Source of the DNA: Pelomonas sp. Root1444
GTDB lineage: Bacteria; Pseudomonadota; Gammaproteobacteria; Burkholderiales; Burkholderiaceae_C
Length of the DNA stretch: 64,000 nucleotides
Direction: 5' to 3'
Assembly: GCF_001426885.1 (NCBI RefSeq)
Contig: NZ_LMFP01000001.1
Coordinates: 478,213-542,212, forward strand
This document shows, one piece after another, positions 1 through 64,000 of the stretch. The stretch's first letter is position 1. Each line of letters starts with the position of its first letter. Made by a program: the position numbers and the translations under genes. Under the pieces are notes generated by a model, which did no database searches, was not told the origin of the DNA, and saw only the letters and a list, made by a program, of their open reading frames with translations.

Positions 1-399
1 GCCCAGACCAAGCTGATCAAGTCGCTGTCCGGCGGTATCCGTACCGACCTGGCCCAGTACCGTGAGCTGGCCGCGTTCGCGCAGTTCGCTTCCGACCTGG
101 ACGAAGCCACCCGCAAGCAGCTGGACCGCGGCGCCCGCGTGACGGAACTGCTCAAGCAGGCCCAGTACTCGCCGCTGCCGATCTCGCTGATGGCCGCGTC
201 GCTGTACGCCGCCAACAAGGGCTTCATGGACAGCATCGAAGTGAAGAAGGTCCTGTCCTTCGAGCACGGCCTGCACCAGTTCCTCAAGACCAGCCATGCC
301 GCGCTGCTCGCCAAGCTGGAAGCGGACAAGGCGATGGACAAGGACGCTGAAGCCGAGCTGAACGCCGCGATCACTTCTTTCAAGAAGTCCTTCGCTTAA
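1..399 (+). CDS. atpA: ATP synthase F1 subunit alpha, C-terminal part (cut by window edge)
   Basis: The reading frame is open from the first base and ends at TAA 397-399, giving the last 132 residues of the alpha subunit. The visible part begins [20 protein letters not shown], matching the C-terminal helical domain of the alpha subunit, and ends with the usual lysine- and alanine-rich tail (ITSFKKSFA). The subunit forms the alpha3-beta3 catalytic ring of the F1 sector on the cytoplasmic side of the inner membrane. It is followed by atpG, atpD and atpC in the conserved F1 order. The start and the nucleotide-binding domain lie outside the window. Identification is firm from sequence and context. 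Confidence 0.97.
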
Positions 400-459
400 G
401 CCACGGAACACGCGACGGCCGTGCCTCAAAACCCGGCCTCGCACTGACTAGGAGTTCGA

Positions 460-1332
460 ATGGCTTCAAGCAAAGAAATCCGCGGCAAGATCAAGTCGGT
501 CGAGAACACCAAGAAGATCACCAAGGCGATGGAGATGGTCGCCGCGTCCAAGATGCGCAAGGCGCAGGAGCGGATGCGGTCGGCTCGTCCCTACGCCGAG
601 AAGATCGGCAGCATCGCCTCGGAGCTGGCCAAGGCCAACCCCGAGTACCGCCATCCCTTCCTCGTCAAGAACGAGCAGGCGAAGACGGTCGGCATGGTCG
701 TCGTCACGACGGACAAGGGCCTGTGCGGTGGTCTCAACACCAACCTGCTGCGCGCGGCCACGGCCAAGCTCAAGGAAGTGGAAGCCAGCGGCCAGACCGC
801 CGAGGTCGTCGCCATCGGCGGCAAGGGCCTGGGCTTCATGAACCGCATCGGCGCCAAGGTCGTGGCCCACGCCACGCAGTTGGGTGACCAGCCCCACATG
901 GAAGCCTTGATCGGCCCCGTGAAGGTGCTGCTCGACGCCTACGCCGCCGGCAAGCTGTCCGCCGTCTACCTCTGCTACACGCAGTTCATCAACACGATGA
1001 AGCAAGAGGTCAAGGTCCACCAGCTGCTGCCCCTCAAGGCCAGCGACCTGGCGACGGAGAAGCCCGCGCACTCGTGGGACTACATCTACGAGCCGGATGC
1101 CGCCACCGTCATCGACGAGCTGCTGATGCGCTACTCGGAAGCCCTGGTCTTCCAGGCTGTCGCCGAGAACATGGCCAGCGAGCAGTCCGCCCGCATGGTG
1201 GCCATGAAGGCCGCGACCGACAACGCCGGCACGCTGATCGGCGAGCTGAAGCTGGTCTACAACAAGACTCGCCAGGCCGCGATCACCAAGGAACTCTCCG
1301 AGATCGTCAGCGGCGCTGCCGCGGTCGGTTGA
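460..1332 (+). CDS. atpG: ATP synthase F1 subunit gamma
   Basis: This 290-residue protein is the gamma subunit, the rotating central stalk that couples proton flow through Fo to catalysis in the alpha3-beta3 ring. The N-terminal helix ([20 protein letters not shown], then [10 protein letters not shown]) and the C-terminal helix ending [16 protein letters not shown] are the conserved ends that pack as a coiled coil inside the ring. The Rossmann-like middle contains [14 protein letters not shown]. The length is normal for the family. An AGGAG sequence ends six bases before the ATG. It lies 60 bases after atpA and 41 before atpD, in the standard operon. Confidence 0.98.
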
Positions 1333-1361
1333 GTCCATCGGCACGCAAAGATTTGAATTGA

Positions 1362-2786
<1,425 letters not shown>

Positions 2787-2919
2787 GACTTCGCATACGG
2801 CGCGCTGGCGTCGTTGCCGTGCTCGCTGGACACGAGCCAGCTCCGCGCGGCGCCTAGCCAGCACACCGTCTGCTCGCTTACTGAACCTTCTTGATTCGCT
2901 TAGCTAAGGAAGATTGAAC

Positions 2920-3336
2920 ATGGCAACCCTCCACGTCGACGTGGTCTCCGCCGAAGAGCAGATCTTCTCCGGCGAGGCCAAGTTCGTCGCCCTGCCGGGC
3001 GAAGGTGGCGAACTCGGCATCCTGCCGAAGCACACGCCGCTGATCACCCGCATCAAGCCGGGCGCCGTGCGCATCGAACGGACCGATGGCACTGAAGAGT
3101 TCGTCTTCGTCGCCGGCGGCATCCTCGAGGTGCAGCCGCACCGCGTCACCGTGCTGGCCGACACCGCCATCCGCGGCAAGGACCTCGACGAAGCCAAGGC
3201 GGCCGACGCCATGAAGCGCGCCGAGGAAGCGAAGAAGAACGCCAAGAGCGACATCGACTTCGCCGCCGCACAGAGCGAGTTCGCCGCCATGGCGGCGCAG
3301 ATCGCAGCGCTGCGCAAGTTCCGCGGCAAGCGCTGA
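2920..3336 (+). CDS. atpC: ATP synthase F1 subunit epsilon
   Basis: This 138-residue protein is the epsilon subunit, which joins the gamma shaft to the c-ring and can inhibit ATP hydrolysis. The N-terminal beta-sandwich ([20 protein letters not shown], then [19 protein letters not shown]) and a C-terminal helical hairpin rich in alanine and lysine are visible. The ATG at 2920 is preferred over the TTG six bases upstream because AAGGA lies at 2906-2910 and the family normally starts near MATLHVDV. It is the last gene of the atp operon and is followed by a terminator. Confidence 0.96.
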
Positions 3337-3360
3337 GGACATTCCCGGCCCGCACCTCAA

Positions 3361-3385
3361 GCCCGCCTCCATGGCGGGTTTTCTG
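3361..3385 (+). terminator. Rho-independent terminator after atpC
   Basis: A G/C-only stem (CCCGCC, 3362-3367, with GGCGGG, 3373-3378) closes a five-base loop and is followed directly by TTTT and a pyrimidine-rich tail. It starts 25 bases after the atpC stop and would end the ATP synthase transcript. It lies only about 15 bases before the first gene of the polyene operon. Confidence 0.82.
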
Positions 3386-3399
3386 CTTCTGAAGTCCCG

Positions 3400-4197
3400 A
3401 TGAGCCTGCCTGCCACCCAACCGCCCGCCGCGCCGGACGGCATCGTCCTGCGCGTCGACTGCTGGGCGGCGTGGGCGCCGGGCCTGGCCTCGCAGGACGA
3501 CTGGCGCGCTTGGCTGCGTGCGCCGCAGCCGCTGCCCGCGGATGGCCCGGCCGCGCCGCCGCTGCCCGAGGTGCCGGCCATGGCGAGGCGCCGTATCGAC
3601 CCGCTCGGCCGCGCCGCGCTGCAGGTGGCCTACTGGGCCCAGCAGGACGTCGACGCGGCGGCGCTGGCCACCATGCCGCTGGTGTTCGCGTCGCGCTGGG
3701 GCGAATTGGCGCGTTCGGTCGCCATGCTGCAGGAGCTGGCCCGCGGCGAAGCCCTGTCGCCCACCGCCTTCAGCCACTCGGTGCACAACGCCATCGGCGC
3801 GCAGTACTCCATCCAGCGCGGCATCACCGCCAATGTCAGCGCGGTGGCCGCCGCCGAGGTCAGCGCCGCAGCCGGCTGGCTGGAGGCCCAGGCGCTGCTC
3901 GCCGCCGGCGCGCCTGCCGTGCTGCTGACCGTCTTCGACGCGCCGCTGCCGTCGCTGTACGCCCACACAGGACTGGACGCCACCCTCGCCCCGCCGCACG
4001 CCTATGCGCTGCGCTTGCGCCTGGCCCGTGCCGGCGAGACGGGCGTGCTGCTGTCTCGCGAAGCGATGCTTGAGCAGCCGGCCGGCGCGCTGTCGCCGAA
4101 CCTGCGGGTGCTGCAGTGGCTGCTCGACCCCGCCGCCGAACTGCACCAGCCTGACGGTGCCGCGGGCTGGCACTGGCGCCATGTCGTCGCGCGCTAG
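3400..4197 (+). CDS. apeC: Beta-ketoacyl synthase chain-length factor of the aryl polyene pathway
   Basis: This 265-residue protein resembles the N-terminal half of a ketosynthase (Ketoacyl-synt_2 type), as in the chain-length factor ApeC of aryl polyene loci. The conserved FSHSVHNAIGAQYSIQRG segment is present. At the position of the nucleophilic cysteine the sequence reads TANVSAVAAAEVS, so no catalytic Cys is visible. In studied systems such a protein pairs with the active ketosynthase ApeO and sets polyene length. The ATG lies 63 bases after atpC, with the atp terminator in between, and opens the operon. It overlaps the next gene by 17 bases. Confidence 0.88.
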   Translation: MSLPATQPPAAPDGIVLRVDCWAAWAPGLASQDDWRAWLRAPQPLPADGPAAPPLPEVPAMARRRIDPLGRAALQVAYWAQQDVDAAALATMPLVFASRWGELARSVAMLQELARGEALSPTAFSHSVHNAIGAQYSIQRGITANVSAVAAAEVSAAAGWLEAQALLAAGAPAVLLTVFDAPLPSLYAHTGLDATLAPPHAYALRLRLARAGETGVLLSREAMLEQPAGALSPNLRVLQWLLDPAAELHQPDGAAGWHWRHVVAR

Positions 4198-4987
4198 GCT
4201 GTCGTCGACCTGGTCCCGCGCCTGGCGCGTGCCGGCGACGGGCTTGAGCTTCGCCTGCTTCGGCCTGGGCGGCTTGCTGATGGGCGTGCTGCTGTTCCCG
4301 CTGATCAACCTGCTGGTGTGGGCGCCGGCGCGTCGCATCCGCTGGTCGCGCGCGCTGGTGGGCGCGAGCTTTCGCGGCTTCATCGGCCTGATGACGCTGC
4401 TGGGCCTGGTGCGCGTGCGCTGGACCGGTGCCGAGCGCCTGCAGCGCCGCGGCCTGCTGGTGCTGGCCAACCATCCGACGCTGATCGACGTCGTCGCGCT
4501 GATCGCCCGCACGCCCAATGCCGACTGCGTCGTGCGTGCCGGCCTGGGCGACAACCCCTTCACCTGGGGGCCCGTGCGGGCCTGCAACTACCTGCGCAAC
4601 GACCGCGGCAGCGGCGTGTTGGAGGGTTTCCACGCCAGCCTCGGCGAGGGCAGCAATCTGGTGATTTTTCCCGAAGGCACGCGAAGTCAGCCCGGGCGGG
4701 CTTTGCAATTGCAGCGCGGTGCGGCCCAATTGGCGTTGCGCACCGGCGTGGCCATCACGCCGGTGCGCATCCGCTGTGAACCCCTGGGTTTGAGCAAGGG
4801 CTGGCCGTGGTGGAAAACCCACGACAGGCCGCTGCTGCTGAGCCTGGACGTGGGCGAGGACATCGCCGTGACACCCTTTCTAGAGGGTGCTCACGGAGAA
4901 TTCCCGCTCGCTGCCAGGCGGCTCACGGGATACTTGAAAGACTATTTTTCGGAGGGGGAAGGCGATGGAACAGAGCCTGGAACTTGA
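4181..4987 (+). CDS. 1-acyl-sn-glycerol-3-phosphate acyltransferase-like protein (ApeD-type)
   Basis: This is a 268-residue PlsC/LPLAT-family acyltransferase with an N-terminal membrane segment (about residues 20-45). The catalytic HX4D box is N97-HPTLID-103 and the acceptor-binding box is FPEGTRS at 163-169. Members of this family in aryl polyene loci are thought to join the polyene to a lipid or sugar-lipid acceptor at the inner membrane. The chosen ATG overlaps apeC by 17 bases, and its end overlaps the next carrier protein gene by 23 bases, indicating coupled translation. The frame is open further upstream but those starts fall deep inside apeC. The acceptor is unknown. Confidence 0.85.
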   Translation: MSSRARLSSTWSRAWRVPATGLSFACFGLGGLLMGVLLFPLINLLVWAPARRIRWSRALVGASFRGFIGLMTLLGLVRVRWTGAERLQRRGLLVLANHPTLIDVVALIARTPNADCVVRAGLGDNPFTWGPVRACNYLRNDRGSGVLEGFHASLGEGSNLVIFPEGTRSQPGRALQLQRGAAQLALRTGVAITPVRIRCEPLGLSKGWPWWKTHDRPLLLSLDVGEDIAVTPFLEGAHGEFPLAARRLTGYLKDYFSEGEGDGTEPGT

Positions 4988-5231
4988 AATCAAGACCTTG
5001 CTCATCGACGCCTTGAATCTCGAGGACATGAGCGCGGACGACATCGATGCCGAGCAGCCGCTCTTCGTCGAAGGCCTCGGCCTGGACTCCATCGATGCCC
5101 TCGAACTGGGCCTGGCGCTGCAGAAGCGCTATGGCGTGACGATGTCGGCCGATTCGGAGGAGACGCGCCGTCATTTCCGCTCGATCCGGGCATTGGCCGC
5201 TTTCGTGGCGGCGAGCCGCAAGGCCGCCTGA
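4965..5231 (+). CDS. apeE: Acyl carrier protein 1 of the aryl polyene pathway
   Basis: This 88-residue acidic protein is an acyl carrier protein. The phosphopantetheine site GLDSIDALEL is complete, with the attachment serine at residue 42. It carries the growing polyene chain as a thioester. It overlaps the acyltransferase gene and is followed 18 bases later by a second carrier protein, the paired arrangement (ApeE/ApeF) typical of aryl polyene loci. A Sfp-type transferase that could activate it is encoded at 20728-21390. Confidence 0.9.
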   Translation: MEQSLELEIKTLLIDALNLEDMSADDIDAEQPLFVEGLGLDSIDALELGLALQKRYGVTMSADSEETRRHFRSIRALAAFVAASRKAA

Positions 5232-5249
5232 GCCGGCGGGAGTTACTTC

Positions 5250-5543
5250 ATGACCGAACACGACATCTTCACGCGCCTGTCGGCCATCCTCGTCGAGACC
5301 TTCGACATCGAGCCGGAGCGCATCCGCCCGGAGGCGCGCCTGTACGACGACCTCGACATCGACTCCATCGACGCGGTGGACCTGATCGTCAAGCTCAAGC
5401 CGCTGGTCGGCAAGCGCCTGCAGCCCGAGGCCTTCAAGTCGGTGCGCACGCTGCAAGACGTGGTCAACGCGCTGATGGCCCTGCTGCAGCACGCCGAAGA
5501 ACCCGCCGGGGAAGGCGAGGCCGCGCTGTCGCGCGCCGCCTGA
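5250..5543 (+). CDS. apeF: Acyl carrier protein 2 of the aryl polyene pathway
   Basis: This 97-residue protein is the second carrier protein. Its phosphopantetheine site is DIDSIDAVDL, with the serine at residue 39, and its N-terminal half (LSAILVETFDIEPERI) fits the first ACP helix. Having two different ACPs suggests a division of labour, for example starter loading against chain extension, which is inference here. A GGGAG sequence at 5238-5242 precedes the ATG. The last 25 residues are an acidic, alanine-rich tail. Confidence 0.9.
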   Translation: MTEHDIFTRLSAILVETFDIEPERIRPEARLYDDLDIDSIDAVDLIVKLKPLVGKRLQPEAFKSVRTLQDVVNALMALLQHAEEPAGEGEAALSRAA

Positions 5544-5571
5544 ACGTCCTTTTCCGCGTTCCTGTCTCCGC

Positions 5572-6114
5572 GTGCGCAACATCCTCTGGGTGGCGCTGAC
5601 CGCCCTCTATCCCGTTCTCGTCTACCTGGGACTCGCGCATGCCGAGCCCCGGGTGTTGGCGCTTTTGCTGCTGGCGCTGGCGCTGGCGCGCTACCTCGCG
5701 TCGCGCAGCCGCCAGGCGCTGGCCGTCGCGCTGGCCGGGCTGGTGCTGGCCGCGCTGACGGCCTGGTCCAACCAGCTGCTGCCGCTGAAGATGTATCCGG
5801 TCGCGATGAATGTCGCGATGCTGGCGCTGTTCGGCGCCAGCCTGCTCAAGGGCCCCACCGTCGTCGAGCGCCTGGCGCGCCTGCACGACCCGGCGCTGGA
5901 CGCCCACGGCGTCGCCTACACGCGCCGCGTCACGCAGGTCTGGTGCGGCTTCTTCATCGTCAACGGCAGCATCGGCCTGGCCACGGCGCTGTGGGCCAGC
6001 GAGCAGACCTGGGCGCTGTACAACGGCTTCATCACCTACGTGCTGATGGGCAGCCTGATGGGTGGTGAGTGGCTGGTGCGCCGCCGCGTGCGGGCTGGCA
6101 AGCATGTGGCGTGA
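5572..6114 (+). CDS. COG4648-type integral membrane protein of the polyene locus (ApeG-type)
   Basis: This 180-residue protein has about five hydrophobic segments, beginning at the N-terminus (WVALTALYPVLVYLGLA) and including FFIVNGSIGLATALWAS and YNGFITYVLMGSLMGGEWLV. It matches the membrane protein usually encoded between the carrier proteins and the AMP-ligase in aryl polyene loci. Its biochemical role is not established. It may anchor the biosynthetic enzymes at the inner membrane. The GTG at 5572 is the only sensible start near the hydrophobic N-terminus. The 3' end overlaps the next gene by 11 bases. Confidence 0.75.
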   Translation: MRNILWVALTALYPVLVYLGLAHAEPRVLALLLLALALARYLASRSRQALAVALAGLVLAALTAWSNQLLPLKMYPVAMNVAMLALFGASLLKGPTVVERLARLHDPALDAHGVAYTRRVTQVWCGFFIVNGSIGLATALWASEQTWALYNGFITYVLMGSLMGGEWLVRRRVRAGKHVA

Positions 6115-7804
6115 ACTCCAACTTGGCCTCGCCGGCGCATCGAGCCCGGCGCGCGCTGCGCGGCCCGTCGGCTGGCGTGCCGGCCGCGCGGTCATGCCGG
6201 CCGCGTTCATGGCGCAGGCAGCGGGCTGGTTCGCGCATTTCGAAGCCCTCGCCGCCGCCGACGTCGCGCTGTACTTCGAAGACACGCTGCAGGCCGCCGC
6301 CGCACTGTTCGGCGCCTGGCATGCGCGCAAGACCGTCTGGTGGCCGGGCGACGCACTGCCGGCCACGGCGCAGCGCCTGGCGGAGCAGGTCGGCGCCTTC
6401 GCCGGCGACTGGCCCGGCCGCGCCGATGCGACGGCCGCCGTGGCCGATGCCGCCGAGCCCGGCTGGCAGCCGCTCGACCCGCAGGCTCGCCAGCTCGTCG
6501 TCTTCACCTCCGGCAGCAGCGGCGAGCCCACGGCCATCTCCAAGCGGCTGCACCAGCTGTTCGACGAGGTGCGCGCGCTGGAGGCCGAGTTCGGCGCCCG
6601 CATCGACGACGCAACCATCCACGCCACCGTCAGCCACCAGCACATCTACGGCCTGCTGTTCCGCATCCTGTGGCCGCTGGCCGCCGGCCGGCCGCTGGCG
6701 GCCGAGCGCGTGGCCTATCTGGAAGACCTGCACGCCGCGCCTGGCCGCATCGCGCTGATCGCCAGCCCCGCGCACCTCAAGCGCCTGCAGCTGGCCAATA
6801 CGGGCGACCTGCCCGAGCGCCTCGCCGCCGTGTTCAGCTCCGGCGGCCCGCTGCCCGCCGATGCGCTGCCGCCGTGCGCGGAACGCCTGGGCCAGACGCC
6901 CATCGAGATCTACGGCAGCAGCGAGACCGGCGGCGTGGCGTGGCGCCAGCGCCCGCCCGGCGCCGGCGATGCCGAACCCTGGCGCGCGATGCCCGGCGTC
7001 GAATGGCAGCTGGCCGACGGCCAGCTGCAGCTGCGCTCGGCCCACATCGGCAACCACACGGGCAGCGACTGGTACACCGCCGCCGACCACGCTCGCGCCG
7101 AAGGCCCCGGCTTCGTGCTGCTGGGCCGCGCGGACCGCATCGTCAAGATCGAAGAGAAGCGCGTGTCGCTGGCCGCCGTGGAGCAGGCGCTGCTGGACGG
7201 CGGCCAGGTCCGCGAAGCCCGCGCGCTGCTGCTGCCCGGCTCGCGCCAGGAGCTGGGCGTCGTGCTCGTGCCCACGCCCGAAGGCTGGGCGCGCGTCGAC
7301 ACCGAAGGCCGCGCCGCCTGGCTCGCGCCGCTGCGCGAGCGCCTGGCCGCGTTGCTGGAAGCCACCGTGCGCCCGCGGCGCTGGCGGCTGGTCAGCGACC
7401 TGCCTGCCAACACGCAGGGCAAGACCACGCAGGCCGCGTTGCAGGCGCTGTTCGACCCGCTGCGCCCGGCCGCCCGCGTGCTCAAGCGCGAGCCGCTGTC
7501 GGCCACGCTGCGCATCGACATCGAGGCGCGGTACCCGGGCTTCGACGGCCATTTCGAGAACCAGCCCGTGTTGCCCGGCGTCGTGCAGCTGGACTGGGCC
7601 GAGCGCTTCGCGCGCGAGCTGTTCGCGTTGCAGCCGGCGTTTGCCGGTCTGGAGCAGCTCAAGTTCCAGCAGGTCATCCGGCCTGGCAGCACCGTCGAGC
7701 TGACGTTGACCGTCAATGCCGACGGCAGCGAGCTGCGCTTCGCACTGGCCAGCGAGCGCGGCCCGCACGCCAGCGGCAAGCTGCGCTTTGGAGCGGCGGC
7801 GTGA
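6104..7804 (+). CDS. AMP-dependent ligase fused to a hot-dog dehydratase (ApeH-ApeI fusion)
   Basis: This 566-residue protein combines two functions. Residues about 40-450 are an acyl-adenylating enzyme: the phosphate-binding loop TSGSSGEPTAISK is at 135-147, the A5-like GSSETGG starts at 271, LLGRADRIVKIEEKRVSL starts at 339, and the catalytic lysine in NTQGK is K440. Residues about 457-566 are a 3-hydroxyacyl-ACP dehydratase-like hot-dog domain with HFENQPVLPGVVQ, its catalytic-type histidine being H483. In Escherichia and Xenorhabdus loci these are the separate proteins ApeH and ApeI. The protein probably loads the aryl starter on an ACP and, with the hot-dog protein at 17288, dehydrates each 3-hydroxy intermediate. 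The ATG at 6104 overlaps the membrane protein gene by 11 bases. Confidence 0.87.
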   Translation: MWRELQLGLAGASSPARAARPVGWRAGRAVMPAAFMAQAAGWFAHFEALAAADVALYFEDTLQAAAALFGAWHARKTVWWPGDALPATAQRLAEQVGAFAGDWPGRADATAAVADAAEPGWQPLDPQARQLVVFTSGSSGEPTAISKRLHQLFDEVRALEAEFGARIDDATIHATVSHQHIYGLLFRILWPLAAGRPLAAERVAYLEDLHAAPGRIALIASPAHLKRLQLANTGDLPERLAAVFSSGGPLPADALPPCAERLGQTPIEIYGSSETGGVAWRQRPPGAGDAEPWRAMPGVEWQLADGQLQLRSAHIGNHTGSDWYTAADHARAEGPGFVLLGRADRIVKIEEKRVSLAAVEQALLDGGQVREARALLLPGSRQELGVVLVPTPEGWARVDTEGRAAWLAPLRERLAALLEATVRPRRWRLVSDLPANTQGKTTQAALQALFDPLRPAARVLKREPLSATLRIDIEARYPGFDGHFENQPVLPGVVQLDWAERFARELFALQPAFAGLEQLKFQQVIRPGSTVELTLTVNADGSELRFALASERGPHASGKLRFGAAA

Positions 7805-8613
7805 GCGCCGCACGGCCGCCCGGAGGCGCTCGGCTCCCGCTTGGCGGGACGGCGCGGAGCGCGAAGGGTGCCCCCATCTCAGTCTGCGCCGTCATCCCCG
7901 TCTACAACCACGGCGGCACGGTCGGCGGCGTCGCTGCCCGGCTGCGAGCGCAAGGGCTGCCGGTGCTGCTGGTGGACGACGGCAGCGAGGCCGCCACCGC
8001 CGCGCAGCTCGACGCGCTGGCGCAGCAGGACGGCATCCACCTCGTGCGCCTGCCGCACAACCAGGGCAAGGGCGCGGCCGTCATCGCCGGCATGCGCGCC
8101 GCGGCGGGGCAGGGCTACACGCACAGCCTGCAGATCGACGCCGACGGCCAGCACGATGCGGGCGATGCCGCGCGCTTCGTCGCCGCCGCCGCGGCCCGGC
8201 CCGATGCGCTGATCTGCGGCTGCCCGATCTACGACGCCTCCGTGCCGCGCGCGCGGCTGTACGGCCGCTATGCGACGCACATCTGGGTCTGGATCAACAC
8301 GCTGAGCTTCGCCGTGCGCGACTCGATGTGCGGCTTTCGCATCTACCCGCTGGCCGCCACGCTGCCGCTGCTGGCGCGTGCGTCGCTGGGCCGGCGCATG
8401 GACTTCGACACCGAGATCGCGGTGCGCATGGTCTGGGCCGGTGTGCCGGTCGTCAACCAACCGACGCGCGTTCACTACCCGGTCGGCGGCATCTCGCACT
8501 TCCGCATCTGGCGCGACAACGTGCTGATCTCGGCCATGCACACGCGGCTGTTCTTCGGCATGCTGTGGCGCAGCCCGCTGCTGCTGGCGCGCAAGCTGCG
8601 AGGCTCGGCATGA
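7801..8613 (+). CDS. Glycosyltransferase family 2 protein of the polyene locus
   Basis: This is a GT-A fold, DPM-like family 2 glycosyltransferase of 270 residues. The nucleotide-binding motif VDDGS is at 58-62 and the metal-binding IDADGQHD spans residues 112-119, followed by the expected DSMCGFRIYP. It probably adds a sugar to the polyene or its lipid anchor. GTG at 7801 overlaps the preceding stop as GTGA. The first about 25 codons hold a palindromic repeat (see 7825-7862), and recognisable homology begins only at ISVCAVIPVYN. The N-terminal extension is therefore odd and the true start is uncertain. Confidence 0.85.
   Translation: MSAARPPGGARLPLGGTARSAKGAPISVCAVIPVYNHGGTVGGVAARLRAQGLPVLLVDDGSEAATAAQLDALAQQDGIHLVRLPHNQGKGAAVIAGMRAAAGQGYTHSLQIDADGQHDAGDAARFVAAAAARPDALICGCPIYDASVPRARLYGRYATHIWVWINTLSFAVRDSMCGFRIYPLAATLPLLARASLGRRMDFDTEIAVRMVWAGVPVVNQPTRVHYPVGGISHFRIWRDNVLISAMHTRLFFGMLWRSPLLLARKLRGSA
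7825..7862. repeat. REP-like palindromic element inside the glycosyltransferase 5' end
   Basis: Two nested inverted repeats lie here: an outer stem GCGCTC (7826-7831) with GAGCGC (7857-7862), and an inner stem TCCCGC (7835-7840) with GCGGGA (7844-7849) around a TTG loop. The arrangement and G/C-rich composition resemble small dispersed palindromic elements common in Burkholderiales intergenic DNA. Here it sits in frame between the gene junction at 7801-7804 and the first conserved codons of the glycosyltransferase. No second copy was found by eye in this window. Confidence 0.5.
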
Positions 8614-9548
8614 CGGCTCGCGCGCAGCACTGGGCGTACCTGGGCGAGACCACCTTCGTCAGCGGCATCTGGCTGCTGTACGGCGTGCACAAGCTGTTCG
8701 GCCGGCGCCTGGTGCGCTGGTTGATGTCGCCGGTCGTGCTCGTGCACTGGCTCACGCGGCCGGCGCTGCGCGGCGCCTCGCTGGCCTACCTGCGCCACCT
8801 GCACCGCGCCGAGCCCGGCGTGTTCCCGCGCGAGCCCGGCTGGCGCGAGGGCCTGCGCCATGTCGCCTGCTTCGCCGAGACCATGCTCGACAAGCTGCTC
8901 GCCATGGCCGGCCGCTATCCCGTCGAGGCGGTGCGCGAGCAGGACTTCTCCGTCGTCGACGCCATGCTGTCCCAGGACCGTGGCGGCATCTTCATCACCG
9001 CGCACATGGGCTGTCTGGAGCTGTGCCGCATGATCGGCAAGGCCAAGCATGGCCTGAAGCTGACGGTGCTGGTGCACACCCGCCATGCCCAGGCCTTCAA
9101 CCGCATCCTCCAGCGGCTGGACCCGGCCTCCGCCGTCAACCTGCTGGAGGTCACCGACTTCGGCCCGGGCATGGCCCTGCAGCTCAAGGGCCTGGTGGAC
9201 GCCGGCGGCTGGGTGGCCATCGCCGGCGACCGCGTGCCCATCCATTCCGCGCAGACAACCACCGTCGACTTCCTCGGCGCGCCCGCGCCGCTGCCCGTGG
9301 GCGCCTATGTGCTCGCGAGCGTGCTGCAGTGCCCGCTGGTGCTGCTGACTTGCCTGCACCGGGGCGCCGGCTACGAGATCCGCTTCGAGCTGCTGGCCGA
9401 GCGCGTGCTGCTGCCGCGCGCCCAGCGGCACGAGAGGCTGGCCCAATACGCCCAGGCCTACGCGCGCATCCTGCAGCGTCGCCTGCGCGAATCGCCTTAT
9501 GACTGGTTCAACTTCTACGCCTTCTGGGACAGCCCGCATGCCGTCTGA
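8610..9548 (+). CDS. LpxL/HtrB-like lipid acyltransferase of the polyene locus
   Basis: This 312-residue protein looks like a member of the lysophospholipid/lipid A (LpxL, HtrB) acyltransferase family. It has the catalytic HX4E-type box HMGCLE, a downstream GDRVP segment and the C-terminal YDWFNFYAFW, together with an N-terminal hydrophobic stretch. In other aryl polyene loci a glycosyltransferase and an acyltransferase of this kind form one polypeptide. Here they are two genes overlapping by ATGA at 8610. It probably acylates the glycosylated polyene to anchor it in the membrane, which is inference from family and context. Confidence 0.82.
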   Translation: MTARAQHWAYLGETTFVSGIWLLYGVHKLFGRRLVRWLMSPVVLVHWLTRPALRGASLAYLRHLHRAEPGVFPREPGWREGLRHVACFAETMLDKLLAMAGRYPVEAVREQDFSVVDAMLSQDRGGIFITAHMGCLELCRMIGKAKHGLKLTVLVHTRHAQAFNRILQRLDPASAVNLLEVTDFGPGMALQLKGLVDAGGWVAIAGDRVPIHSAQTTTVDFLGAPAPLPVGAYVLASVLQCPLVLLTCLHRGAGYEIRFELLAERVLLPRAQRHERLAQYAQAYARILQRRLRESPYDWFNFYAFWDSPHAV

Positions 9549-11073
9549 CATCTTCTTTGACGGCCGCCCGCTGAGCCTGGACGACATCGCCGCTCTCGCG
9601 CGCCGCGAGGCCGTGGCCCGCCTGGGCGACGCGCCCGACTTTGTGCGCCGCATCGACGCCGGCGCCGAGTTCATCGCCCGCCTGCTGGCCGAGGACGGCG
9701 TCGTCTACGGCGTCACCACCGGCTACGGCGACTCCTGCACGGTCAGCATCCCGCCCGCGCTCGTCGCCGAGCTGCCGCGCCATCTCTACACCTACCACGG
9801 CATCGGCGCCGGCCCCATGCTGGCACCCGAGCAGGTGAGGGCGGTGCTGGCGGTGCGGCTGCAGTCGCTGGCGCAGGGCGTGTCGGGCGTGAGCTACGCG
9901 CTGCTCGAGCAACTCGCCGCGCTGCTGCGGCACGACATCCTGCCGCTGATCCCCAGCGAAGGCTCGGTTGGCGCGAGCGGCGACCTGACGCCGCTGAGCT
10001 ACGTGGCCGCCGTGCTGTGCGGCGAGCGCGACGTGTGGTTCCAGGGCCGGCAGATGCCCGCGGCCGAGGCGCTCGCGGCCGTGGGCCTGAAGCCGCACGT
10101 GCTGCGGCCCAAGGAAGGCCTGGCCATCATGAACGGCACGGCCGTCATGACCGCGCTGGCCTGCCTGGCATTCCAGCGCGCCGAAAGGCTGGCGCTGCTG
10201 GCCACGCGCATCACCGCCGCCAACGTCGTGGCCAGTGCCGGCAATGCACACCACTTCGACGAGCGCCTGTTCGCCGTCAAGCCGCACGCCGGCCAGCAGC
10301 GCGTCGCCGCACGGCTGCGCGCGGACCTCGCCAGTGATCGACCGAGCCGCAACGAGCAACGCCTGCAGGACCGCTACTCGCTGCGCTGCGCGCCCCATGT
10401 CATCGGCGTGCTGGAAGACGCGTTGCCCTGGCTGCGCCAGCTCATCGAGAACGAGCTGAACAGCGCCAACGACAACCCGCTCGTCGACGCCGAGGAAGAG
10501 CGCGTGCTGCACGGCGGCCACTTCTACGGCGGCCACATTGCGATGGCGATGGACACGCTGAAGACGGCGGTCGCCAATGTCGCCGACCTGCTGGACCGCC
10601 AGCTCGCGCTGCTGGTGGACACGCGCTTCAACCACGGCCTGCCGTCCAACCTGAGCGGTGCTGTGGGTGAGCGCGCGGCGATCAACCACGGCCTGAAGGC
10701 GCTGCAGATCAGCGTCTCTGCGTGGACGGCCGAGGCCCTGAAGCAGACCATGCCGGCCTCGGTCTTCAGCCGCAGCACCGAGTGCCACAACCAGGACAAG
10801 GTCAGCATGGGCAGCATCGCCGCGCGCGATGCGCTGCGCGTGCTGGACTTGAGCGAGCAGGTCGTCGCCGGCCTGCTCATCAGCGCCCGCCAGGGCCTGG
10901 GCTTGCGCCAGCGCCTGGGTGGCCTGCAGCTGAGCCCGTCGCTGTCCGCCTGGTACGAGCAGCTCTGCGCGCGCCTGCCACTCATCGACGAAGACCGCGC
11001 GCTGGACGCCGAGCTGCAGATGCTGCTGCGCGACATCCGCGACCCGCACGGAGCCCTGCATGCGCCCGCCTGA
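9538..11073 (+). CDS. Aromatic amino acid ammonia-lyase (HAL/PAL/TAL family)
   Basis: This 511-residue MIO enzyme removes ammonia from an aromatic amino acid. The Ala-Ser-Gly triad that forms the MIO prosthetic group is A146-S147-G148 in GSVGASGDLTPLSY, and YGVTTGYGDS is conserved near the N-terminus. At the position where histidine ammonia-lyases carry NQED, the sequence has N418-Q-D-K in HNQDKVSMG, closer to tyrosine and phenylalanine lyases. The selectivity loop contains Y86-H87. In a polyene locus the likely product is 4-coumarate or cinnamate feeding the aryl starter. The ATG at 9538 overlaps the acyltransferase by 11 bases; upstream in-frame starts lie inside it. Substrate is not settled. 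Confidence 0.88.
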   Translation: MPSDIFFDGRPLSLDDIAALARREAVARLGDAPDFVRRIDAGAEFIARLLAEDGVVYGVTTGYGDSCTVSIPPALVAELPRHLYTYHGIGAGPMLAPEQVRAVLAVRLQSLAQGVSGVSYALLEQLAALLRHDILPLIPSEGSVGASGDLTPLSYVAAVLCGERDVWFQGRQMPAAEALAAVGLKPHVLRPKEGLAIMNGTAVMTALACLAFQRAERLALLATRITAANVVASAGNAHHFDERLFAVKPHAGQQRVAARLRADLASDRPSRNEQRLQDRYSLRCAPHVIGVLEDALPWLRQLIENELNSANDNPLVDAEEERVLHGGHFYGGHIAMAMDTLKTAVANVADLLDRQLALLVDTRFNHGLPSNLSGAVGERAAINHGLKALQISVSAWTAEALKQTMPASVFSRSTECHNQDKVSMGSIAARDALRVLDLSEQVVAGLLISARQGLGLRQRLGGLQLSPSLSAWYEQLCARLPLIDEDRALDAELQMLLRDIRDPHGALHAPA

Positions 11074-11491
11074 AGACCCGCGCCTGGCGCACGAGATCGA
11101 GATCACGCCGGCCTTCCACGATCTCGACCCGATGGAGATCGTCTGGCACGGCCGCTACGTGCAGTACCTGGAGCAGGCGCGCTGCGCGCTGCTGCGGCGC
11201 TTCAACTACGACTACCCGGCGATGCGCGCCAGCGGCTATGCCTGGCCCATCATCCACCTGCAGCTGAAGTACGTGCGCTCCGCCGAGTACGGCATGCGCC
11301 TGGGCGTGCGCGCCTGCATCACCGAGTGGGAGCACCGCCTGCGCATCGACTACACGGTGCGCGACCTCGCCACCGGTGTGCGCCTGACCAAGGCCCACAC
11401 GCTGCAGGTGGCCGTGGACACGCGCACCAAGGAAATGCTGTTCGCCAGCCCGCCCGTCCTGTTCGAACGCCTGGGCATCCCTCTGCCATGA
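11060..11491 (+). CDS. Acyl-ACP/CoA thioesterase, 4HBT hot-dog family (ApeK-type)
   Basis: This 143-residue single hot-dog protein belongs to the YbgC/FadM thioesterase group. The hallmark helix and active-site region are DLDPMEIVWHGRYVQYLEQA, with the aspartate and the WHGRYVQYLE motif intact. It would release the finished chain or edit misloaded carrier proteins in polyene synthesis. It overlaps the ammonia-lyase by 14 bases and the next gene by ATGA, so it is part of the same translation unit. The position matches thioesterases of other aryl polyene loci. Confidence 0.85.
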   Translation: MRPPEDPRLAHEIEITPAFHDLDPMEIVWHGRYVQYLEQARCALLRRFNYDYPAMRASGYAWPIIHLQLKYVRSAEYGMRLGVRACITEWEHRLRIDYTVRDLATGVRLTKAHTLQVAVDTRTKEMLFASPPVLFERLGIPLP

Positions 11492-12075
11492 AGCGCCGCC
11501 TCTTCCTCCTCGCCGCCGTCCCGCTGCCCGCGCTGGCCGATGCCATCGCGCAGATCCAGCAGCGTCTCGTCAGCGGGCCGGTGCAGCGCGGCCGCTTCGA
11601 GCAGGACAAGGTGCTCGCCGGCTTCGCCAAGCCGTTGAAGAGCCAGGGCGACTACCTGCTGGTGCGCGGCAAGGGCCTGATCTGGCGCACGACCGCGCCG
11701 TTCGCGAGCCAGCTGGTGCTGACGCGCGACCGCATCGCCGGCGCCGGTGGTCTGCAGCTGGATGCCAGCAAGGAGCCCGGCATCCGCGTCGTCACCAGCT
11801 TGATGCTGTCGCTGCTGGATGGCGACCTCGGTGCGCTGCAGCAGGCCTTCGACGTGCAGGCCAGCGTTCAGGGCGAGAAAGCCTGGCGCGCGGCGCTGAG
11901 ACCGAAGGCCACCGCGCTGGCGCAGCTTTTCAGTCGCATCGAGCTGGAGGGCGACCGCCAGCTGCGCCGCATCGTCATGACCGAAGCGCAGGGCGACACG
12001 ACGACGCTGCGCTTCGACGAGCAGCCGCGCGACCCCGCCGCGCCGAGCGCCGACGAGGCGAAACAGCTTGGTTGA
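11488..12075 (+). CDS. LolA-like outer membrane lipoprotein carrier of the polyene locus
   Basis: This is a 195-residue exported protein with a short signal sequence (MKRRLFLLAAVPLPALA) and the LolA-type fold signature: an N-terminal FEQDKVLAGFAKPLKSQG, followed by GKGLIWRTTAPFASQLVLT. Related proteins in aryl polyene loci are proposed to move the lipid-linked polyene across the periplasm. The ATG at 11488 overlaps the thioesterase stop as ATGA and is placed just before the signal peptide. It works next to the MMPL exporter encoded downstream. Confidence 0.83.
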   Translation: MKRRLFLLAAVPLPALADAIAQIQQRLVSGPVQRGRFEQDKVLAGFAKPLKSQGDYLLVRGKGLIWRTTAPFASQLVLTRDRIAGAGGLQLDASKEPGIRVVTSLMLSLLDGDLGALQQAFDVQASVQGEKAWRAALRPKATALAQLFSRIELEGDRQLRRIVMTEAQGDTTTLRFDEQPRDPAAPSADEAKQLG

Positions 12076-14365
12076 TCGCCCGCGCAAATTGGCGCCCTGG
12101 CTGTGGGCGCTGGCGCTGCTGCTGACGGCCGCAGCCCTGACGCTGGCTGCCGTCACCGGCCGCGTGCGCATCAACACCGACGTGCTGGCCATGCTGCCCA
12201 AGGACGAGCGCCGGCCCGAGGTGGAGCAGGCGCTGGCGGCGCTGGCCAAGGCGGGCGAGGGCCGCGTCATCGTGCTGCTGCGCGCCCAGGCCGACAGCGA
12301 GGCGGCGATGGACCGATTCATCGCCCGGCTGCAGGCCGATGCGCCCGGCCTCGCCGTGCGTCATCGGGTGTCCGACGCGCAGCAGGCCGACTGGCTGGGC
12401 TTCTTCGCCCCGCAGCGCGGTGCGCTGTTGACCGACGCGCAGCGCGCCCAGCTGCAAGCCGCCGCGCCCGAGCCGCTCGCGCAGCAGGCGCTGCAAGGGC
12501 TGATGCAGCCCATGGGACTGCCGCGCGTGGGCCGCTGGATCGACGACCCCTTCAACACGCTGGGCACCTGGCTGGCCGAACGCGCGCAGGGCAGCAAGGT
12601 GCGCGCCCTCGGCGGCCGCCTGCGCCTGGCCGATGCGCAGGGCGACTGGATGCTGGCGCTGATCGACAGCGGCGCCAGCGCGTTTGCGTTGAAGGACAAC
12701 GAACGCATCGCCGGCGCGCTGGCCCATGCCCGCGCCGCCGTGCCGGAGGCGCAGGTGCTGGCCGCCGGCGTGCCGCTGCATGCGCACGCCGCCGCCACGC
12801 AGGCGCAGCGCGAGATGCACGTCATCGGCGCCGGCTCGCTGGTCGGCGTGTTCGCGCTGAGCTGGCTGGCATTCGCGCGCATCCGGCCGCGGCTGCTGGT
12901 GCTGCTGTCGGTGGGCAGCGGCCTGCTGGTCGCGATCGCGGCCACGCTGGCCGTGTTCGGCGAGCTGCACCTCATCACGCTGGTGTTCGGCGCCAGCCTG
13001 GTCGGCGTGGCCGAGAACTACGCGAGCAGCCACTACGCCAGCCGCATCGGCCAGCCGCCCGCGGCCCGCTTCGCCTTGATGCGCGAGCAGCTGCCGACGA
13101 TGGTGCTGGCGCTCAGCACCACGCTGGCCGGCTATGCGCTGCTGGCGACCACGCCGTTCCCCGGCCTGCAGCAGGTGGCGCTGTTCTCGGCCGCGGGCCT
13201 CACCGCCGCCTTCGTCAGCACCTGGCTGTGGTTCCCGCACCTGGACGCCGGCAGCGTGCCCGAGCGGCCGCTGACGCGTGCGCTGGGCCGGGCCTGGCAG
13301 CGCTGGCCGCAGCTCGGCCGCCGCAGCGGCGCCATCACTGGCCTGGCCGTCGCCGTCGTGCTGGCCGCTGCCGCATGGCGCGGGCGGGCCAACGACGACA
13401 TCCGCCTGCTGCAGAACACGCCGCCCGCGCTGATGCAGGACCAGATCGACATCGGCCGCCGCCTGGACCTGCCCAGCCCGGCGCAGTTCTTCCTGCTTAG
13501 TGCCGCCAGCGAGGCCCAGCTGCTGGCGCGCGAGGAGGCGTTGAAGGCGCGGCTGGCCGTTATGAATGGCGTCGCCGGCTGGCAGGCCGTGTCCGACTGG
13601 GTGCCGTCGCCCACGCGGCAGTTGGAGGACGCGAAGCTGGTGGCGGGCCGCTGGGCCGAGGCCGCGCCGCTCGTCGCCGCGCAGCTGGGCCAGCCCGTGC
13701 CGCAGCGCGAGGCCGTCGCCCCACCGCTGCTGACGGTGGACGCCTGGCGCGCCGCGCCCGTCAGCGAGGCCGCGCGCCACCAGTGGCTGGGCCGCGGCGC
13801 GGACGGCCAGTGGCACAGCGTGCTGATGCTGCGCGGCGTGTCGCGCGACGCGCTGCCGCAGCTCGCCGCACTGGCCGACGACACCGCCGTGCGCTGGGTC
13901 GACAAGGTCGCCGACGTGTCCGAGCTGCTGGCCCGCCAACGCGTGCGCATGCTGGGCGTGCTGGCCATCGCCGTCGTGGCCGTGGCCGCGCTGCTGGCCT
14001 GGCGGCTGCGCGCCGCGTGGTGGCGCGCGCTCGTGCCCACGCTGCTGGCCGGCGCGCTCGCGCTGGCGGCCACCGCGCTGGCCGGTCAGCCCTGGCAGCT
14101 CTTCCATGTGTTGGCGCTGCTGCTGCTGCTGGGCGTGGGCGTGGACTACGGCATCTTCCTGCTCGCACAGCCGAGCCGGCGCGACCTGCGCGGCTTCGTC
14201 TCCATCACACTGGCGGCCGCCAGCACCTGGCTGGCCTTCGGGCTGCTGGCGCTGTCGGGCACGCCGGCGCTGCGTGCCTTCGGCTTCACCCTCGGCCTGG
14301 GCATCGCCCTGGCCTGGTTCCTCACCCCCTTCTTCGTCCCCGACCATGACCCTCCAAACCACTGA
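12068..14365 (+). CDS. MMPL/RND-family exporter of the polyene locus
   Basis: This 765-residue membrane protein has the two-repeat layout of MMPL exporters. One membrane helix at the N-terminus precedes a periplasmic domain, then a helix bundle (including GAGSLVGVFALSWLAFARI and LITLVFGASLVGVAENYASS). This is repeated in the second half, which has LLLLLGVGVDYGIFLLAQPS. It likely extracts the lipidated polyene from the inner membrane using the proton gradient. The start is TTG at 12068, overlapping the previous stop by 8 bases. No better start precedes the first membrane segment. Length is normal for MMPL proteins in these loci. Confidence 0.87.
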   Translation: MVDRPRKLAPWLWALALLLTAAALTLAAVTGRVRINTDVLAMLPKDERRPEVEQALAALAKAGEGRVIVLLRAQADSEAAMDRFIARLQADAPGLAVRHRVSDAQQADWLGFFAPQRGALLTDAQRAQLQAAAPEPLAQQALQGLMQPMGLPRVGRWIDDPFNTLGTWLAERAQGSKVRALGGRLRLADAQGDWMLALIDSGASAFALKDNERIAGALAHARAAVPEAQVLAAGVPLHAHAAATQAQREMHVIGAGSLVGVFALSWLAFARIRPRLLVLLSVGSGLLVAIAATLAVFGELHLITLVFGASLVGVAENYASSHYASRIGQPPAARFALMREQLPTMVLALSTTLAGYALLATTPFPGLQQVALFSAAGLTAAFVSTWLWFPHLDAGSVPERPLTRALGRAWQRWPQLGRRSGAITGLAVAVVLAAAAWRGRANDDIRLLQNTPPALMQDQIDIGRRLDLPSPAQFFLLSAASEAQLLAREEALKARLAVMNGVAGWQAVSDWVPSPTRQLEDAKLVAGRWAEAAPLVAAQLGQPVPQREAVAPPLLTVDAWRAAPVSEAARHQWLGRGADGQWHSVLMLRGVSRDALPQLAALADDTAVRWVDKVADVSELLARQRVRMLGVLAIAVVAVAALLAWRLRAAWWRALVPTLLAGALALAATALAGQPWQLFHVLALLLLLGVGVDYGIFLLAQPSRRDLRGFVSITLAAASTWLAFGLLALSGTPALRAFGFTLGLGIALAWFLTPFFVPDHDPPNH

Positions 14366-15578
14366 CGTCTGCATCATCGGCGCTGGCCCCGCAGGCGCCG
14401 TTGCCGCAGGGCTGCTGCGTCGCCAGGGCCTGGCGGTGACGGTGCTGGAGCGCCAGGCCTTCCCGCGCTTCTCCATCGGCGAGAGCCTGCTGCCGCAGTC
14501 CATGGCCTTCATCGAGAAGGCCGGCTTCCTGCAGGACGTCGTCGAGGCGGGCTTCCAGTACAAGAACGGCGCGGCCTTCTGCCGTGGCGACAAGCGCACG
14601 GCCTTCGACTTCCGCGACAAGTTCACCGACGGCTGGGCCACCACCTACCAGGTGCAGCGCGCCCACTTCGACCAGGTGCTGGCCAATGGCGCCGCCAAGG
14701 CGGGCGCCGACGTGCGCTACCGCCATGAGGTGACGGCCGTCCGCGTGGCCCCAAGCCAGCGCCCGCAGCTGGACGTGCAGCCGCTGGACGGCGGTGCGCC
14801 GTACACCGTCGAGGCCGGCCACCTGCTGGACGCCAGCGGCTTCGGCCGCACGCTGCCGCGCCTGCTCGACCTGGAGTCGCCGTCGGCCTTTCCCGTGCGC
14901 GCAGCCACCTTCACGCATGTGCAGGACCGCATCAGCGACCCGAGCTTCGACCGCAGCAAGATCCTCGTCACCGTGCATCCGCAAGACGTGGACGTGTGGT
15001 TCTGGACCATCCCGTTCAGCAACGGCCGCTGCTCACTGGGCGTCGTCGCGCGGGCCGAATACTTCGAGCGTTTCCCCGAAGACCCGACCGAGCGGCTCAA
15101 GGCCGTCGTCGCCGAGACGCCGTCGCTCGCCACGCTGCTGCAGGACGCGGTGTGGGACACGCCTGCCAACAGGTTGCAGGGTTATGCCGCCAACGTGAAA
15201 TCGCTGTGGGGCCCGGGCTATGCGCTGCTGGGCAATGCCGGCGAGTTCCTCGACCCGGTGTTCTCCAGCGGCGTGACCATCGCCGTGAAGTCCGCCGACC
15301 TGGCCGTGACCGCGCTGCTGCGCGAGCGGGCCGGCGAGGCGGTGGACTGGGAGGCCGACTACGCCAGGCCGCTGCGCGCGGGCGTGGATGCCTTCCGCGC
15401 GTTCGTTGAGAGCTGGTACCGCGGCGGCTTCCAGGACGTCATCTTCCACGAGCACCCGAACCCCGACATCCGCCGCATGATCTCGTCCATCCTGGCCGGC
15501 TATGCCTGGGACCTCAGCAACCCCTACGTCGCGCATCCCGAGCGCATGCGCACGCTGGAGCAGTTGTGCGCCCCCTGA
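14346..15578 (+). CDS. Flavin-dependent halogenase-like oxidoreductase of the polyene locus
   Basis: This 410-residue FAD protein starts with the dinucleotide fold IIGAGPAGA (G12, G14, G17). It carries two halogenase hallmarks: W218-F-W-T-I-P223 fits WxWxIP, and K73 in GFQYKNGA sits where flavin halogenases place the lysine that forms hypohalous acid adducts. GESLLP at 45-50 is also typical. It may add bromine or chlorine to the aryl head group, as in brominated xanthomonadins, but many relatives in aryl polyene loci are annotated only as FAD-dependent oxidoreductases. ATG 14346 overlaps the exporter gene by 20 bases. No flavin reductase is seen nearby. Confidence 0.78.
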   Translation: MTLQTTDVCIIGAGPAGAVAAGLLRRQGLAVTVLERQAFPRFSIGESLLPQSMAFIEKAGFLQDVVEAGFQYKNGAAFCRGDKRTAFDFRDKFTDGWATTYQVQRAHFDQVLANGAAKAGADVRYRHEVTAVRVAPSQRPQLDVQPLDGGAPYTVEAGHLLDASGFGRTLPRLLDLESPSAFPVRAATFTHVQDRISDPSFDRSKILVTVHPQDVDVWFWTIPFSNGRCSLGVVARAEYFERFPEDPTERLKAVVAETPSLATLLQDAVWDTPANRLQGYAANVKSLWGPGYALLGNAGEFLDPVFSSGVTIAVKSADLAVTALLRERAGEAVDWEADYARPLRAGVDAFRAFVESWYRGGFQDVIFHEHPNPDIRRMISSILAGYAWDLSNPYVAHPERMRTLEQLCAP

Positions 15579-16114
15579 TGCTGCTTGCCGGGCTGCTGTT
15601 GGCAGCCTGCCAGACGCTGCCGCCGCCGGCCATGCTGCCGGCGTTGCAGCTGGCGCCCGCGGCATTTGGTGCCAATCTGCAGCTTGCGCAGCGGCTGACG
15701 GTGACCGAAGCGCCGGACGACCCGGGCGGCGCCGTCACCGAACGCCAGCTCGACACGCTGCTGCAGGTCGATGCCAGCCAGCTGCAGCTGGCCGGCCTGG
15801 CGCTGGGCCAACGCGTGCTGACGCTGCGCTGGGACGGCCGCGATCTGGCCGTGCAACGCCACCCCATGCTGCCGGCCGCCGTCGACCCGGCACGCGTGCT
15901 GCGCGACATCGCGCTGGTCTTCGCGCCGCTGCCGGCCTTGCAGGCCGCGCTGCCGGACGGCTGGACGCTGGATGAAGCCAGGAACGAGCGCACGCTGCGC
16001 CAGGCCGGCGAGCCGCGCCTGACCGTGCGCTACCTGGACGGCCGGGCGCGGGTCGAGATCGACAATCGCGCCGAGCGCTACCAACTGCGCATCGAATCGC
16101 GCCCGCTTGAGTGA
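15566..16114 (+). CDS. DUF3261-type lipoprotein of the polyene locus
   Basis: This 182-residue protein has a lipoprotein signal peptide with lipobox LAAC (Cys 15). The rest is a soluble domain of mostly beta prediction, ending with ERYQLRIESRPLE. Family and position (between the FAD enzyme and a ketosynthase) match the DUF3261 lipoprotein of aryl polyene loci. It is probably an outer-membrane acceptor, acting like LolB for the LolA-like carrier, but this is inference. GTG 15566 overlaps the preceding gene by 13 bases and lies directly before the signal peptide. Confidence 0.78.
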   Translation: MRPLMLLAGLLLAACQTLPPPAMLPALQLAPAAFGANLQLAQRLTVTEAPDDPGGAVTERQLDTLLQVDASQLQLAGLALGQRVLTLRWDGRDLAVQRHPMLPAAVDPARVLRDIALVFAPLPALQAALPDGWTLDEARNERTLRQAGEPRLTVRYLDGRARVEIDNRAERYQLRIESRPLE

Positions 16115-17298
16115 AGGCCATGAGTTTCTATCTGAACGCCCTGGGCGTCGTCTGCGCCGCCGGCCATGACGCCGACTCGCTGGCCCAGTCGCTGTGGGCC
16201 ACCACGCCCGGCGGCGTGCAGCCCGAGCCCTGGCGCGGCCGCACGCTGCACCTGGGCCGCGTGCGCCAGCCGCTGCCGCTGCCCGACGCCACCGCCCAGC
16301 GCAGCCGCAACAACGCGCTGCTGCTGAGCGCGCTGCAACCCATCCGCGCCGCGGTGGACGCCGCGCGCGAGCGCTTCGGCCCGCTGCGCGTGGCCGTCGT
16401 GCTGGGCACCAGCACCTCCGGCGTCGGCGAGAGCGAGGCCGCCTGGGCCCACCACCGCGAACACGGCGAACTGCCGGCCTGGCACGACGTGCGCCAGCAG
16501 GAGATCGGCTCCGGCGCGTCGCTGCTGGCGGCCGAGCTGGGCGTGCTCGGGCCGGCCTACGTCATCTCCACGGCCTGCTCGTCCAGCAGCAAGGCGCTGG
16601 CGAGCGCGGCGCGGCTGCTGCAGGCCGGCCTGGCGGACGCCGTCGTCTGCGGCGGCGCGGACAGCCTGTGCGACTTCACGGTCGCGGGTTTCGCCTCGCT
16701 GGAGGCCGTCAGCGACGCACGCTGCAACCCGCTGAGCGCCAACCGCTGCGGCATCAACATCGGCGAGGCCGGCGCGCTGTTCTTGATGACGCGCGAAAGA
16801 AATGTGGGCGCAGGCCCGGCCGTGCGCCTCGCCGGCTGGGGCGAGACCAGCGACGCCCACCACATCTCGGCACCCGAGCCCAGCGGCCGCGGCGCCGAGG
16901 CCGCGATGCGCGCGGCGCTCGCCATGGCCGGCCTCACGCCGGCCGACATCGGCTACCTCAACCTGCACGGCACCGCCACGCCGCACAACGACGCGATGGA
17001 GAGCGAGGCCGTCGCCCGCGTCTTCGGCCTCGACACCCCCTGCAGTTCCACCAAGCCGCTGACCGGCCACACGCTGGGCGCTGCCGGCGCGCTGGAGGCA
17101 GCCATCGCCTGGCTGACACTGCTGGGCGACGGCGGCCTGCCGGGGCATCACTTCGACGGCGAGCGCGACGCCGCGCTGCCGGCCATACGCCTCGTCACGC
17201 CGGGTGAGCGGCTGGCGGCGGCCCCGCGCGCCGTGCTGTCCAACTCTTTCGCGTTCGGCGGCAGCAATGCCGCATTGGTGCTCATCCGTGAAGACTGA
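16111..17298 (+). CDS. apeO: Beta-ketoacyl-ACP synthase, active partner of the chain-length factor
   Basis: This 395-residue ketosynthase has a complete Cys-His-His triad: C156 in STACSSSSKAL, H286 in NLHGTATPH and H320 in PLTGHTLGAAGALEA. The C-terminal SNSFAFGGSNAALVL is conserved. By correspondence with known loci it is ApeO, which condenses malonyl units with the chain-length factor ApeC. GTG 16111 overlaps the lipoprotein stop as GTGA. An ATG three codons later is an equally possible start, which would shift all numbers by three. Confidence 0.9.
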   Translation: MKAMSFYLNALGVVCAAGHDADSLAQSLWATTPGGVQPEPWRGRTLHLGRVRQPLPLPDATAQRSRNNALLLSALQPIRAAVDAARERFGPLRVAVVLGTSTSGVGESEAAWAHHREHGELPAWHDVRQQEIGSGASLLAAELGVLGPAYVISTACSSSSKALASAARLLQAGLADAVVCGGADSLCDFTVAGFASLEAVSDARCNPLSANRCGINIGEAGALFLMTRERNVGAGPAVRLAGWGETSDAHHISAPEPSGRGAEAAMRAALAMAGLTPADIGYLNLHGTATPHNDAMESEAVARVFGLDTPCSSTKPLTGHTLGAAGALEAAIAWLTLLGDGGLPGHHFDGERDAALPAIRLVTPGERLAAAPRAVLSNSFAFGGSNAALVLIRED

Positions 17299-17752
17299 CC
17301 TTGCCATCGCCGACCTGGTGCCGCACAGCGGCGCCATGAGCTGGCTCGACCGCGTCATCGAGGCCGATGCCGAATCGCTGCTGGCCGAAGCCACTCTCCG
17401 CGCCGACCACCTGCTGCTGCGCGACGGCCAGCTCGGCGCCGCTGCCGGCGTCGAATACATGGCCCAGGCCGCCGCAGCCTGGGCCGGCTGGCAACGCCAT
17501 GCGCAAGCTGGCGCGGGCGGCGCAGCGCGCATCGGCTTCCTGCTCGGCACGCGGCGCTACCAGTGCAGCCGGCCGGCCTTCCAGGTCGGCGACGTGCTGC
17601 GCGTGAGCGTGCGGCGCGTCTTCCAGGCCGACAACGGCCTCGGCCAGTTCGAATGCGCCATCTGCATCGACGGTGCGGAGATTGCGCGCGCCAGCCTCAA
17701 CGTCTTCGGGCCTGACGACCCGGAGGCCTTCCTGAACGGACAGACCCCATGA
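17288..17752 (+). CDS. apeP: Hot-dog 3-hydroxyacyl-ACP dehydratase subunit
   Basis: This 154-residue protein shows the ApeP-type hot-dog signature VPHSGAMSWLDRV near the N-terminus and GVEYMAQAAAAWAGW in the hot-dog helix. In studied aryl polyene systems ApeP forms a heterodimer with ApeI to dehydrate 3-hydroxyacyl-ACP. The ApeI partner here is the C-terminal domain of the fused ligase at 6104-7804. The GTG at 17288 overlaps apeO by 11 bases and the 3' end overlaps the ketoreductase gene as ATGA. Confidence 0.87.
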   Translation: MKTDLAIADLVPHSGAMSWLDRVIEADAESLLAEATLRADHLLLRDGQLGAAAGVEYMAQAAAAWAGWQRHAQAGAGGAARIGFLLGTRRYQCSRPAFQVGDVLRVSVRRVFQADNGLGQFECAICIDGAEIARASLNVFGPDDPEAFLNGQTP

Positions 17753-18483
17753 GCAGTAACTCCACCGTCCTGGTGACCGGCTCCAGCCGCGGCATCGGCC
17801 GCGCCATCGCGCTGCGGCTGGCCCGCGACGGCCACGACCTCGTCCTGCACTGCCGCAGCCGCATCGACGAGGCCGAGGCCGCCGCCGCCGAGATCCGTGC
17901 GCTCGGCCGCCAAGCGCGCGTCCTGCAGTTCGACGTGGCCGACCGCGCCGCCTGCGAGGCCGCGCTGCTGGCCGACGTCGAGGCCCATGGCTGCTACTAC
18001 GGCATCGTCTGCAACGCCGGCATCACGCGCGACGGCGCCTTCCCGGCGCTGACCGGCGAAGACTGGGACGCCGTCATCCACACCAACCTCGACGCCTTCT
18101 ACAACGTGCTGCAGCCGCTCACCATGCCGCTGGTGCGCCGCCGCAAGCCCGGCCGCATCGTCACGCTGGCGTCGGTGTCGGGCCTGATGGGCAACCGCGG
18201 GCAGGTCAACTACAGTGCCGCGAAGGCCGGCATCATCGGCGCGACCAAGGCGCTGGCGGTTGAGCTTGCCAGCCGCAAGATCACGGTCAACTGCGTCGCA
18301 CCGGGCCTGATCGAGACGGACATGATCGACGCGCAGGTGCTGCAGCATGCGATGCAGCTGATCCCGGCGCAGCGCGTCGGGCAGCCCGAGGAGGTGGCCG
18401 CGCTGGTGGCCTTCTTGATGAGCGAGGACGCGGGCTACATCACGCGTCAAGTCATTTCAGTGAACGGGGGGATGGTCGGGTGA
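17749..18483 (+). CDS. apeQ: 3-ketoacyl-ACP reductase (FabG-like)
   Basis: This 244-residue short-chain dehydrogenase has the cofactor loop TGSSRGIG (residues 10-17), the NAG motif, and the catalytic set S142, Y155 and K159 in NYSAAKAG. NADPH preference is suggested by R14 in the loop. It reduces the 3-keto intermediate in each polyene extension cycle. Its neighbours and overlaps (ATGA upstream, GTGA downstream) fix its place in the operon. FabG proper is closely related, but the context favours ApeQ. Confidence 0.9.
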   Translation: MSSNSTVLVTGSSRGIGRAIALRLARDGHDLVLHCRSRIDEAEAAAAEIRALGRQARVLQFDVADRAACEAALLADVEAHGCYYGIVCNAGITRDGAFPALTGEDWDAVIHTNLDAFYNVLQPLTMPLVRRRKPGRIVTLASVSGLMGNRGQVNYSAAKAGIIGATKALAVELASRKITVNCVAPGLIETDMIDAQVLQHAMQLIPAQRVGQPEEVAALVAFLMSEDAGYITRQVISVNGGMVG

Positions 18484-19715
18484 GCAGCAAGAGAGTCGTC
18501 ATCACCGGCATCGGTGCGCTGTCGCCGCTGGGGCATGACGCCGAGACCGTCATGGACAGCCTGCGTGCCGAGACCAACAAGGTCCAGCGCATGGCCGAAT
18601 GGGCCGGCTACGAGGGCCTGAACACGCAGGTCGGCGTGCCCTGCGCGCCCTTCGAGCTGCCGGCCGACCGCTACAACCGCAAGACCATGCGCAGCATGGG
18701 CCGCGTGGCGCAGCTGGCCACGCGCTCGGCCGAGCTGGCGCTGCAGCAGGCCGGCCTCATCGGCGACCCGCTGGTGACCAGCGGCCGCATGGGCGTCAGC
18801 TTCGGCAGCTCCAGCGGCACGCCCAGCGCCATCGGCGACTTCGGCCGCATGATGACCGTCAAGAGCATCGAGGGCATCAACGCCAACACCTACGTGAAGA
18901 TGATGTCGCACACGGCGACCGTCAACATCGCGGTGTTCTTCGGCATCACCGGCCGCATCATCACGACCAGCAGCGCCTGCACCTCCGGCAGCCAGGGCCT
19001 GGGCTATGCGTACGAGGCCATCAAGGGCGGCCGCCAGGTCGCCATGCTGGCGGGCGGGGCCGAGGAGCTGGACGCGACGCAGGCGGCCGTGTTCGACACG
19101 CTGTTCGCCACCAGCACCAAGTACAACGACCAGCCGCGCCTGACGCCGCGTCCGTTCGACGCCGATCGCGACGGCCTGGTGCTCGGCGAAGGCGCCTGCA
19201 CCTTCGTGCTGGAGGAGTACGAGCATGCGAAGGCCCGCGGCGCGACGCTGCTCGGCGAGATCGTCGGTTACGGCACCAACTGCGATGGCACGCACGTCAC
19301 GCAGCCGCAGTCCGCGACGATGGCGCAGGCCATGCGCCTGGCACTGCAAGACGCCGTGCTCGATGGCGCGGCCATCCCCTACGTCAACGCCCACGGCACC
19401 AGCACCGACCAGGGCGACGTGGCGGAGAGCCAGGGCACGCACAGCGTGTTCGGGTCGGGCGTGGCCATCTCGTCGCTGAAGAGCTACATGGGCCACACGT
19501 TGGGCGCTTGCGGCGCACTGGAGGCCTGGATGACGCTGGAGATGATGAAGGCCGGCTGGTTCGCGCCCACGCTCAACCTGCAGCGCGTGGACCCGCGCTG
19601 CGGTGAGCTCGACTACATCTTGGCCGGTGGCCGCAAGCTGCAGACCGAGTTCGCGATGACCAACAATTTCGCGTTCGGCGGGATCAACACGTCGTTGATC
19701 CTGCGTCGGCTGTGA
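18480..19715 (+). CDS. apeR: Beta-ketoacyl-ACP synthase II-like, second polyene ketosynthase
   Basis: This 411-residue FabF-like ketosynthase has the full triad C167 (SSACTSGSQGLGY), H305 (NAHGTSTDQGD) and H339 (SYMGHTLGACGALEA), and ends with NFAFGGINTSLI. It corresponds to ApeR, the homodimeric ketosynthase that acts alongside ApeO-ApeC. It is the last gene of the unbroken overlapping chain that began at 3400. GTG 18480 is shared with the ketoreductase stop. Confidence 0.9.
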   Translation: MSSKRVVITGIGALSPLGHDAETVMDSLRAETNKVQRMAEWAGYEGLNTQVGVPCAPFELPADRYNRKTMRSMGRVAQLATRSAELALQQAGLIGDPLVTSGRMGVSFGSSSGTPSAIGDFGRMMTVKSIEGINANTYVKMMSHTATVNIAVFFGITGRIITTSSACTSGSQGLGYAYEAIKGGRQVAMLAGGAEELDATQAAVFDTLFATSTKYNDQPRLTPRPFDADRDGLVLGEGACTFVLEEYEHAKARGATLLGEIVGYGTNCDGTHVTQPQSATMAQAMRLALQDAVLDGAAIPYVNAHGTSTDQGDVAESQGTHSVFGSGVAISSLKSYMGHTLGACGALEAWMTLEMMKAGWFAPTLNLQRVDPRCGELDYILAGGRKLQTEFAMTNNFAFGGINTSLILRRL

Positions 19716-19753
19716 GCCGGTTTTCTTCGACCTAACCTACAGGGAGCCCAAAG

Positions 19754-20173
19754 ATGATTTCCACGCCTCGCCTCAAGCAACTGCTGGTGGCTGCCAGCCT
19801 CGGCCTGGCCCTCGGCACCGCCGCTGCCCGCGATGAACCGATGTGGGTCCCTGACCGCGTCAGCGTGCAGCAGCACGCCAGCATCACGCAGGACAGCTTG
19901 CGCACGGCCATCATCCGCGCCGGTGCACGCCGCAACTGGCAGCTGCTGGACGAAGCGCCGGGCGAACTGCGCCTGAAGCAGAGCCGCCAGGGCAAACACG
20001 AGGCCACCGTCAAGGTCGCCTACGACGTCACCGGCTACCAGCTCAGCTATGCCAACAGCTACAACCTGAATGCCGACGTCGAGCGCCAGCGCATCCACCC
20101 GACCTACAACCTGTGGCTGCGCAACCTGAGCGGCGACATCGCCAGCGAAGTCACGCTGCTGACGCTGAAGTGA
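19754..20173 (+). CDS. Secreted protein of unknown function after the polyene operon
   Basis: This 139-residue protein has a clear signal peptide (QLLVAASLGLALGTAAARD, cut near AAA-RD) and a soluble domain with a tyrosine-rich stretch (GYQLSYANSYNLNADV). No family was recognised. AGGGAG at 19741-19746 lies 7 bases before the ATG. It begins 38 bases after the second ketosynthase, so it may share the transcript. Its partner 97 bases further on is also a small exported protein. A periplasmic role in pigment placement is conceivable but not shown. Confidence 0.7.
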   Translation: MISTPRLKQLLVAASLGLALGTAAARDEPMWVPDRVSVQQHASITQDSLRTAIIRAGARRNWQLLDEAPGELRLKQSRQGKHEATVKVAYDVTGYQLSYANSYNLNADVERQRIHPTYNLWLRNLSGDIASEVTLLTLK

Positions 20174-20269
20174 GTGCATGGGCGCAGCCCCACATTTGCC
20201 GGACTGCGCCTACCCGACGCGCGGCGGGGATGGGGCATCATCGGCCGACCTCACTCAAGGAGCTTGCCG

Positions 20270-20710
20270 ATGAAGTCCCGTCTCGTGGCCCTGGCCGTCG
20301 TTGCTGCCGTGTCCAGTGCACCCGCATTCGCGCGTGACACCGTGCTGCACATTCCACTGTCCGACGTGCTGGACATGCCCGAGGCCAAGGAAAAGCTGGA
20401 CCCGAGCTTCAAGTTCCTGCTGGCCGGCCAGGCCGCGCCCAAGGTCATCAAGCGCTTTGCCACCGACGTGAGCAACCCCAAGACCAACGGCTTCGGCAAG
20501 AGCGACGAGTTCGGCTGCAAGTGGGCGGCGCTTTCCGCGCTGATCAACCTGCAGGACGGCGCCAAGCGCCATGGCGCCAATGCGGTCATCGACATCGTCA
20601 GCTACTACAAGAAGAACGAATACAAGAGCGCGACGGACTTCGAATGCCATGCCGGCGCACTCCTCATCGGTGTGGCGCTGCGCGGCACTTACGCCCAAGT
20701 GGCCGAGTAA
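20270..20710 (+). CDS. Exported protein of the type often labelled 'excinuclease ATPase subunit' in polyene loci
   Basis: This 146-residue protein starts with a signal peptide (LVALAVVAAVSSAPAFA) and continues DTVLHIPLSDVLDMPEAKEK. Two later cysteines (FGCKWAA and FECHAG) could form a disulfide. No ATPase or DNA-repair motif is visible, so the traditional excinuclease label is misleading. The conserved GANAVIDIVSYYKKNE segment resembles small YbjQ/heavy-metal-like folds only loosely. AAGGAG at 20257-20262 fixes the ATG at 20270. It probably works in the envelope with the polyene export genes. Confidence 0.72.
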   Translation: MKSRLVALAVVAAVSSAPAFARDTVLHIPLSDVLDMPEAKEKLDPSFKFLLAGQAAPKVIKRFATDVSNPKTNGFGKSDEFGCKWAALSALINLQDGAKRHGANAVIDIVSYYKKNEYKSATDFECHAGALLIGVALRGTYAQVAE

Positions 20711-20727
20711 GCACGCTGCCTGATGCG

Positions 20728-21390
20728 GTGAGCCTGCTCTGCCTGCTGGTCCCCGAGCCCGAGCTGCAGGCCGGCATGGCGCCGCCTGGCCAGTGGCTGA
20801 CGCCCACCGAAGCCGCGCGCCTGCAGTCGCTCGGCACCGAAGCGCGGCGCCGCACCTTCCTCGCCGGCCGCTGGCTGGCGCGCCAGGCAGTGCAGCAGTG
20901 GCTGGGCACCGACGGCCTGCCTGCGCTGACCGTCGCGGGCAGCGGCGCCTGCCATGTGGCCGGTGCGGGCGGCGTGTTCGTCTCCATCAGCCACAGCGCG
21001 GGCCATGTCGCCTGCGCGGTGGCGGCCGTGCCGGTCGGCGTCGATGTCGAGCATCTGGCGCGGCCGCGCGACCACCTTGCGCTCGCGGGCGCCGTGCACA
21101 GCGCGGCCCAGCGAGAGCAGCTCGCCGCGCTCGCGCCTGCGGCGCGCGCCGAGCCCTTCCTGCGCGCCTGGACGATCAAGGAAGCCTGGCTCAAGGCCCG
21201 CGAGCAAGGCCTGGACTTCGCGCTGATGCGCTCGCTCGACTTCGACGACGACCCGCAGGGCGACGTCGCCGTGGCGACGCTGGGCGGCCTGGTGCTGGCG
21301 GTCGCCGGCGACCCGCAGCTGCCGCCGCGCATCGAAGGCCCCACGAATGCAGCCTGGCGGCGTTGCCGCACGCGCCGGACACCCACCTAA
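20728..21390 (+). CDS. 4'-phosphopantetheinyl transferase, Sfp type
   Basis: This 220-residue enzyme transfers the phosphopantetheine arm of CoA to carrier proteins. The metal-binding GVDVEHL has D106 and E108, and the second motif is WTIKEAWLKA with K151 and E152. The upstream ISHSAGHVACAVA motif is also typical. Its location 1 kb after the polyene operon suggests that it activates the two ACPs encoded at 4965 and 5250. The start is uncertain: GTG 20728 is the first plausible initiator that does not overlap the previous gene, and no strong ribosome-binding site is seen. Confidence 0.88.
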   Translation: MSLLCLLVPEPELQAGMAPPGQWLTPTEAARLQSLGTEARRRTFLAGRWLARQAVQQWLGTDGLPALTVAGSGACHVAGAGGVFVSISHSAGHVACAVAAVPVGVDVEHLARPRDHLALAGAVHSAAQREQLAALAPAARAEPFLRAWTIKEAWLKAREQGLDFALMRSLDFDDDPQGDVAVATLGGLVLAVAGDPQLPPRIEGPTNAAWRRCRTRRTPT

Positions 21391-21424
21391 ACTGCCGGCC
21401 CCACGAAACGGGCATGGAGACGAG

Positions 21425-22333
21425 ATGGCGCACTGGCGCTTGTGGATGGCGGCGGTTGGTTTGACGGTGGTTGCCGCAGCGAAGGTGGCCGCCGAGCCCG
21501 CGCCGATGGCCGCGCATGTGGCGCTGCCGTCCTCACCCGTGCCCATCCGCCTGTTGCTGACCTTCGACGACGGCCCGAGCGCCCGCGAGGGCGACAACCC
21601 CACGGTGCAGATCCTCGACAGCCTGGCACGCAATGCGATCCAGCCGGGCATCAAGGCCATCTTTTTCGTGCAGACCGGTGCGGTGAATGGCGGCGCAACG
21701 CCGCGCGGGCGTGCGCTGATGCGACGCATGCAGGACGAAGGCCATGTGCTGGGCTTCCACACCGCCACGCCCGGGCACACCAGCCACACGCGCCTGGGCG
21801 ACGGCGTGCTGGAGGCGAGCCTGAGCGAGGGCCTGGCCACGCATGTGGAGCTGTCCGGCCGCCAGCCGGCGCTGGTGCGCCCGCCACACTGGGCCTATGA
21901 CGCGCGCACCTTCGCCGCCTACCAGCGCCACGGGTTGAACGTCGTGATGACCGACCTGTCGGCCAACGACGGCAAGATCCCCTGGCCCAACGCCAGCCTG
22001 CGCCGCCGTTCGCACTTCGAGCACCAGATGCGCGAGCTGCGCCGGCGTGTGGCGGATCTCCCACTGGTGGACGGCGTGCGGCCGGTGGTGGTGACCTTTC
22101 ACGACGCCAACCCGTTCACGGGCGACCACATCGACGAGTACCTGCAGATCCTGCTCGACGGCGCCGCCAAGGCGGGCCTCACGCTGGCCGAGCGGCCGTT
22201 CTACGACGCCGCGCCGGCGATCGAGGCGGCCGCGCAGGCGCGGGCGCTGACGGACCCGAGCGTGCAGGTGCGCATTCCCGGGTTCTGGACCTCGCTGCTG
22301 GCCTGGCTGCTGCCCGAGCCGCCGCTGGAGTGA
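21425..22333 (+). CDS. Polysaccharide deacetylase (NodB-fold) with signal peptide
   Basis: This 302-residue protein has an N-terminal signal or anchor segment (LWMAAVGLTVVAAAKVAAEP) and a NodB-type deacetylase domain beginning LLLTFDDGPSA, whose second aspartate usually binds the metal. A histidine-rich GFHTATPGHTSHTRL follows, though spacing differs from the usual HxxxH box, and RPPHWAYD matches the RxPY-type motif. It would remove acetyl groups from an extracellular or envelope glycan. It ends 5 bases from the convergent methyltransferase gene. A link to the polyene glycan is possible from location only. Confidence 0.8.
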   Translation: MAHWRLWMAAVGLTVVAAAKVAAEPAPMAAHVALPSSPVPIRLLLTFDDGPSAREGDNPTVQILDSLARNAIQPGIKAIFFVQTGAVNGGATPRGRALMRRMQDEGHVLGFHTATPGHTSHTRLGDGVLEASLSEGLATHVELSGRQPALVRPPHWAYDARTFAAYQRHGLNVVMTDLSANDGKIPWPNASLRRRSHFEHQMRELRRRVADLPLVDGVRPVVVTFHDANPFTGDHIDEYLQILLDGAAKAGLTLAERPFYDAAPAIEAAAQARALTDPSVQVRIPGFWTSLLAWLLPEPPLE

Positions 22334-22337
22334 GGCG

Positions 22338-23063
22338 TCAGCCGGGCTTGCGCGCGACGAGGTTGATCAGCGTTTCTTCGCGGTTCTTCGGCAGGCCCAA
22401 GCCCAGCCACTCGCGAGCGCCCAGGTCGGAACGGCTCCACCACAGGTAGGGCGTGCTGATGCGGTCCGCGTCCACCTGCAGGCCTGCGTCGCGCACCAGC
22501 GCGATGAATTCCTCGGCCGTGCGCTGCACGTGCATGGGGTGGCGGAACAGCAGCCGGATGATCCAGCTGTGGATGTAGGCGCGCGTGCTTTCGGCCAGCA
22601 GCAGCAGGCCACCGGGCTTGAGCACGCGGGCCACCTCGGCCAGCGCGGCGGCCTGGTCGACGATGTGATGCAGCGTCTGGTGGCACAGCACCATGTCCAC
22701 CGACGCGTCCGGCAGCGGGATGCGCTCGGCATGCGCGGCGTGCAGCGTGACCGGCACCGGGCAGGCCTTGGCCATGTCGGCGCAGCGGGCTTCGAAGTCG
22801 GGCTCGGGGTCCAGCGCATGGATCTGAGCCGGCGCGAAGCGTGCGGCCAGTTCAGGCAGGGAGTGGCCCTGGCCGGTGCCGATGTCCAGCACCACGCCGC
22901 CGCGCGGCGCGTCCGGTGCCATGCGCTGCAGGTCGCTCAGCGCGCGCCCCAGCACGTGCACGCGCCAGGTGGCGGTGGACAGGAACCACAGGCCGAAGCG
23001 GGTTTCCGGCACGAAAGCCGGCTTGCGGGCGGGGTGGGCGTTGGCGGAGGTCACGGCGGGCAT
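22338..23063 (-). CDS. Class I SAM-dependent methyltransferase
   Basis: This 241-residue enzyme has the SAM-binding motif VLDIGTGQGHSLPELA, the acidic end of strand 2 (IHALDPEPD) and the post-I motif with DMVLCHQTLHHI, then LKPGGLLLLAE. The group resembles UbiE/MenG-like methyltransferases. The start is set at ATG 23063 because it is joined (TGATG) to the stop of a 23-codon ORF with a good ribosome-binding site. A longer in-frame start at 23126 would add 21 non-conserved residues. It may methylate the aryl ring of the polyene, as methyltransferases do in other aryl polyene loci, but the opposite strand makes this less certain. Confidence 0.82.
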   Translation of the reverse strand: MPAVTSANAHPARKPAFVPETRFGLWFLSTATWRVHVLGRALSDLQRMAPDAPRGGVVLDIGTGQGHSLPELAARFAPAQIHALDPEPDFEARCADMAKACPVPVTLHAAHAERIPLPDASVDMVLCHQTLHHIVDQAAALAEVARVLKPGGLLLLAESTRAYIHSWIIRLLFRHPMHVQRTAEEFIALVRDAGLQVDADRISTPYLWWSRSDLGAREWLGLGLPKNREETLINLVARKPG

Positions 23064-23134
23064 CAACGCTTGCCGGCGCCGTTGAGGACCGCCCCACATC
23101 CGCCGAGCGGTCCCATGGCAGGCCATGTCTTCAT
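23063..23134 (-). CDS. Possible 23-residue upstream ORF coupled to the methyltransferase
   Basis: An ATG at 23134 is preceded by AGGGAG at ideal spacing and opens a frame MKTWPAMGPLGGCGAVLNGA plus GKR. Its TGA shares its A with the methyltransferase ATG (TGATG at 23063). Ribosomes finishing the short ORF could restart on the enzyme gene. The peptide has no recognised family. It could be a leader that controls translation, or the real start of expression if a frameshift exists upstream. Confidence 0.45.
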   Translation of the reverse strand: MKTWPAMGPLGGCGAVLNGAGKR

Positions 23135-23370
23135 CGTTGAGCTCCCTGTGTATGGATGGATTGGTGGTGGCGGCGCGATTCTAGAAAGCTGTGCCCGGCA
23201 CGTGCCCGGTGCTTCCCATGAATCTCCGCATCGCATGTGCAGCGGCCCGCACGCAACCTTCGCGGCATGCGGTAATCCTCAGCACGCGGCGGGCGCAGAC
23301 CATGACGCGCCATTGCCGCCGCGTTGAAGTCGTAGACTGCCGCCGCCTTTCATCCCGGGGAGATCCAAGA

Positions 23371-24054
23371 ATGACACCCAGCCTCGTCGCCGGCCGCCTG
23401 GCCATCGTTGCAGCCACCCTCGCACTGGCCGCCTGCGCTGCCACCGAACAATCCCGCACGCTGGAAGTGCCCAAGGTGGCCGCGGCCACCGCGCCGGCCT
23501 ATCAGGGCGTGCGTGCGCCCATCGCCGTCGGCAAGTTCGACAACCGCAGCAACTACCAGCGCGGCATCTTCTCGGACGGCATCGACCGCCTGGGCGCGCA
23601 GAGCAAGACCATCCTGGTGTCGCACCTGCAGCAGACCCACCGCTTCAGCGTGCTGGACCGGGACAACCTCGAGGAAGCCAGGCAGGAGGCCAGGTTCAAG
23701 GGCGGCGCGCAGGCCATCAAGGGCGCGGACTACCTGGTGACCGGCGCCGTCAGCGAATTCGGCCGCAAGGAGGTTGGCGACAAGCAGCTGTTCGGCGTGC
23801 TGGGCCGCGGCAAGACGCAGGTGGCCTATGCCAAGGTGACGCTCAACATCGTCGACCCCGCCACGTCCGAGGTGGTCTATTCGGTGCAGGGCGCGGGTGA
23901 GTACAGCCTGTCCGAGCGCGAGGTGCTGGGCTTCGGCAGCACCGCCAGCTATGACGCCACGTTGAACGGCAAGGTGCTCGACCTGGCCATCCGCGAGGCC
24001 GTCAACGCGCTGACCTCGGGCATCGACAGCGGCGCCTGGAAGCCGGTGCGCTGA
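23371..24054 (+). CDS. CsgG/HfaB-family outer membrane lipoprotein
   Basis: This 227-residue protein has a lipoprotein signal with lipobox LAAC (Cys 22) and a CsgG-like domain: RAPIAVGKFDNRSNYQRGIF, RFSVLDRDNLEEARQE and GADYLVTGAVSEF are typical. CsgG forms the curli export pore, but many relatives lie in operons without curli genes. Here it is followed by DUF4810 and DUF799 lipoproteins, the conserved trio known from Neisseria and other beta- and gammaproteobacteria. The ATG follows GGGGAGA at 23357-23363. Function of the trio is unproven. Confidence 0.87.
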   Translation: MTPSLVAGRLAIVAATLALAACAATEQSRTLEVPKVAAATAPAYQGVRAPIAVGKFDNRSNYQRGIFSDGIDRLGAQSKTILVSHLQQTHRFSVLDRDNLEEARQEARFKGGAQAIKGADYLVTGAVSEFGRKEVGDKQLFGVLGRGKTQVAYAKVTLNIVDPATSEVVYSVQGAGEYSLSEREVLGFGSTASYDATLNGKVLDLAIREAVNALTSGIDSGAWKPVR

Positions 24055-24061
24055 GGTGGCG

Positions 24062-24460
24062 ATGAAACGACTTGCACTCGTCGCCACGGTGGCGCTCGCC
24101 GGTTGCGCGCAATCCGGCCCCAAGCCGCTGTACCAGTGGGACGGCTACCAGCCGGCCGTCTACCAGTACCTGAAGAGCAACGGCAGCGAGCCGGGCGCCC
24201 AGATCCCGGTGCTCGAGGCCCAGATCGAGAAGAACCGGGCCACCGGTGTTGCCAATCCGCCGGGCATGCATGCCCACCTCGCGCTGCTGCATTCCAAGAT
24301 GGGTGACGACGTGGCCGCCAGGCGGCACCTGGAAGCCGAGCGCGCGCAGTTCCCGGAATCAGCGGCCTATGTGGACTTCCTGCTGAAGACGACGACGAAA
24401 GACGCGGGCAAGAGCGCGGACAGCGCCCCCGCAGCCGCGGCCAGCCAGCCCAGGACTTGA
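24062..24460 (+). CDS. DUF4810 lipoprotein
   Basis: This 132-residue protein has a short lipoprotein signal with LAGC (Cys 15) and then LYQWDGYQPAVYQYLKSN, the DUF4810 signature. A helical middle part with alternating alanines suggests a TPR-like repeat. It lies 7 bases after the CsgG-family gene and 11 before the DUF799 gene, so the three are probably one operon and one envelope complex. ATG 24062 is chosen over the GTG six bases upstream. Confidence 0.85.
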   Translation: MKRLALVATVALAGCAQSGPKPLYQWDGYQPAVYQYLKSNGSEPGAQIPVLEAQIEKNRATGVANPPGMHAHLALLHSKMGDDVAARRHLEAERAQFPESAAYVDFLLKTTTKDAGKSADSAPAAAASQPRT

Positions 24461-24471
24461 GGGAGAGAAGA

Positions 24472-25152
24472 ATGATTGCTGCATGCCCATCCGTGCGCCA
24501 CGTGGCCGCGGTGACCGGCGCCGCCATGGCGCTGCTCGTGCTGCAGGGCTGCGCCACGCCGCCCAAGCCGTATGACTACACCGCCTACAAGGAGGCCAAG
24601 CCGGCCTCCATCCTCGTGCTGCCGCCCATCAACGGCACGCCCGAAGTGCAGGCCACGCCCAGCGTGATGGCACAGGTGACGCAGCCGCTGGCCGAGTCCG
24701 GCTACTACGTGCTGCCCGTGTCTCTCGTGGACGAGACGCTCAAGAGCAACGGGATGCACACGCCCGACGATGCGCAGCAGATCCCCGCCGCCAAGCTGCG
24801 CGAGATCTTCGGCGCCGACGCGGGGCTGTACGTGAAGGTCTCGCGCTACGGCTCGGTCTACAAAGTCCTCAACAGCGAGACTGCGGTGACGCTGGAGGCC
24901 AAGCTGGTGGACCTGCGCAACGGCCAGCTGTTGTGGGAGGGCAGCGCCAGCGCGTCCAGCGCCGAGCAGAACAGCAACACCCAGGGCGGGCTGATCGGCC
25001 TGCTCGTGAAGGCCGTGGTGGACCAGATCATCTCCGCCTCCACCGACCGCAGCCACCCCATGGCAGGATTGGCGAGCCAGCGCCTGCTGGCGGCCGGTCG
25101 GCCTAACGGGCTGCTGTTCGGCCCGCGATCGCCCAACTACGGCAAACCCTGA
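24472..25152 (+). CDS. DUF799 (GNA1162-family) lipoprotein
   Basis: This 226-residue lipoprotein has lipobox LQGC (Cys 27) and the DUF799 core: YTAYKEAKPASILVLPPING, ESGYYVLPVSLVDETLKSNG and FGADAGLYVKVSRYGS. GNA1162 of Neisseria, the reference member, has a fold related to TolB and is an outer-membrane lipoprotein. Third gene of the CsgG/DUF4810/DUF799 set. GGGAGAG precedes ATG 24472. Role unknown, probably envelope transport or assembly. Confidence 0.86.
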   Translation: MIAACPSVRHVAAVTGAAMALLVLQGCATPPKPYDYTAYKEAKPASILVLPPINGTPEVQATPSVMAQVTQPLAESGYYVLPVSLVDETLKSNGMHTPDDAQQIPAAKLREIFGADAGLYVKVSRYGSVYKVLNSETAVTLEAKLVDLRNGQLLWEGSASASSAEQNSNTQGGLIGLLVKAVVDQIISASTDRSHPMAGLASQRLLAAGRPNGLLFGPRSPNYGKP

Positions 25153-25154
25153 CC

Positions 25155-25976
25155 ATGCACATCGAGCTCACCGCCCCCGACGGCGCCACCGCCACCCTGT
25201 CCTTGCACGGCGGCCATGTCCTGTCCTGGCGCCCCGCCGGCGCTGGCGAGCAGCTCTACCTGTCGCCGCGCAGCGAATACGTCCCTGGCAAGGCCATCCG
25301 TGGCGGCGTGCCGGTGTGCTTCCCGCAGTTCGCCGAGCGCGGGCCGCTGCCCAAGCACGGTTTCGCGCGCACGTTGCCGTGGGAATTGGTGAGCCAGGAG
25401 CAGGGCAAAGACGACGCGCTGGCCGTCATGCGCCTGCGCGACAACGACGAGACGCGCCGGCTCTGGCCGCATGCGTTCGAGCTGGAACTGAGCGTGCGCG
25501 TCGGCGGCCGCAGCCTGGACGTCGAGCTGGCATGCGACAACCTCGGTGACGCGCCGCTGCAGTTCACGGCCGCGCTGCACACCTACCTGCGCGTGGCGGA
25601 CCTGGACGCCGTCAGCGTCGAAGGCCTGGCCGGCCTTCGCTACTTCGACAGCATCAAGCATGCCGAGGCGCTGCAGCGCATGGACCTGCTGCTGACCGGC
25701 GAGAAGGGCGTGCTCGACCTCGACCGCATCTACTTCGGCGTGAAGGAGCGGCCGCTGCTGGTGACCGAGGACCGCCGCCAGGTGGCCGTGCGGCAGCAGG
25801 GTTTCGAGGACGCCGTGGTCTGGAACCCCGGCCCCGAGCGCTGCGCCAAGCTGGCGGACATGCCGCCCGAGGGCTGGTCGGAGATGCTGTGCGTGGAGGC
25901 GGCCTGCATCGGCCGGCCCGTCGAACTGCAGGCCGGCGAGAGTTGGGTCGGGCGGCAGAGCCTGGCGCTGCTGTAG
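25155..25976 (+). CDS. D-hexose-6-phosphate mutarotase (YeaD-like)
   Basis: This 273-residue aldose 1-epimerase-fold protein shows the YeaD-type features LSPRSEYVPGKAIRGGVPVC, FPQFAERGPLPKHGFAR and VVWNPGPERCAKLADMPP. It would interconvert alpha and beta forms of glucose-6-phosphate or related hexose phosphates in the cytoplasm. It starts 2 bases after the DUF799 gene, so it may be co-transcribed although unrelated in function. It ends 3 bases from the convergent TPM gene. Confidence 0.85.
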   Translation: MHIELTAPDGATATLSLHGGHVLSWRPAGAGEQLYLSPRSEYVPGKAIRGGVPVCFPQFAERGPLPKHGFARTLPWELVSQEQGKDDALAVMRLRDNDETRRLWPHAFELELSVRVGGRSLDVELACDNLGDAPLQFTAALHTYLRVADLDAVSVEGLAGLRYFDSIKHAEALQRMDLLLTGEKGVLDLDRIYFGVKERPLLVTEDRRQVAVRQQGFEDAVVWNPGPERCAKLADMPPEGWSEMLCVEAACIGRPVELQAGESWVGRQSLALL

Positions 25977-25979
25977 CGG

Positions 25980-26513
25980 CTACAGGCCGCGGCGCCCGCC
26001 GAGCAGCGGCGCGTCCGGCAGTTCGTTGGGGCGCGGCCCGGCGCTGGCCGCGTCGCGCGGGAAGTGCTGCACCAGCAGCGCGTCGACGGCGTCGATGGCG
26101 TCGTTCAAGCCCTGCTCGAAGCGGCCCGCGCGGAAGGCCTCGCCCATTGCGTCGACCACCTGCTGCCAGTGATTGGGCTCGACACACCGCGCCAGCGCGC
26201 GGTCGGCCACGATCTCGATGCGGTGGTCGGCGAGCAGCAGGTAGATCAGCACGCCGTTGTTGAGTTCCGTATCCCAGACGCGCAGCTTGCCGAACATCGT
26301 GACCGCTCGCTCGCGCGCCGGCGCGTCGCGCCACAGGTAGCTCAGCGGCAGGCTGGCTTCGACGCAGACGCGGATCTCGCCGCTGTGGCGCTGCTCGCTG
26401 GCCGCCACGCGCTGCTGCAGCCGCGCCAGCGCGTCGGCCGGCAGCACGCGGCGGGCATCGTCCTCGTCCCAGAGGCGGTGGCGGAACAGGCGTTTCAACG
26501 AGAGCCGTGCCAT
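25980..26513 (-). CDS. TPM-domain protein without signal peptide
   Basis: This 177-residue protein has a TPM domain (HSGEIRVCVEASLPLSYLWR, then NNGVLIYLLLADHRIEIVAD). The pattern continues with ALARCVEPNHWQQVVDAMGE. It lacks a signal peptide and the glycine-rich tail of its neighbour. Its ATG overlaps the neighbour's stop as ATGA, so the two TPM proteins are co-translated. It follows LemA and a membrane TPM protein, a widespread three-gene set. Exact function unknown. Confidence 0.82.
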   Translation of the reverse strand: MARLSLKRLFRHRLWDEDDARRVLPADALARLQQRVAASEQRHSGEIRVCVEASLPLSYLWRDAPARERAVTMFGKLRVWDTELNNGVLIYLLLADHRIEIVADRALARCVEPNHWQQVVDAMGEAFRAGRFEQGLNDAIDAVDALLVQHFPRDAASAGPRPNELPDAPLLGGRRGL

Positions 26514-27439
26514 CACCAGTCCCCCGAGGCGCCGCCGCCGCCGAAGTCGCCCCCGCCGCCGGACGAGAAGCCGCCGCCGCCGCCCCCGCCCCCGCCGAAT
26601 CCGCCGCCACCACCGCCGCCGAAGCCCCCACCGCCCCAGATGATGGGCGGTATCAGCATGCCGCCGCGACGGCCCGTGGCGCGCGACGTGCGCCGCGCCG
26701 CGCCGATGCCCAGCAGGCCCACCAGCACCAGGGCGGCGACCGCGGCGACGCCGGCCATGAGCAGGCCGCCGCCGAAGGCCCAGCCGGCCGCACCGGCGGC
26801 CCCGGCTGTCGCCAGGCTGCCCAGCTTGCGGCCGAGCATGCCGGTCAGCAGCATGCCGACGACCGGCACGCCGATGAAGAACAGCAAGCCCAGGTCCTGG
26901 AAGCCGAAGCCCTCGTTGGCACTGCCGCCGCCTCGCGGCGCCTGGGTGGGCGCGGGCAGGCCCTCGCCGGCGATGCGCGCCTGCAACCGCTCGATGGCCG
27001 CCTTCAGGCCCCCGGCGTAGTCCCCGGCCTGGAAGGCGGGCTTCATGGCCGTGTCGATGATCTGCCGCGCCGCCAGGTCGGGCACCGCGCCTTCGAGTGC
27101 CTTGGCCACTTCGATGCGCATCTTGCGGTCGCTCTTGGCGACGACGATCAGCAGCCCGTCGCCGACGGCACGGCGGCCGATCTTCCATTGGTCGGCCACG
27201 CGCTGCGCATAGGCGGCGATGTCCTCGGGCGCCGTGGTGGCGACGATCAACACCGCGATCTGCGGGCCGGAGGCGGCCTCGTACGCGGCCAGCTGGTCCT
27301 CCAGCGCCTGGCGTTGCGCCGCGTCCAGCGTGGCCGTCTGGTCCATCACCCGGGCGGTCAGCGCCGGCACCGGCTGCACGTCCTGCGCACGCGCGAACGT
27401 GGCCGCCAGCAGCAGCACCAAGGCAGTCAGCCAGCGCAT
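26513..27439 (-). CDS. YgcG-like TPM-domain membrane protein with polyglycine tail
   Basis: This 308-residue protein has a signal peptide ([17 protein letters not shown]), a TPM domain at about residues 25-150 ([38 protein letters not shown]), membrane segments around residues 185-245 and a C-terminal tail made almost only of glycine with Phe and Ser, ending GGASGDW. This layout is standard for YgcG-type proteins encoded after lemA. The low-complexity tail is encoded by GCC/CCG-type repeats at about 26520-26640. Probable inner-membrane protein exposed to the periplasm; role unproven. Confidence 0.87.
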
Positions 27440-27446
27440 CGCGCGG

Positions 27447-28076
27447 TCACTTGGACGCGGCCGGCGCGGTGGGCGCTGGGGGCTTGGCCGTGCCGAAGTC
27501 CACCGTCGGCGCGGTCGTGATGGCCGCCTCGTTCTGCACGGTGAAGTTGGGCTTGGCCTTGTAGCCGAAGATCATCGCGGTCAGGTTGTTCGGGAAGCTG
27601 CGCGTGTGCACGTTGTAGGCCGCCACCGTCTGGATGTAGCGGTTGCGCGCCACGGTGATGCGGTTCTCGGTGCCTTCGAGCTGCACCCGCAGATCCTGGA
27701 ACCCCTGGTTGGCCTTCAGGTTGGGGTAGTTCTCGGTGACGACCAGCAGGCGCGACAGCGCGCTGCTCAGTTCGCCCTGCGCGGCCTGGAATTTCTTCAA
27801 GGCTTCGGCATCGTTGACCAGTTCGGGCGTGGCCTGCACGCTGGTGGCGCGGGCACGCGCCTCGATGACGCGGGTCAGCGTCTCCTGCTCGAAGTTGGCC
27901 TCCCCCTTCACCGTGTTGACGATGTTGGGAATCAGGTCGGCGCGGCGCTGGTACTGGCTCAGCACCTCGCTCCAGCTGGCATTGACCTGCTCATCAAGCG
28001 TCTGGAACTGGTTGTAGCCGCAGCCGGACAGGCAGGCGGCAAGGGCCAGGGCGGCAAGGATTCTGATCATGGGCAT
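27447..28076 (-). CDS. lemA: LemA family lipoprotein
   Basis: This 209-residue protein begins with a lipoprotein-like signal (LSGC, Cys 19). It contains the LemA core [40 protein letters not shown] and [13 protein letters not shown]. It ends with the typical [15 protein letters not shown]. LemA proteins are mostly helical and occur with TPM proteins, as here. ATG 28076 is used; the ATG two codons later would also serve. The divergent hemE starts 90 bases away. Confidence 0.9.
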
Positions 28077-28166
28077 GTCTCACTGCGGCAAGGTGAACAG
28101 GCCGTGGGCAAACGGCATTCCCGCACCTGGCTCCGACGGTCGGACAGCAGCACGGATAATTTGCCG

Positions 28167-29246
28167 ATGTTTGCCCCACTCCAGAACGACAGCTTCCTGC
28201 GCGCCTGCCTGCGCCAACCCACCGAGCACACGCCCATCTGGCTGATGCGACAGGCCGGCCGCTACCTGCCCGAGTACCGCGCGACGCGCGAGAAGGCCGG
28301 CAGCTTCATGGGCCTGGCGACAAACACCGACTACGCCACCGAGGTGACGCTGCAGCCGCTGGAGCGCTTCCCGCTGGACGCAGCCATCCTGTTCAGCGAC
28401 ATCCTGACCGTGCCCGACGCGATGGGCCTGGGCCTGAGCTTCCAGCAGGGCGAAGGGCCCAAGTTCGCGAAAGTGGTGCGCGATGAGGCGGCCGTCGCAG
28501 CCCTCGAAGTGCCCGACATGGACAAGCTGCGCTACGTATTTGACGCGGTCACATCCATCCGCAAGGCGCTCAACGGCCGTGTGCCGTTGATCGGCTTCTC
28601 GGGCAGCCCCTGGACGCTGGCCTGCTACATGGTGGAAGGCGGCGGCTCGGACGACTACCGGCTCGTCAAGAGCCTGATGTATTCGCGCCCCGACCTGATG
28701 CACCGCATCCTTGACGTGAACGCCCGCGCGGTGGCGGCCTACCTGAACGCGCAGATCGAAGCCGGTGCCCAGGCCGTCATGCTGTTCGACTCCTGGGGCG
28801 GCGTGCTGGCGGACGGCGCCTTCCAGCAATTCAGCCTGGCGTACTCGCGCGCGGTGCTGAGCCAGGTCAAGACCGAGCACGAGGGCCAGCGCATCCCGCG
28901 CATCCTGTTCACCAAGGGCGGCGGCCTGTGGCTGGAAGAGATTGCCGATGCCGGTGCCGACGCCGTGGGGCTGGACTGGACGATGAACCTGGGCGCCGCC
29001 CGCGCCCGCGTCGGCGACCGTGTCGCGCTGCAAGGCAACCTCGACCCCAACGTGCTCTTCGCGCCGCCCGAAGCCGTGCGCGCCCAGGCCCGCGCCGTGC
29101 TCGACAGCTTCGGCGCGCCGACGCCGGGCAGCGGCCACATCTTCAACCTGGGCCACGGCATCAGCCAGTTCACGCCGCCCGAGAGCGTGACGGCCCTTGT
29201 GGACGAAGTACACAGCCACTCACGAAAGCTGCGCGCGGCGATTTGA
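28167..29246 (+). CDS. hemE: Uroporphyrinogen decarboxylase
   Basis: This 359-residue enzyme removes four carboxyl groups from uroporphyrinogen III to give coproporphyrinogen III in haem synthesis. The N-terminal signature [11 protein letters not shown] is complete, as are [20 protein letters not shown] and the C-terminal [13 protein letters not shown]. Length is normal. The frame is open for another 900 bases upstream, but ATG 28167 gives the family N-terminus ([19 protein letters not shown]). Confidence 0.97.
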
Positions 29247-29277
29247 CACGGCGTGACATCTGCACTTTGGCGGCGAC

Positions 29278-29295
29278 TTATCCCCAAAAATTGGG
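29278..29295 (+). promoter_or_regulatory. DnaA-box-like site with palindrome, copy 1
   Basis: TTATCCCCA (29278-29286) differs from the DnaA box TTATNCACA at one position. It overlaps a small palindrome CCCAA (29283-29287) / TTGGG (29291-29295) with an AAA centre. The segment resembles copy 2, 189 bases downstream. Confidence 0.4.
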
Positions 29296-29466
29296 ATGCG
29301 AGCGACCGCGTCGAAGAATGGTGCGGTGCAAGCTAGAGTTTTCCCGAATTCGTGCTAAGTGATTGATTTTCAAAGCATGCAGCAAAAGCGTGCGGCGGGC
29401 GAATTCAGGGCGGTGCGCCCGCAGGCGGCTTGCTATCGCGGCGCGACGGGCGATTTGCTCACAAAC

Positions 29467-29488
29467 TTATCCACAGAAATTGTGGGCA
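29467..29488 (+). promoter_or_regulatory. Consensus DnaA box with palindrome, copy 2
   Basis: TTATCCACA (29467-29475) is a perfect DnaA box. Its CCACA half (29471-29475) pairs with TGTGG (29481-29485). The opposite strand reads TTGCCCACA, one base from another box. It lies about 75-100 bases before the priA start codon. Confidence 0.5.
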
Positions 29489-29564
29489 ACCCAAGAAGCC
29501 TTGCGAATCATGCACTTGGCCTCGACTCCTGAGCTTTTGCTTCACAAGACGCCCGGAGCGGCGC

Positions 29565-31628
<2,064 letters not shown>

Positions 31629-31640
31629 CCGCCGCCCGGC

Positions 31641-32006
31641 TCAGCGGCGCGGCAGGGTGCTGGCCAGCGCGGCGGCGCGGCGCTGTTGCTCCTGGCGGCG
31701 CAGCGCGCGGGACACCGGGCGGGACAGCAGCAGGGCGAGCAAGCCCAGGCCGATGACCAGCGTGGTGGGGTCGAGGTCGGCGACGAGGCGGTCGAACTGG
31801 CCGTCGACCTCGGCTTGTTGCTGGGCTGGCGTCCAGCGGCTGCCGTTGAAGGCGGCCAGGCTGGTCGAGCCGAGACGGCTGGCGTCGGCCATCACGGTGG
31901 CGGTCGTCGTGTCGGTCAGCGCCTGTGGCTGCGCGTCACGCGAGGCGCCTGCGAAGGCGGTGGAACTCAGGGCAGCGAGGGCAGCAGCAAGGACAAAGGC
32001 TTTCAT
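31641..32006 (-). CDS. Small exported or membrane-anchored protein, unknown
   Basis: This 121-residue protein has a signal peptide (VLAAALAALSSTAFAGAS) and a C-terminal hydrophobic segment (TTLVIGLGLLALLLSRPV) followed by arginines (RALRRQEQQRR). That tail layout resembles sorted-protein tails such as PEP-CTERM, but no Pro-Glu-Pro motif is present. No family recognised. It is convergent with priA (12 bases apart). Function unknown. Confidence 0.6.
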   Translation of the reverse strand: MKAFVLAAALAALSSTAFAGASRDAQPQALTDTTTATVMADASRLGSTSLAAFNGSRWTPAQQQAEVDGQFDRLVADLDPTTLVIGLGLLALLLSRPVSRALRRQEQQRRAAALASTLPRR

Positions 32007-32112
32007 GCGGGCTCACCGGGAAAAGAAGGGCTGGAACGCATTGTTCGCAGCCTAGCGTGGCTGCGGTGTGAAGACTTCACGCGCTTGAGGGGACCCCCCG
32101 CGAATGGGCGAG

Positions 32113-34179
32113 TCAGTCGCTACCGTTGCTTGACTCTTGCCGCGCGGCTGCCTTGGCGGCCAGCTCCGCACGCATGCGCTTGAGCTTCTCACGCGGGTCC
32201 TCGCGGGTGCTGGCCTCGTGGAGCTTCATCTCGGCCAGGAAGCGGCTGGGAATGCCGACGACCGTGTCGCGCCCCTTCTTGCGCCGGCGCAGCGTCGAGA
32301 CCGCCAGCGTCGTGCGGGCGCGGGTGATGCCCACGTACATCAGCCGGCGCTCCTCCTGCAGCGCTTCGGGCGTCAGCTCCGCCTCTTCGCGCTTGAAGGG
32401 CAGCAGGCCTTCGTTGACGCCGGCCAGCACGACATGGGGCCATTCCAGGCCCTTGGACGCGTGCAGCGTCGTCAGCGTCACCTGGTCCTGCTCCTCGCCG
32501 CGTTCGGCCAGCGACAGGATGACGGAGATGGTCTGCGCCACGTCCAGCACGCTCTGCTTGGGCTCGGTGAAACTGACGCCGCCTTCCTCGCTGTGCTGGC
32601 CACCGCAGCGCTTGGCGACCCAGTCGACGAAGTCCAGCACATTGCCCCAGCGCGCCTGGGCGACCTTCTCGTTCTCCTCGTTGTCGAGCAGGTGCGCCTC
32701 GTAGCCAATCTCTTTCAGCCACTCGGTCAGCATCGCGTGGGCGGCGGTGTGGCCCTCGGTGTGCCGGGCCTTGTACTGCAGCTCGTTCACATAACGACCG
32801 AACTCATGCAACTGGGCCAGCGCGCGTGCGGTGATGGCAGTAGCCAGGCTCTCGGAGAACAGCGCCTCGAACATGCTGCACTTCCACTGCGCCGAGAAGG
32901 TGCCCAGGGCGCCCAGCGTGGTGTGGCCGATGCCGCGCTTGGGGGTCGTGACGGCGCGCAGGAAGGCCGGGTCGTCGTCCTGGTTCACCAGCAGGCGCAG
33001 CCAAGCGCACAAGTCCTTGATCTCGGCCTTGTCGAAGAAGCTCTGGCCGCCCGAGACCTTGTAGGGGATCTGCGCGCGGCGCAGCACCTGCTCGAACACG
33101 CGCGCCTGGTGGTTGGCGCGGTAGAGGATGGCGAAGTCGCGGAACTGCGGGCCCTTGCCGTCGGCGCGCAGTTGCTGGATGCGTGCGACGGCGCGTTCGG
33201 CCTCGTGCTCTTCGCCGTCGGCCTCCAGCAGCGCGATGGGCTCGCCGTCGCCGTACTCGCTCCACAGTTTCTTCTCGAACAGCTTGGGGTTGCCCGCAAT
33301 GACGTTGTTGGCCGCGCGCAGGATGGAGCCGGTGGAGCGGTAGTTCTGCTCCAGCGGGATGACCTTGAGCGTCGGGTAATCGGTGGGCAGGCGCTTGAGG
33401 TTCTCGATGGTGGCGCCGCGCCAGCCGTAGATGGACTGGTCGTCGTCGCCCACGGCCGTGAACATGCCGCGCTCGCCCACCAGCGCCTTCAGGAGCTCGT
33501 ACTGCACCGCGTTGGTGTCCTGGTACTCGTCCACGAGCACGTAGCGCAGCTTGTCCTGCCACTTGGCGCGCGCCTCGGCGTCGGTGGTCAGCAGCTTCAG
33601 CGGCAGCGTGATGAGGTCGTCGAAGTCGACGGCCTGGTAGGCCGACAGGCGCTCCTGGTAACGCCCCATGACGGCGGCGGCCGCGCGCTCATCCTCATCC
33701 TTGGCGATCTGGGCCGCCTCGACCGGGCCGAGGCCCTGGTTTTTCCACAGCGAGATGGTCCATTGCCAGCGCCGCGCCTGGTTGACGTCGGTCGTGCCGC
33801 CGGCGTCCTTCAGCACGTTGAGCACGTCGTCGCTGTCGAGGATGGAAAACTGCTCCTTCAACCCCAGCCGTGTGCCTTCCTCGCGCAGCAGGCGCACGCC
33901 CAGGCTGTGGAAGGTCGAGATCGCCAGGTCCTTGGCCGCCTTGTTGCCCACCAGCGCCTTGGCCCGCTCGCGCATCTCCTGCGCGGCCTTGTTCGTGAAC
34001 GTGATGGCGGCGATCTGGCTGGCCCGGTAGCCCGACACCAGCAACTGCGCGATCTTGGTCGTGATGACCCGCGTCTTGCCCGAGCCGGCGCCGGCGATGA
34101 CGAGGCAGGGGCCGCTCAGGTGGTAGACGGCTTCGAGCTGCGCCGGATTCAGGCCGGCGGCGGGGGGGGCTGCGGACAT
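32113..34179 (-). CDS. rep: ATP-dependent DNA helicase, Rep-type (UvrD/REP family)
   Basis: This 688-residue superfamily 1 helicase has Walker A GAGSGKT (near residue 31), the Ia motif AITFTNKAAQEMRERA, Walker B VDEYQDTN, the GDDDQSIYGWRGA motif, and the C-terminal TLHASKGLEWPHV and ITRART motifs. Length and the segment FHSLGVRLLREEGTRLGLK fit Rep of Escherichia coli (673 residues) better than UvrD. It would remove proteins ahead of replication forks. Interesting neighbour of priA, since both act at stalled forks. Confidence 0.88.
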   Translation of the reverse strand: MSAAPPAAGLNPAQLEAVYHLSGPCLVIAGAGSGKTRVITTKIAQLLVSGYRASQIAAITFTNKAAQEMRERAKALVGNKAAKDLAISTFHSLGVRLLREEGTRLGLKEQFSILDSDDVLNVLKDAGGTTDVNQARRWQWTISLWKNQGLGPVEAAQIAKDEDERAAAAVMGRYQERLSAYQAVDFDDLITLPLKLLTTDAEARAKWQDKLRYVLVDEYQDTNAVQYELLKALVGERGMFTAVGDDDQSIYGWRGATIENLKRLPTDYPTLKVIPLEQNYRSTGSILRAANNVIAGNPKLFEKKLWSEYGDGEPIALLEADGEEHEAERAVARIQQLRADGKGPQFRDFAILYRANHQARVFEQVLRRAQIPYKVSGGQSFFDKAEIKDLCAWLRLLVNQDDDPAFLRAVTTPKRGIGHTTLGALGTFSAQWKCSMFEALFSESLATAITARALAQLHEFGRYVNELQYKARHTEGHTAAHAMLTEWLKEIGYEAHLLDNEENEKVAQARWGNVLDFVDWVAKRCGGQHSEEGGVSFTEPKQSVLDVAQTISVILSLAERGEEQDQVTLTTLHASKGLEWPHVVLAGVNEGLLPFKREEAELTPEALQEERRLMYVGITRARTTLAVSTLRRRKKGRDTVVGIPSRFLAEMKLHEASTREDPREKLKRMRAELAAKAAARQESSNGSD

Positions 34180-34233
34180 GGGGCGCGGATCATAGGCGGC
34201 AGGGCCGGCCGGGCTGCCGCGCGAACCGTGGCG

Positions 34234-34428
34234 TCAGGGCCGTTTGGGCGCCTTCATGTCGCCGCGGCAGATCGCCCGCACCAGCGAATAAGTGCACATC
34301 ACGCCCACGGCACCACCCATCGCCAGCGGCAGGGCCGATTCCGTTGCGCTCGTCACACCGGCACCGATCACGATGCTGGCGATGCCGAGGAAGTAATTGA
34401 TCAGGACGCGCTTGCGAGTTTTGGACAC
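34234..34428 (-). CDS. Small two-helix membrane protein, unknown
   Basis: This 64-residue protein has a basic N-terminus (MSKTRKRVLINY) and two hydrophobic segments (LGIASIVIGAGVTSA and MGGAVGVMCTYSLVRAI). No family recognised. It lies 54 bases after the start of rep, on the same strand and upstream of it. Codon use matches the surroundings, which supports expression. Confidence 0.5.
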   Translation of the reverse strand: MSKTRKRVLINYFLGIASIVIGAGVTSATESALPLAMGGAVGVMCTYSLVRAICRGDMKAPKRP

Positions 34429-34557
34429 GACAGTCGGGGTGAGCCTCGGGTCGCATCAGTATGGTGGGCGGGCCAGGCTTGCGGTTGCCGTGGCCGCGCC
34501 GGCTTGCGCTGGCGGCGTGCAAAACGTCTCGCCAGCGCCCAGCCAGCGCAGCGGGCC

Positions 34558-37158
34558 TCAGGCGACCCGGGCCACGCCCTCGCCCGGCAGCGCCCTCAGC
34601 CCCAACCCCAGCAGCAGCAGCACGAAGAAGATGAAGCCGATGCGCGGCGCATCCAGCAGGCTGTCGAAGGCGCCCACGGTGCCCAGGCCGATCAGCGCCG
34701 CGACGATGGCCGGCGCCAGCGGATGGTCGCGGCCGCGGCCGAAGGACAGGCGCACCAGGCACAGCAAATAGGCCGAGCCCAGCAACGTCAAACCCACCAG
34801 GCCCTGTTCGAACAGCACGTGCAGTGCCGCGTTCTTGATGTGCCAGGGCAGGTGGTGGCGGTCGCTGGAGAAGAACCAGCGTGCCATCTCGCGGTTGAAG
34901 TCGCCGTTGACGAGCAACTGCTGGCCCTGGCTGTCCTGCAGGGCGATGCGGCTGATGTCGACGCGCGCGCCGCGCGTGTCCAGCGCCATCGAGAAGGTCA
35001 CGAAGCGCGGCGCCCACCAGTCGCCGCCCAGGGCCGCGACGGGCCCCAGTTGCAGCCGGTGGGTCTGCCATTGGCCGGGGCTGCCCTCGGGGGCGCCTTC
35101 CGCGCGCAGCGGCTTGAGCAGCGGCTCGGCGCTGAAGCAGTGGTCCGGGTAGATCAGGTTCTTCTCGCAGATCTGCAGCACGAGGTGGGCGTCGGTGGCC
35201 GTGCGGCTGGTCAGCGTGATCGTGACCGGCCCGGGCGCCGGTGTCGGGATGCGCTGGCTGACGCGGAACTGCTCCCCGCGACCGAGGACATGCTTGCCGC
35301 CGGTCAGCGCCAGGAAGGCCTCGGCCTCGTCGGTGCGCAGGCGGTAGTCGCCGATCTGGTATTCGATGGGGCCTTCATAGAGGTTGCTGCTGACGAAGCG
35401 GCCCGAGCCCTTGCCCAGCAGCCATTGCCGGCCGCCGTGCAGCAGGCGCAGGCCCTCGCGCCAGTGGGTCAGACGGGTCTGGCCGTCCTCCTTCCAGCTG
35501 GCGACGCGGTCGCGCAGGTAGCCGCCGCCGCCCAGTGCCGCAACGATGGCCATGACCAGCAGCAGCCCGGCCACCAGCAAGGCGCGCTTGCGCCAGCCCG
35601 CCTTGCCGGTGCTGCCCGCGCCCTGCAAGGGCCACAGCCGCGGTTCGACCAGCATCGCCGCCCAGACGCCGGCCAGCGCAAGGCCGGCGGCCACCGAGGT
35701 CCAGCGGCCGGTGGTGCCGCCCCAGTAGTCGGCCACGATGACCATGGTGGCCAGCAACCAGAACCAGCTCGTCGTCACCAGCAGCACGTAGATGGGGCGC
35801 GACTGGCCAGGCGCGTCCTTCCAGCGCAGCGCCGCGCAGCACAGCAGCGCGACGACGTTGAGCACATAGGCCGCCTTGGGCACGGCCATGGACAGCGCCC
35901 AGCTCGCCCCGCCCAGCAGCAGCGCCAGCACGCCGCCCATCAGCAAGGCCGTCAGCCGCTGCGCGAACCCGGGCAGCCACAGGCTGGGCGGCATGGCCAG
36001 CAGCGCGACCATGACGAAGAACAGCGCCAGCAGGCCGCGGTAGCCGCCGCCGCCGAACACCAGCGCCGCGGCCAGCGCGAAGGCGCCGGCCATCGCCAGC
36101 GCGCCCAGCTTGGCCAGGCGCGGCAGCGGCTCGTCGACCGGGCCCAGCGTGCTGTCGATGTGGCTGCTTTCCGGCCCGGATGCGGCCGCGCGGCGGCGCT
36201 GGGCATCGGCCAGCATCACCATCGGGATGAGCGCCAGCGGCAGCGCGAGGTAGACGCCGCGGGAGAAGGTGGTGAGCACCGCATAGGCCGCCAGCAGCGC
36301 GATGCCCAACCCGATGGCGAAGCGCCACGGCGAGCGCGTGCGCAGCAGCGCCAGCAGCGCGAACGGCAGCGTCAGCACCAGGAAGCCGTCCAGCGCCGCG
36401 CCGCCGACATGCATCTCCCAGAACAGGGCGGTGGTGCGGTAGTCGGTGGAGAAGTCCAGCAGCCCGGTGTAGGCCAGGCGCTCCCACAGCGCCGCGGCGC
36501 TGCCGCCGGCCAGCGCCAGCACCAGGCCCAGCAGCAGCCCGCGCGAGAAGCCGCGCGGCCGCGCCGCGGCGGCGGCCGTCCACAGCGGCAGCAGCGCCAG
36601 CGCGAGGAACAGGGACTTGGCATTGCGCACCGAGTTCATGGCCTCGTGATAGCCATGGAACCAGCCGAAGACGAAGCCGCCCGCATCGGCAAAGCCGCGC
36701 TTGACGCTCCACAGCGTCGACAGCGCCAGCGCCAGGATCAGCATGACGACCGCCGGCGAATAGACGATGCCGTGGCGCCAGGCCGGCGCGCGGTCGCGGG
36801 CGTTGAGCTGCAGCGCATAGGCGAGATAACCCCCGCAGCCCGCCGCGGTGACGAGGAGGTCCATCTCCTCGAAGGTGATCCAGCCGCTCCACGGCGCCAG
36901 CCCCACCAGCGGCAGCGGCGCGAGCACCAGGACGGGCGTCTTGACCCAGAACAGCGCTGCCAGCAGCACGACGGCGCCCCAGGCGGCCAGCGCCAGCGGG
37001 GCGGACAGCGGATGGTGCCAGGCCAGTTCGGCGCCGACGAGGCCCAGGCCCAGGCCGGCCGCGAGGGCCAGCCACTGGGCCTTGGTGGCCGGCAGCTTCA
37101 GCTGCAGCTCGCCCAGGCCCATCAAGCCCGCAGCGGGCGTCGCGCCGACGGCCGCCAT
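34558..37158 (-). CDS. O-antigen ligase/polymerase-like multi-spanning membrane protein with C-terminal extracytoplasmic domain
   Basis: This 866-residue protein has about twelve hydrophobic segments in the first 540 residues. A 230-residue soluble domain follows (starting after DRVASWKEDGQTRLTHWREG), then three or four more helices. The segment LTHWREGLRLLHGGRQWLLGKGSGRF resembles the periplasmic-loop region of O-antigen ligase (Wzy_C/WaaL) proteins, and the soluble part looks like a beta-sandwich. ATG 37158 overlaps the stop of the PEP-CTERM gene as ATGA; longer upstream starts would run antisense-like through that gene. It probably joins or polymerises a glycan. Substrate unknown. Confidence 0.72.
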   Translation of the reverse strand: MAAVGATPAAGLMGLGELQLKLPATKAQWLALAAGLGLGLVGAELAWHHPLSAPLALAAWGAVVLLAALFWVKTPVLVLAPLPLVGLAPWSGWITFEEMDLLVTAAGCGGYLAYALQLNARDRAPAWRHGIVYSPAVVMLILALALSTLWSVKRGFADAGGFVFGWFHGYHEAMNSVRNAKSLFLALALLPLWTAAAAARPRGFSRGLLLGLVLALAGGSAAALWERLAYTGLLDFSTDYRTTALFWEMHVGGAALDGFLVLTLPFALLALLRTRSPWRFAIGLGIALLAAYAVLTTFSRGVYLALPLALIPMVMLADAQRRRAAASGPESSHIDSTLGPVDEPLPRLAKLGALAMAGAFALAAALVFGGGGYRGLLALFFVMVALLAMPPSLWLPGFAQRLTALLMGGVLALLLGGASWALSMAVPKAAYVLNVVALLCCAALRWKDAPGQSRPIYVLLVTTSWFWLLATMVIVADYWGGTTGRWTSVAAGLALAGVWAAMLVEPRLWPLQGAGSTGKAGWRKRALLVAGLLLVMAIVAALGGGGYLRDRVASWKEDGQTRLTHWREGLRLLHGGRQWLLGKGSGRFVSSNLYEGPIEYQIGDYRLRTDEAEAFLALTGGKHVLGRGEQFRVSQRIPTPAPGPVTITLTSRTATDAHLVLQICEKNLIYPDHCFSAEPLLKPLRAEGAPEGSPGQWQTHRLQLGPVAALGGDWWAPRFVTFSMALDTRGARVDISRIALQDSQGQQLLVNGDFNREMARWFFSSDRHHLPWHIKNAALHVLFEQGLVGLTLLGSAYLLCLVRLSFGRGRDHPLAPAIVAALIGLGTVGAFDSLLDAPRIGFIFFVLLLLGLGLRALPGEGVARVA

Positions 37159-37784
37159 CAGCGCTTGCGCCGCAGGCCGGCCAGCAGGCCCAGCCCGCCG
37201 AGCAGCAAGGCCGCGCTGGCGGGTTCGGGCACGGCGGTGACCTGGATGTTGTCGATGCCGACGACCTCGGTCACACCGGCGTGGAACTCGCCCTTGATCG
37301 TCAGGCTGGTCACGTTGGCCAGCACCGCCGACAGCGGCGCGCCGGCCCAGCCGGCGCTGGGCGACAACATTACGCTGTAGCGGTGCCACTGGCCGTCGGC
37401 CGGCGGGTTGTTGGCGGCCACGATGTCGAGCATGACCGTACCGGCGGCGCCGGTGATCGTCACCTCGCCGAAGGGTGCCCAGTCGGGCGATTCGTTGTTG
37501 ACGTTGAGCGCATCGAAGGACAGCGTGCCGCCGGCGAAGCCCGACCAGTTGCCCAGCCAGGCCGACGGCGCGTTGAGGAGGAAGTCCGCGTCCGTGGCAT
37601 CGACCACGCGCAGCCAGCCGCCGCCATTGCCGCCGCTGGCGACCCAGGTCTGGGTGCCGCCGGCGGACGAGGTCCAGCCTTCGTCACCGGCATCGAAACC
37701 GGCGGCGGAGGCAGCCAGGGGCAGGGCGGCAAGGGTGGCGATCAGGGTCGCGTTCAGAGTCGCGCTCAGGGGGCAACGGGCCAT
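37158..37784 (-). CDS. PEP-CTERM sorting domain protein with laminin-B-like domain
   Basis: This 208-residue exported protein has a signal peptide (ATLIATLAALPLAASAAG). A beta-rich domain follows with the pattern GWTSSAGGTQTWVASGGNGGG and SPDWAPFGEVTITGAAG, like laminin-B/carbohydrate-binding modules. The C-terminus is a textbook PEP-CTERM tail (VPEPASAALLLGGLGLLAGL then RRKR). Such tails are processed by an exosortase, none of which is in the window. ATG 37784 is chosen because GGAG lies 7 bases upstream; a start 60 bases earlier lacks this. Co-translated with the ligase-like gene. Confidence 0.85.
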   Translation of the reverse strand: MARCPLSATLNATLIATLAALPLAASAAGFDAGDEGWTSSAGGTQTWVASGGNGGGWLRVVDATDADFLLNAPSAWLGNWSGFAGGTLSFDALNVNNESPDWAPFGEVTITGAAGTVMLDIVAANNPPADGQWHRYSVMLSPSAGWAGAPLSAVLANVTSLTIKGEFHAGVTEVVGIDNIQVTAVPEPASAALLLGGLGLLAGLRRKR

Positions 37785-37866
37785 GGCTAGCTCCGGGAGT
37801 GGGGGTCGCATTGTTGCGTAGCGCCCGGTGCGGCGCATCCCCAAACAATCCCGTGCGCCGCCGCCG

Positions 37867-38898
37867 TCAGCCCCGTGCCTGGGTGGTCGGCGCCGCTGTC
37901 GAGTTCTCGGTCTGCGCGAGGCGGGCCGTCAGCGCCAGCAGGCCCAGTCCTGCGGCGGCGCCCAGCCACAGCCAGCGCTTCCACCAGGCGGTGCGCTTGG
38001 CCGGCATCGCGTCGGCCGCGGTGGGCAAGGCGCTGCGCTGCGGGTTCTGGCCCAGCCACTCGCGCAGCCCGTCGGCCATGCCTTCGGCGCCGCGTGTGCG
38101 CAGCTCGGGCGATTCGGCCATCGCCTCGCGCAGCAGCGCATCCAGCCGGGCTTGCTGGGCCTCGGGCAGCGTCGGCCACTGGGCTGCGGCGCTGCGGCGC
38201 AGCGGCGCCAGGCCCCGGGGCGTGTCCTCCCAGCCGCAGACCAGCACGCGCGCCAGCGCGCCCAGGCCATAGACCTCGCTGGCCAGCGTGGGCGGCTCGC
38301 CGTTGCGGCGCTCGGGCGCGACGAAGGCGGGCGCGGCGCCCAGGCTGAGGCCGCGGTCGAAGGGGTCCGTCGGGTCGGGAATGCGGCACAGGCCCAGGCC
38401 CATCAGGCGCACGCCGCCTTCGGGGCCGAGCCAGATCATGGTCGGGTCCAGCTCGGCCAGCAGCCAGCCCTGCTGGTGGGCCGAGCGCAGCGCCTCGCAC
38501 AGCTGCACCAGCAGCTCGATGCGCGCGCGCAAGCCCAGCGTGTACAGCCGGGGCAGCAGCGGCTCGCCGTGGTTGCCCTCGATGATCAGGTAGGGGTGGG
38601 CGTCGGGCGTCACGCCGCTGTCGCTGGGCACGGCGATGTGCGGGTGCTGCAGCTTGGCGAGGTCGCCGGCCTGGTCGGCATAGCGCAGCATGACGCCGGC
38701 GCCCTGGTCGTTGCGGTCCAGCACCAGCACGGCCGCCTGCTGCTCGGTGGCCAGCGCGTGGTGGGCGCTGTACCACTGGCCGGCATGCGCCTGCTCGCCG
38801 TCGGGCAGCGGCTTCCTCAGTCGCCACACGCCCAGCACCTGGCCTTCGTCCAGCGCAGCGGCGGCGGGCGGCGGCAGTGACAGGTTGGGCATGCGCAT
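37867..38898 (-). CDS. Predicted pseudokinase with C-terminal membrane anchor
   Basis: This 343-residue protein follows the layout of bacterial Ser/Thr kinases (residues about 20-260). The key residues are replaced, however. The lysine of strand 3 appears as Asp (AAVLVLDRND). The catalytic loop reads LLAELDPTMIWLG instead of HRDxKPxN, and the DFG position reads MGLGLC. The activation-segment APE survives as VAPER, and VYGLGAL follows as in kinases. A membrane helix (LWLGAAAGLGLLALTARLA) is near the C-terminus, with the kinase fold in the cytoplasm. It probably acts as a scaffold or sensor. Start is ATG 38898 or 38892. Confidence 0.75.
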   Translation of the reverse strand: MRMPNLSLPPPAAAALDEGQVLGVWRLRKPLPDGEQAHAGQWYSAHHALATEQQAAVLVLDRNDQGAGVMLRYADQAGDLAKLQHPHIAVPSDSGVTPDAHPYLIIEGNHGEPLLPRLYTLGLRARIELLVQLCEALRSAHQQGWLLAELDPTMIWLGPEGGVRLMGLGLCRIPDPTDPFDRGLSLGAAPAFVAPERRNGEPPTLASEVYGLGALARVLVCGWEDTPRGLAPLRRSAAAQWPTLPEAQQARLDALLREAMAESPELRTRGAEGMADGLREWLGQNPQRSALPTAADAMPAKRTAWWKRWLWLGAAAGLGLLALTARLAQTENSTAAPTTQARG

Positions 38899-39001
38899 GG
38901 CGCGGCATGTTAGGGGTGACCCCAGGGTGTCGCCATCCCACGCCGTCACAAACCCGGCGCGTGCGCGCATTCGCTCACGGCGCCGATACTCGCCGCCCAC
39001 G

Positions 39002-39976
39002 ATGCTGGCCGTTCTCGCAACAACGTTCCCTTTTTTCGCGCTGGTGCTGTGCGGCTGGCTGGCGGCCGAGCGCGGGCTGCTGCCCGACAGCGCCATTCCG
39101 GGGCTCAACGGCTTCGTGCTGTTCTTCGCCTTGCCCTGCCTGCTGTTCCGCTTCGGGCGCGACACGCCGCTGCTGGAGCTGCTGAACCCCGCGCTGCTGG
39201 GCGTCTACGTCGCCTCGGCGCTGCTGATCGTCTTCTTCACCGTCGCCACCACGCTGTCCGCCCGCGTCGGCATGAAGGACGCGGCCTTCGGCGCGCTGGT
39301 GGCGGCCTTCCCCAATACCGGCTTCATGGGCGTGCCGCTGATCGTCGCGCTGCTGGGGTCGGCCGCGGCGGGGCCGGTCGTCAGCACCATCCTGGCCGAC
39401 CTGTTCGTCACCAGCTCGCTGTGCATCGCGCTGGCCCAGGCCGGCGCCAGCGGCGTGGCGGGCCGGGCGGCCTTCGTGCAGGCGCTCAAGGCCGCCGGCT
39501 CCAACCCGCTGCCCTGGGCCATCGGGCTGGGTGCGGTGGCCGGTGCCGGGGGCCTGGTGCTGCCGGCGCCGCTGGCCAAGGTCATATCGATGCTGGGTGA
39601 CGCCGCCTCGCCGGTGGCGCTGTTCACCATCGGCGCGGTGCTGAGCCGCTCGGGCCGTGCCAACCGCCAGGCCGGGCGGGTGACACCGCCGGCGCTGTAC
39701 CTGCCGGTGGCGGCCATCAAGCTGCTGCTGCACCCCGCGCTGGTGTTCGCGCTCGGCGCGGCGGTGCGCTGGATGGGGGCGCCGCTGTCCGGCGGCCAGC
39801 TGGTCGCGCTCACGCTGGCCGCGGCGCTGCCCAGCGCCAGCAATGTGTCGCTGCTGGCCGAGCGCTACGGCGCCGACAACGGCCGCGTCGCCCGCATCAT
39901 CCTGTCGTCCACGGCGCTGGCCTTCCTGACGTTCAGCGCGCTCGCGGCGTTTCTCATCGAGCCTGCGGGAGGCTGA
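39002..39976 (+). CDS. AEC family (auxin efflux carrier-like) transporter
   Basis: This 324-residue inner-membrane protein has about ten hydrophobic segments and family motifs, including FPNTGFMGVPLI and the C-terminal AAALPSASNVSLLAERYG. Bacterial AEC proteins export or import small carboxylates such as malate or malonate. ATG 39002 begins at the first helix (AVLATTFPFFALVLCGWL). The 3' end overlaps the convergent sensor kinase gene by 23 bases. Substrate not predictable from sequence. Confidence 0.88.
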   Translation: MLAVLATTFPFFALVLCGWLAAERGLLPDSAIPGLNGFVLFFALPCLLFRFGRDTPLLELLNPALLGVYVASALLIVFFTVATTLSARVGMKDAAFGALVAAFPNTGFMGVPLIVALLGSAAAGPVVSTILADLFVTSSLCIALAQAGASGVAGRAAFVQALKAAGSNPLPWAIGLGAVAGAGGLVLPAPLAKVISMLGDAASPVALFTIGAVLSRSGRANRQAGRVTPPALYLPVAAIKLLLHPALVFALGAAVRWMGAPLSGGQLVALTLAAALPSASNVSLLAERYGADNGRVARIILSSTALAFLTFSALAAFLIEPAGG

Positions 39977-41288
39977 TCACCACCCGCAGGCCGCCACCGT
40001 CCCGGTTGCCGAGGGCGATGCGGCCGTCGTGCGCCTCGGCGATCTCGCGCGCCAGCGCCAGGCCCAGGCCGGTGCCGCCCTGCGAGCCCGGCTCGGAGCG
40101 CTTGGTCGAGTAGAACGGCAGCAGCGCCTGCGCCAGCACCGCCTCGCTCATGCCGGGGCCGCGGTCCAGCACCTCGATGCGCAAGTCCGCACCCTGCACG
40201 GCCAGCCGCAGCGCGATCTCGTCGGGGTCGCTGCCCGACTCGTGCGCGTTCTTGATCAGGTTGAGCAGCGCCTGCCCGATCTGTGCCGGGTCGAACCAGC
40301 CCGGCTGCGCGGGCAGCTCGCCGTCGAGGTTGAACTCGCCCAGCGTGCCCAGGTGGTTCAGGAAGGGCGCCCACTCGACGGCCTCGCGCCGTGGTGCCGG
40401 CAGCTTGGCAAAGGCCGCATAGCCGCTCAGGAAGCCGTGCAGGTGCGCGGCACGCTCGCCGATGCTGGCGAGCACCTGCGGCAGCCGCTCGGTGCTGCCG
40501 CGCCGGGCCAGCTCCGCGCCGCTGTGCGCCAGCGACGAGATCGGCGCCAGCGAGTTGTTCAGCTCGTGGCTGAGCACGCGGATGACGCGCTTCCAGGTGG
40601 CGACCTCGGCGCGTGACAGCTCGCGCGTCATGCGCCGCAGCAGCCGCAGCCGGTGTGGCTGGCCCTGCAGGCGGAAGGCGCGCGTGCTGTGGTGGAAGGT
40701 CTCTTCGCTGCCGTCGGCAAGGGTCACCGCGAACAGCTGGTCGGCATCTCCCGCGAGCGCGTCGCGCAGCGCCTCGGGCAGCGGCGCGATGACGGCGCCG
40801 TAGTCCAGCCCGGCCAGGCTGCGGCCGTCGCCGAGCAGCTGGCGCGCGGCCAGGTTGGCGATGGCGATCCGGCCGCCCGGCCCGGTCAGCACCAGCGCCA
40901 CGGGCGTGTTCTGCACGACGGTGTCCAGCAGCAGCTCGCGCTGCGCCAGGTGCTGGCGTTGCTCGCGCAGGGCCTGGCCCAGCTCGGCATGCAGCCGCGT
41001 CAGCTGGACGAGTTCACGCGGGCCGTCGGGCGCCAGATTGAGGCTGAAATCGCCGTCGCGGTAACTCAGCACCGCGCCCTCCAGCGCGCGCGTCAGCCGC
41101 AGCAGCGGCGCCAGCCAAACTGCCGACAGCCAGGCCAGCAGCGGCAGCATCACCAGCATGGCCACGCCCAGCGCCACGCCGGATTCCATCCCGGCGCGGC
41201 GCACGCCCAGGATGACCAGCGGCGGCACGACCGCCGCGGTCGCAAGCGCCAGCAGCGCCCGGGCGCGCAGTGACAGGCTCACGCGCAT
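39954..41288 (-). CDS. Sensor histidine kinase, NtrY-like
   Basis: This 444-residue kinase has two N-terminal membrane helices (about 15-65), a HAMP-like linker, a PAS-type region (about 130-230), an H-box LSHELNNSLAPISSLAHSG, an N-box NLIKNAHESG and the ATP-lid motifs DRGPGMSE and GGTGLGLALAREI. The H-box is of the NtrY/NtrB kind. Its ATG overlaps the stop of the response regulator gene as ATGA, so the pair is co-translated and surely works together. Signal unknown. Confidence 0.9.
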   Translation of the reverse strand: MRVSLSLRARALLALATAAVVPPLVILGVRRAGMESGVALGVAMLVMLPLLAWLSAVWLAPLLRLTRALEGAVLSYRDGDFSLNLAPDGPRELVQLTRLHAELGQALREQRQHLAQRELLLDTVVQNTPVALVLTGPGGRIAIANLAARQLLGDGRSLAGLDYGAVIAPLPEALRDALAGDADQLFAVTLADGSEETFHHSTRAFRLQGQPHRLRLLRRMTRELSRAEVATWKRVIRVLSHELNNSLAPISSLAHSGAELARRGSTERLPQVLASIGERAAHLHGFLSGYAAFAKLPAPRREAVEWAPFLNHLGTLGEFNLDGELPAQPGWFDPAQIGQALLNLIKNAHESGSDPDEIALRLAVQGADLRIEVLDRGPGMSEAVLAQALLPFYSTKRSEPGSQGGTGLGLALAREIAEAHDGRIALGNRDGGGLRVVISLPQAR

Positions 41289-42625
41289 CACGGCGTGATC
41301 CCATAACGCTCCAGCCGCCGGTACAGCGCCTGGCGCGACAGGCCCAGCTGCGTGGCGGCGCGGCTGACGACGCCACCGGCCGCGGCGAGCGCCGCCACGA
41401 CGGCGTCTCGGCTGGGCTCGTCGAGGTTGCGCCAGGCGCCGTTGCCGTGCGCCTCCTCCAGGCCCAGCAGCGCCGGTGTGATCTCGCCGCCCTGGCACAG
41501 CAGCGAGGCGCGCTCGACGGCGTTCTTCAGCTCGCGCACGTTGCCCGGCCAGCGGTGGGCCAGCAGCGCCTCGCGCGCGGTTTCAGCGAACCGCGCGCGG
41601 CCGGCCAGGAAGTGCTCGGCCAGCGGCAGCACGTCGTCGCGCCGCTCGGCCAGCGGCGGCAGCTTCAGCTCGATGAGGTTGAGGCGGTAGAACAGGTCCT
41701 CGCGGAACGCGCCTGACCTCACCATCGCGCGCAGGTCGGCGTTCGTCGCCGACAGCACGCGCACACGCGTGTGCCGCGTCTTGCTCGACCCCAGGCGCTC
41801 GAACTGGCCCGTCTCCAGCACGCGCAGCAGCTTCACCTGGCCGGCCAGCGGCAGGTTGCCGATTTCGTCGAGGAACAGCGTGCCGCCGTCAGCCGCCTCG
41901 AAGCGGCCCACGCGCGCCTTGGCCGCGCCGGTGTAGGCGCCGCTGTCGCTGCCGAACAGCTCGGCCTCGATGAGATCGGCCGGCAGCGCGCCGCAGTTCA
42001 GCGCGACGAAGGGGCCGTCATGGGCGGCGGAGTTCGCGTGCACGAAGGCGGCCACGCATTCCTTGCCGGCGCCGTTGGGCCCGGTGATCAGCACCGGCAC
42101 GGGCGCCGCGGCAATCTGCCCGGCCAGCTCCAGCAGGTTCAGCATCGCGTCGGACGCGAAGACGAGGCCGGCCAGGTCGTGGCGCCGCGCCAGCGCCGCG
42201 CGCCGTTCGCGCCGCGCCTCGCGCAGCTGTGCGATCTCGCGGTTGGCCTCGCCCAGCTCCAGCAGGTTCTCCACGGTCGCCACGAGCTTGGCGTCGTCCC
42301 AGGGCTTGGCCAGGTAGTCGGCCGCGCCGGCCTTCACCAGCGCCACGGCCGCGTCCAGCCGCGTCCAGGCGGTCAGCAGGATGATGGGCAGGTCGGGGCG
42401 CTTCGCGCGGATGGCGCGGAAGAGCGCCTCGCCTTCCTCGCCCGACGTCGTGTCGGCCGTGAAGTTCATGTCCTGGATGACCAGGCCGAAGGGCCGCGTC
42501 TCCAGCAGCGCCAGGCCCTCGGCCGGGCTGGCTGCGACGCTGGCCTCGATGTCGTGCAGGGACAGCAGCAGTTCCAGCGCCTGGCCGACGCTGGGGTGGT
42601 CGTCAATGATGAGGACGCGTCGCAT
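41288..42625 (-). CDS. Sigma-54-dependent response regulator, NtrC family
   Basis: This 445-residue regulator has a receiver domain (residues 1-125, IIDDHPSVG, phospho-acceptor in VIQDMNF, K in LAKPWDD), an AAA+ domain (Walker A GPNGAGKE, Walker [10 protein letters not shown]) and a C-terminal Fis-type HTH ([20 protein letters not shown]). The sigma-54 contact loop reads GAYTGA in place of GAFTGA, a variant found in some functional activators. Partner kinase is encoded directly downstream. Target genes are not evident. Confidence 0.92.
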
Positions 42626-42684
42626 GGCTGTTACGAAGGCGGGATGCAGACCGAGGGGGCACGAGGATAGCGGCGCATCGGGAC

Positions 42685-42713
42685 GAAAAAAAACCGGCTC
42701 GGGAGAGCCGGTT
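42685..42713 (-). terminator. Rho-independent terminator of the RRM gene
   Basis: Read on the minus strand, AACCGGCTC and GAGCCGGTT (plus-strand 42692-42700 and 42705-42713) form a nine-pair stem with a four-base loop, followed by a run of eight T. It lies about 20 bases after the stop of the RNA-binding protein gene. Confidence 0.88.
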
Positions 42714-42733
42714 GTTCGCGGGCCGCCGCGGGT

Positions 42734-43087
42734 TCAGTAGCGACCGCCGCCGAAGCCGCCCGTGCCGTAGCCGATGTCCGAGCGCTTGCTTGCGGTGTAG
42801 CCACCAGCGCCGTAGCCGTTGGCATCCTTGCTTGCTTCACGCGGACGGGCCAGGCTCACGACGATCGAACGTCCGTCGACGGACATGCCATGCAGGGCCG
42901 CGATGGCGGCCTGCGCCACTTCGGCGGAAGCCATTTCCACGAACCCAAAGCCCTTGGAAGTGCCGGTGTCGCGGTCCATCATGACCTTGGCGGATGAGAC
43001 GCCGCCGAACTCGGCGAAGTTGCTTCGCAGGCTGGCGTCGGTCACGGAAAAGGGCAAATTGCCGACGTAAATCTTGCTGTTGCTCAT
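42734..43087 (-). CDS. RNA-binding protein with one RRM and glycine-rich tail
   Basis: This 117-residue protein has a single RNA recognition motif: RNP2 is IYVGNLPF and RNP1 is KGFGFVEM. Its C-terminal tail is rich in Gly, Tyr and Ser (GYGAGGYTA, GYGTGGFGGG). Such small RRM proteins are common in cyanobacteria and proteobacteria and are often cold- or stress-induced. AAAGG lies before the ATG. It has its own terminator and a long, A/T-richer leader region, so it is probably transcribed alone. Confidence 0.92.
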   Translation of the reverse strand: MSNSKIYVGNLPFSVTDASLRSNFAEFGGVSSAKVMMDRDTGTSKGFGFVEMASAEVAQAAIAALHGMSVDGRSIVVSLARPREASKDANGYGAGGYTASKRSDIGYGTGGFGGGRY

Positions 43088-43481
43088 GGACGAGCCTTTT
43101 CTAAATATTGGCGCACTGTCAGGGCGCGGATTTTCAAATTTGCGAATGGGAATCGCAGCGAAGGGTGTTTGGATCTGGGCGCGGCCAGATTGTCAGTACG
43201 GAGGCGGCTGCGGCATGCAGGCGCGCGACTCAGCGCTGAGTGACGGCAAATAGTCGAGCGGCCCCGTGAGACGCAAGTTGTCGCTGTGCCGGCGAAAATA
43301 AAAGGTCGCAAACTCGACCCCGAATGAACTCGGATACCAGCGGTATTCCAAGCCTGATTTGATTATACCTTTTGGAGTAATTTCATCGAATCCGCCCGAT
43401 TTTGAACACGCGACTGATTCATCTGTTTGACGTGCGGGCGTCTTGCGCAGCGCGCGGAGCGCAGTGCTAGGCTGCCTCGCC
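43088..43481. other. Divergent intergenic region between the RRM gene and the YdeP-like gene
   Basis: These 394 bases contain no gene that can be supported. The segment 43262-43410 is clearly richer in A/T than the rest of the window (for example TTTGATTATACC). A perfect 14-base palindrome lies at 43228-43241. Near the YdeP-like gene, TGCTAGGCT (43465-43473) resembles an extended -10 element but would give a leader of only a few bases. An antisense frame from 43193 to 43696 is not supported by codon pattern or homology. Confidence 0.6.
43228..43241. promoter_or_regulatory. Perfect 14-base palindrome, possible operator
   Basis: ACTCAGCGCTGAGT is identical to its own reverse complement. It lies 140 bases upstream of the RRM start and 240 upstream of the YdeP-like start, in the regulatory spacer. 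The regulator is unknown. Confidence 0.4.
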
Positions 43482-45753
<2,272 letters not shown>

Positions 45754-45761
<8 letters not shown>

Positions 45762-46014
45762 CGGCGCGCTGCTGCGCCTGCTGGCCGAGCTGGACGAGGG
45801 CGAAGGCGTGGCGCTGGCGCGGCTGGCCAAGCGGCTGGACGAGCGCGTCAGCGTGCTGCTGCGCGAGCTGACCGCGCTCAGCGCGGCCAGCCTGGGCGGC
45901 GTGCCGGGGCCAGGCCTGGTGCGGCTGGCCTGCGACGACGGCGGCCGCTGGCGCGTCTGGCTCACCGAGGCGGGGCGGCAGCGCCGGCCGCCTGGCCCCA
46001 CGCCGCCGGACTGA
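45754..46014 (+). CDS. Small winged-helix-like protein coupled to the YdeP-like enzyme
   Basis: This 86-residue protein (LLAELDEGEGVALARLAKRLDE, then VSVLLRELTALSAASLG) has the helix-turn-helix plus wing pattern seen in small MarR-like proteins. It may be a small regulator or chaperone for the molybdoenzyme. ATG 45754 lies inside the end of the preceding gene, so translation is coupled. Its C-terminus is proline-rich. Confidence 0.6.
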
Positions 46015-46102
46015 AGCACCCGCTTGCTGAAGCCCCTGCGCCGGCGCGCGCCCGGCACTGCGGGCACCATGCGGCCGTCATGAACTCCTGCCGCACGACA
46101 CG

Positions 46103-46717
46103 ATGAAGCTCCTCGGCCGCCTCACCTCCATCAACGTCCGCAAGGCCATGTGGACCGCCCGCCTGATCGGCCTGGACCTGGACCGCGAGGACTGGGGCGC
46201 GGGCTTCCGTTCACCGCAGGAGCCCGAGTACCTGGCGCTGAACCCCAACGGCCTCATTCCCGTCCTCATCGACGGCGACTTCGCGCTGTGGGAGAGCAAC
46301 AGCATCTGCCGCTACCTGGCCGCCAAGGCGGGCGCGACGGCGCTGCTGCCCGCCGAGCCGCAGGCGCGCGCCACGGTTGAGCAATGGATGGACTGGCAGG
46401 CCGGCGAGTTGAACAACTCCTGGCGAGTGGCCTTCATGGCGCTGGTGCGCGGCCAGCCGGCCACGCCCGAGGCCGTTGCGGCCAGCGTTGCTGGCTGGAA
46501 CCGGCACATGCGCATGCTCGATCAGCAACTGGACGAGACCGGCGCCTATGTCTGCGGCGAGCGCTTCACGCTGGCCGACATCGTGTTGGGCCTGTCCGCC
46601 CAGCGCTGGAAGAACGCGCCCATAGAGCGCGTCGAGCTGCCGGCGGTGGAAGCCTGGCTGCTGCAGCTCAGCGAGCGGCCCGGGTTTGCCGAATTCGTCG
46701 GCAATGGCATGCCCTGA
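46103..46717 (+). CDS. Glutathione S-transferase family protein
   Basis: This 204-residue protein has a thioredoxin-fold N-terminus with NPNGLIPVLIDGDFALWESN, whose cis-proline loop and ESN (glutathione gamma-glutamyl binding) are typical, and an all-helical C-terminus with GERFTLADIVLGLSAQRWK. The N-terminal active-site serine or cysteine lies in RLTSINVRKA. It would conjugate or reduce small electrophiles with glutathione. It stands alone between two unrelated genes. Confidence 0.9.
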   Translation: MKLLGRLTSINVRKAMWTARLIGLDLDREDWGAGFRSPQEPEYLALNPNGLIPVLIDGDFALWESNSICRYLAAKAGATALLPAEPQARATVEQWMDWQAGELNNSWRVAFMALVRGQPATPEAVAASVAGWNRHMRMLDQQLDETGAYVCGERFTLADIVLGLSAQRWKNAPIERVELPAVEAWLLQLSERPGFAEFVGNGMP

Positions 46718-46735
46718 GCAGCTTCGAGGGCGGCT

Positions 46736-47596
46736 TCAGGGTTGCGCGTTGGCGCGCGCCGGCTCGACGATCTGCTGCCCCGCCAGCTTGGCCGCAACGA
46801 GCTGCTCCGGCGTCGGCGGGGCCTGGAGGCGGATGGCGCCCTGTTCAGCGTACAACTTGACGTTAAGCCCGGTGCTGCCGTGGCCGGGCGTCTGGCCGTA
46901 GGCCGCCAGGAAGGCCAGCCGTTCCGCGTCGCTCAGGCCCCAGGCCTCATTGGCCTGCGCCGCGCCGAGCAGGCTTCGGACGTCGCCGGCGCGGGCGTCG
47001 CGGCGCAGGGCATCGGCGACCTCCTGTCGCTGGCTGGGCGTCAGGCCGCCGGGGAAGACGGTATTGGCATAGGCCGCCGCCGCCTCGGGCACGCCGGCGC
47101 GCATGGCTCGCGCGGCCAACTCGGGCAGCAGGGCTTGGTGCCGGGCTGTGACGGTCTGGCAGCGCCGGGCTTCGGCGTCGACCTCCACCATCAGCTGCGT
47201 CATCATTTCCGGCTCGATGCCCTGGGCGCGCACCTGCTCGAAGCTGTAGCGCCTTGCCTCGGTGGTGGTGCAATTGCGCAACCATTGGATGGCCTCCCAG
47301 GCCGCTGCCGCATCGCTCCCCGCCTGGGCGCGCTCGATGTGGGGGCCGTAGCCTTCGGAACCGATGCGAGGTGCCGAAGCCGACGAAGCGACGACGGGTG
47401 CGGGGGCGCGCATGGCCGCGCTGGCAGCGGGCTCGCTCGCGGCCGCGGGTGACAGCGGCAGGCCCAGCGGCGATGCGCCCCGCGCGGCGGCGGTTGCCGC
47501 CGGCAGGGCCACCGGCTCGCGCGACATGAAAACCCAGCTGCCCGCTGCAGCGCCGGTCGTGAGGAGAAGGATCAGCGTCCAGCGGGTGGCGGTCAT
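46736..47596 (-). CDS. Membrane-anchored periplasmic protein, unknown
   Basis: This 286-residue protein has one N-terminal membrane helix (WTLILLLTTGAAAGSWVFM), a low-complexity Ala/Pro/Ser linker (residues 30-80) and a helical domain with two cysteines (RNCTTTEARRYSFEQ and ARRCQTV). It ends with a segment resembling TPR-like helices (LGAAQANEAWGLSDAERLAFL). No family recognised. It lies downstream of the Do-type protease on the same strand, but a terminator separates them. Confidence 0.7.
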   Translation of the reverse strand: MTATRWTLILLLTTGAAAGSWVFMSREPVALPAATAAARGASPLGLPLSPAAASEPAASAAMRAPAPVVASSASAPRIGSEGYGPHIERAQAGSDAAAAWEAIQWLRNCTTTEARRYSFEQVRAQGIEPEMMTQLMVEVDAEARRCQTVTARHQALLPELAARAMRAGVPEAAAAYANTVFPGGLTPSQRQEVADALRRDARAGDVRSLLGAAQANEAWGLSDAERLAFLAAYGQTPGHGSTGLNVKLYAEQGAIRLQAPPTPEQLVAAKLAGQQIVEPARANAQP

Positions 47597-47681
47597 GGGC
47601 TCTTGGTGCGGCTTGCGGCGACGGCGCGCAGCCTAGCGCAGCGTCCGGCCGGCACCGCCGGGAGTTTTCACCGCGGCCATG

Positions 47682-47707
47682 AAAAATGGCGGGCCGAGCG
47701 GTCCGCC
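47682..47707 (-). terminator. Rho-independent terminator after the Do-type protease gene
   Basis: On the minus strand GGCGGACC (plus 47700-47707) and GGCCCGCC (plus 47688-47695) form an eight-pair stem with one G-U pair and a four-base loop, followed by ATTTTT. It lies 29 bases after the protease stop. Confidence 0.72.
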
Positions 47708-47735
47708 TGGAGGGTGTGCATCGAGAAAAACCGGA

Positions 47736-49280
47736 TCAGCCCAGCCGCACCGGCACGAAGATCTGCTGCCCGTCGCGCGACACCAGCAGGGCCACCTGCT
47801 TCGGGCTGCTCTTCAGCGCCGCGCGCACCTCCTCGACGTCCTGCACCGGCTTGCCGTTCAGCGCCAGCAGCACGTCGCCGGGCTGCACGCCGGCCAGTTG
47901 GGCGGGGCCGGTCACGCGCTCGATCAGCAGGCCGTGGTCCAGGCCGGAGCCGCGCAGCTCCTGGCGCTCCAGCGGGCGCAGGGCCAGGCCCAGCGAGCCG
48001 CCCTCGGGCGCTGCGCTGGCTTCCTGCCGGTCGCGCTCGGCGCGGCCCAGGCTGACGGTCTCGGTGACGCGGTTCTTGTCGCGCCACAGCTCCAGCTTGA
48101 GCTTGTCGCCCGGCCGTGCCAGGCCCACGCGGCTGGACACGTCACCCGCCACGCGCACCGGTTCGCCGTCCACGCTGGTGATCACGTCGCCCGCCTTCAG
48201 CCCCGCCTTGGCCGCGGCGCTGCCCGGCTGCACGCTGGACACCAGCGCGCCGTCCGGCGCGTTCAGGCCGAAGGACGCGGCCAGCGGTGCCGACAAGTCC
48301 TGCAGCGTCACACCCAGCCGCGCGTGCTCGACCTTGCCGTGGGCGACGATCTGGTCCTTCACCCTCAGCGCCACGTCCACGGGGATGGAGAACGCCAGGC
48401 CCTGGAAGCCGCCGCTCTGCGAATAGATCTGCGCGTTGACGCCGACGACGCGCCCGGCCGCATCGAACAGCGGGCCGCCCGAGTTGCCGGGGTTCACCGC
48501 CGCGTCGGTCTGGATGAAGGGCACGACGCTGTCACCCGGCAGCGAGCGGCCCTTGGCGCTGACGATCCCTTGCGTGGCCGTCTGCTCGAAGCCGTAGGGC
48601 GCGCCGATGGCCAGCACGTAGTCGCCCACCTGCACCTGCTTGGGGTCGCCCAGCTGCACGGTCGGCAGGCCCTTGGCATCCACCTTCAGCACGGCGATGT
48701 CGGTGGCAGGGTCACTGCCCAGCACCTGGGCCGAGTACTCGCGGCGGTCGCTGAGCTTGACCGTCACCTGCTTGGCGTCGCGCACGACGTGGGCGTTGGT
48801 CAGCACCAGGCCGTCGGCGCTGATGATGAAGCCCGAACCCTGGCCGCGGAAGGGCTGCGGCCCCTGCTGCGGCATGCGCAGGCCGGGGATGCCGCGGAAG
48901 AAGCGGAAGAACGGGTCGGCGTCGTCCTCACGGCCACGCGCTGCGGGCGCGTCGTCGTCCATGTCGGCATTGCCCACCTTGTGCAGGCCGGCGACCGTGA
49001 TGCCGACGACGGCCGGGCCTTGGGTCTGCACGATGGCGCGGTAGTTCGGCAGCTGCGCTGCAGGCATTGCCACGACGGGCGCGGCCAGCGCCGCGGGCTG
49101 GGCGGCTTGCGCGACCGGTGCGGCCGTGCCGCCGCCAGCGTCGGCCGTGGCGGTGCTGGGCGCCTTGTCCTTGAACAGGCTGGGCACGGTCCAGCCAGAG
49201 GCGGTGGTGGTGAGCGTCACGCCGGCAGCAAGCAGCGCCGCGGCCGTGGCGGTCAGCGTGATCTTGGCAGTCTGGGTCAT
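47736..49280 (-). CDS. Do family periplasmic serine endopeptidase (DegP/HtrA-like)
   Basis: This 514-residue protease has an N-terminal signal or anchor segment, then a trypsin-like domain with the triad regions TNAHVV, DIAVLKV and GNSGGPL. Two PDZ domains follow (about residues 305-400 and 420-510; GDVITSVDGEPVRV and GDVLLALNGKPVQD). It degrades or refolds damaged envelope proteins. The long Ala-rich linker (residues 40-75) and DDDAPAARGRED insert are features of betaproteobacterial members. It starts about 110 bases from the divergent hydrolase-LuxR gene. Confidence 0.94.
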   Translation of the reverse strand: MTQTAKITLTATAAALLAAGVTLTTTASGWTVPSLFKDKAPSTATADAGGGTAAPVAQAAQPAALAAPVVAMPAAQLPNYRAIVQTQGPAVVGITVAGLHKVGNADMDDDAPAARGREDDADPFFRFFRGIPGLRMPQQGPQPFRGQGSGFIISADGLVLTNAHVVRDAKQVTVKLSDRREYSAQVLGSDPATDIAVLKVDAKGLPTVQLGDPKQVQVGDYVLAIGAPYGFEQTATQGIVSAKGRSLPGDSVVPFIQTDAAVNPGNSGGPLFDAAGRVVGVNAQIYSQSGGFQGLAFSIPVDVALRVKDQIVAHGKVEHARLGVTLQDLSAPLAASFGLNAPDGALVSSVQPGSAAAKAGLKAGDVITSVDGEPVRVAGDVSSRVGLARPGDKLKLELWRDKNRVTETVSLGRAERDRQEASAAPEGGSLGLALRPLERQELRGSGLDHGLLIERVTGPAQLAGVQPGDVLLALNGKPVQDVEEVRAALKSSPKQVALLVSRDGQQIFVPVRLG

Positions 49281-49395
49281 CGAGTTCTCCTCAAGCGCTG
49301 CGGCGCAGCGGTTGAAGGCGACTCTAGGGAGCGCGGATGAGGGCCCGGTGAGGGGAAGGTGAGGCGAAAGTTAAGGCCGCGCGCAGAATGCCGCC

Positions 49396-50474
49396 ATGCT
49401 GCGCCAGTCCATCCGTTTCGCCACTGCCGAGGATGGCGTGCGCATCGCCTATGCCACCAGCGGCAGCGGGCCGGCGCTGGTGAAGGTGGGCACCTGGATG
49501 TCGCACCTGGAGTTCGATCTCGGCAGCCCCGTCTGGGGGCACCTGCTGCGCTGGCTGTCGCAGCGCTTCACGCTGCTGCGCTACGACCAGCGCGGCAACG
49601 GCCTGTCGGACTGGCACGTGGCGGACCTGTCGTTCGAGGCCTGGGTGCGCGACCTGGGCACGGTGGTGGACGCGAGCGGCCAGGAGAAGGTGGCGCTGCT
49701 GGGCCTGTCGCAGGGCGCGCCGGTGGCCATCGCCTACGCGGTGCGGCACCCCGAGCGCGTCTCGCACCTGATCCTGCATGGCGGCTATGCGCGCGGCCGG
49801 CGCCGCCGCGGGGACGATGCCGCGCCGAGCCGCTCGATGCCGCCGTGATCCAGTTGGTCGAGCATGGCTGGGGCGGCGATGACGCGTCGTTCCGCCAGTT
49901 CTTCACCAGCCAGTTCGTGCCCGACGGCACGCCCGAGCAGCACCGCTGGTTCAACGAGCTGGAGCGCATGTCGGCCTCGCCCGCCAACGCGGCGCGGCTG
50001 CTGCGCACGATGTACGAGGTCGACGTCACCGCCGACCTGCCCGCGGTGGCCTGCCCGACGCTGGTGCTGCATGCCAGCGGCGACCTGCGCGTGCCCTTCG
50101 GCGAGGGGCGGTTGCTGGCCGGCGCGATCGCGCAGGCGAGGTTCGTGCCGCTGGACTCGCGCAACCACCTGATGCTGGAGCATGAACCGGCGTGGCAGCG
50201 CTGGACCGAGGAGGTGGCGCAGTTCATGGGCATCCGTCGGGAGGCCGTCGTGGACCCGGCGCGGCTGGCCGTGCTGACGCCGCGCGAGCGGGAGCTGATC
50301 GAGCTGATCGCGCAGGGGCGCGACAACGCACAGATCGGCGCCGTCCTGGGCCTGTCGGACAAGACGGTGCGCAACCACATCACCAGCATCTTCGCCAAGC
50401 TGGAGGTTGAGAACCGACCGCAGGCGATCGTGCTCGCGCGCTCGGCCGGGCTGGGCGGCGCCGGGCTGGCGTAG
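49396..50474 (+). pseudogene. Alpha/beta hydrolase fused to LuxR-type HTH, broken by a frameshift
   Basis: The first frame (49396-49848) encodes an alpha/beta hydrolase N-terminus with the nucleophile elbow GLSQGAP and HGGYARGR, then changes abruptly to RRRRGDDAAPSRSMPP and stops. From about 49824 the next frame continues the same protein: DAAVIQLVEHGWGGDDASF, the His region SRNHLMLEHEPAW and a C-terminal LuxR HTH (LTPRERELIELIAQGRDNAQ, VRNHITSIFAKLEVENR). A one-base deletion near 49815-49827 explains both. Such fusions are transcription regulators. It may be a true pseudogene or a sequencing error in a GC-rich run. Confidence 0.85.
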
Positions 50475-50582
50475 GGCGGCGGTCCCACCACGCCACGGGC
50501 TTGTGCGGGACCGCGGCCTCAGGCGCGCACGACCCGTCCGCATCATCCTTCGGCCACGTCATCGACGCCTGAAGGAACCGCC

Positions 50583-51551
50583 ATGCAAACCGCCACCGCC
50601 ACCATCGTCCCCGACAGCGCCCGCTATGCGCGTTGCATCGAAGCGTCCAAGCGCATCCGCTGGGACATCGACCGCGACGTCATCCGTGGCCGACATTTCG
50701 ACCTCGCCCACAAGTTCCTGCCAGACGGCCTGTCGCTCGCGCACGAGCTGCCGTTCCTGACGCCGGCGCAGCGCTTGTTCTACAGCCAGGTGCAGGGCCG
50801 CACCTACGCCAACATGTTCGGCATGATCGAGCGGTACATCGGCGTGAAGATGCTGGACGTGAGCCGCACGCACGGCTTCGGCGACCAGGTCGCGTTCGAG
50901 GCGCTCGTGCGCCTGACCGACGAGGAGCTCAAGCACCAGGAGCTGTTCCGCCGCATCGAGCGCCTGGCCGGCGAGGCCATGCCGCCCGGCTACCGCTTCG
51001 AGCTCAACGGCAACGACGTCGCCGCCTTCGTGCTCGGCAAGTGCAGCTGGGCCGTGCTGGCGCTGACCTGCCACATCGAGCTGTTCTCGCAGGCCCATTA
51101 CCGCGCCAGCATCGACGGCGCCGCCGGGCTGTCCGACCTGTTCAAGGACGTGTTCCTGTTCCACTGGAAGGAGGAGGCACAGCACGCCATCCTCGACGAG
51201 CTCGAATGGGTGCGCGAGGACGCGGCGCTCGGACCGGCCGCCCGCGAGGCGGCGGTCGGCGAGCTGATCGAGCTCGTCGGCGGTGTCGACGGCCTGCTGC
51301 AGGTGCAGGCCGGTGCCGATGCGGCCTACTTCTGCCACGCGGCCGGTGTCGACGCCGCGCACCGGGCGGCGGTCGAGGTGAACACGCTGCGTGCCTACCG
51401 CTGGCAGTACATCGTCTCGGGGGCGCTGGAGCCGCGGTTCCAGAAGGCGCTGGCCGGGCTGACCACCGACGCGCAGATGGCGCGCGTGCAGGCGGCACTG
51501 GCGCCGCTGCTGCAGTACGTGGGCGAGTGTGGCGAGCCCGCATTGCATTGA
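50583..51551 (+). CDS. AurF-like non-haem diiron oxygenase
   Basis: This 322-residue helical protein carries a full ferritin-like diiron ligand set: E83, E115-x2-H118 (EELKH), E166 (CHIELF) and H194-x3-E198-x2-H201 (HWKEEAQH). The extra histidine three residues before the last Glu is the mark of AurF/CmlI-type arylamine N-oxygenases, and the spacing follows AurF closely. It probably oxidises an amine or another small molecule using O2. It lies 108 bases after the broken regulator gene. No partner biosynthesis genes are adjacent, so the substrate is unknown. Confidence 0.75.
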   Translation: MQTATATIVPDSARYARCIEASKRIRWDIDRDVIRGRHFDLAHKFLPDGLSLAHELPFLTPAQRLFYSQVQGRTYANMFGMIERYIGVKMLDVSRTHGFGDQVAFEALVRLTDEELKHQELFRRIERLAGEAMPPGYRFELNGNDVAAFVLGKCSWAVLALTCHIELFSQAHYRASIDGAAGLSDLFKDVFLFHWKEEAQHAILDELEWVREDAALGPAAREAAVGELIELVGGVDGLLQVQAGADAAYFCHAAGVDAAHRAAVEVNTLRAYRWQYIVSGALEPRFQKALAGLTTDAQMARVQAALAPLLQYVGECGEPALH

Positions 51552-51711
51552 GGCGACGGGCGCGCGCGCCTGACGATCAGGAAACAGCTCGCAACTTGTC
51601 GCAACTTCCAGCGCGCTGTCGGCCAGCGCCGCCGCCGCCGCGGCCAGCGCGCCGAAGCATAGCGATACAACCGTCGGGGTGCGGCGATGGCGCGTGGTGC
51701 AGACTGCCGCG

Positions 51712-52095
51712 ATGACCCTACAGATTGAAGAAGCCCAGACCCCATTGACATCGGCGCAGATGCTGACCGGCTGGCGCCGCGAGTTCTGCGTCGAGTTGCT
51801 TGGCGAAGCCCGGGCGCGCATCTTCCTGCGGGCGGTGGAATCGCCGTCGCGCAAGGCCGCGGAACTCCATCGCGGCGTGCTGTTCCACGAGGTGAGTTCC
51901 GCGTTCGCCGACCTGCCCGGCTGTGCCGCGGCGGCGCGCGAGCCGCTGGAGCTGCTCGCCAGCACCGCCACCCGGCAGCAGCCCAGCAAGGACAACCTCT
52001 TCGCCGCGGTCACCTACGACCGGAGCGCCTGGGAAAGCGTCGTGAGCGCCGTCGATCGCTGGCAGCGCCGGCCGCGTCCGCCGGCGAGCCGCTAG
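51712..52095 (+). CDS. Hypothetical protein
   Basis: This 127-residue protein begins MTLQIEEAQTPLTSAQML. It is predicted mostly helical with a central RKAAELHRGVLFHEVSSAF and no membrane segment or known motif. ATG 51712 is used; an in-frame start 33 bases upstream is possible. It lies 160 bases after the diiron protein and ends 13 bases from the convergent kinase gene. Whether it is expressed is uncertain. Confidence 0.45.
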   Translation: MTLQIEEAQTPLTSAQMLTGWRREFCVELLGEARARIFLRAVESPSRKAAELHRGVLFHEVSSAFADLPGCAAAAREPLELLASTATRQQPSKDNLFAAVTYDRSAWESVVSAVDRWQRRPRPPASR

Positions 52096-52108
52096 GGAGT
52101 GCCGCAGG

Positions 52109-53446
52109 TCAGGCGCGCGGTTCAGCGGGCCATCGGATCTCCGCCCGCAGCCCGCCCAGCGGCGAGTCCGCCAAGCTGACGTCCGCCCCCTGCTGCCGGG
52201 CCGCCGCGCGCACGATGGCCAGGCCCAGGCCGCTGCCTTCGACGCTCGCATCCTCGCCGCGCTGGAAGCGGTCGAACACGCGCTCGCGCTGCTCGGGCGG
52301 GATGCCGGGGCCGTCGTCGTCCACGCGCAGCAGCGGCGCGCCGGCGGGGCCGCCCGGGTTGCGTGATGCGCTCACTTGCACCGTTCGTGCGCCGTACTTC
52401 ACCGCGTTGTCGATGAGATTGCGCAGCGCGCCCCGCAGCGCCTGCGGGTCGCCGGTCAGCGGCAGCGGGTCGGGGGCCGTCAGTGCCAGGCTGACGCCGG
52501 CCTTGTCGGCCAGTGGCTGCACGTCGCCCACGGCCTGGCGGGCGAGTTCGGCCAGATCCAGCGGCAGGCGGGCCGCCGCAGCGCCCGGTTCGGCGCGAGC
52601 CAGCGCGAGCAGCTGTTCGACGAGGTGGACGGCGCGGTCGATGCCGCCGCGCAGGCGGGCGATGGCGGCGTCCTGCTGTTCGCCGGGCGCGGCGTCGCGC
52701 AGCAGGCCGAGCTGCAGCTTCAGCGCCGTCAGCGGCGAGCGCAGCTCGTGCGCAGCATCGGCGACGAAGCTGCGCTGCGTGTCGAACGCGGCCGAGAGGC
52801 GGCCAAGCAGGCCGTTGAAGGCCTCCACCAGCGGCGCGATCTCGCCGGGCAGGCCGGCGGTGGGCAGGGCGTCCAGCGCGTTGGCACCGCCCGCCTGCGC
52901 CGCCTGCACCACGCGCGACAGCGGCGCGAGGGACACGCCGATCAGCCACCACACCGCCCAGGCGACCAGGGGCAGGGCCACGGCCACCGGCACGACGCTG
53001 CGCAGCGCGGCCAGGGCGGCGAGCTTCTGGCGCACGGCCAGCGGCTGCGCCACCTGCACCACACGCAGCGGCGTGGCGGCGCTGAAGACGCGCCAGTCCT
53101 GCCCGCCCAGGCGCAGGTTGGAAAAGCCCAGCACCGCGCGCGCCGGCAGCGGCTCGGTCATGCCCTGCGGCCGGCTGGAATAAAGCTCCAGCCCCTGCAG
53201 CGACCAGATCTGCACGACGTAGTCCAGGCTGGGGTCGGCCAGCGTCGCCGCGTCATCGCCGTCGACGCGGCCCTGGTCGCGCAGCGACAGCGCCGTCTGG
53301 CGCAGCTGGTAGTCGAACAGCTGGTCGGCCTCGGCGCGCACGCTGACATAGGTGGCGCCGCCGACGGCCAGCGCCGTCACCGCGCCCAGCACGGCCAGCA
53401 GTGCGAAGAGGCGCCCGCGCAGCGTGGAGAGAAGCGGTTTAGCCAT
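52109..53446 (-). CDS. Sensor histidine kinase, QseC/TctE-like
   Basis: This 445-residue kinase has two membrane helices (residues 12-32 and about 150-172) that flank a 120-residue periplasmic sensor domain. A HAMP-like segment, an H-box FVADAAHELRSPLTALKLQL, an N-box NLIDNAVKYG and DDDGPGIPPE / GSGLGLAIVR follow. The type is that of QseC, TctE and PmrB kinases. It is encoded 60 bases after its response regulator. Signal unknown; possibly organic acids or cations. Confidence 0.92.
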   Translation of the reverse strand: MAKPLLSTLRGRLFALLAVLGAVTALAVGGATYVSVRAEADQLFDYQLRQTALSLRDQGRVDGDDAATLADPSLDYVVQIWSLQGLELYSSRPQGMTEPLPARAVLGFSNLRLGGQDWRVFSAATPLRVVQVAQPLAVRQKLAALAALRSVVPVAVALPLVAWAVWWLIGVSLAPLSRVVQAAQAGGANALDALPTAGLPGEIAPLVEAFNGLLGRLSAAFDTQRSFVADAAHELRSPLTALKLQLGLLRDAAPGEQQDAAIARLRGGIDRAVHLVEQLLALARAEPGAAAARLPLDLAELARQAVGDVQPLADKAGVSLALTAPDPLPLTGDPQALRGALRNLIDNAVKYGARTVQVSASRNPGGPAGAPLLRVDDDGPGIPPEQRERVFDRFQRGEDASVEGSGLGLAIVRAAARQQGADVSLADSPLGGLRAEIRWPAEPRA

Positions 53447-53506
53447 GGAGGAGCGGTCTGTTCGGGCCGGGCCTGCGTTCAGCGGTGCGAGACCGGACGA
53501 GGGGCC

Positions 53507-54172
53507 TCATTTCTCGGGGCCTGCGTAGTAGCCCAGTCCGCGTACCGTGTGCAGCAGGTCGGCCCCGAGCTTCTTGCGCAGCTGGTGCATGTAGACGCTG
53601 ATGGCGTTGCTCTCCAGCTCCTCGCCCCAGCCATAGAGGCGGTCCTCCAGCTGGGCGCGCGACACGATGGCGCCGGGCCGCTCCAGCAGCGCCTCCAGCA
53701 GCGCGAACTCGCGCGCCGACAGCAGGATGGGGCGGCCCGCCCGCGTGACTTCGCGCGTGGCCGGGTCCAGGCGCAGGTCGGCCACCTGCAGCGCGGTGTC
53801 GGTGCGGCCGCCCAGGCGGCGCGCGACGGCGCGCAGGCGGGCCAGCAATTCGTCCAGCTCGAACGGCTTGACCAGGTAGTCGTCCGCGCCCGCGTCCAGC
53901 CCGGCGACCTTGTCGGCCAGCGCATCCCGCGCGGTCAGCACAATGACCGGCGTCGCGTCGCCGCGGCCGCGCAGCGCACGCAGCACCTCGATGCCGCTGC
54001 GCTTGGGCAGGCCCAGGTCCAGCAGCACGGCGTCGAAGCGCTCGCCGCTGGCCAGCACGGCATCGGCGGCCTGGCCGTCGCGCACCCAGTCGGCCGCGAA
54101 GCCCTGGCGGCGCAGGGCCTCGCGCAGGGAGTCGCCGATCATGGGGTCGTCTTCGACGAGGAGCAGGCGCAT
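53507..54172 (-). CDS. OmpR-family response regulator, QseB/TctD-like
   Basis: This 221-residue regulator has a receiver domain (LLVEDDPMIGDSL, phospho-acceptor D in LLDLGLPKRSG, K in LVKPFELDELLAR) and a C-terminal winged helix (LLSAREFALLEALLERPG, NAISVYMHQLRKKLG). ATG 54172 starts the conserved MRLLLVEDD. It pairs with the kinase encoded downstream and is divergent from the GntR-type gene. Confidence 0.93.
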   Translation of the reverse strand: MRLLLVEDDPMIGDSLREALRRQGFAADWVRDGQAADAVLASGERFDAVLLDLGLPKRSGIEVLRALRGRGDATPVIVLTARDALADKVAGLDAGADDYLVKPFELDELLARLRAVARRLGGRTDTALQVADLRLDPATREVTRAGRPILLSAREFALLEALLERPGAIVSRAQLEDRLYGWGEELESNAISVYMHQLRKKLGADLLHTVRGLGYYAGPEK

Positions 54173-54305
54173 CGGAAAGCGGGCAGCACGGTGAGGCGCG
54201 AAGCGTAACCGGCGCCCGGGCGCCGCGTTGCCGCCTCGCCTTGGTGCGCCCGCATGCCGATGGCACTGCGCCGGTGCCGCGAGCCGTCCCAGAGTTGTGC
54301 GCACG

Positions 54306-54319
54306 TCTTGCATACAAGA
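54306..54319. promoter_or_regulatory. Probable GntR-type operator upstream of the ABC transporter operon
   Basis: TCTTGCATACAAGA has five-base arms TCTTG / CAAGA around a CATA centre. It resembles the TTG-ATAC-CAA class of sites bound by FCD-type GntR regulators. It lies 39 bases before the GntR start codon, so self-regulation is likely. Confidence 0.5.
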
Positions 54320-54357
54320 GAGATGGGCGCTGGCACGGAAGCTGCGAAAGGCGTTGC

Positions 54358-55092
54358 ATGGGCATCTCCGCCACCGACATCAGCCAGCGCATCGTTGAAG
54401 CGGTGCTCGCGCAGCGGCTTGCGCCCGGTGCGCGGCTGGGCGAGCAGCAGCTGGCGATGCTGTTCGACTGCAGCCGCACCATCGTCCGCGAGGCGCTCAC
54501 CCGGCTGGCCGCGCGCGGCATCGTCACGGTCAGCGCGCGGCGCGGCTGGTACCTGATCGCGCCGACGCCCGACGACGTGCGCGAGGCCTTCGAGGCGCGC
54601 CGCGTCATCGAGCTGGGGCTGATCCGCGGCCAGCGGCGCCTCGACGAGGGCGCGATCGCCCGGCTCAACCAACACCTGCAGCAGGAGCAGGCCGCGCTGC
54701 AGGGCGACGACGTCGGCACGCGCAGCTTCCTGCTCGGCGACTTCCACGTCTGCCTGGCCGAGTGCCTGGGCAACGGCCTGCTGGCCGACACGCTGCGCGA
54801 CTTCACCGCGCGCACGACGCTGATCGCGATGCGCTACCAGTCCTCGCACGACGCGGTGCGGTCCTGCGAGGACCACGTGGCCATCGTCGCGGCGCTGGCC
54901 GCGGGCGACAGCGCCCGCGCCGAGGCGCTGATGGCCGAACACCTCAGCAGCGTGCAGGCCGCGCTGCACCTGACGACCGACGACGACGACCCGCTGCAGC
55001 CGCTGCGCGACGCGCTGGCGCCGCTGCCCATGTCCGCCACCCTCGACCCTGCCAACCCTGCCGAACCGGCCTATCTAGGAGCCCTGCTATGA
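54358..55092 (+). CDS. GntR family transcription regulator, FCD subfamily
   Basis: This 244-residue regulator has an N-terminal winged helix (LAPGARLGEQQLAMLFDCSR, VREALTRLAARGIV) and a C-terminal FCD ligand-binding domain (EAFEARRVIELGLI, FHVCLAECLGN, HVAIVAALAAGDSARAEALM). The His and Asp pattern of FCD metal/ligand sites is present. It is co-transcribed with the polar amino acid ABC transporter (ATGA overlap at 55089) and probably represses it until a substrate binds. ATG 54358 gives the HTH near the N-terminus. Confidence 0.88.
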   Translation: MGISATDISQRIVEAVLAQRLAPGARLGEQQLAMLFDCSRTIVREALTRLAARGIVTVSARRGWYLIAPTPDDVREAFEARRVIELGLIRGQRRLDEGAIARLNQHLQQEQAALQGDDVGTRSFLLGDFHVCLAECLGNGLLADTLRDFTARTTLIAMRYQSSHDAVRSCEDHVAIVAALAAGDSARAEALMAEHLSSVQAALHLTTDDDDPLQPLRDALAPLPMSATLDPANPAEPAYLGALL

Positions 55093-55877
55093 CCCCGACG
55101 TTCTCCCGCCGCCTGCTGCTCACGCTGGCCACCGGCCTGTTCGCCCTGGGCGCCCAGGCGCAGACCGCGCTGGACACGATCACCAAGAGCAAGACGGTCA
55201 AGATCGCCGTGCCGACCGACTACCCGCCCTATGGCTTCGTCGGCCCCGACATGAAGCCGCAGGGCCTGGACGTGGCCATGGCCGAGCTGATCGCCGCCAA
55301 GCTGGGCGTCAAGGCCGAGCTGGTGCCGGTCACCAGCGCCAACCGCATCCCCTACCTGCAGACCAAGAAGGCCGACCTGGTCATCTCGACGCTGGGCAAG
55401 AACCCGGACCGCGAGAAGGTCATCAACTTCAGCGCCGCCTACGCGCCGTTCTACCAGGCCGTGTTCGCGGCCAAGAGCCTGCCCATCAAGAGCTGGGCCG
55501 ACCTGGCCGGCAAGAGCGTGGCCGTCACGCGCGGCGCGATGGAGGACCAGGAGCTGGCCAAGGTCGCGCCGGCCACGCTGGAATACAAGCGCTTCGAGGA
55601 CAACAACGCCACCATCGCCGCCTTCGCCGCCGGCCAGACCCAGCTGCTGGCCACCAGCGCCGCCGTCGCCGGCAACCTGATGCAGCGCAACCCGGGGCTG
55701 AACACCGAATACAAGCTGCTGCTGAAGGACAGCCCCTGCTACGTCGGCGTCGCCAAGGGCGAGGACGCGCTGCTGGCGAAGGTCAACGCCATCATCGCGG
55801 CCGCCAAGGCGTCGGGCGAGCTGGAGGCCCTGTCCAAGAAGTGGCTGGGCCGCGGCACCGGCGACCTTCCCCTCTGA
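55089..55877 (+). CDS. Polar amino acid ABC transporter substrate-binding protein
   Basis: This 262-residue protein has a signal peptide (LLLTLATGLFALGAQAQ) and a family 3 extracellular solute-binding domain (KIAVPTDYPPYGFVGPDMKP, GLDVAMAELIAAKLGVKAEL, YLQTKKADLVISTLGKNPDR). Family 3 proteins usually bind polar or aromatic amino acids. ATG overlaps the regulator stop. It feeds the two permeases and ATPase that follow. Confidence 0.9.
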   Translation: MTPTFSRRLLLTLATGLFALGAQAQTALDTITKSKTVKIAVPTDYPPYGFVGPDMKPQGLDVAMAELIAAKLGVKAELVPVTSANRIPYLQTKKADLVISTLGKNPDREKVINFSAAYAPFYQAVFAAKSLPIKSWADLAGKSVAVTRGAMEDQELAKVAPATLEYKRFEDNNATIAAFAAGQTQLLATSAAVAGNLMQRNPGLNTEYKLLLKDSPCYVGVAKGEDALLAKVNAIIAAAKASGELEALSKKWLGRGTGDLPL

Positions 55878-55895
55878 CGCGACCGGGCCGCAGCC

Positions 55896-56573
55896 ATGAT
55901 CAGCTTCGACTTCCTCGCAGTGCTGGCCGAATGGCCGCTGCTGCTGAAAGGCCTGGCGTGGACGCTGGGCCTCACGCTCATCGCGACGCCGCTCGGGCTG
56001 CTGATCGCGACGCTGGGCGCCTGGTCGCGCGCCAGCGGCCCGGTGTGGCTGCGGCGCCTGCTCGGCGCCTACGTCGAGCTGCTGCGCAACACGCCGTTCA
56101 TCGTGCAGCTGTTCTTCATCTTCTTCGGCCTGCCGGCCATGGGTGTGAAGCTGTCGCCCGAGGCGGCGTCGCTGATCGCGATGACGCTCAACCTCGGCGC
56201 CTACGGCACCGAGATCCTGCGCGCCGGCATCCAGGCCACGCCGCGCGGCCAGTGGGAGGCGGCGCAGAGCCTGGCGCTCAGTCCCGTGCAGGTGTTCACG
56301 CGCGTCGTGCTGCCGCCGGCCTTCCAGCGCGTGTGGCCGGCCATGACCAGCCAGATCATCATCGTCATGCTGGGCTCCGCGGTCTGCGGCCAGATCTCCA
56401 CCGAAGAACTCAGTTATGCGGCCAACCTGATCCAGAGCCGCAACTTCCGCGCCTTCGAGGCTTTCATCATCGCGACCCTGGTCTACCTCGCGCTCGCGGT
56501 GCTCGCGCGCAAGCTGCTGATGTGGGCCGGCCCGCGCTTCATCTTCGGCGTGAGGAGTGGCGGCCATGGTTGA
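55896..56573 (+). CDS. Polar amino acid ABC transporter permease 1
   Basis: This 225-residue protein is a HisM/GlnP-type permease with about five helices and the EAA loop, here YGTEILRAGIQATPRGQWEA. The first segment (LLKGLAWTLGLTLIATPLGLL) is typical. It starts 18 bases after the binding protein and overlaps the second permease by 8 bases. Confidence 0.9.
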   Translation: MISFDFLAVLAEWPLLLKGLAWTLGLTLIATPLGLLIATLGAWSRASGPVWLRRLLGAYVELLRNTPFIVQLFFIFFGLPAMGVKLSPEAASLIAMTLNLGAYGTEILRAGIQATPRGQWEAAQSLALSPVQVFTRVVLPPAFQRVWPAMTSQIIIVMLGSAVCGQISTEELSYAANLIQSRNFRAFEAFIIATLVYLALAVLARKLLMWAGPRFIFGVRSGGHG

Positions 56574-57202
56574 GTTCACGCTCTGGGACATCGTCCGCAA
56601 CCTGCTGCTGGCGCTGCGCTGGACGGTGGCGCTGTCGGCCATCGCCTTCGTCGGCGGCGGCCTGGTGGGCGGCCTGTTGCTGTCGCTGCGGCTGGGCCTC
56701 GGCGCGAGGACGAAGCGGGCCATCTCGCTGTACGTGCAGCTCTTCCAGGGCACGCCGCTGCTGATGCAGCTCTTCCTCGCCTACTTCGGCCTGGCGCTGC
56801 TGGGCCTGGAGGTGTCGGCGTGGACGGCGGCGGCACTCGCGCTGACGCTCTACACCAGCGCCTACCTCGTCGAGATCTGGCGCGGCTGCGTCGACGCCGT
56901 GCCGCGCGGCCAATGGGAGGCGGCGCGCAGCCTGGCGCTGTCCTTCGGCGAGCAGCTGCGCCACGTCGTGCTGCCGCAGGCCGGCCGCCTGGCCATCGCA
57001 CCGACGGTGGGCTTCCTCGTGCAGGTCATCAAGGGCACGGCGCTCGCGTCCGTCATCGGCTTCGTCGAGCTGACCAAGGCCGGCAGCATGATCGCCAACG
57101 CCAGCTTCAAGCCCTTCCTCGTCTTCGGCTGCGTGGCGCTGCTGTATTTCGCCCTGTGCTTCCCCATCAGCCTCTACGCCCAACATCTGGAAGGCAAGCT
57201 CC

Positions 57203-57213
<11 letters not shown>
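56566..57213 (+). CDS. Polar amino acid ABC transporter permease 2
   Basis: This 215-residue permease pairs with the one upstream. It carries the EAA loop (YLVEIWRGCVDAVPRGQWEA) and five hydrophobic segments. ATG 56566 is preferred over GTG 56557 because it matches the family N-terminus (VEFTLWDIVRNLLLALRW). It overlaps the ATPase gene by 11 bases. Confidence 0.9.
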
Positions 57214-57943
<730 letters not shown>

Positions 57944-57958
<15 letters not shown>

Positions 57959-58846
57959 CGCGTCGAGCAGCGCGGCGGCAGCCGGCGTCAGCGCTTGGGC
58001 GCTGCTGAAGCAGACGAGCAGCTGCCGCATCGCCCAGGCGTCGCTCAGCGGCCGCACGCGCACGCGTGGGTCGGCCAGCCGCCGTGCGGTCAGTGCCGGC
58101 ACGACGGCCACGCCGACGCCATCGGCCACCAGGCGCAGCAGCGCCTCAAAACCGGGTACCTGCACGCGGTGGTGCAGCCCGCGGCCCTGCTGCAGCGCGC
58201 GCGCCTGCAGGAAGCGGCTGAGGCCGGCCTCCGCAGGCAGGCCGACGAAGGGCTGCGCCAGCAGCTCGGCAAACGCCATCGCGCGCGGCCGGCCCGGCGC
58301 CAGCGTGGCAGGCAGCACGGCGACGAGACGGTCCTCGCGGAAGGCACGCGTCGTCAGGCCTGCCGTCGCGACGTAGTCGGCCACGATGCCCAGCTCGGCG
58401 CGCTCCTGGCGCATGGCGAACAGCACGTCCTGGCTGTCGAGTTCGCGCAGCTCGATGTCGACCTGCGGGTGCGCCGCAAGGAAGGGGCCCAGCAGCGGTG
58501 GCAGGTGCTCGCTGATGGCCGCCGTGTTGCCCAGCAAGCGCACGGTGGCGCGCACGCCGTGGGCGTGGGCAGCCATGCCGGCATGCAAGGCTTCCATCTC
58601 GCGCTGCAGCCGGCCGGCATGACGCAGCAGCGTGCGGCCGGCGTCCGTCAGCGTGACGCCGGTCTTGGCGCGCTGCATCAGCGCCGCCCCGACGGCCTGC
58701 TCCAGCGCCTGCAGCCGCGCGCTGGCCGCGGCGAGCGACAGGTGCACGCCGCGCGCGCCGGCCGTGATCGTGCCGGCCTCGGCCACGGCGGCGAACAGGC
58801 GCAGGTCGAAAGGGTCGATGCGGTAGTGCGGGTTGCGGTCGGCCAT
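57944..58846 (-). CDS. LysR family transcription regulator
   Basis: This 300-residue regulator has an N-terminal HTH ([38 protein letters not shown]) and a periplasmic-binding-like effector domain ([40 protein letters not shown]). ATG 58846 is used because AAGG lies at a good distance; longer in-frame starts lack this. It is divergent from the TSUP transporter gene, and a palindrome lies between them, so control of that gene is likely. Confidence 0.9.
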
Positions 58847-58853
58847 GGCGTGC

Positions 58854-58876
58854 ATCCTTCGGCGATGCCGGAGGAT
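58854..58876. promoter_or_regulatory. Imperfect palindrome in the LysR/TSUP divergent region
   Basis: ATCCTTCGGC (58854-58863) and GCCGGAGGAT (58867-58876) are inverted copies with nine of ten positions matching, around GAT. It covers the ribosome-binding region of the LysR gene, so it could be an operator or an RNA hairpin that hides the start. Confidence 0.45.
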
Positions 58877-58929
58877 ATGCGTGGCATTGCGCGATGGACG
58901 CACGGGCCGCCCGTGCCGAGCATGCCGGC

Positions 58930-59673
58930 ATGGATGAACTCAGCGGCGCGATGTCGTCAGGCCAGCTGGCCTGGGTGGCCTTCAGCTTCGTGCTGGCGGG
59001 GACTGTCAAAGGGGTCACGGGCATGGGCCTGCCCACGCTCGCGATGGCGCTGCTGAGCCTGGCCTTGCCGGCTGCTTCGGCCGCCGCGTTGATGCTGGTG
59101 CCGGCGCTGCTGACCAACCTCGCCCAGTGCTTCGGCCCGCATGGCACGACGTTGCTGCGCCGGCTCTGGCCGCTGTGGCTGGCCCTGGTGCTGGCCACAC
59201 TGTTCGCGCCGGTGCCCAGCCTGGCCAGCGGCACGGCGCGGCCGGTGCTGGGCGGCGTGCTGCTCGCGTACGGCGCCTTCGGCCTGGCCCGGCCACGGCT
59301 GCCGGCCCCGGGGCGGCTTGCCAGCGGGCTCGGTGCGCTGGCTGGCGGCCTGGGCGGTGCGTTGAGCGCGGCGACCGGGGTCTTCGTCATGCCGCTGGTC
59401 CCCTATCTGCAGGCGCTGGCGTTGCCACGCGCGGCGCTGATCCAGGCGCTGGGCATCAGCTTCACGCTGGCGTCGCTCGCGCTGGCTACGCGCCTGGGTG
59501 GGCTGGAAGCTGCCGCGCCGCCGCAGGCCCCAACCCTCGGCGTGGCGCTGGCAGCCGCTTTCGCCGGCATGGCGCTGGGCGCCCGCTGGCGGCAACGCCT
59601 GCCCGCCGCGCACTTCCAGCGGGCTTTGCATGCCGTCTTCCTGCTGCTCGGGCTGTTGATGCTGCCCGGCTAG
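58930..59673 (+). CDS. TSUP family (TauE/SafE-like) membrane exporter
   Basis: This 247-residue inner-membrane protein has about eight hydrophobic segments in two repeats. Each half has a Gly/Pro-containing signature (AGTVKGVTGMGLPTLAMAL and LGGALSAATGVFVMPLVPYL). TSUP proteins move sulfite, sulfoacetate or related anions out of the cell. ATG 58930 starts just before the first helix. Probably controlled by the divergent LysR protein. Confidence 0.88.
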   Translation: MDELSGAMSSGQLAWVAFSFVLAGTVKGVTGMGLPTLAMALLSLALPAASAAALMLVPALLTNLAQCFGPHGTTLLRRLWPLWLALVLATLFAPVPSLASGTARPVLGGVLLAYGAFGLARPRLPAPGRLASGLGALAGGLGGALSAATGVFVMPLVPYLQALALPRAALIQALGISFTLASLALATRLGGLEAAAPPQAPTLGVALAAAFAGMALGARWRQRLPAAHFQRALHAVFLLLGLLMLPG

Positions 59674-59723
59674 GCATGCGCATTGCCGCAAGGCAGGCCT
59701 ACTTCATGAGACAGGAGTGCCCG

Positions 59724-60203
59724 ATGAAGACCGCCTGGGTTCTCGTGGCCGACGAGGCCATCGCGCGCATCTTCGAGCAGCCGCCGGGTGGCGGCGAGCT
59801 GGTGTCGGTGGAAGACCTGACCGACCCCGACGCTCATGCCCGCGAGCGCGACATGCACCATGCTCCGCACGGGCGGCGTGCCGGTGGCGGCGGCAACGCG
59901 CAGGGCACGGCCACGGTTTCGGCCGGTGACAGCGAGCGCCACCAGCACGCCCAACTCTTCGCCGAACGCATCGCCGCGCGGCTGGCGGAGTACCACCGGC
60001 AAAAGCGGTACGACTTGCTGCACATCCTGGCGGCACCCCGTTTGCTGGGCTATCTGCGCAAGGCGCTGGAGCCCGGGCTGTCCGGCGTCATCGCCAGCAC
60101 GCAGGACAAGGACGTCGTGCAGGAAACCCCCGCCCAGCTGGCCCAGCGCCTGGCCGGTCAGCCCAACGCAGGGGCTCCGGGCCACACGGGAGCGGCGGCA
60201 TAA
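59724..60203 (+). CDS. Host attachment family protein (baeRF-like)
   Basis: This 159-residue protein matches the 'host attachment protein' family, related to the release-factor-like baeRF fold. The N-terminus WVLVADEAIARIFEQPPGGG and the motif LLHILAAPRLLGYLRKAL are typical. ACAGGAG precedes the ATG. In many proteobacteria it lies near stress genes; biochemical role unproven. The name comes from old work on plant attachment and says little here. Confidence 0.85.
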   Translation: MKTAWVLVADEAIARIFEQPPGGGELVSVEDLTDPDAHARERDMHHAPHGRRAGGGGNAQGTATVSAGDSERHQHAQLFAERIAARLAEYHRQKRYDLLHILAAPRLLGYLRKALEPGLSGVIASTQDKDVVQETPAQLAQRLAGQPNAGAPGHTGAAA

Positions 60204-60238
60204 AGGCAGTGAGTCACGCCGTCTAAAGGAATCACCGC

Positions 60239-60622
60239 ATGAGCAAGTCACCCGGCCACCGCGAGCATCCGGACCACACCGTCGCCGAGACGCGTGTCGC
60301 GCACAGGGTCAGTGCCTTCATCGACGGCCAGCTCGTGGCCGAGTCCGCCGATGTCATCCGCGTCGACGAGACCGGCGCGCCGCCGCGCTTCTACTTCCCG
60401 CGCGAGGCCGTCAAGGTGGACAAGCTGGAGCCCAGCGACACGACCTCGCATTGCCCGTTCAAGGGCGACGCGAGCTACTACCACGTCACCCAGGGCGGCC
60501 GGCAACTGAAGGACGCGATCTGGTCGTACGAGTCGCCCTACGACGAGCACGCCGCGCTGCAGGGCCGCATGGCGTTCTACGACGAGAAGCACCCCGGCAT
60601 CACCTTCAGCGAGGCGGGCTGA
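60239..60622 (+). CDS. DUF427 domain protein
   Basis: This 127-residue protein has the DUF427 pattern [33 protein letters not shown] and FYDEKHPGI. The conserved CPFKGDA-Y-H cluster suggests an active site, but no reaction is known. AAAGG at 60225-60229 precedes the ATG by 9 bases. It follows the host attachment gene by 35 bases, so the two are probably co-transcribed. Confidence 0.9.
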
Positions 60623-60657
60623 GCCCGCGGGCCACGGGCTGTGGGCCGGTGGCCGCG

Positions 60658-60747
60658 TCAGACGCTGCCGGTCGCAACCAGGAAGCAGTACGCCAGCACC
60701 GCGCCCACCAGGCACAGGCCGAACAAGGGGGCAGGGGTTCGCATCAT
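60658..60747 (-). CDS. 29-residue single-pass membrane protein
   Basis: This very short ORF encodes MMRTPAPLFGLCLVGAVLAY followed by CFLVATGSV, a single hydrophobic helix. GAGAAGG lies just before the ATG at a suitable distance. It begins 31 bases after the stop of the DUF1501 gene on the same strand, so it is probably the last gene of that operon. No known family; it could be a small subunit or an uncleaved anchor. Confidence 0.5.
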   Translation of the reverse strand: MMRTPAPLFGLCLVGAVLAYCFLVATGSV

Positions 60748-60778
60748 GTCCTTCTCCCAGCGGCCGGTGGAGGCGGCG

Positions 60779-62008
60779 TCAGGCGCGCATCAGCTTGTCC
60801 GCATAACGCCAAGTCTGCGGGGCTTGGGGAAACACTGCTGCCAGTGCGGTTTCCGTCAGGCCCAGGTGGCGCTGCAGCAGCGGCGCGAGCACCTGGCGGA
60901 AATCGGTGGCCACCGCGAGGTCGCGGCCATCGGCCAGCGCGCTTTTGTCCAGGCCCGGCCAGTCGCCGAGCACCTGGCCGCCCGCCACCGGGCCGCCCAT
61001 CAGCCACATGACGTTGCCGCGGCCGTGGTCGGTGCCGCCGTTGCCGTTCTGCCGCAGCGTGCGGCCGAACTCGCTCATGACGACGATGACGGTGTCCTTG
61101 TAGGCATCGCCTAGGCCCACGCTGAGCGCGTCCAGCCCCTCGCCCAGGCTGGCCAGGCGGTTGGCCAGCTGGCCGCGCGCGGCGCCCTGGTTGACGTGGG
61201 TGTCCCAGCCGCCCACCGAGGTGAAGGCGAGCTGGGTGTAGGCGTCCTTGCGGATCAGCGTACCCAGGCGCCGCGCGTCGGCGGCGAAGCTGCGGGCGGA
61301 CGGCGCACCGGCGTCGGCGCTGGGGTCCATCGAGCGCTCGCCGGCCGCCATGCTGCGTGCCATCTCGCTGCGGCCCTGCGTCGTGTCACGCAGCGTGCCG
61401 CTAAGCTGGGCATCGCCGGCGTAGAGCTTGGCCAGGCCGGCCTGCATCTGGGGGTTGTCGATGGCACGGCGCTGCATGGCGTTGGGACCCAGGCCCAGGC
61501 TGGCGACGCTGGCGGTGCCGGCAAAGATGCGCGGCGGCGTGCTGCCCTGGCTGATGGCGCGCGTGGGCGCCGGTTCGCCGGGCAGGGCGGTCAGCAGCCG
61601 GTTCATCCAGCCGTCGGGCGTGGACTTGCGGCCCGGCGTGCCGGATTCGAGATAGTCCTGCGCGTCGAAGTGCGAGCGCGTCGGGTCCGGCGAGCCGCTG
61701 GCGTGCACGAAGGCCAGCTGGCCGCCGTCCCAGTGGCGCTTGAGCGGCGCCAGCGACGGGTGCAGGCCGAACATCGCATCCAGCTTGAGGAGGCCGTCCT
61801 CCGCGCCGGGCGGGGGCAGGGCGATCTGCGGGCGGCTGGCGGCGTACTCGGGCTCGGCGTGGGGCGCCACGACCGACAGGCCGTCGACCGCGCCGCGCAG
61901 CATGACGACGACCAGCTTCTTTTGCGGGCCACCTTGGGCACGCACCAGCGACACCGGCAGCCCGCCGAGCGTGAAGGCGCCGAAGTGGAGGAGTTGACGG
62001 CGGAGCAT
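60779..62008 (-). CDS. DUF1501 family exported protein
   Basis: This 409-residue protein belongs to the DUF1501 family, which is related to alkaline phosphatase/sulfatase folds. The N-terminus is a short signal with twin arginines (MLRRQLLHFGAF), suggesting Tat export. VVVMLRGAVDGLSVV, HASGSPDPTRSHFDAQDYLE, GGWDTHVNQG, VVMSEFGRT and GTDHGRGNVMWLMGG are the conserved blocks with likely metal-binding Asp and His. It starts 8 bases after the DUF1800 gene. The pair occurs together widely; function unproven. Confidence 0.92.
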   Translation of the reverse strand: MLRRQLLHFGAFTLGGLPVSLVRAQGGPQKKLVVVMLRGAVDGLSVVAPHAEPEYAASRPQIALPPPGAEDGLLKLDAMFGLHPSLAPLKRHWDGGQLAFVHASGSPDPTRSHFDAQDYLESGTPGRKSTPDGWMNRLLTALPGEPAPTRAISQGSTPPRIFAGTASVASLGLGPNAMQRRAIDNPQMQAGLAKLYAGDAQLSGTLRDTTQGRSEMARSMAAGERSMDPSADAGAPSARSFAADARRLGTLIRKDAYTQLAFTSVGGWDTHVNQGAARGQLANRLASLGEGLDALSVGLGDAYKDTVIVVMSEFGRTLRQNGNGGTDHGRGNVMWLMGGPVAGGQVLGDWPGLDKSALADGRDLAVATDFRQVLAPLLQRHLGLTETALAAVFPQAPQTWRYADKLMRA

Positions 62009-62016
62009 GGGGCGTC

Positions 62017-63540
62017 CTATCGCTTCATGAAGTCGGGGCTGGCCAGCAGCAGGGCCACCTGCTGCGCGGCGGGCTCGGTGGCCAGCGTGCGGCGCGTCGG
62101 CTCGCTGAGCGCCGCACCCAGCGTGTTGCTGAGCCGCTCGGCGCCGATGCCGCTGCGCTGGCCCAGCGTCGTGGCGAGCTGCACGCGCTGCGTCAGCGCC
62201 TCGGGGTTGCGCCAGGCGGCGGCGGTGTTCTTGTAGCCGTCGGGCGTCTGCGCGCCGTACAGCGGCTGGCCGGCTTGCGCCAGCGCCTGCAGCAGCGGCT
62301 GTGGGTTGGACAGCGGCAGGTCCAACGCACGCAGGCTGGACAGCAGGTATTGGTACGGCGTCTTGAACTTGGCCTGGTAGGCCTCGCGGCGCCAGAACTC
62401 GTCCGAGCGGACCAGCGTGCGCGTCAGCTCGCGCAGGTCGCCGCCGCTGCCGCGAAAGCTCTCGGCCAGCCGCTCGACAAGGGCCGGCGGCGGCTCGTCG
62501 GCGACAAAGGCCTGCGCGAACTTGCGCGCGAGGTGGCGGGCCGTGGCCGGGTGTGCGGCCAGCACGTCCAACGCCCGCTCGCCCTCGGCCTGCCCGGCGC
62601 CGCTCACGGTCTGGCCCAGCCACGTCTTGGTGCCGCTGTCATGCCGGCGCGCGTCGAACTTGAACAGGTCGCCGTGGCCCGCCGCCCCGCCGCGCATGGC
62701 CTGGCGCGGGTCGATGCCCCAGCCGGTCAGCATGCGCGCCAGCTCGGTCACGTCGCGCTGCGTGTAGCCGCCGTCCACGCCCAGCGTGTGCAGCTCCATC
62801 AGCTCGCGGGCGTAGTTCTCGTTGAGGCCTCTGGCATTGCCGGCGCGACGCGGGTCGGCCGCGACGCTCTGCGCGTTGTCCAGGTAGATCAGCATCGCCG
62901 GATGCCTGGCCGTGGCGCCCAGCATGTCGCGGAAGCGCCCCAGCACGAACGGGCGGATGGCGCGCTGCTCGTAGTCGGCCACCAGCACGCCCACCGGCCC
63001 CTTGCCGGCGAAGACGTTGAAGTGGTTGAACCAGAACTCCGTCAGCACCTCTTCCAGCTGTGCCGGGCTCTGCAGCGCGCGCGACAGCCGCGCCGTGGCG
63101 GCCTGCTGGACGAGCGGGCGCACCTGCTCGCGCACGGCATTCAGCGCGGCGGCATCGGGCGTCTGGCCCTTGGCCTGCTCGCGGCGCGCCTCGCGCGTCG
63201 CCTTGACGGCCTCCCGGTAGCGCCCCAGCAGCGCCGCCTGGCTGAGCGTCAGCACCTCCAGGCCGGCCAGGCGCGTGGTCAAGGCCTCGGGCTGCGCCAG
63301 GCGGCGCGGCGCCAGCTGCTCGGCCAGGAAGCGCTCCAGCCAGCGCTCGGCGCCTTGCTCGGCGATGTCGGCCGCATCCGCGGGCCGCGGGCCATAGCCG
63401 AGGCGGTTGAGCGCATGCAAGGCGCGCTCGTCGGCGCTCAGCGGCGCGGCAGGCGCGCTGGCGGCCCGGCTGCGGCCTGCCAACAGCGCCGCACCGGCCA
63501 GGGCGCCGGCGCTGCCAAGCATGAAGCGGCGGTTTTTCAT
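62017..63540 (-). CDS. DUF1800 family exported protein
   Basis: This 507-residue protein has a Tat-type signal peptide (MKNRRFMLGSAGALAGAALL) and a large helical DUF1800 domain with HALNRLGYGPRPAD, LTEFWFNHFNVFAGKG, GNARGLNENYARELMELHT and TELARMLTGWGI. It is the partner of the DUF1501 protein encoded next. GGAG before ATG 63540 decides the start over ATG 63570. The pair is often proposed to act on extracellular polymers, without proof. Confidence 0.92.
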   Translation of the reverse strand: MKNRRFMLGSAGALAGAALLAGRSRAASAPAAPLSADERALHALNRLGYGPRPADAADIAEQGAERWLERFLAEQLAPRRLAQPEALTTRLAGLEVLTLSQAALLGRYREAVKATREARREQAKGQTPDAAALNAVREQVRPLVQQAATARLSRALQSPAQLEEVLTEFWFNHFNVFAGKGPVGVLVADYEQRAIRPFVLGRFRDMLGATARHPAMLIYLDNAQSVAADPRRAGNARGLNENYARELMELHTLGVDGGYTQRDVTELARMLTGWGIDPRQAMRGGAAGHGDLFKFDARRHDSGTKTWLGQTVSGAGQAEGERALDVLAAHPATARHLARKFAQAFVADEPPPALVERLAESFRGSGGDLRELTRTLVRSDEFWRREAYQAKFKTPYQYLLSSLRALDLPLSNPQPLLQALAQAGQPLYGAQTPDGYKNTAAAWRNPEALTQRVQLATTLGQRSGIGAERLSNTLGAALSEPTRRTLATEPAAQQVALLLASPDFMKR

Positions 63541-63632
63541 CGGCGGTCTCCGCATCGTTTGCCGGAGCATCCCGCCGCCCGCGCAAGGCCATGTGGCCGA
63601 CGCGCAAAGATTTGTGTCAGCCGCTCACCGGC

Positions 63633-64000
63633 TCAAGCCAGCCAGTGCTCCAGGCTGCGCAGCGCCGCCGCGACGTTCAGCGGCTTGCACCAGAAGCCGT
63701 CGAAGCCGCCGCGCCGCGCGAGGTCGGCGGCGACGAACTCGGACTCGGCCGTCACCAGCACCGCCGGCACGGCAGCCGCCAGGCCGGCGGCGCGCAGCTC
63801 GGCCAGCAGCACGTCGCCCGTCACGTCGGGCAGGCGCAGGTCGCACAACAGCAGGTCGACGCGCTGCCCCGCCACGAGCGCCCGCGCCTCGGCGCCGCTG
63901 CGGGCCACCTGCAGCCGGCAGCCGGCCCACAGCTCGACGATGCCCTGCATCACCAAAGCATTGACCGGGTCGTCCTCGACATACAGCACGCTGCGCAACG
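63633..64000 (-). CDS. Receiver domain, probably the C-terminal end of a hybrid kinase (cut by window edge)
   Basis: The frame is open from the window edge to its stop and encodes about 122 residues of a CheY-like receiver: VLYVEDDPVNALVMQGI, phospho-acceptor D in LLCDLRLPDVTGD, T/A switch in VLVTAES and the lysine in WCKPLNVAAALRSL. The only start in view is a TTG two bases from the edge. The segment more likely ends a larger sensor protein. It lies 92 bases from the DUF1800 gene on the same strand. Confidence 0.8.
   Translation of the reverse strand, partial: LRSVLYVEDDPVNALVMQGIVELWAGCRLQVARSGAEARALVAGQRVDLLLCDLRLPDVTGDVLLAELRAAGLAAAVPAVLVTAESEFVAADLARRGGFDGFWCKPLNVAAALRSLEHWLA

Follow-up and report, generated by a model that had tools for sequence, protein, structure and literature searches.

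A putative flavin-dependent halogenase gene in the aryl polyene locus of Pelomonas sp. Root1444

Halogenase hallmarks encoded in a yellow-pigment locus of Pelomonas sp. Root1444 raise the question of whether the pigment formed there may carry chlorine or bromine on its aromatic ring. The gene concerned lies in a stretch of 64,000 nucleotides (the window). We consider that, with a probability of about three in four, its product is a short halogenase of the variant B kind, which depends on FADH2 and modifies the aryl head group of the polyene that the operon produces. Enzymes of this kind work on carrier-bound or phenolic substrates.

The aryl polyene locus

Its gene content marks the locus as an aryl polyene cluster with an ammonia-lyase, since both ketosynthases, ketoreductase, dehydratase, acyl carrier protein, ligase, LolA-like protein, exporter and ammonia-lyase all occur together (Table 1). 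The open frame of the halogenase-like gene extends upstream to an ATG at 14106, which would give a protein of 490 residues. The start at 14346 was preferred because nearly all orthologue matches begin at residues 1-8, with the exception of one genome (G261), aligned only from residue 72.

Table 1. Features of the aryl polyene locus, in positions of the window
Feature	Position	Strand	Remarks
Ketoacyl-synthase-like (Ketoacyl-synt_2)	3400..4197	+	
Acyltransferase PF01553	4004..4987	+	true start probably downstream of 4004
Acyl carrier protein (PP-binding)	5250..5543	+	
AMP-binding ligase with ApeI-like dehydratase stretch	6062..7804	+	
Family 2 glycosyltransferase	7888..8280	+	matched stretch inside ORF 6340-8613
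Lipid A-type acyltransferase	8901..9548	+	from start of matched stretch to end of ORF 7716-9548
Aromatic amino acid ammonia-lyase (TAL/HAL type)	9499..11073	+	ASG motif at residue 159
YbgC/FadM-type thioesterase	11060..11491	+	
LolA-like carrier protein	11326..12075	+	
RND-type exporter	12068..14365	+	3' end overlaps start of halogenase-like gene
FAD-dependent halogenase-like gene	14346..15578	+	410 aa + stop; ORF, profile and structure matches
GAGPAG, FAD fold GxGxxG	14379..14396	+	residues 12-17
K73 codon, in GFQYKNGAAF	14562..14564	+	aligned with halogenase lysine
WFWTIP	14997..15014	+	residues 218-223; aligned with halogenase WxWxIP
FLDPVFSSG	15246..15272	+	residues 301-309; lines up with CndH FVDPVFSSG
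DUF3261 gene	15566..16114	+	start overlaps end of halogenase-like gene
ApeO-type ketosynthase (PRK09185 family)	16111..17298	+	
ApeP-like dehydratase	17204..17752	+	
FabG2-type ketoreductase	17749..18483	+	
Second ketosynthase (PRK09116 family)	18480..19715	+	
4'-phosphopantetheinyl transferase	20521..21390	+	

Motifs, structural relatives and conservation

The original prediction rested on a GxGxxG fold, a lysine (K73) and a WxWxIP-type motif, all of which are found in the protein, the lysine and WFWTIP at the residues where it had placed them. Its claim that K73 occupies the place of the halogenase lysine is borne out by the alignment, in which K73 and WFWTIP line up with the lysine and the WxWxIP motif of CndH, CmlS, ChlB4, Bmp2 (a mutant chain) and the structure 3nix. 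We take the aligned lysines of CndH, ChlB4, CmlS and Bmp2 to be the catalytic ones, at the place of the type of PrnA K79. The segment FLDPVFSSG, which is also aligned with FTDPLFSQG of CmlS, is presumably the halide-side loop, as judged by the motif F..P..S.G.

Searches with profiles and sequences point in the same direction. The Pfam profile Trp_halogenase (PF04820) is passed with 76.3 bits against a gathering cut-off of 21, and the genome search matched the gene as two separate segments, scoring 37.7 and 36.5 bits. In comparison with 13 other strong members of the family in the same genome, at 383-651 bits, the window protein scores far lower, and its linkage to aryl polyene genes speaks against tryptophan as the substrate. 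The CmlS equivalog model NF033113 gave 138 bits, with a curated cut-off of 900. Among the PDB sequences matched, 3nix comes first and the next nine chains all carry halogenase names.

The predicted model of the protein (pLDDT 93.0) aligns best with 3nix (Z 54.7), then with ChlB4 (44.4), PltA (44.1), Mpy16 (43.5), FasV (43.0), Bmp2 (43.0 and 42.6), RadH (39.2) and CndH (38.6), the alignments from ChlB4 to CndH (Z 38.6-44.4) spanning 355-394 residues. Lower scores were obtained for p-hydroxybenzoate hydroxylase (35.3) and CmlS (35.1). Because these last two, a hydroxylase and a halogenase, score alike, the fold is weakly specific and does not decide by itself, and it was rejected as sole proof of a halogenase. 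A comparison with PrnA, PltA and CmlS had been proposed for K73 and WFWTIP: the residues match in CmlS, and PltA is both a structural neighbour and a sequence match (E 1.9e-28), whereas PrnA is absent from the listed sequence matches and structure-alignment rows.

The nearest relative of known structure, 3nix, is a structural genomics entry from Cytophaga hutchinsonii named 'flavoprotein/dehydrogenase', a name for which we saw no test. It shares 40 % identity with the window protein over 399 residues, and has the corresponding lysine and motifs of its own, WIWVIP and FLDPIFSSG. The variant B enzymes ChlB4, PltA, Mpy16 and Bmp2, whose substrates are pyrrole or aryl groups bound to carrier proteins, resemble the window protein in fold (Z 42.6-44.4) and length, but are only 24-27 % identical to it. 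ChlB4 and Bmp2, as aligned, and Mpy16, as read, have the lysine and WxWxIP as in the window protein, while ChlB4, Mpy16 and Bmp2 carry GDA before the FLDP loop, where the window clade mostly has GNA.

The conservation of these residues was followed in an alignment of 57 rows (the window protein, 3nix and 55 loci), one of which (L041), translated from the wrong strand, was left out of the counts. K73, W218, W220, I222, P223, F301, P304, S307 and G309 are kept in all 56 rows, so that the set of K73 and WFWTIP is conserved and not due to chance. Of 80 named loci, 79 carry WxWxIP together with a lysine in the segment where it was expected, the remaining one (L092) giving no open frame under the pattern. 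It has to be noted that these loci were fetched by the patterns FPRF[SV]IGES and [GA]EFLDPVF, and that the reading script required GESL and F.DP.FSSG; the latter segments are therefore pre-selected, whereas the lysine and WxWxIP are independent of the selection.

Distribution, loss and the Xanthomonas-type enzyme

The gene was found in 47 of 398 sampled genomes of the phylum (about 12 %) and in 2 of the 20 of the genus, the window's own being included in both figures; in the phylum sample and in the ketosynthase search at most four candidates were scored per genome, and genes may thus be missed. All 46 other gene-bearing genomes possess an ApeO-type ketosynthase, in 45 of them within 14 kb. 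A Fisher test of this association gave p 2.4e-36 (n=398), with related genomes treated as independent, and with the window's genome outside both lists, so that 46 of the 47 gene matches entered. The ketosynthase list comprises 87 genomes at a cut of E 1.6e-67, chosen post hoc (167 at E up to 1e-40). At least three of four core genes lie nearby in 75 of the 80 named loci, a count in which the two ketosynthase queries can cross-match.

Since 41 of the 87 ketosynthase-bearing genomes and 18 of the 20 of the genus do not have the gene, it is not a constant component of aryl polyene loci. In a relative (G446), the halogenase-like gene alone has been lost from its locus, as would be expected of a tailoring enzyme, whereas another genome of its genus (G358) carries the gene. 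The orthologous protein of Pelomonas sp. Root1237 is 93 % identical. Beyond the phylum, relatives occur in Corallococcus (Myxococcota) and in the Bacteroidota, where they comprise 3nix and a protein of Aureispira (40 %).

In the tree, the window clade, which includes 3nix (support 100/100), has a long stem (2.03) and is set apart from the six PDB halogenases, with an unresolved backbone. A second, Xanthomonas-type enzyme of xanthomonadin-like loci (e.g., G804, probably a Xanthomonas, and G927) forms a clade of its own (98/98). It is likewise found in loci with aryl polyene-type genes (L172 and L173), which show no ammonia-lyase match within the 20 kb read, and the four proteins read have a lysine, W[MA]WLIP and FVDP[MV]FSSG; however, it is only 30-36 % identical to the window protein. 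A constrained clade of both types with 3nix was not rejected (lnL 2.15 lower, p-AU 0.232), nor was one joining the Xanthomonas type to the six PDB halogenases (p-AU 0.131). Although the free tree separates the two types, we therefore make no claim on one recruitment or two.

Proposed role and alternative readings

The halogenating activity that we infer, as well as its substrate, timing, ring position and halide, can be placed in the following scheme. The ammonia-lyase would provide a starter of the 4-coumarate type, which the ligase would load onto the acyl carrier protein for extension by the type II polyketide synthase. Reduced flavin, supplied by a reductase encoded elsewhere, would bind the protein and react with O2 to a C4a-hydroperoxide. 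Halide held at the FLDPVFSSG loop could then attack this hydroperoxide, giving HOX, which would travel behind WFWTIP to K73, and the lysine may steer substitution to the position ortho to the phenol hydroxyl of the head group. A single member of the flavin reductase family PF01613, the sole family searched, is present in the genome, on another contig.

The alternative that survives best, an unlikely one in our judgement, is that a flavin monooxygenase which has retained the halogenase scaffold hydroxylates or oxidises the head group or the polyene. QhpG, reported as a halogenase-like fold able to hydroxylate (PMC7876137), provides a precedent, the window protein also matches other FAD oxidoreductase models (FAD_binding_3, 70 bits; GG-red-SF, 105.4 bits, under its cut-off of 158.8), and the separation of its clade from the PDB halogenases would fit. 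The QhpG hydroxylase model NF049967 gave 94.7 bits, with a curated cut-off of 240. However, the QhpG hydroxylase compared and a pair of LodB-like relatives, three proteins only, have neither the lysine nor WxWxIP, both of which the window clade keeps throughout. Moreover, a review proposes that WxWxIP prevents hydroxylation (PMC10696468), and a further paper states that replacement of its lysine kills BrvH and gives a tunnel length of about 10 Å (PMC5945002). The three non-halogenase-type relatives, together with the aligned motifs and the nine halogenase chains, uphold the halogenase call of the original prediction at the level of sequence and fold, while its further step, to a halogenated aryl polyene, stays a prediction.

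Slightly less probable is that the enzyme is a true halogenase whose mature pigment is normally free of halogen, be it through a halide-poor medium, cryptic halogenation or another substrate. Earlier publications already describe halogenase genes in aryl polyene clusters: arcA of Azoarcus sp. BH72, which we liken to the window gene by description, is given as a halogenase in the gene table of the aryl polyene arcuflavin (PMC3949708), and arcuflavin is described as non-brominated, arcA in its cluster notwithstanding. A title in reference lists likewise announces a xanthomonadin without bromine in X. populi. Against this reading, the motifs are conserved and the gene is tightly linked to the pigment locus, which points to an enzyme used regularly on the pigment. 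In support of the main reading, halogenated aryl-polyene pigments of the type strain and further strains of Xanthomonas maltophilia are the subject, by its title, of a 1985 paper cited in PMC3949708. Stenotrophomonas maltophilia IAM 12423 has a window-type orthologue in an aryl polyene locus (L094), and no Xanthomonas-type halogenase gene was found in its genome; a distinct gene of this genome also matches Trp_halogenase strongly (628.7 bits), so that the halogenated pigment of S. maltophilia is not uniquely explained by the window-type gene. Finally, a dehydrogenase, desaturase or reductase is very improbable, being suggested only by names ('flavoprotein/dehydrogenase' of 3nix, 'oxidoreductase') for which we saw no test, while the loss in G446 and the absence from 41 of 87 ketosynthase-bearing genomes speak against a core redox step.

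Returning to the halogenase reading, our literature search found neither a bench-tested member of the window clade nor product data for it, and we see an even chance that the clade represents a lineage of halogenases dedicated to aryl polyenes, separate from the Xanthomonas lineage and present in about 12 % of the phylum sample. If so, halogenated aryl polyenes would be a common class of cell-envelope pigments missed by structure surveys, and 3nix, as an already solved structure of the lineage under a wrong name, would gain a function. The remark that most such genes are annotated only as oxidoreductases agrees with a small sample of 24 matching plasmid records: among the 11 with a product name, ten read 'NAD(P)/FAD-dependent oxidoreductase' and one 'tryptophan 7-halogenase', the other 13 having no name partly because the gene table is incomplete. 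Halogenation by the clade would correct this label.

To our knowledge, the aryl polyene of Vibrio fischeri ES114 is non-halogenated. In two genomes that are probably Vibrionaceae (G991 and G999), the halogenase-like gene sits divergently beside the aryl polyene genes, with 39 % GC over the 20 kb read, and in G991 it is adjoined by an O-methyltransferase gene.

Gene, locus and motif residues

The FAD enzyme gene of the original prediction is confirmed as an open reading frame of 410 aa, lying within a run of co-directed, mostly overlapping genes. The run begins with genes for a ketosynthase (KS)-like protein, an acyltransferase, an ACP, an AMP-ligase with an ApeI-like dehydratase stretch, a glycosyltransferase and an acyltransferase, continues with an ammonia-lyase (ASG motif), a thioesterase, LolA, an RND-type exporter, the halogenase-like protein and DUF3261, and ends with an ApeO-type KS, ApeP, FabG, a second KS and a PPTase. 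Judged by gene content, it amounts to an aryl polyene cluster. The closest named organism is Pelomonas sp. Root1237 (protein identity 93 %), in whose locus 16 of the 18 locus queries were matched. The same genome as the window holds 13 further genes with full-length tryptophan halogenase family matches (383-651 bits), seemingly many per genome, and WQWRIP was present in all eight of those read.

Features of the window and of related loci
Feature	Location	Positions	Remark
RND-type exporter gene	window	12068-14365	3' end overlaps start of halogenase-like gene
Halogenase-like gene	window	14346-15578	forward strand
DUF3261 gene	window	15566-16114	5' end overlaps end of halogenase-like gene
CsgG-like and GNA1162-like lipoprotein genes	window	23191-25152	just past aryl polyene cluster
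Interval between exporter and DUF3261 matches	L218 (genome G446)	9460-9713	
Split halogenase gene	L177 (genome G867)	about 9337-10513	two frames
Stretch with window-type gene	L213	12811-15210	divergent to aryl polyene genes; adjoins O-methyltransferase gene

It has been described, in passages of PMC5945002, that substitution by flavin halogenases is attributed to a conserved lysine, that GxGxxG and WxWxIP are two more conserved regions, and that replacing the lysine of BrvH by alanine abolished activity; a passage of PMC10696468 proposes that WxWxIP prevents hydroxylation. K73, claimed to stand at the lysine position, faces a lysine in every one of the five printed alignments (the solved Cytophaga hutchinsonii flavoprotein 3nix, and the halogenases CndH, ChlB4, CmlS and a Bmp2 mutant), and WFWTIP (218-223) holds as a WxWxIP-type motif, its counterparts there being WIWVIP, WFWYIP, WMWQIP, WVWMIP and WSWIIP. 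FLDPVFSSG (301-309) corresponds to FVDPVFSSG in CndH and FTDPLFSQG in CmlS. The controls were few, three proteins only. The one for QhpG, described in part of PMC7876137 as a hydroxylase with a halogenase-like fold, was identified by a profile score of 587.6 bits, above the cut-off; it lacks the lysine at that place and has WAWMAR instead of WxWxIP. Two LodB-like proteins, scoring 229.1 and 187.8 bits (under the cut-off of 400), have neither the lysine nor WxWxIP.

Linkage, conservation and phylogeny of the window type

The gene and its orthologues (window type) occur in 47 of 398 sampled genomes of the phylum, the window's own included (E up to 1e-50), and in 2 of the 20 genomes of its genus, again counting its own. 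An ApeO-type KS is present in all 46 other carriers, and lies within 14 kb in 45 of them, on the same strand in 39 of those 45; the exception is G383, with 777 kb between the gene and the listed KS. Of the 87 genomes with an ApeO-type KS, in turn, 41 are devoid of the window-type gene. In 80 named loci, three or more of the four core genes are matched in 75, and the ammonia-lyase in 65. Within 10 kb of three Cupriavidus genes (L082, L086, L087), FabG is the sole other locus query matched, and a 4-kb contig (L140) gives no match beyond the halogenase-like gene.

The lysine segment and WxWxIP are found in all 79 loci read of the 80 (L092 excluded), and nine motif positions are kept in all 56 correctly read rows of a 57-row alignment (L041 excluded). 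GNA precedes the FLDP loop in 79 read window-type loci, whereas GDA is found in the Xanthomonas-type halogenases of xanthomonadin-like loci (second type), CndH, CmlS, QhpG and the LodB-like proteins; at least one window-type orthologue (L064) has GAS instead. In a tree of 44 proteins, window-type rows and 3nix form a single clade (100/100) on a long stem, and Xanthomonas-type rows a separate one (98/98); the tree does not fix the branching order of these two types and six PDB halogenases. Two genomes, G614 and G750, carry two window-type copies each (L056, L057, L063, L064), and the tree places L063 with L064 on a separate branch.

A second halogenase type, and gene loss

In the family of genome G358, 92 of 149 genomes gave a halogenase match, by our count 18 being of window type (one broken, G867) and 74 having matches at 30-36 % identity only, ten of which were read. 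Lysine and W[MA]WLIP were present in all four second-type proteins read for motifs. Around it, L172 and L173 match the ligase, acyltransferases, LolA, exporter and FabG weakly, and within the 20 kb read neither an ammonia-lyase nor a ketosynthase was matched; fewer of the weakly matched genes are seen in L175 and L176. The second type is taken for the xanthomonadin halogenase.

No window-type halogenase was found in genome G446 with a second-type query, although in other genomes this query detects the window type at 1e-46. In G446 the exporter and DUF3261 matches are 253 bases apart, and the halogenase alone is missing among the neighbouring genes matched; the other matched locus genes are in place, as the loss of a tailoring step would leave them. 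When both flanks were paired by blastn with those of G358, a genome sharing its genus code, identity was 91 % over 487 bases and 82 % over 694 bases, and 112 bases lay between the flanks in G446 versus 1259 in G358. In G867 the exporter gene adjoining the split halogenase gene is likewise in two pieces, which may reflect decay or an assembly error.

Pigment data and published precedents

S. maltophilia IAM 12423, which we take to be the type strain, carries the window type inside its aryl polyene locus (L094); its genome also contains a strong Trp_halogenase match in one other, separate gene (628.7 bits), and no second-type gene was found in it. The title of a 1985 paper, as cited in PMC3949708, reports halogenated aryl-polyene pigments from the X. 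maltophilia type strain. This case fits an active window-type halogenase, with no proof of it. Against halogenated pigments stands arcuflavin, a non-brominated heptaene proposed from mass spectra, despite the listing of arcA as a halogenase in the arcuflavin gene table (both in parts of PMC3949708). The single PF01613 flavin reductase of the window's genome, on another contig, was also counted against the halogenase reading.

In the openly licensed literature, we found neither a bench test of any member of the window-type clade nor its description as a separate clade that includes 3nix and is in tight linkage with aryl polyene loci of the ammonia-lyase kind. A halogenase at an aryl polyene locus is of a known kind, since such genes have already been published: in figure legend 5 of PMC3691225, as arcA, as 'a probable halogenase' in Acetobacteraceae loci (a passage of PMC8776678), and through the naming of halogenation among head-group variations in part of PMC8253772.
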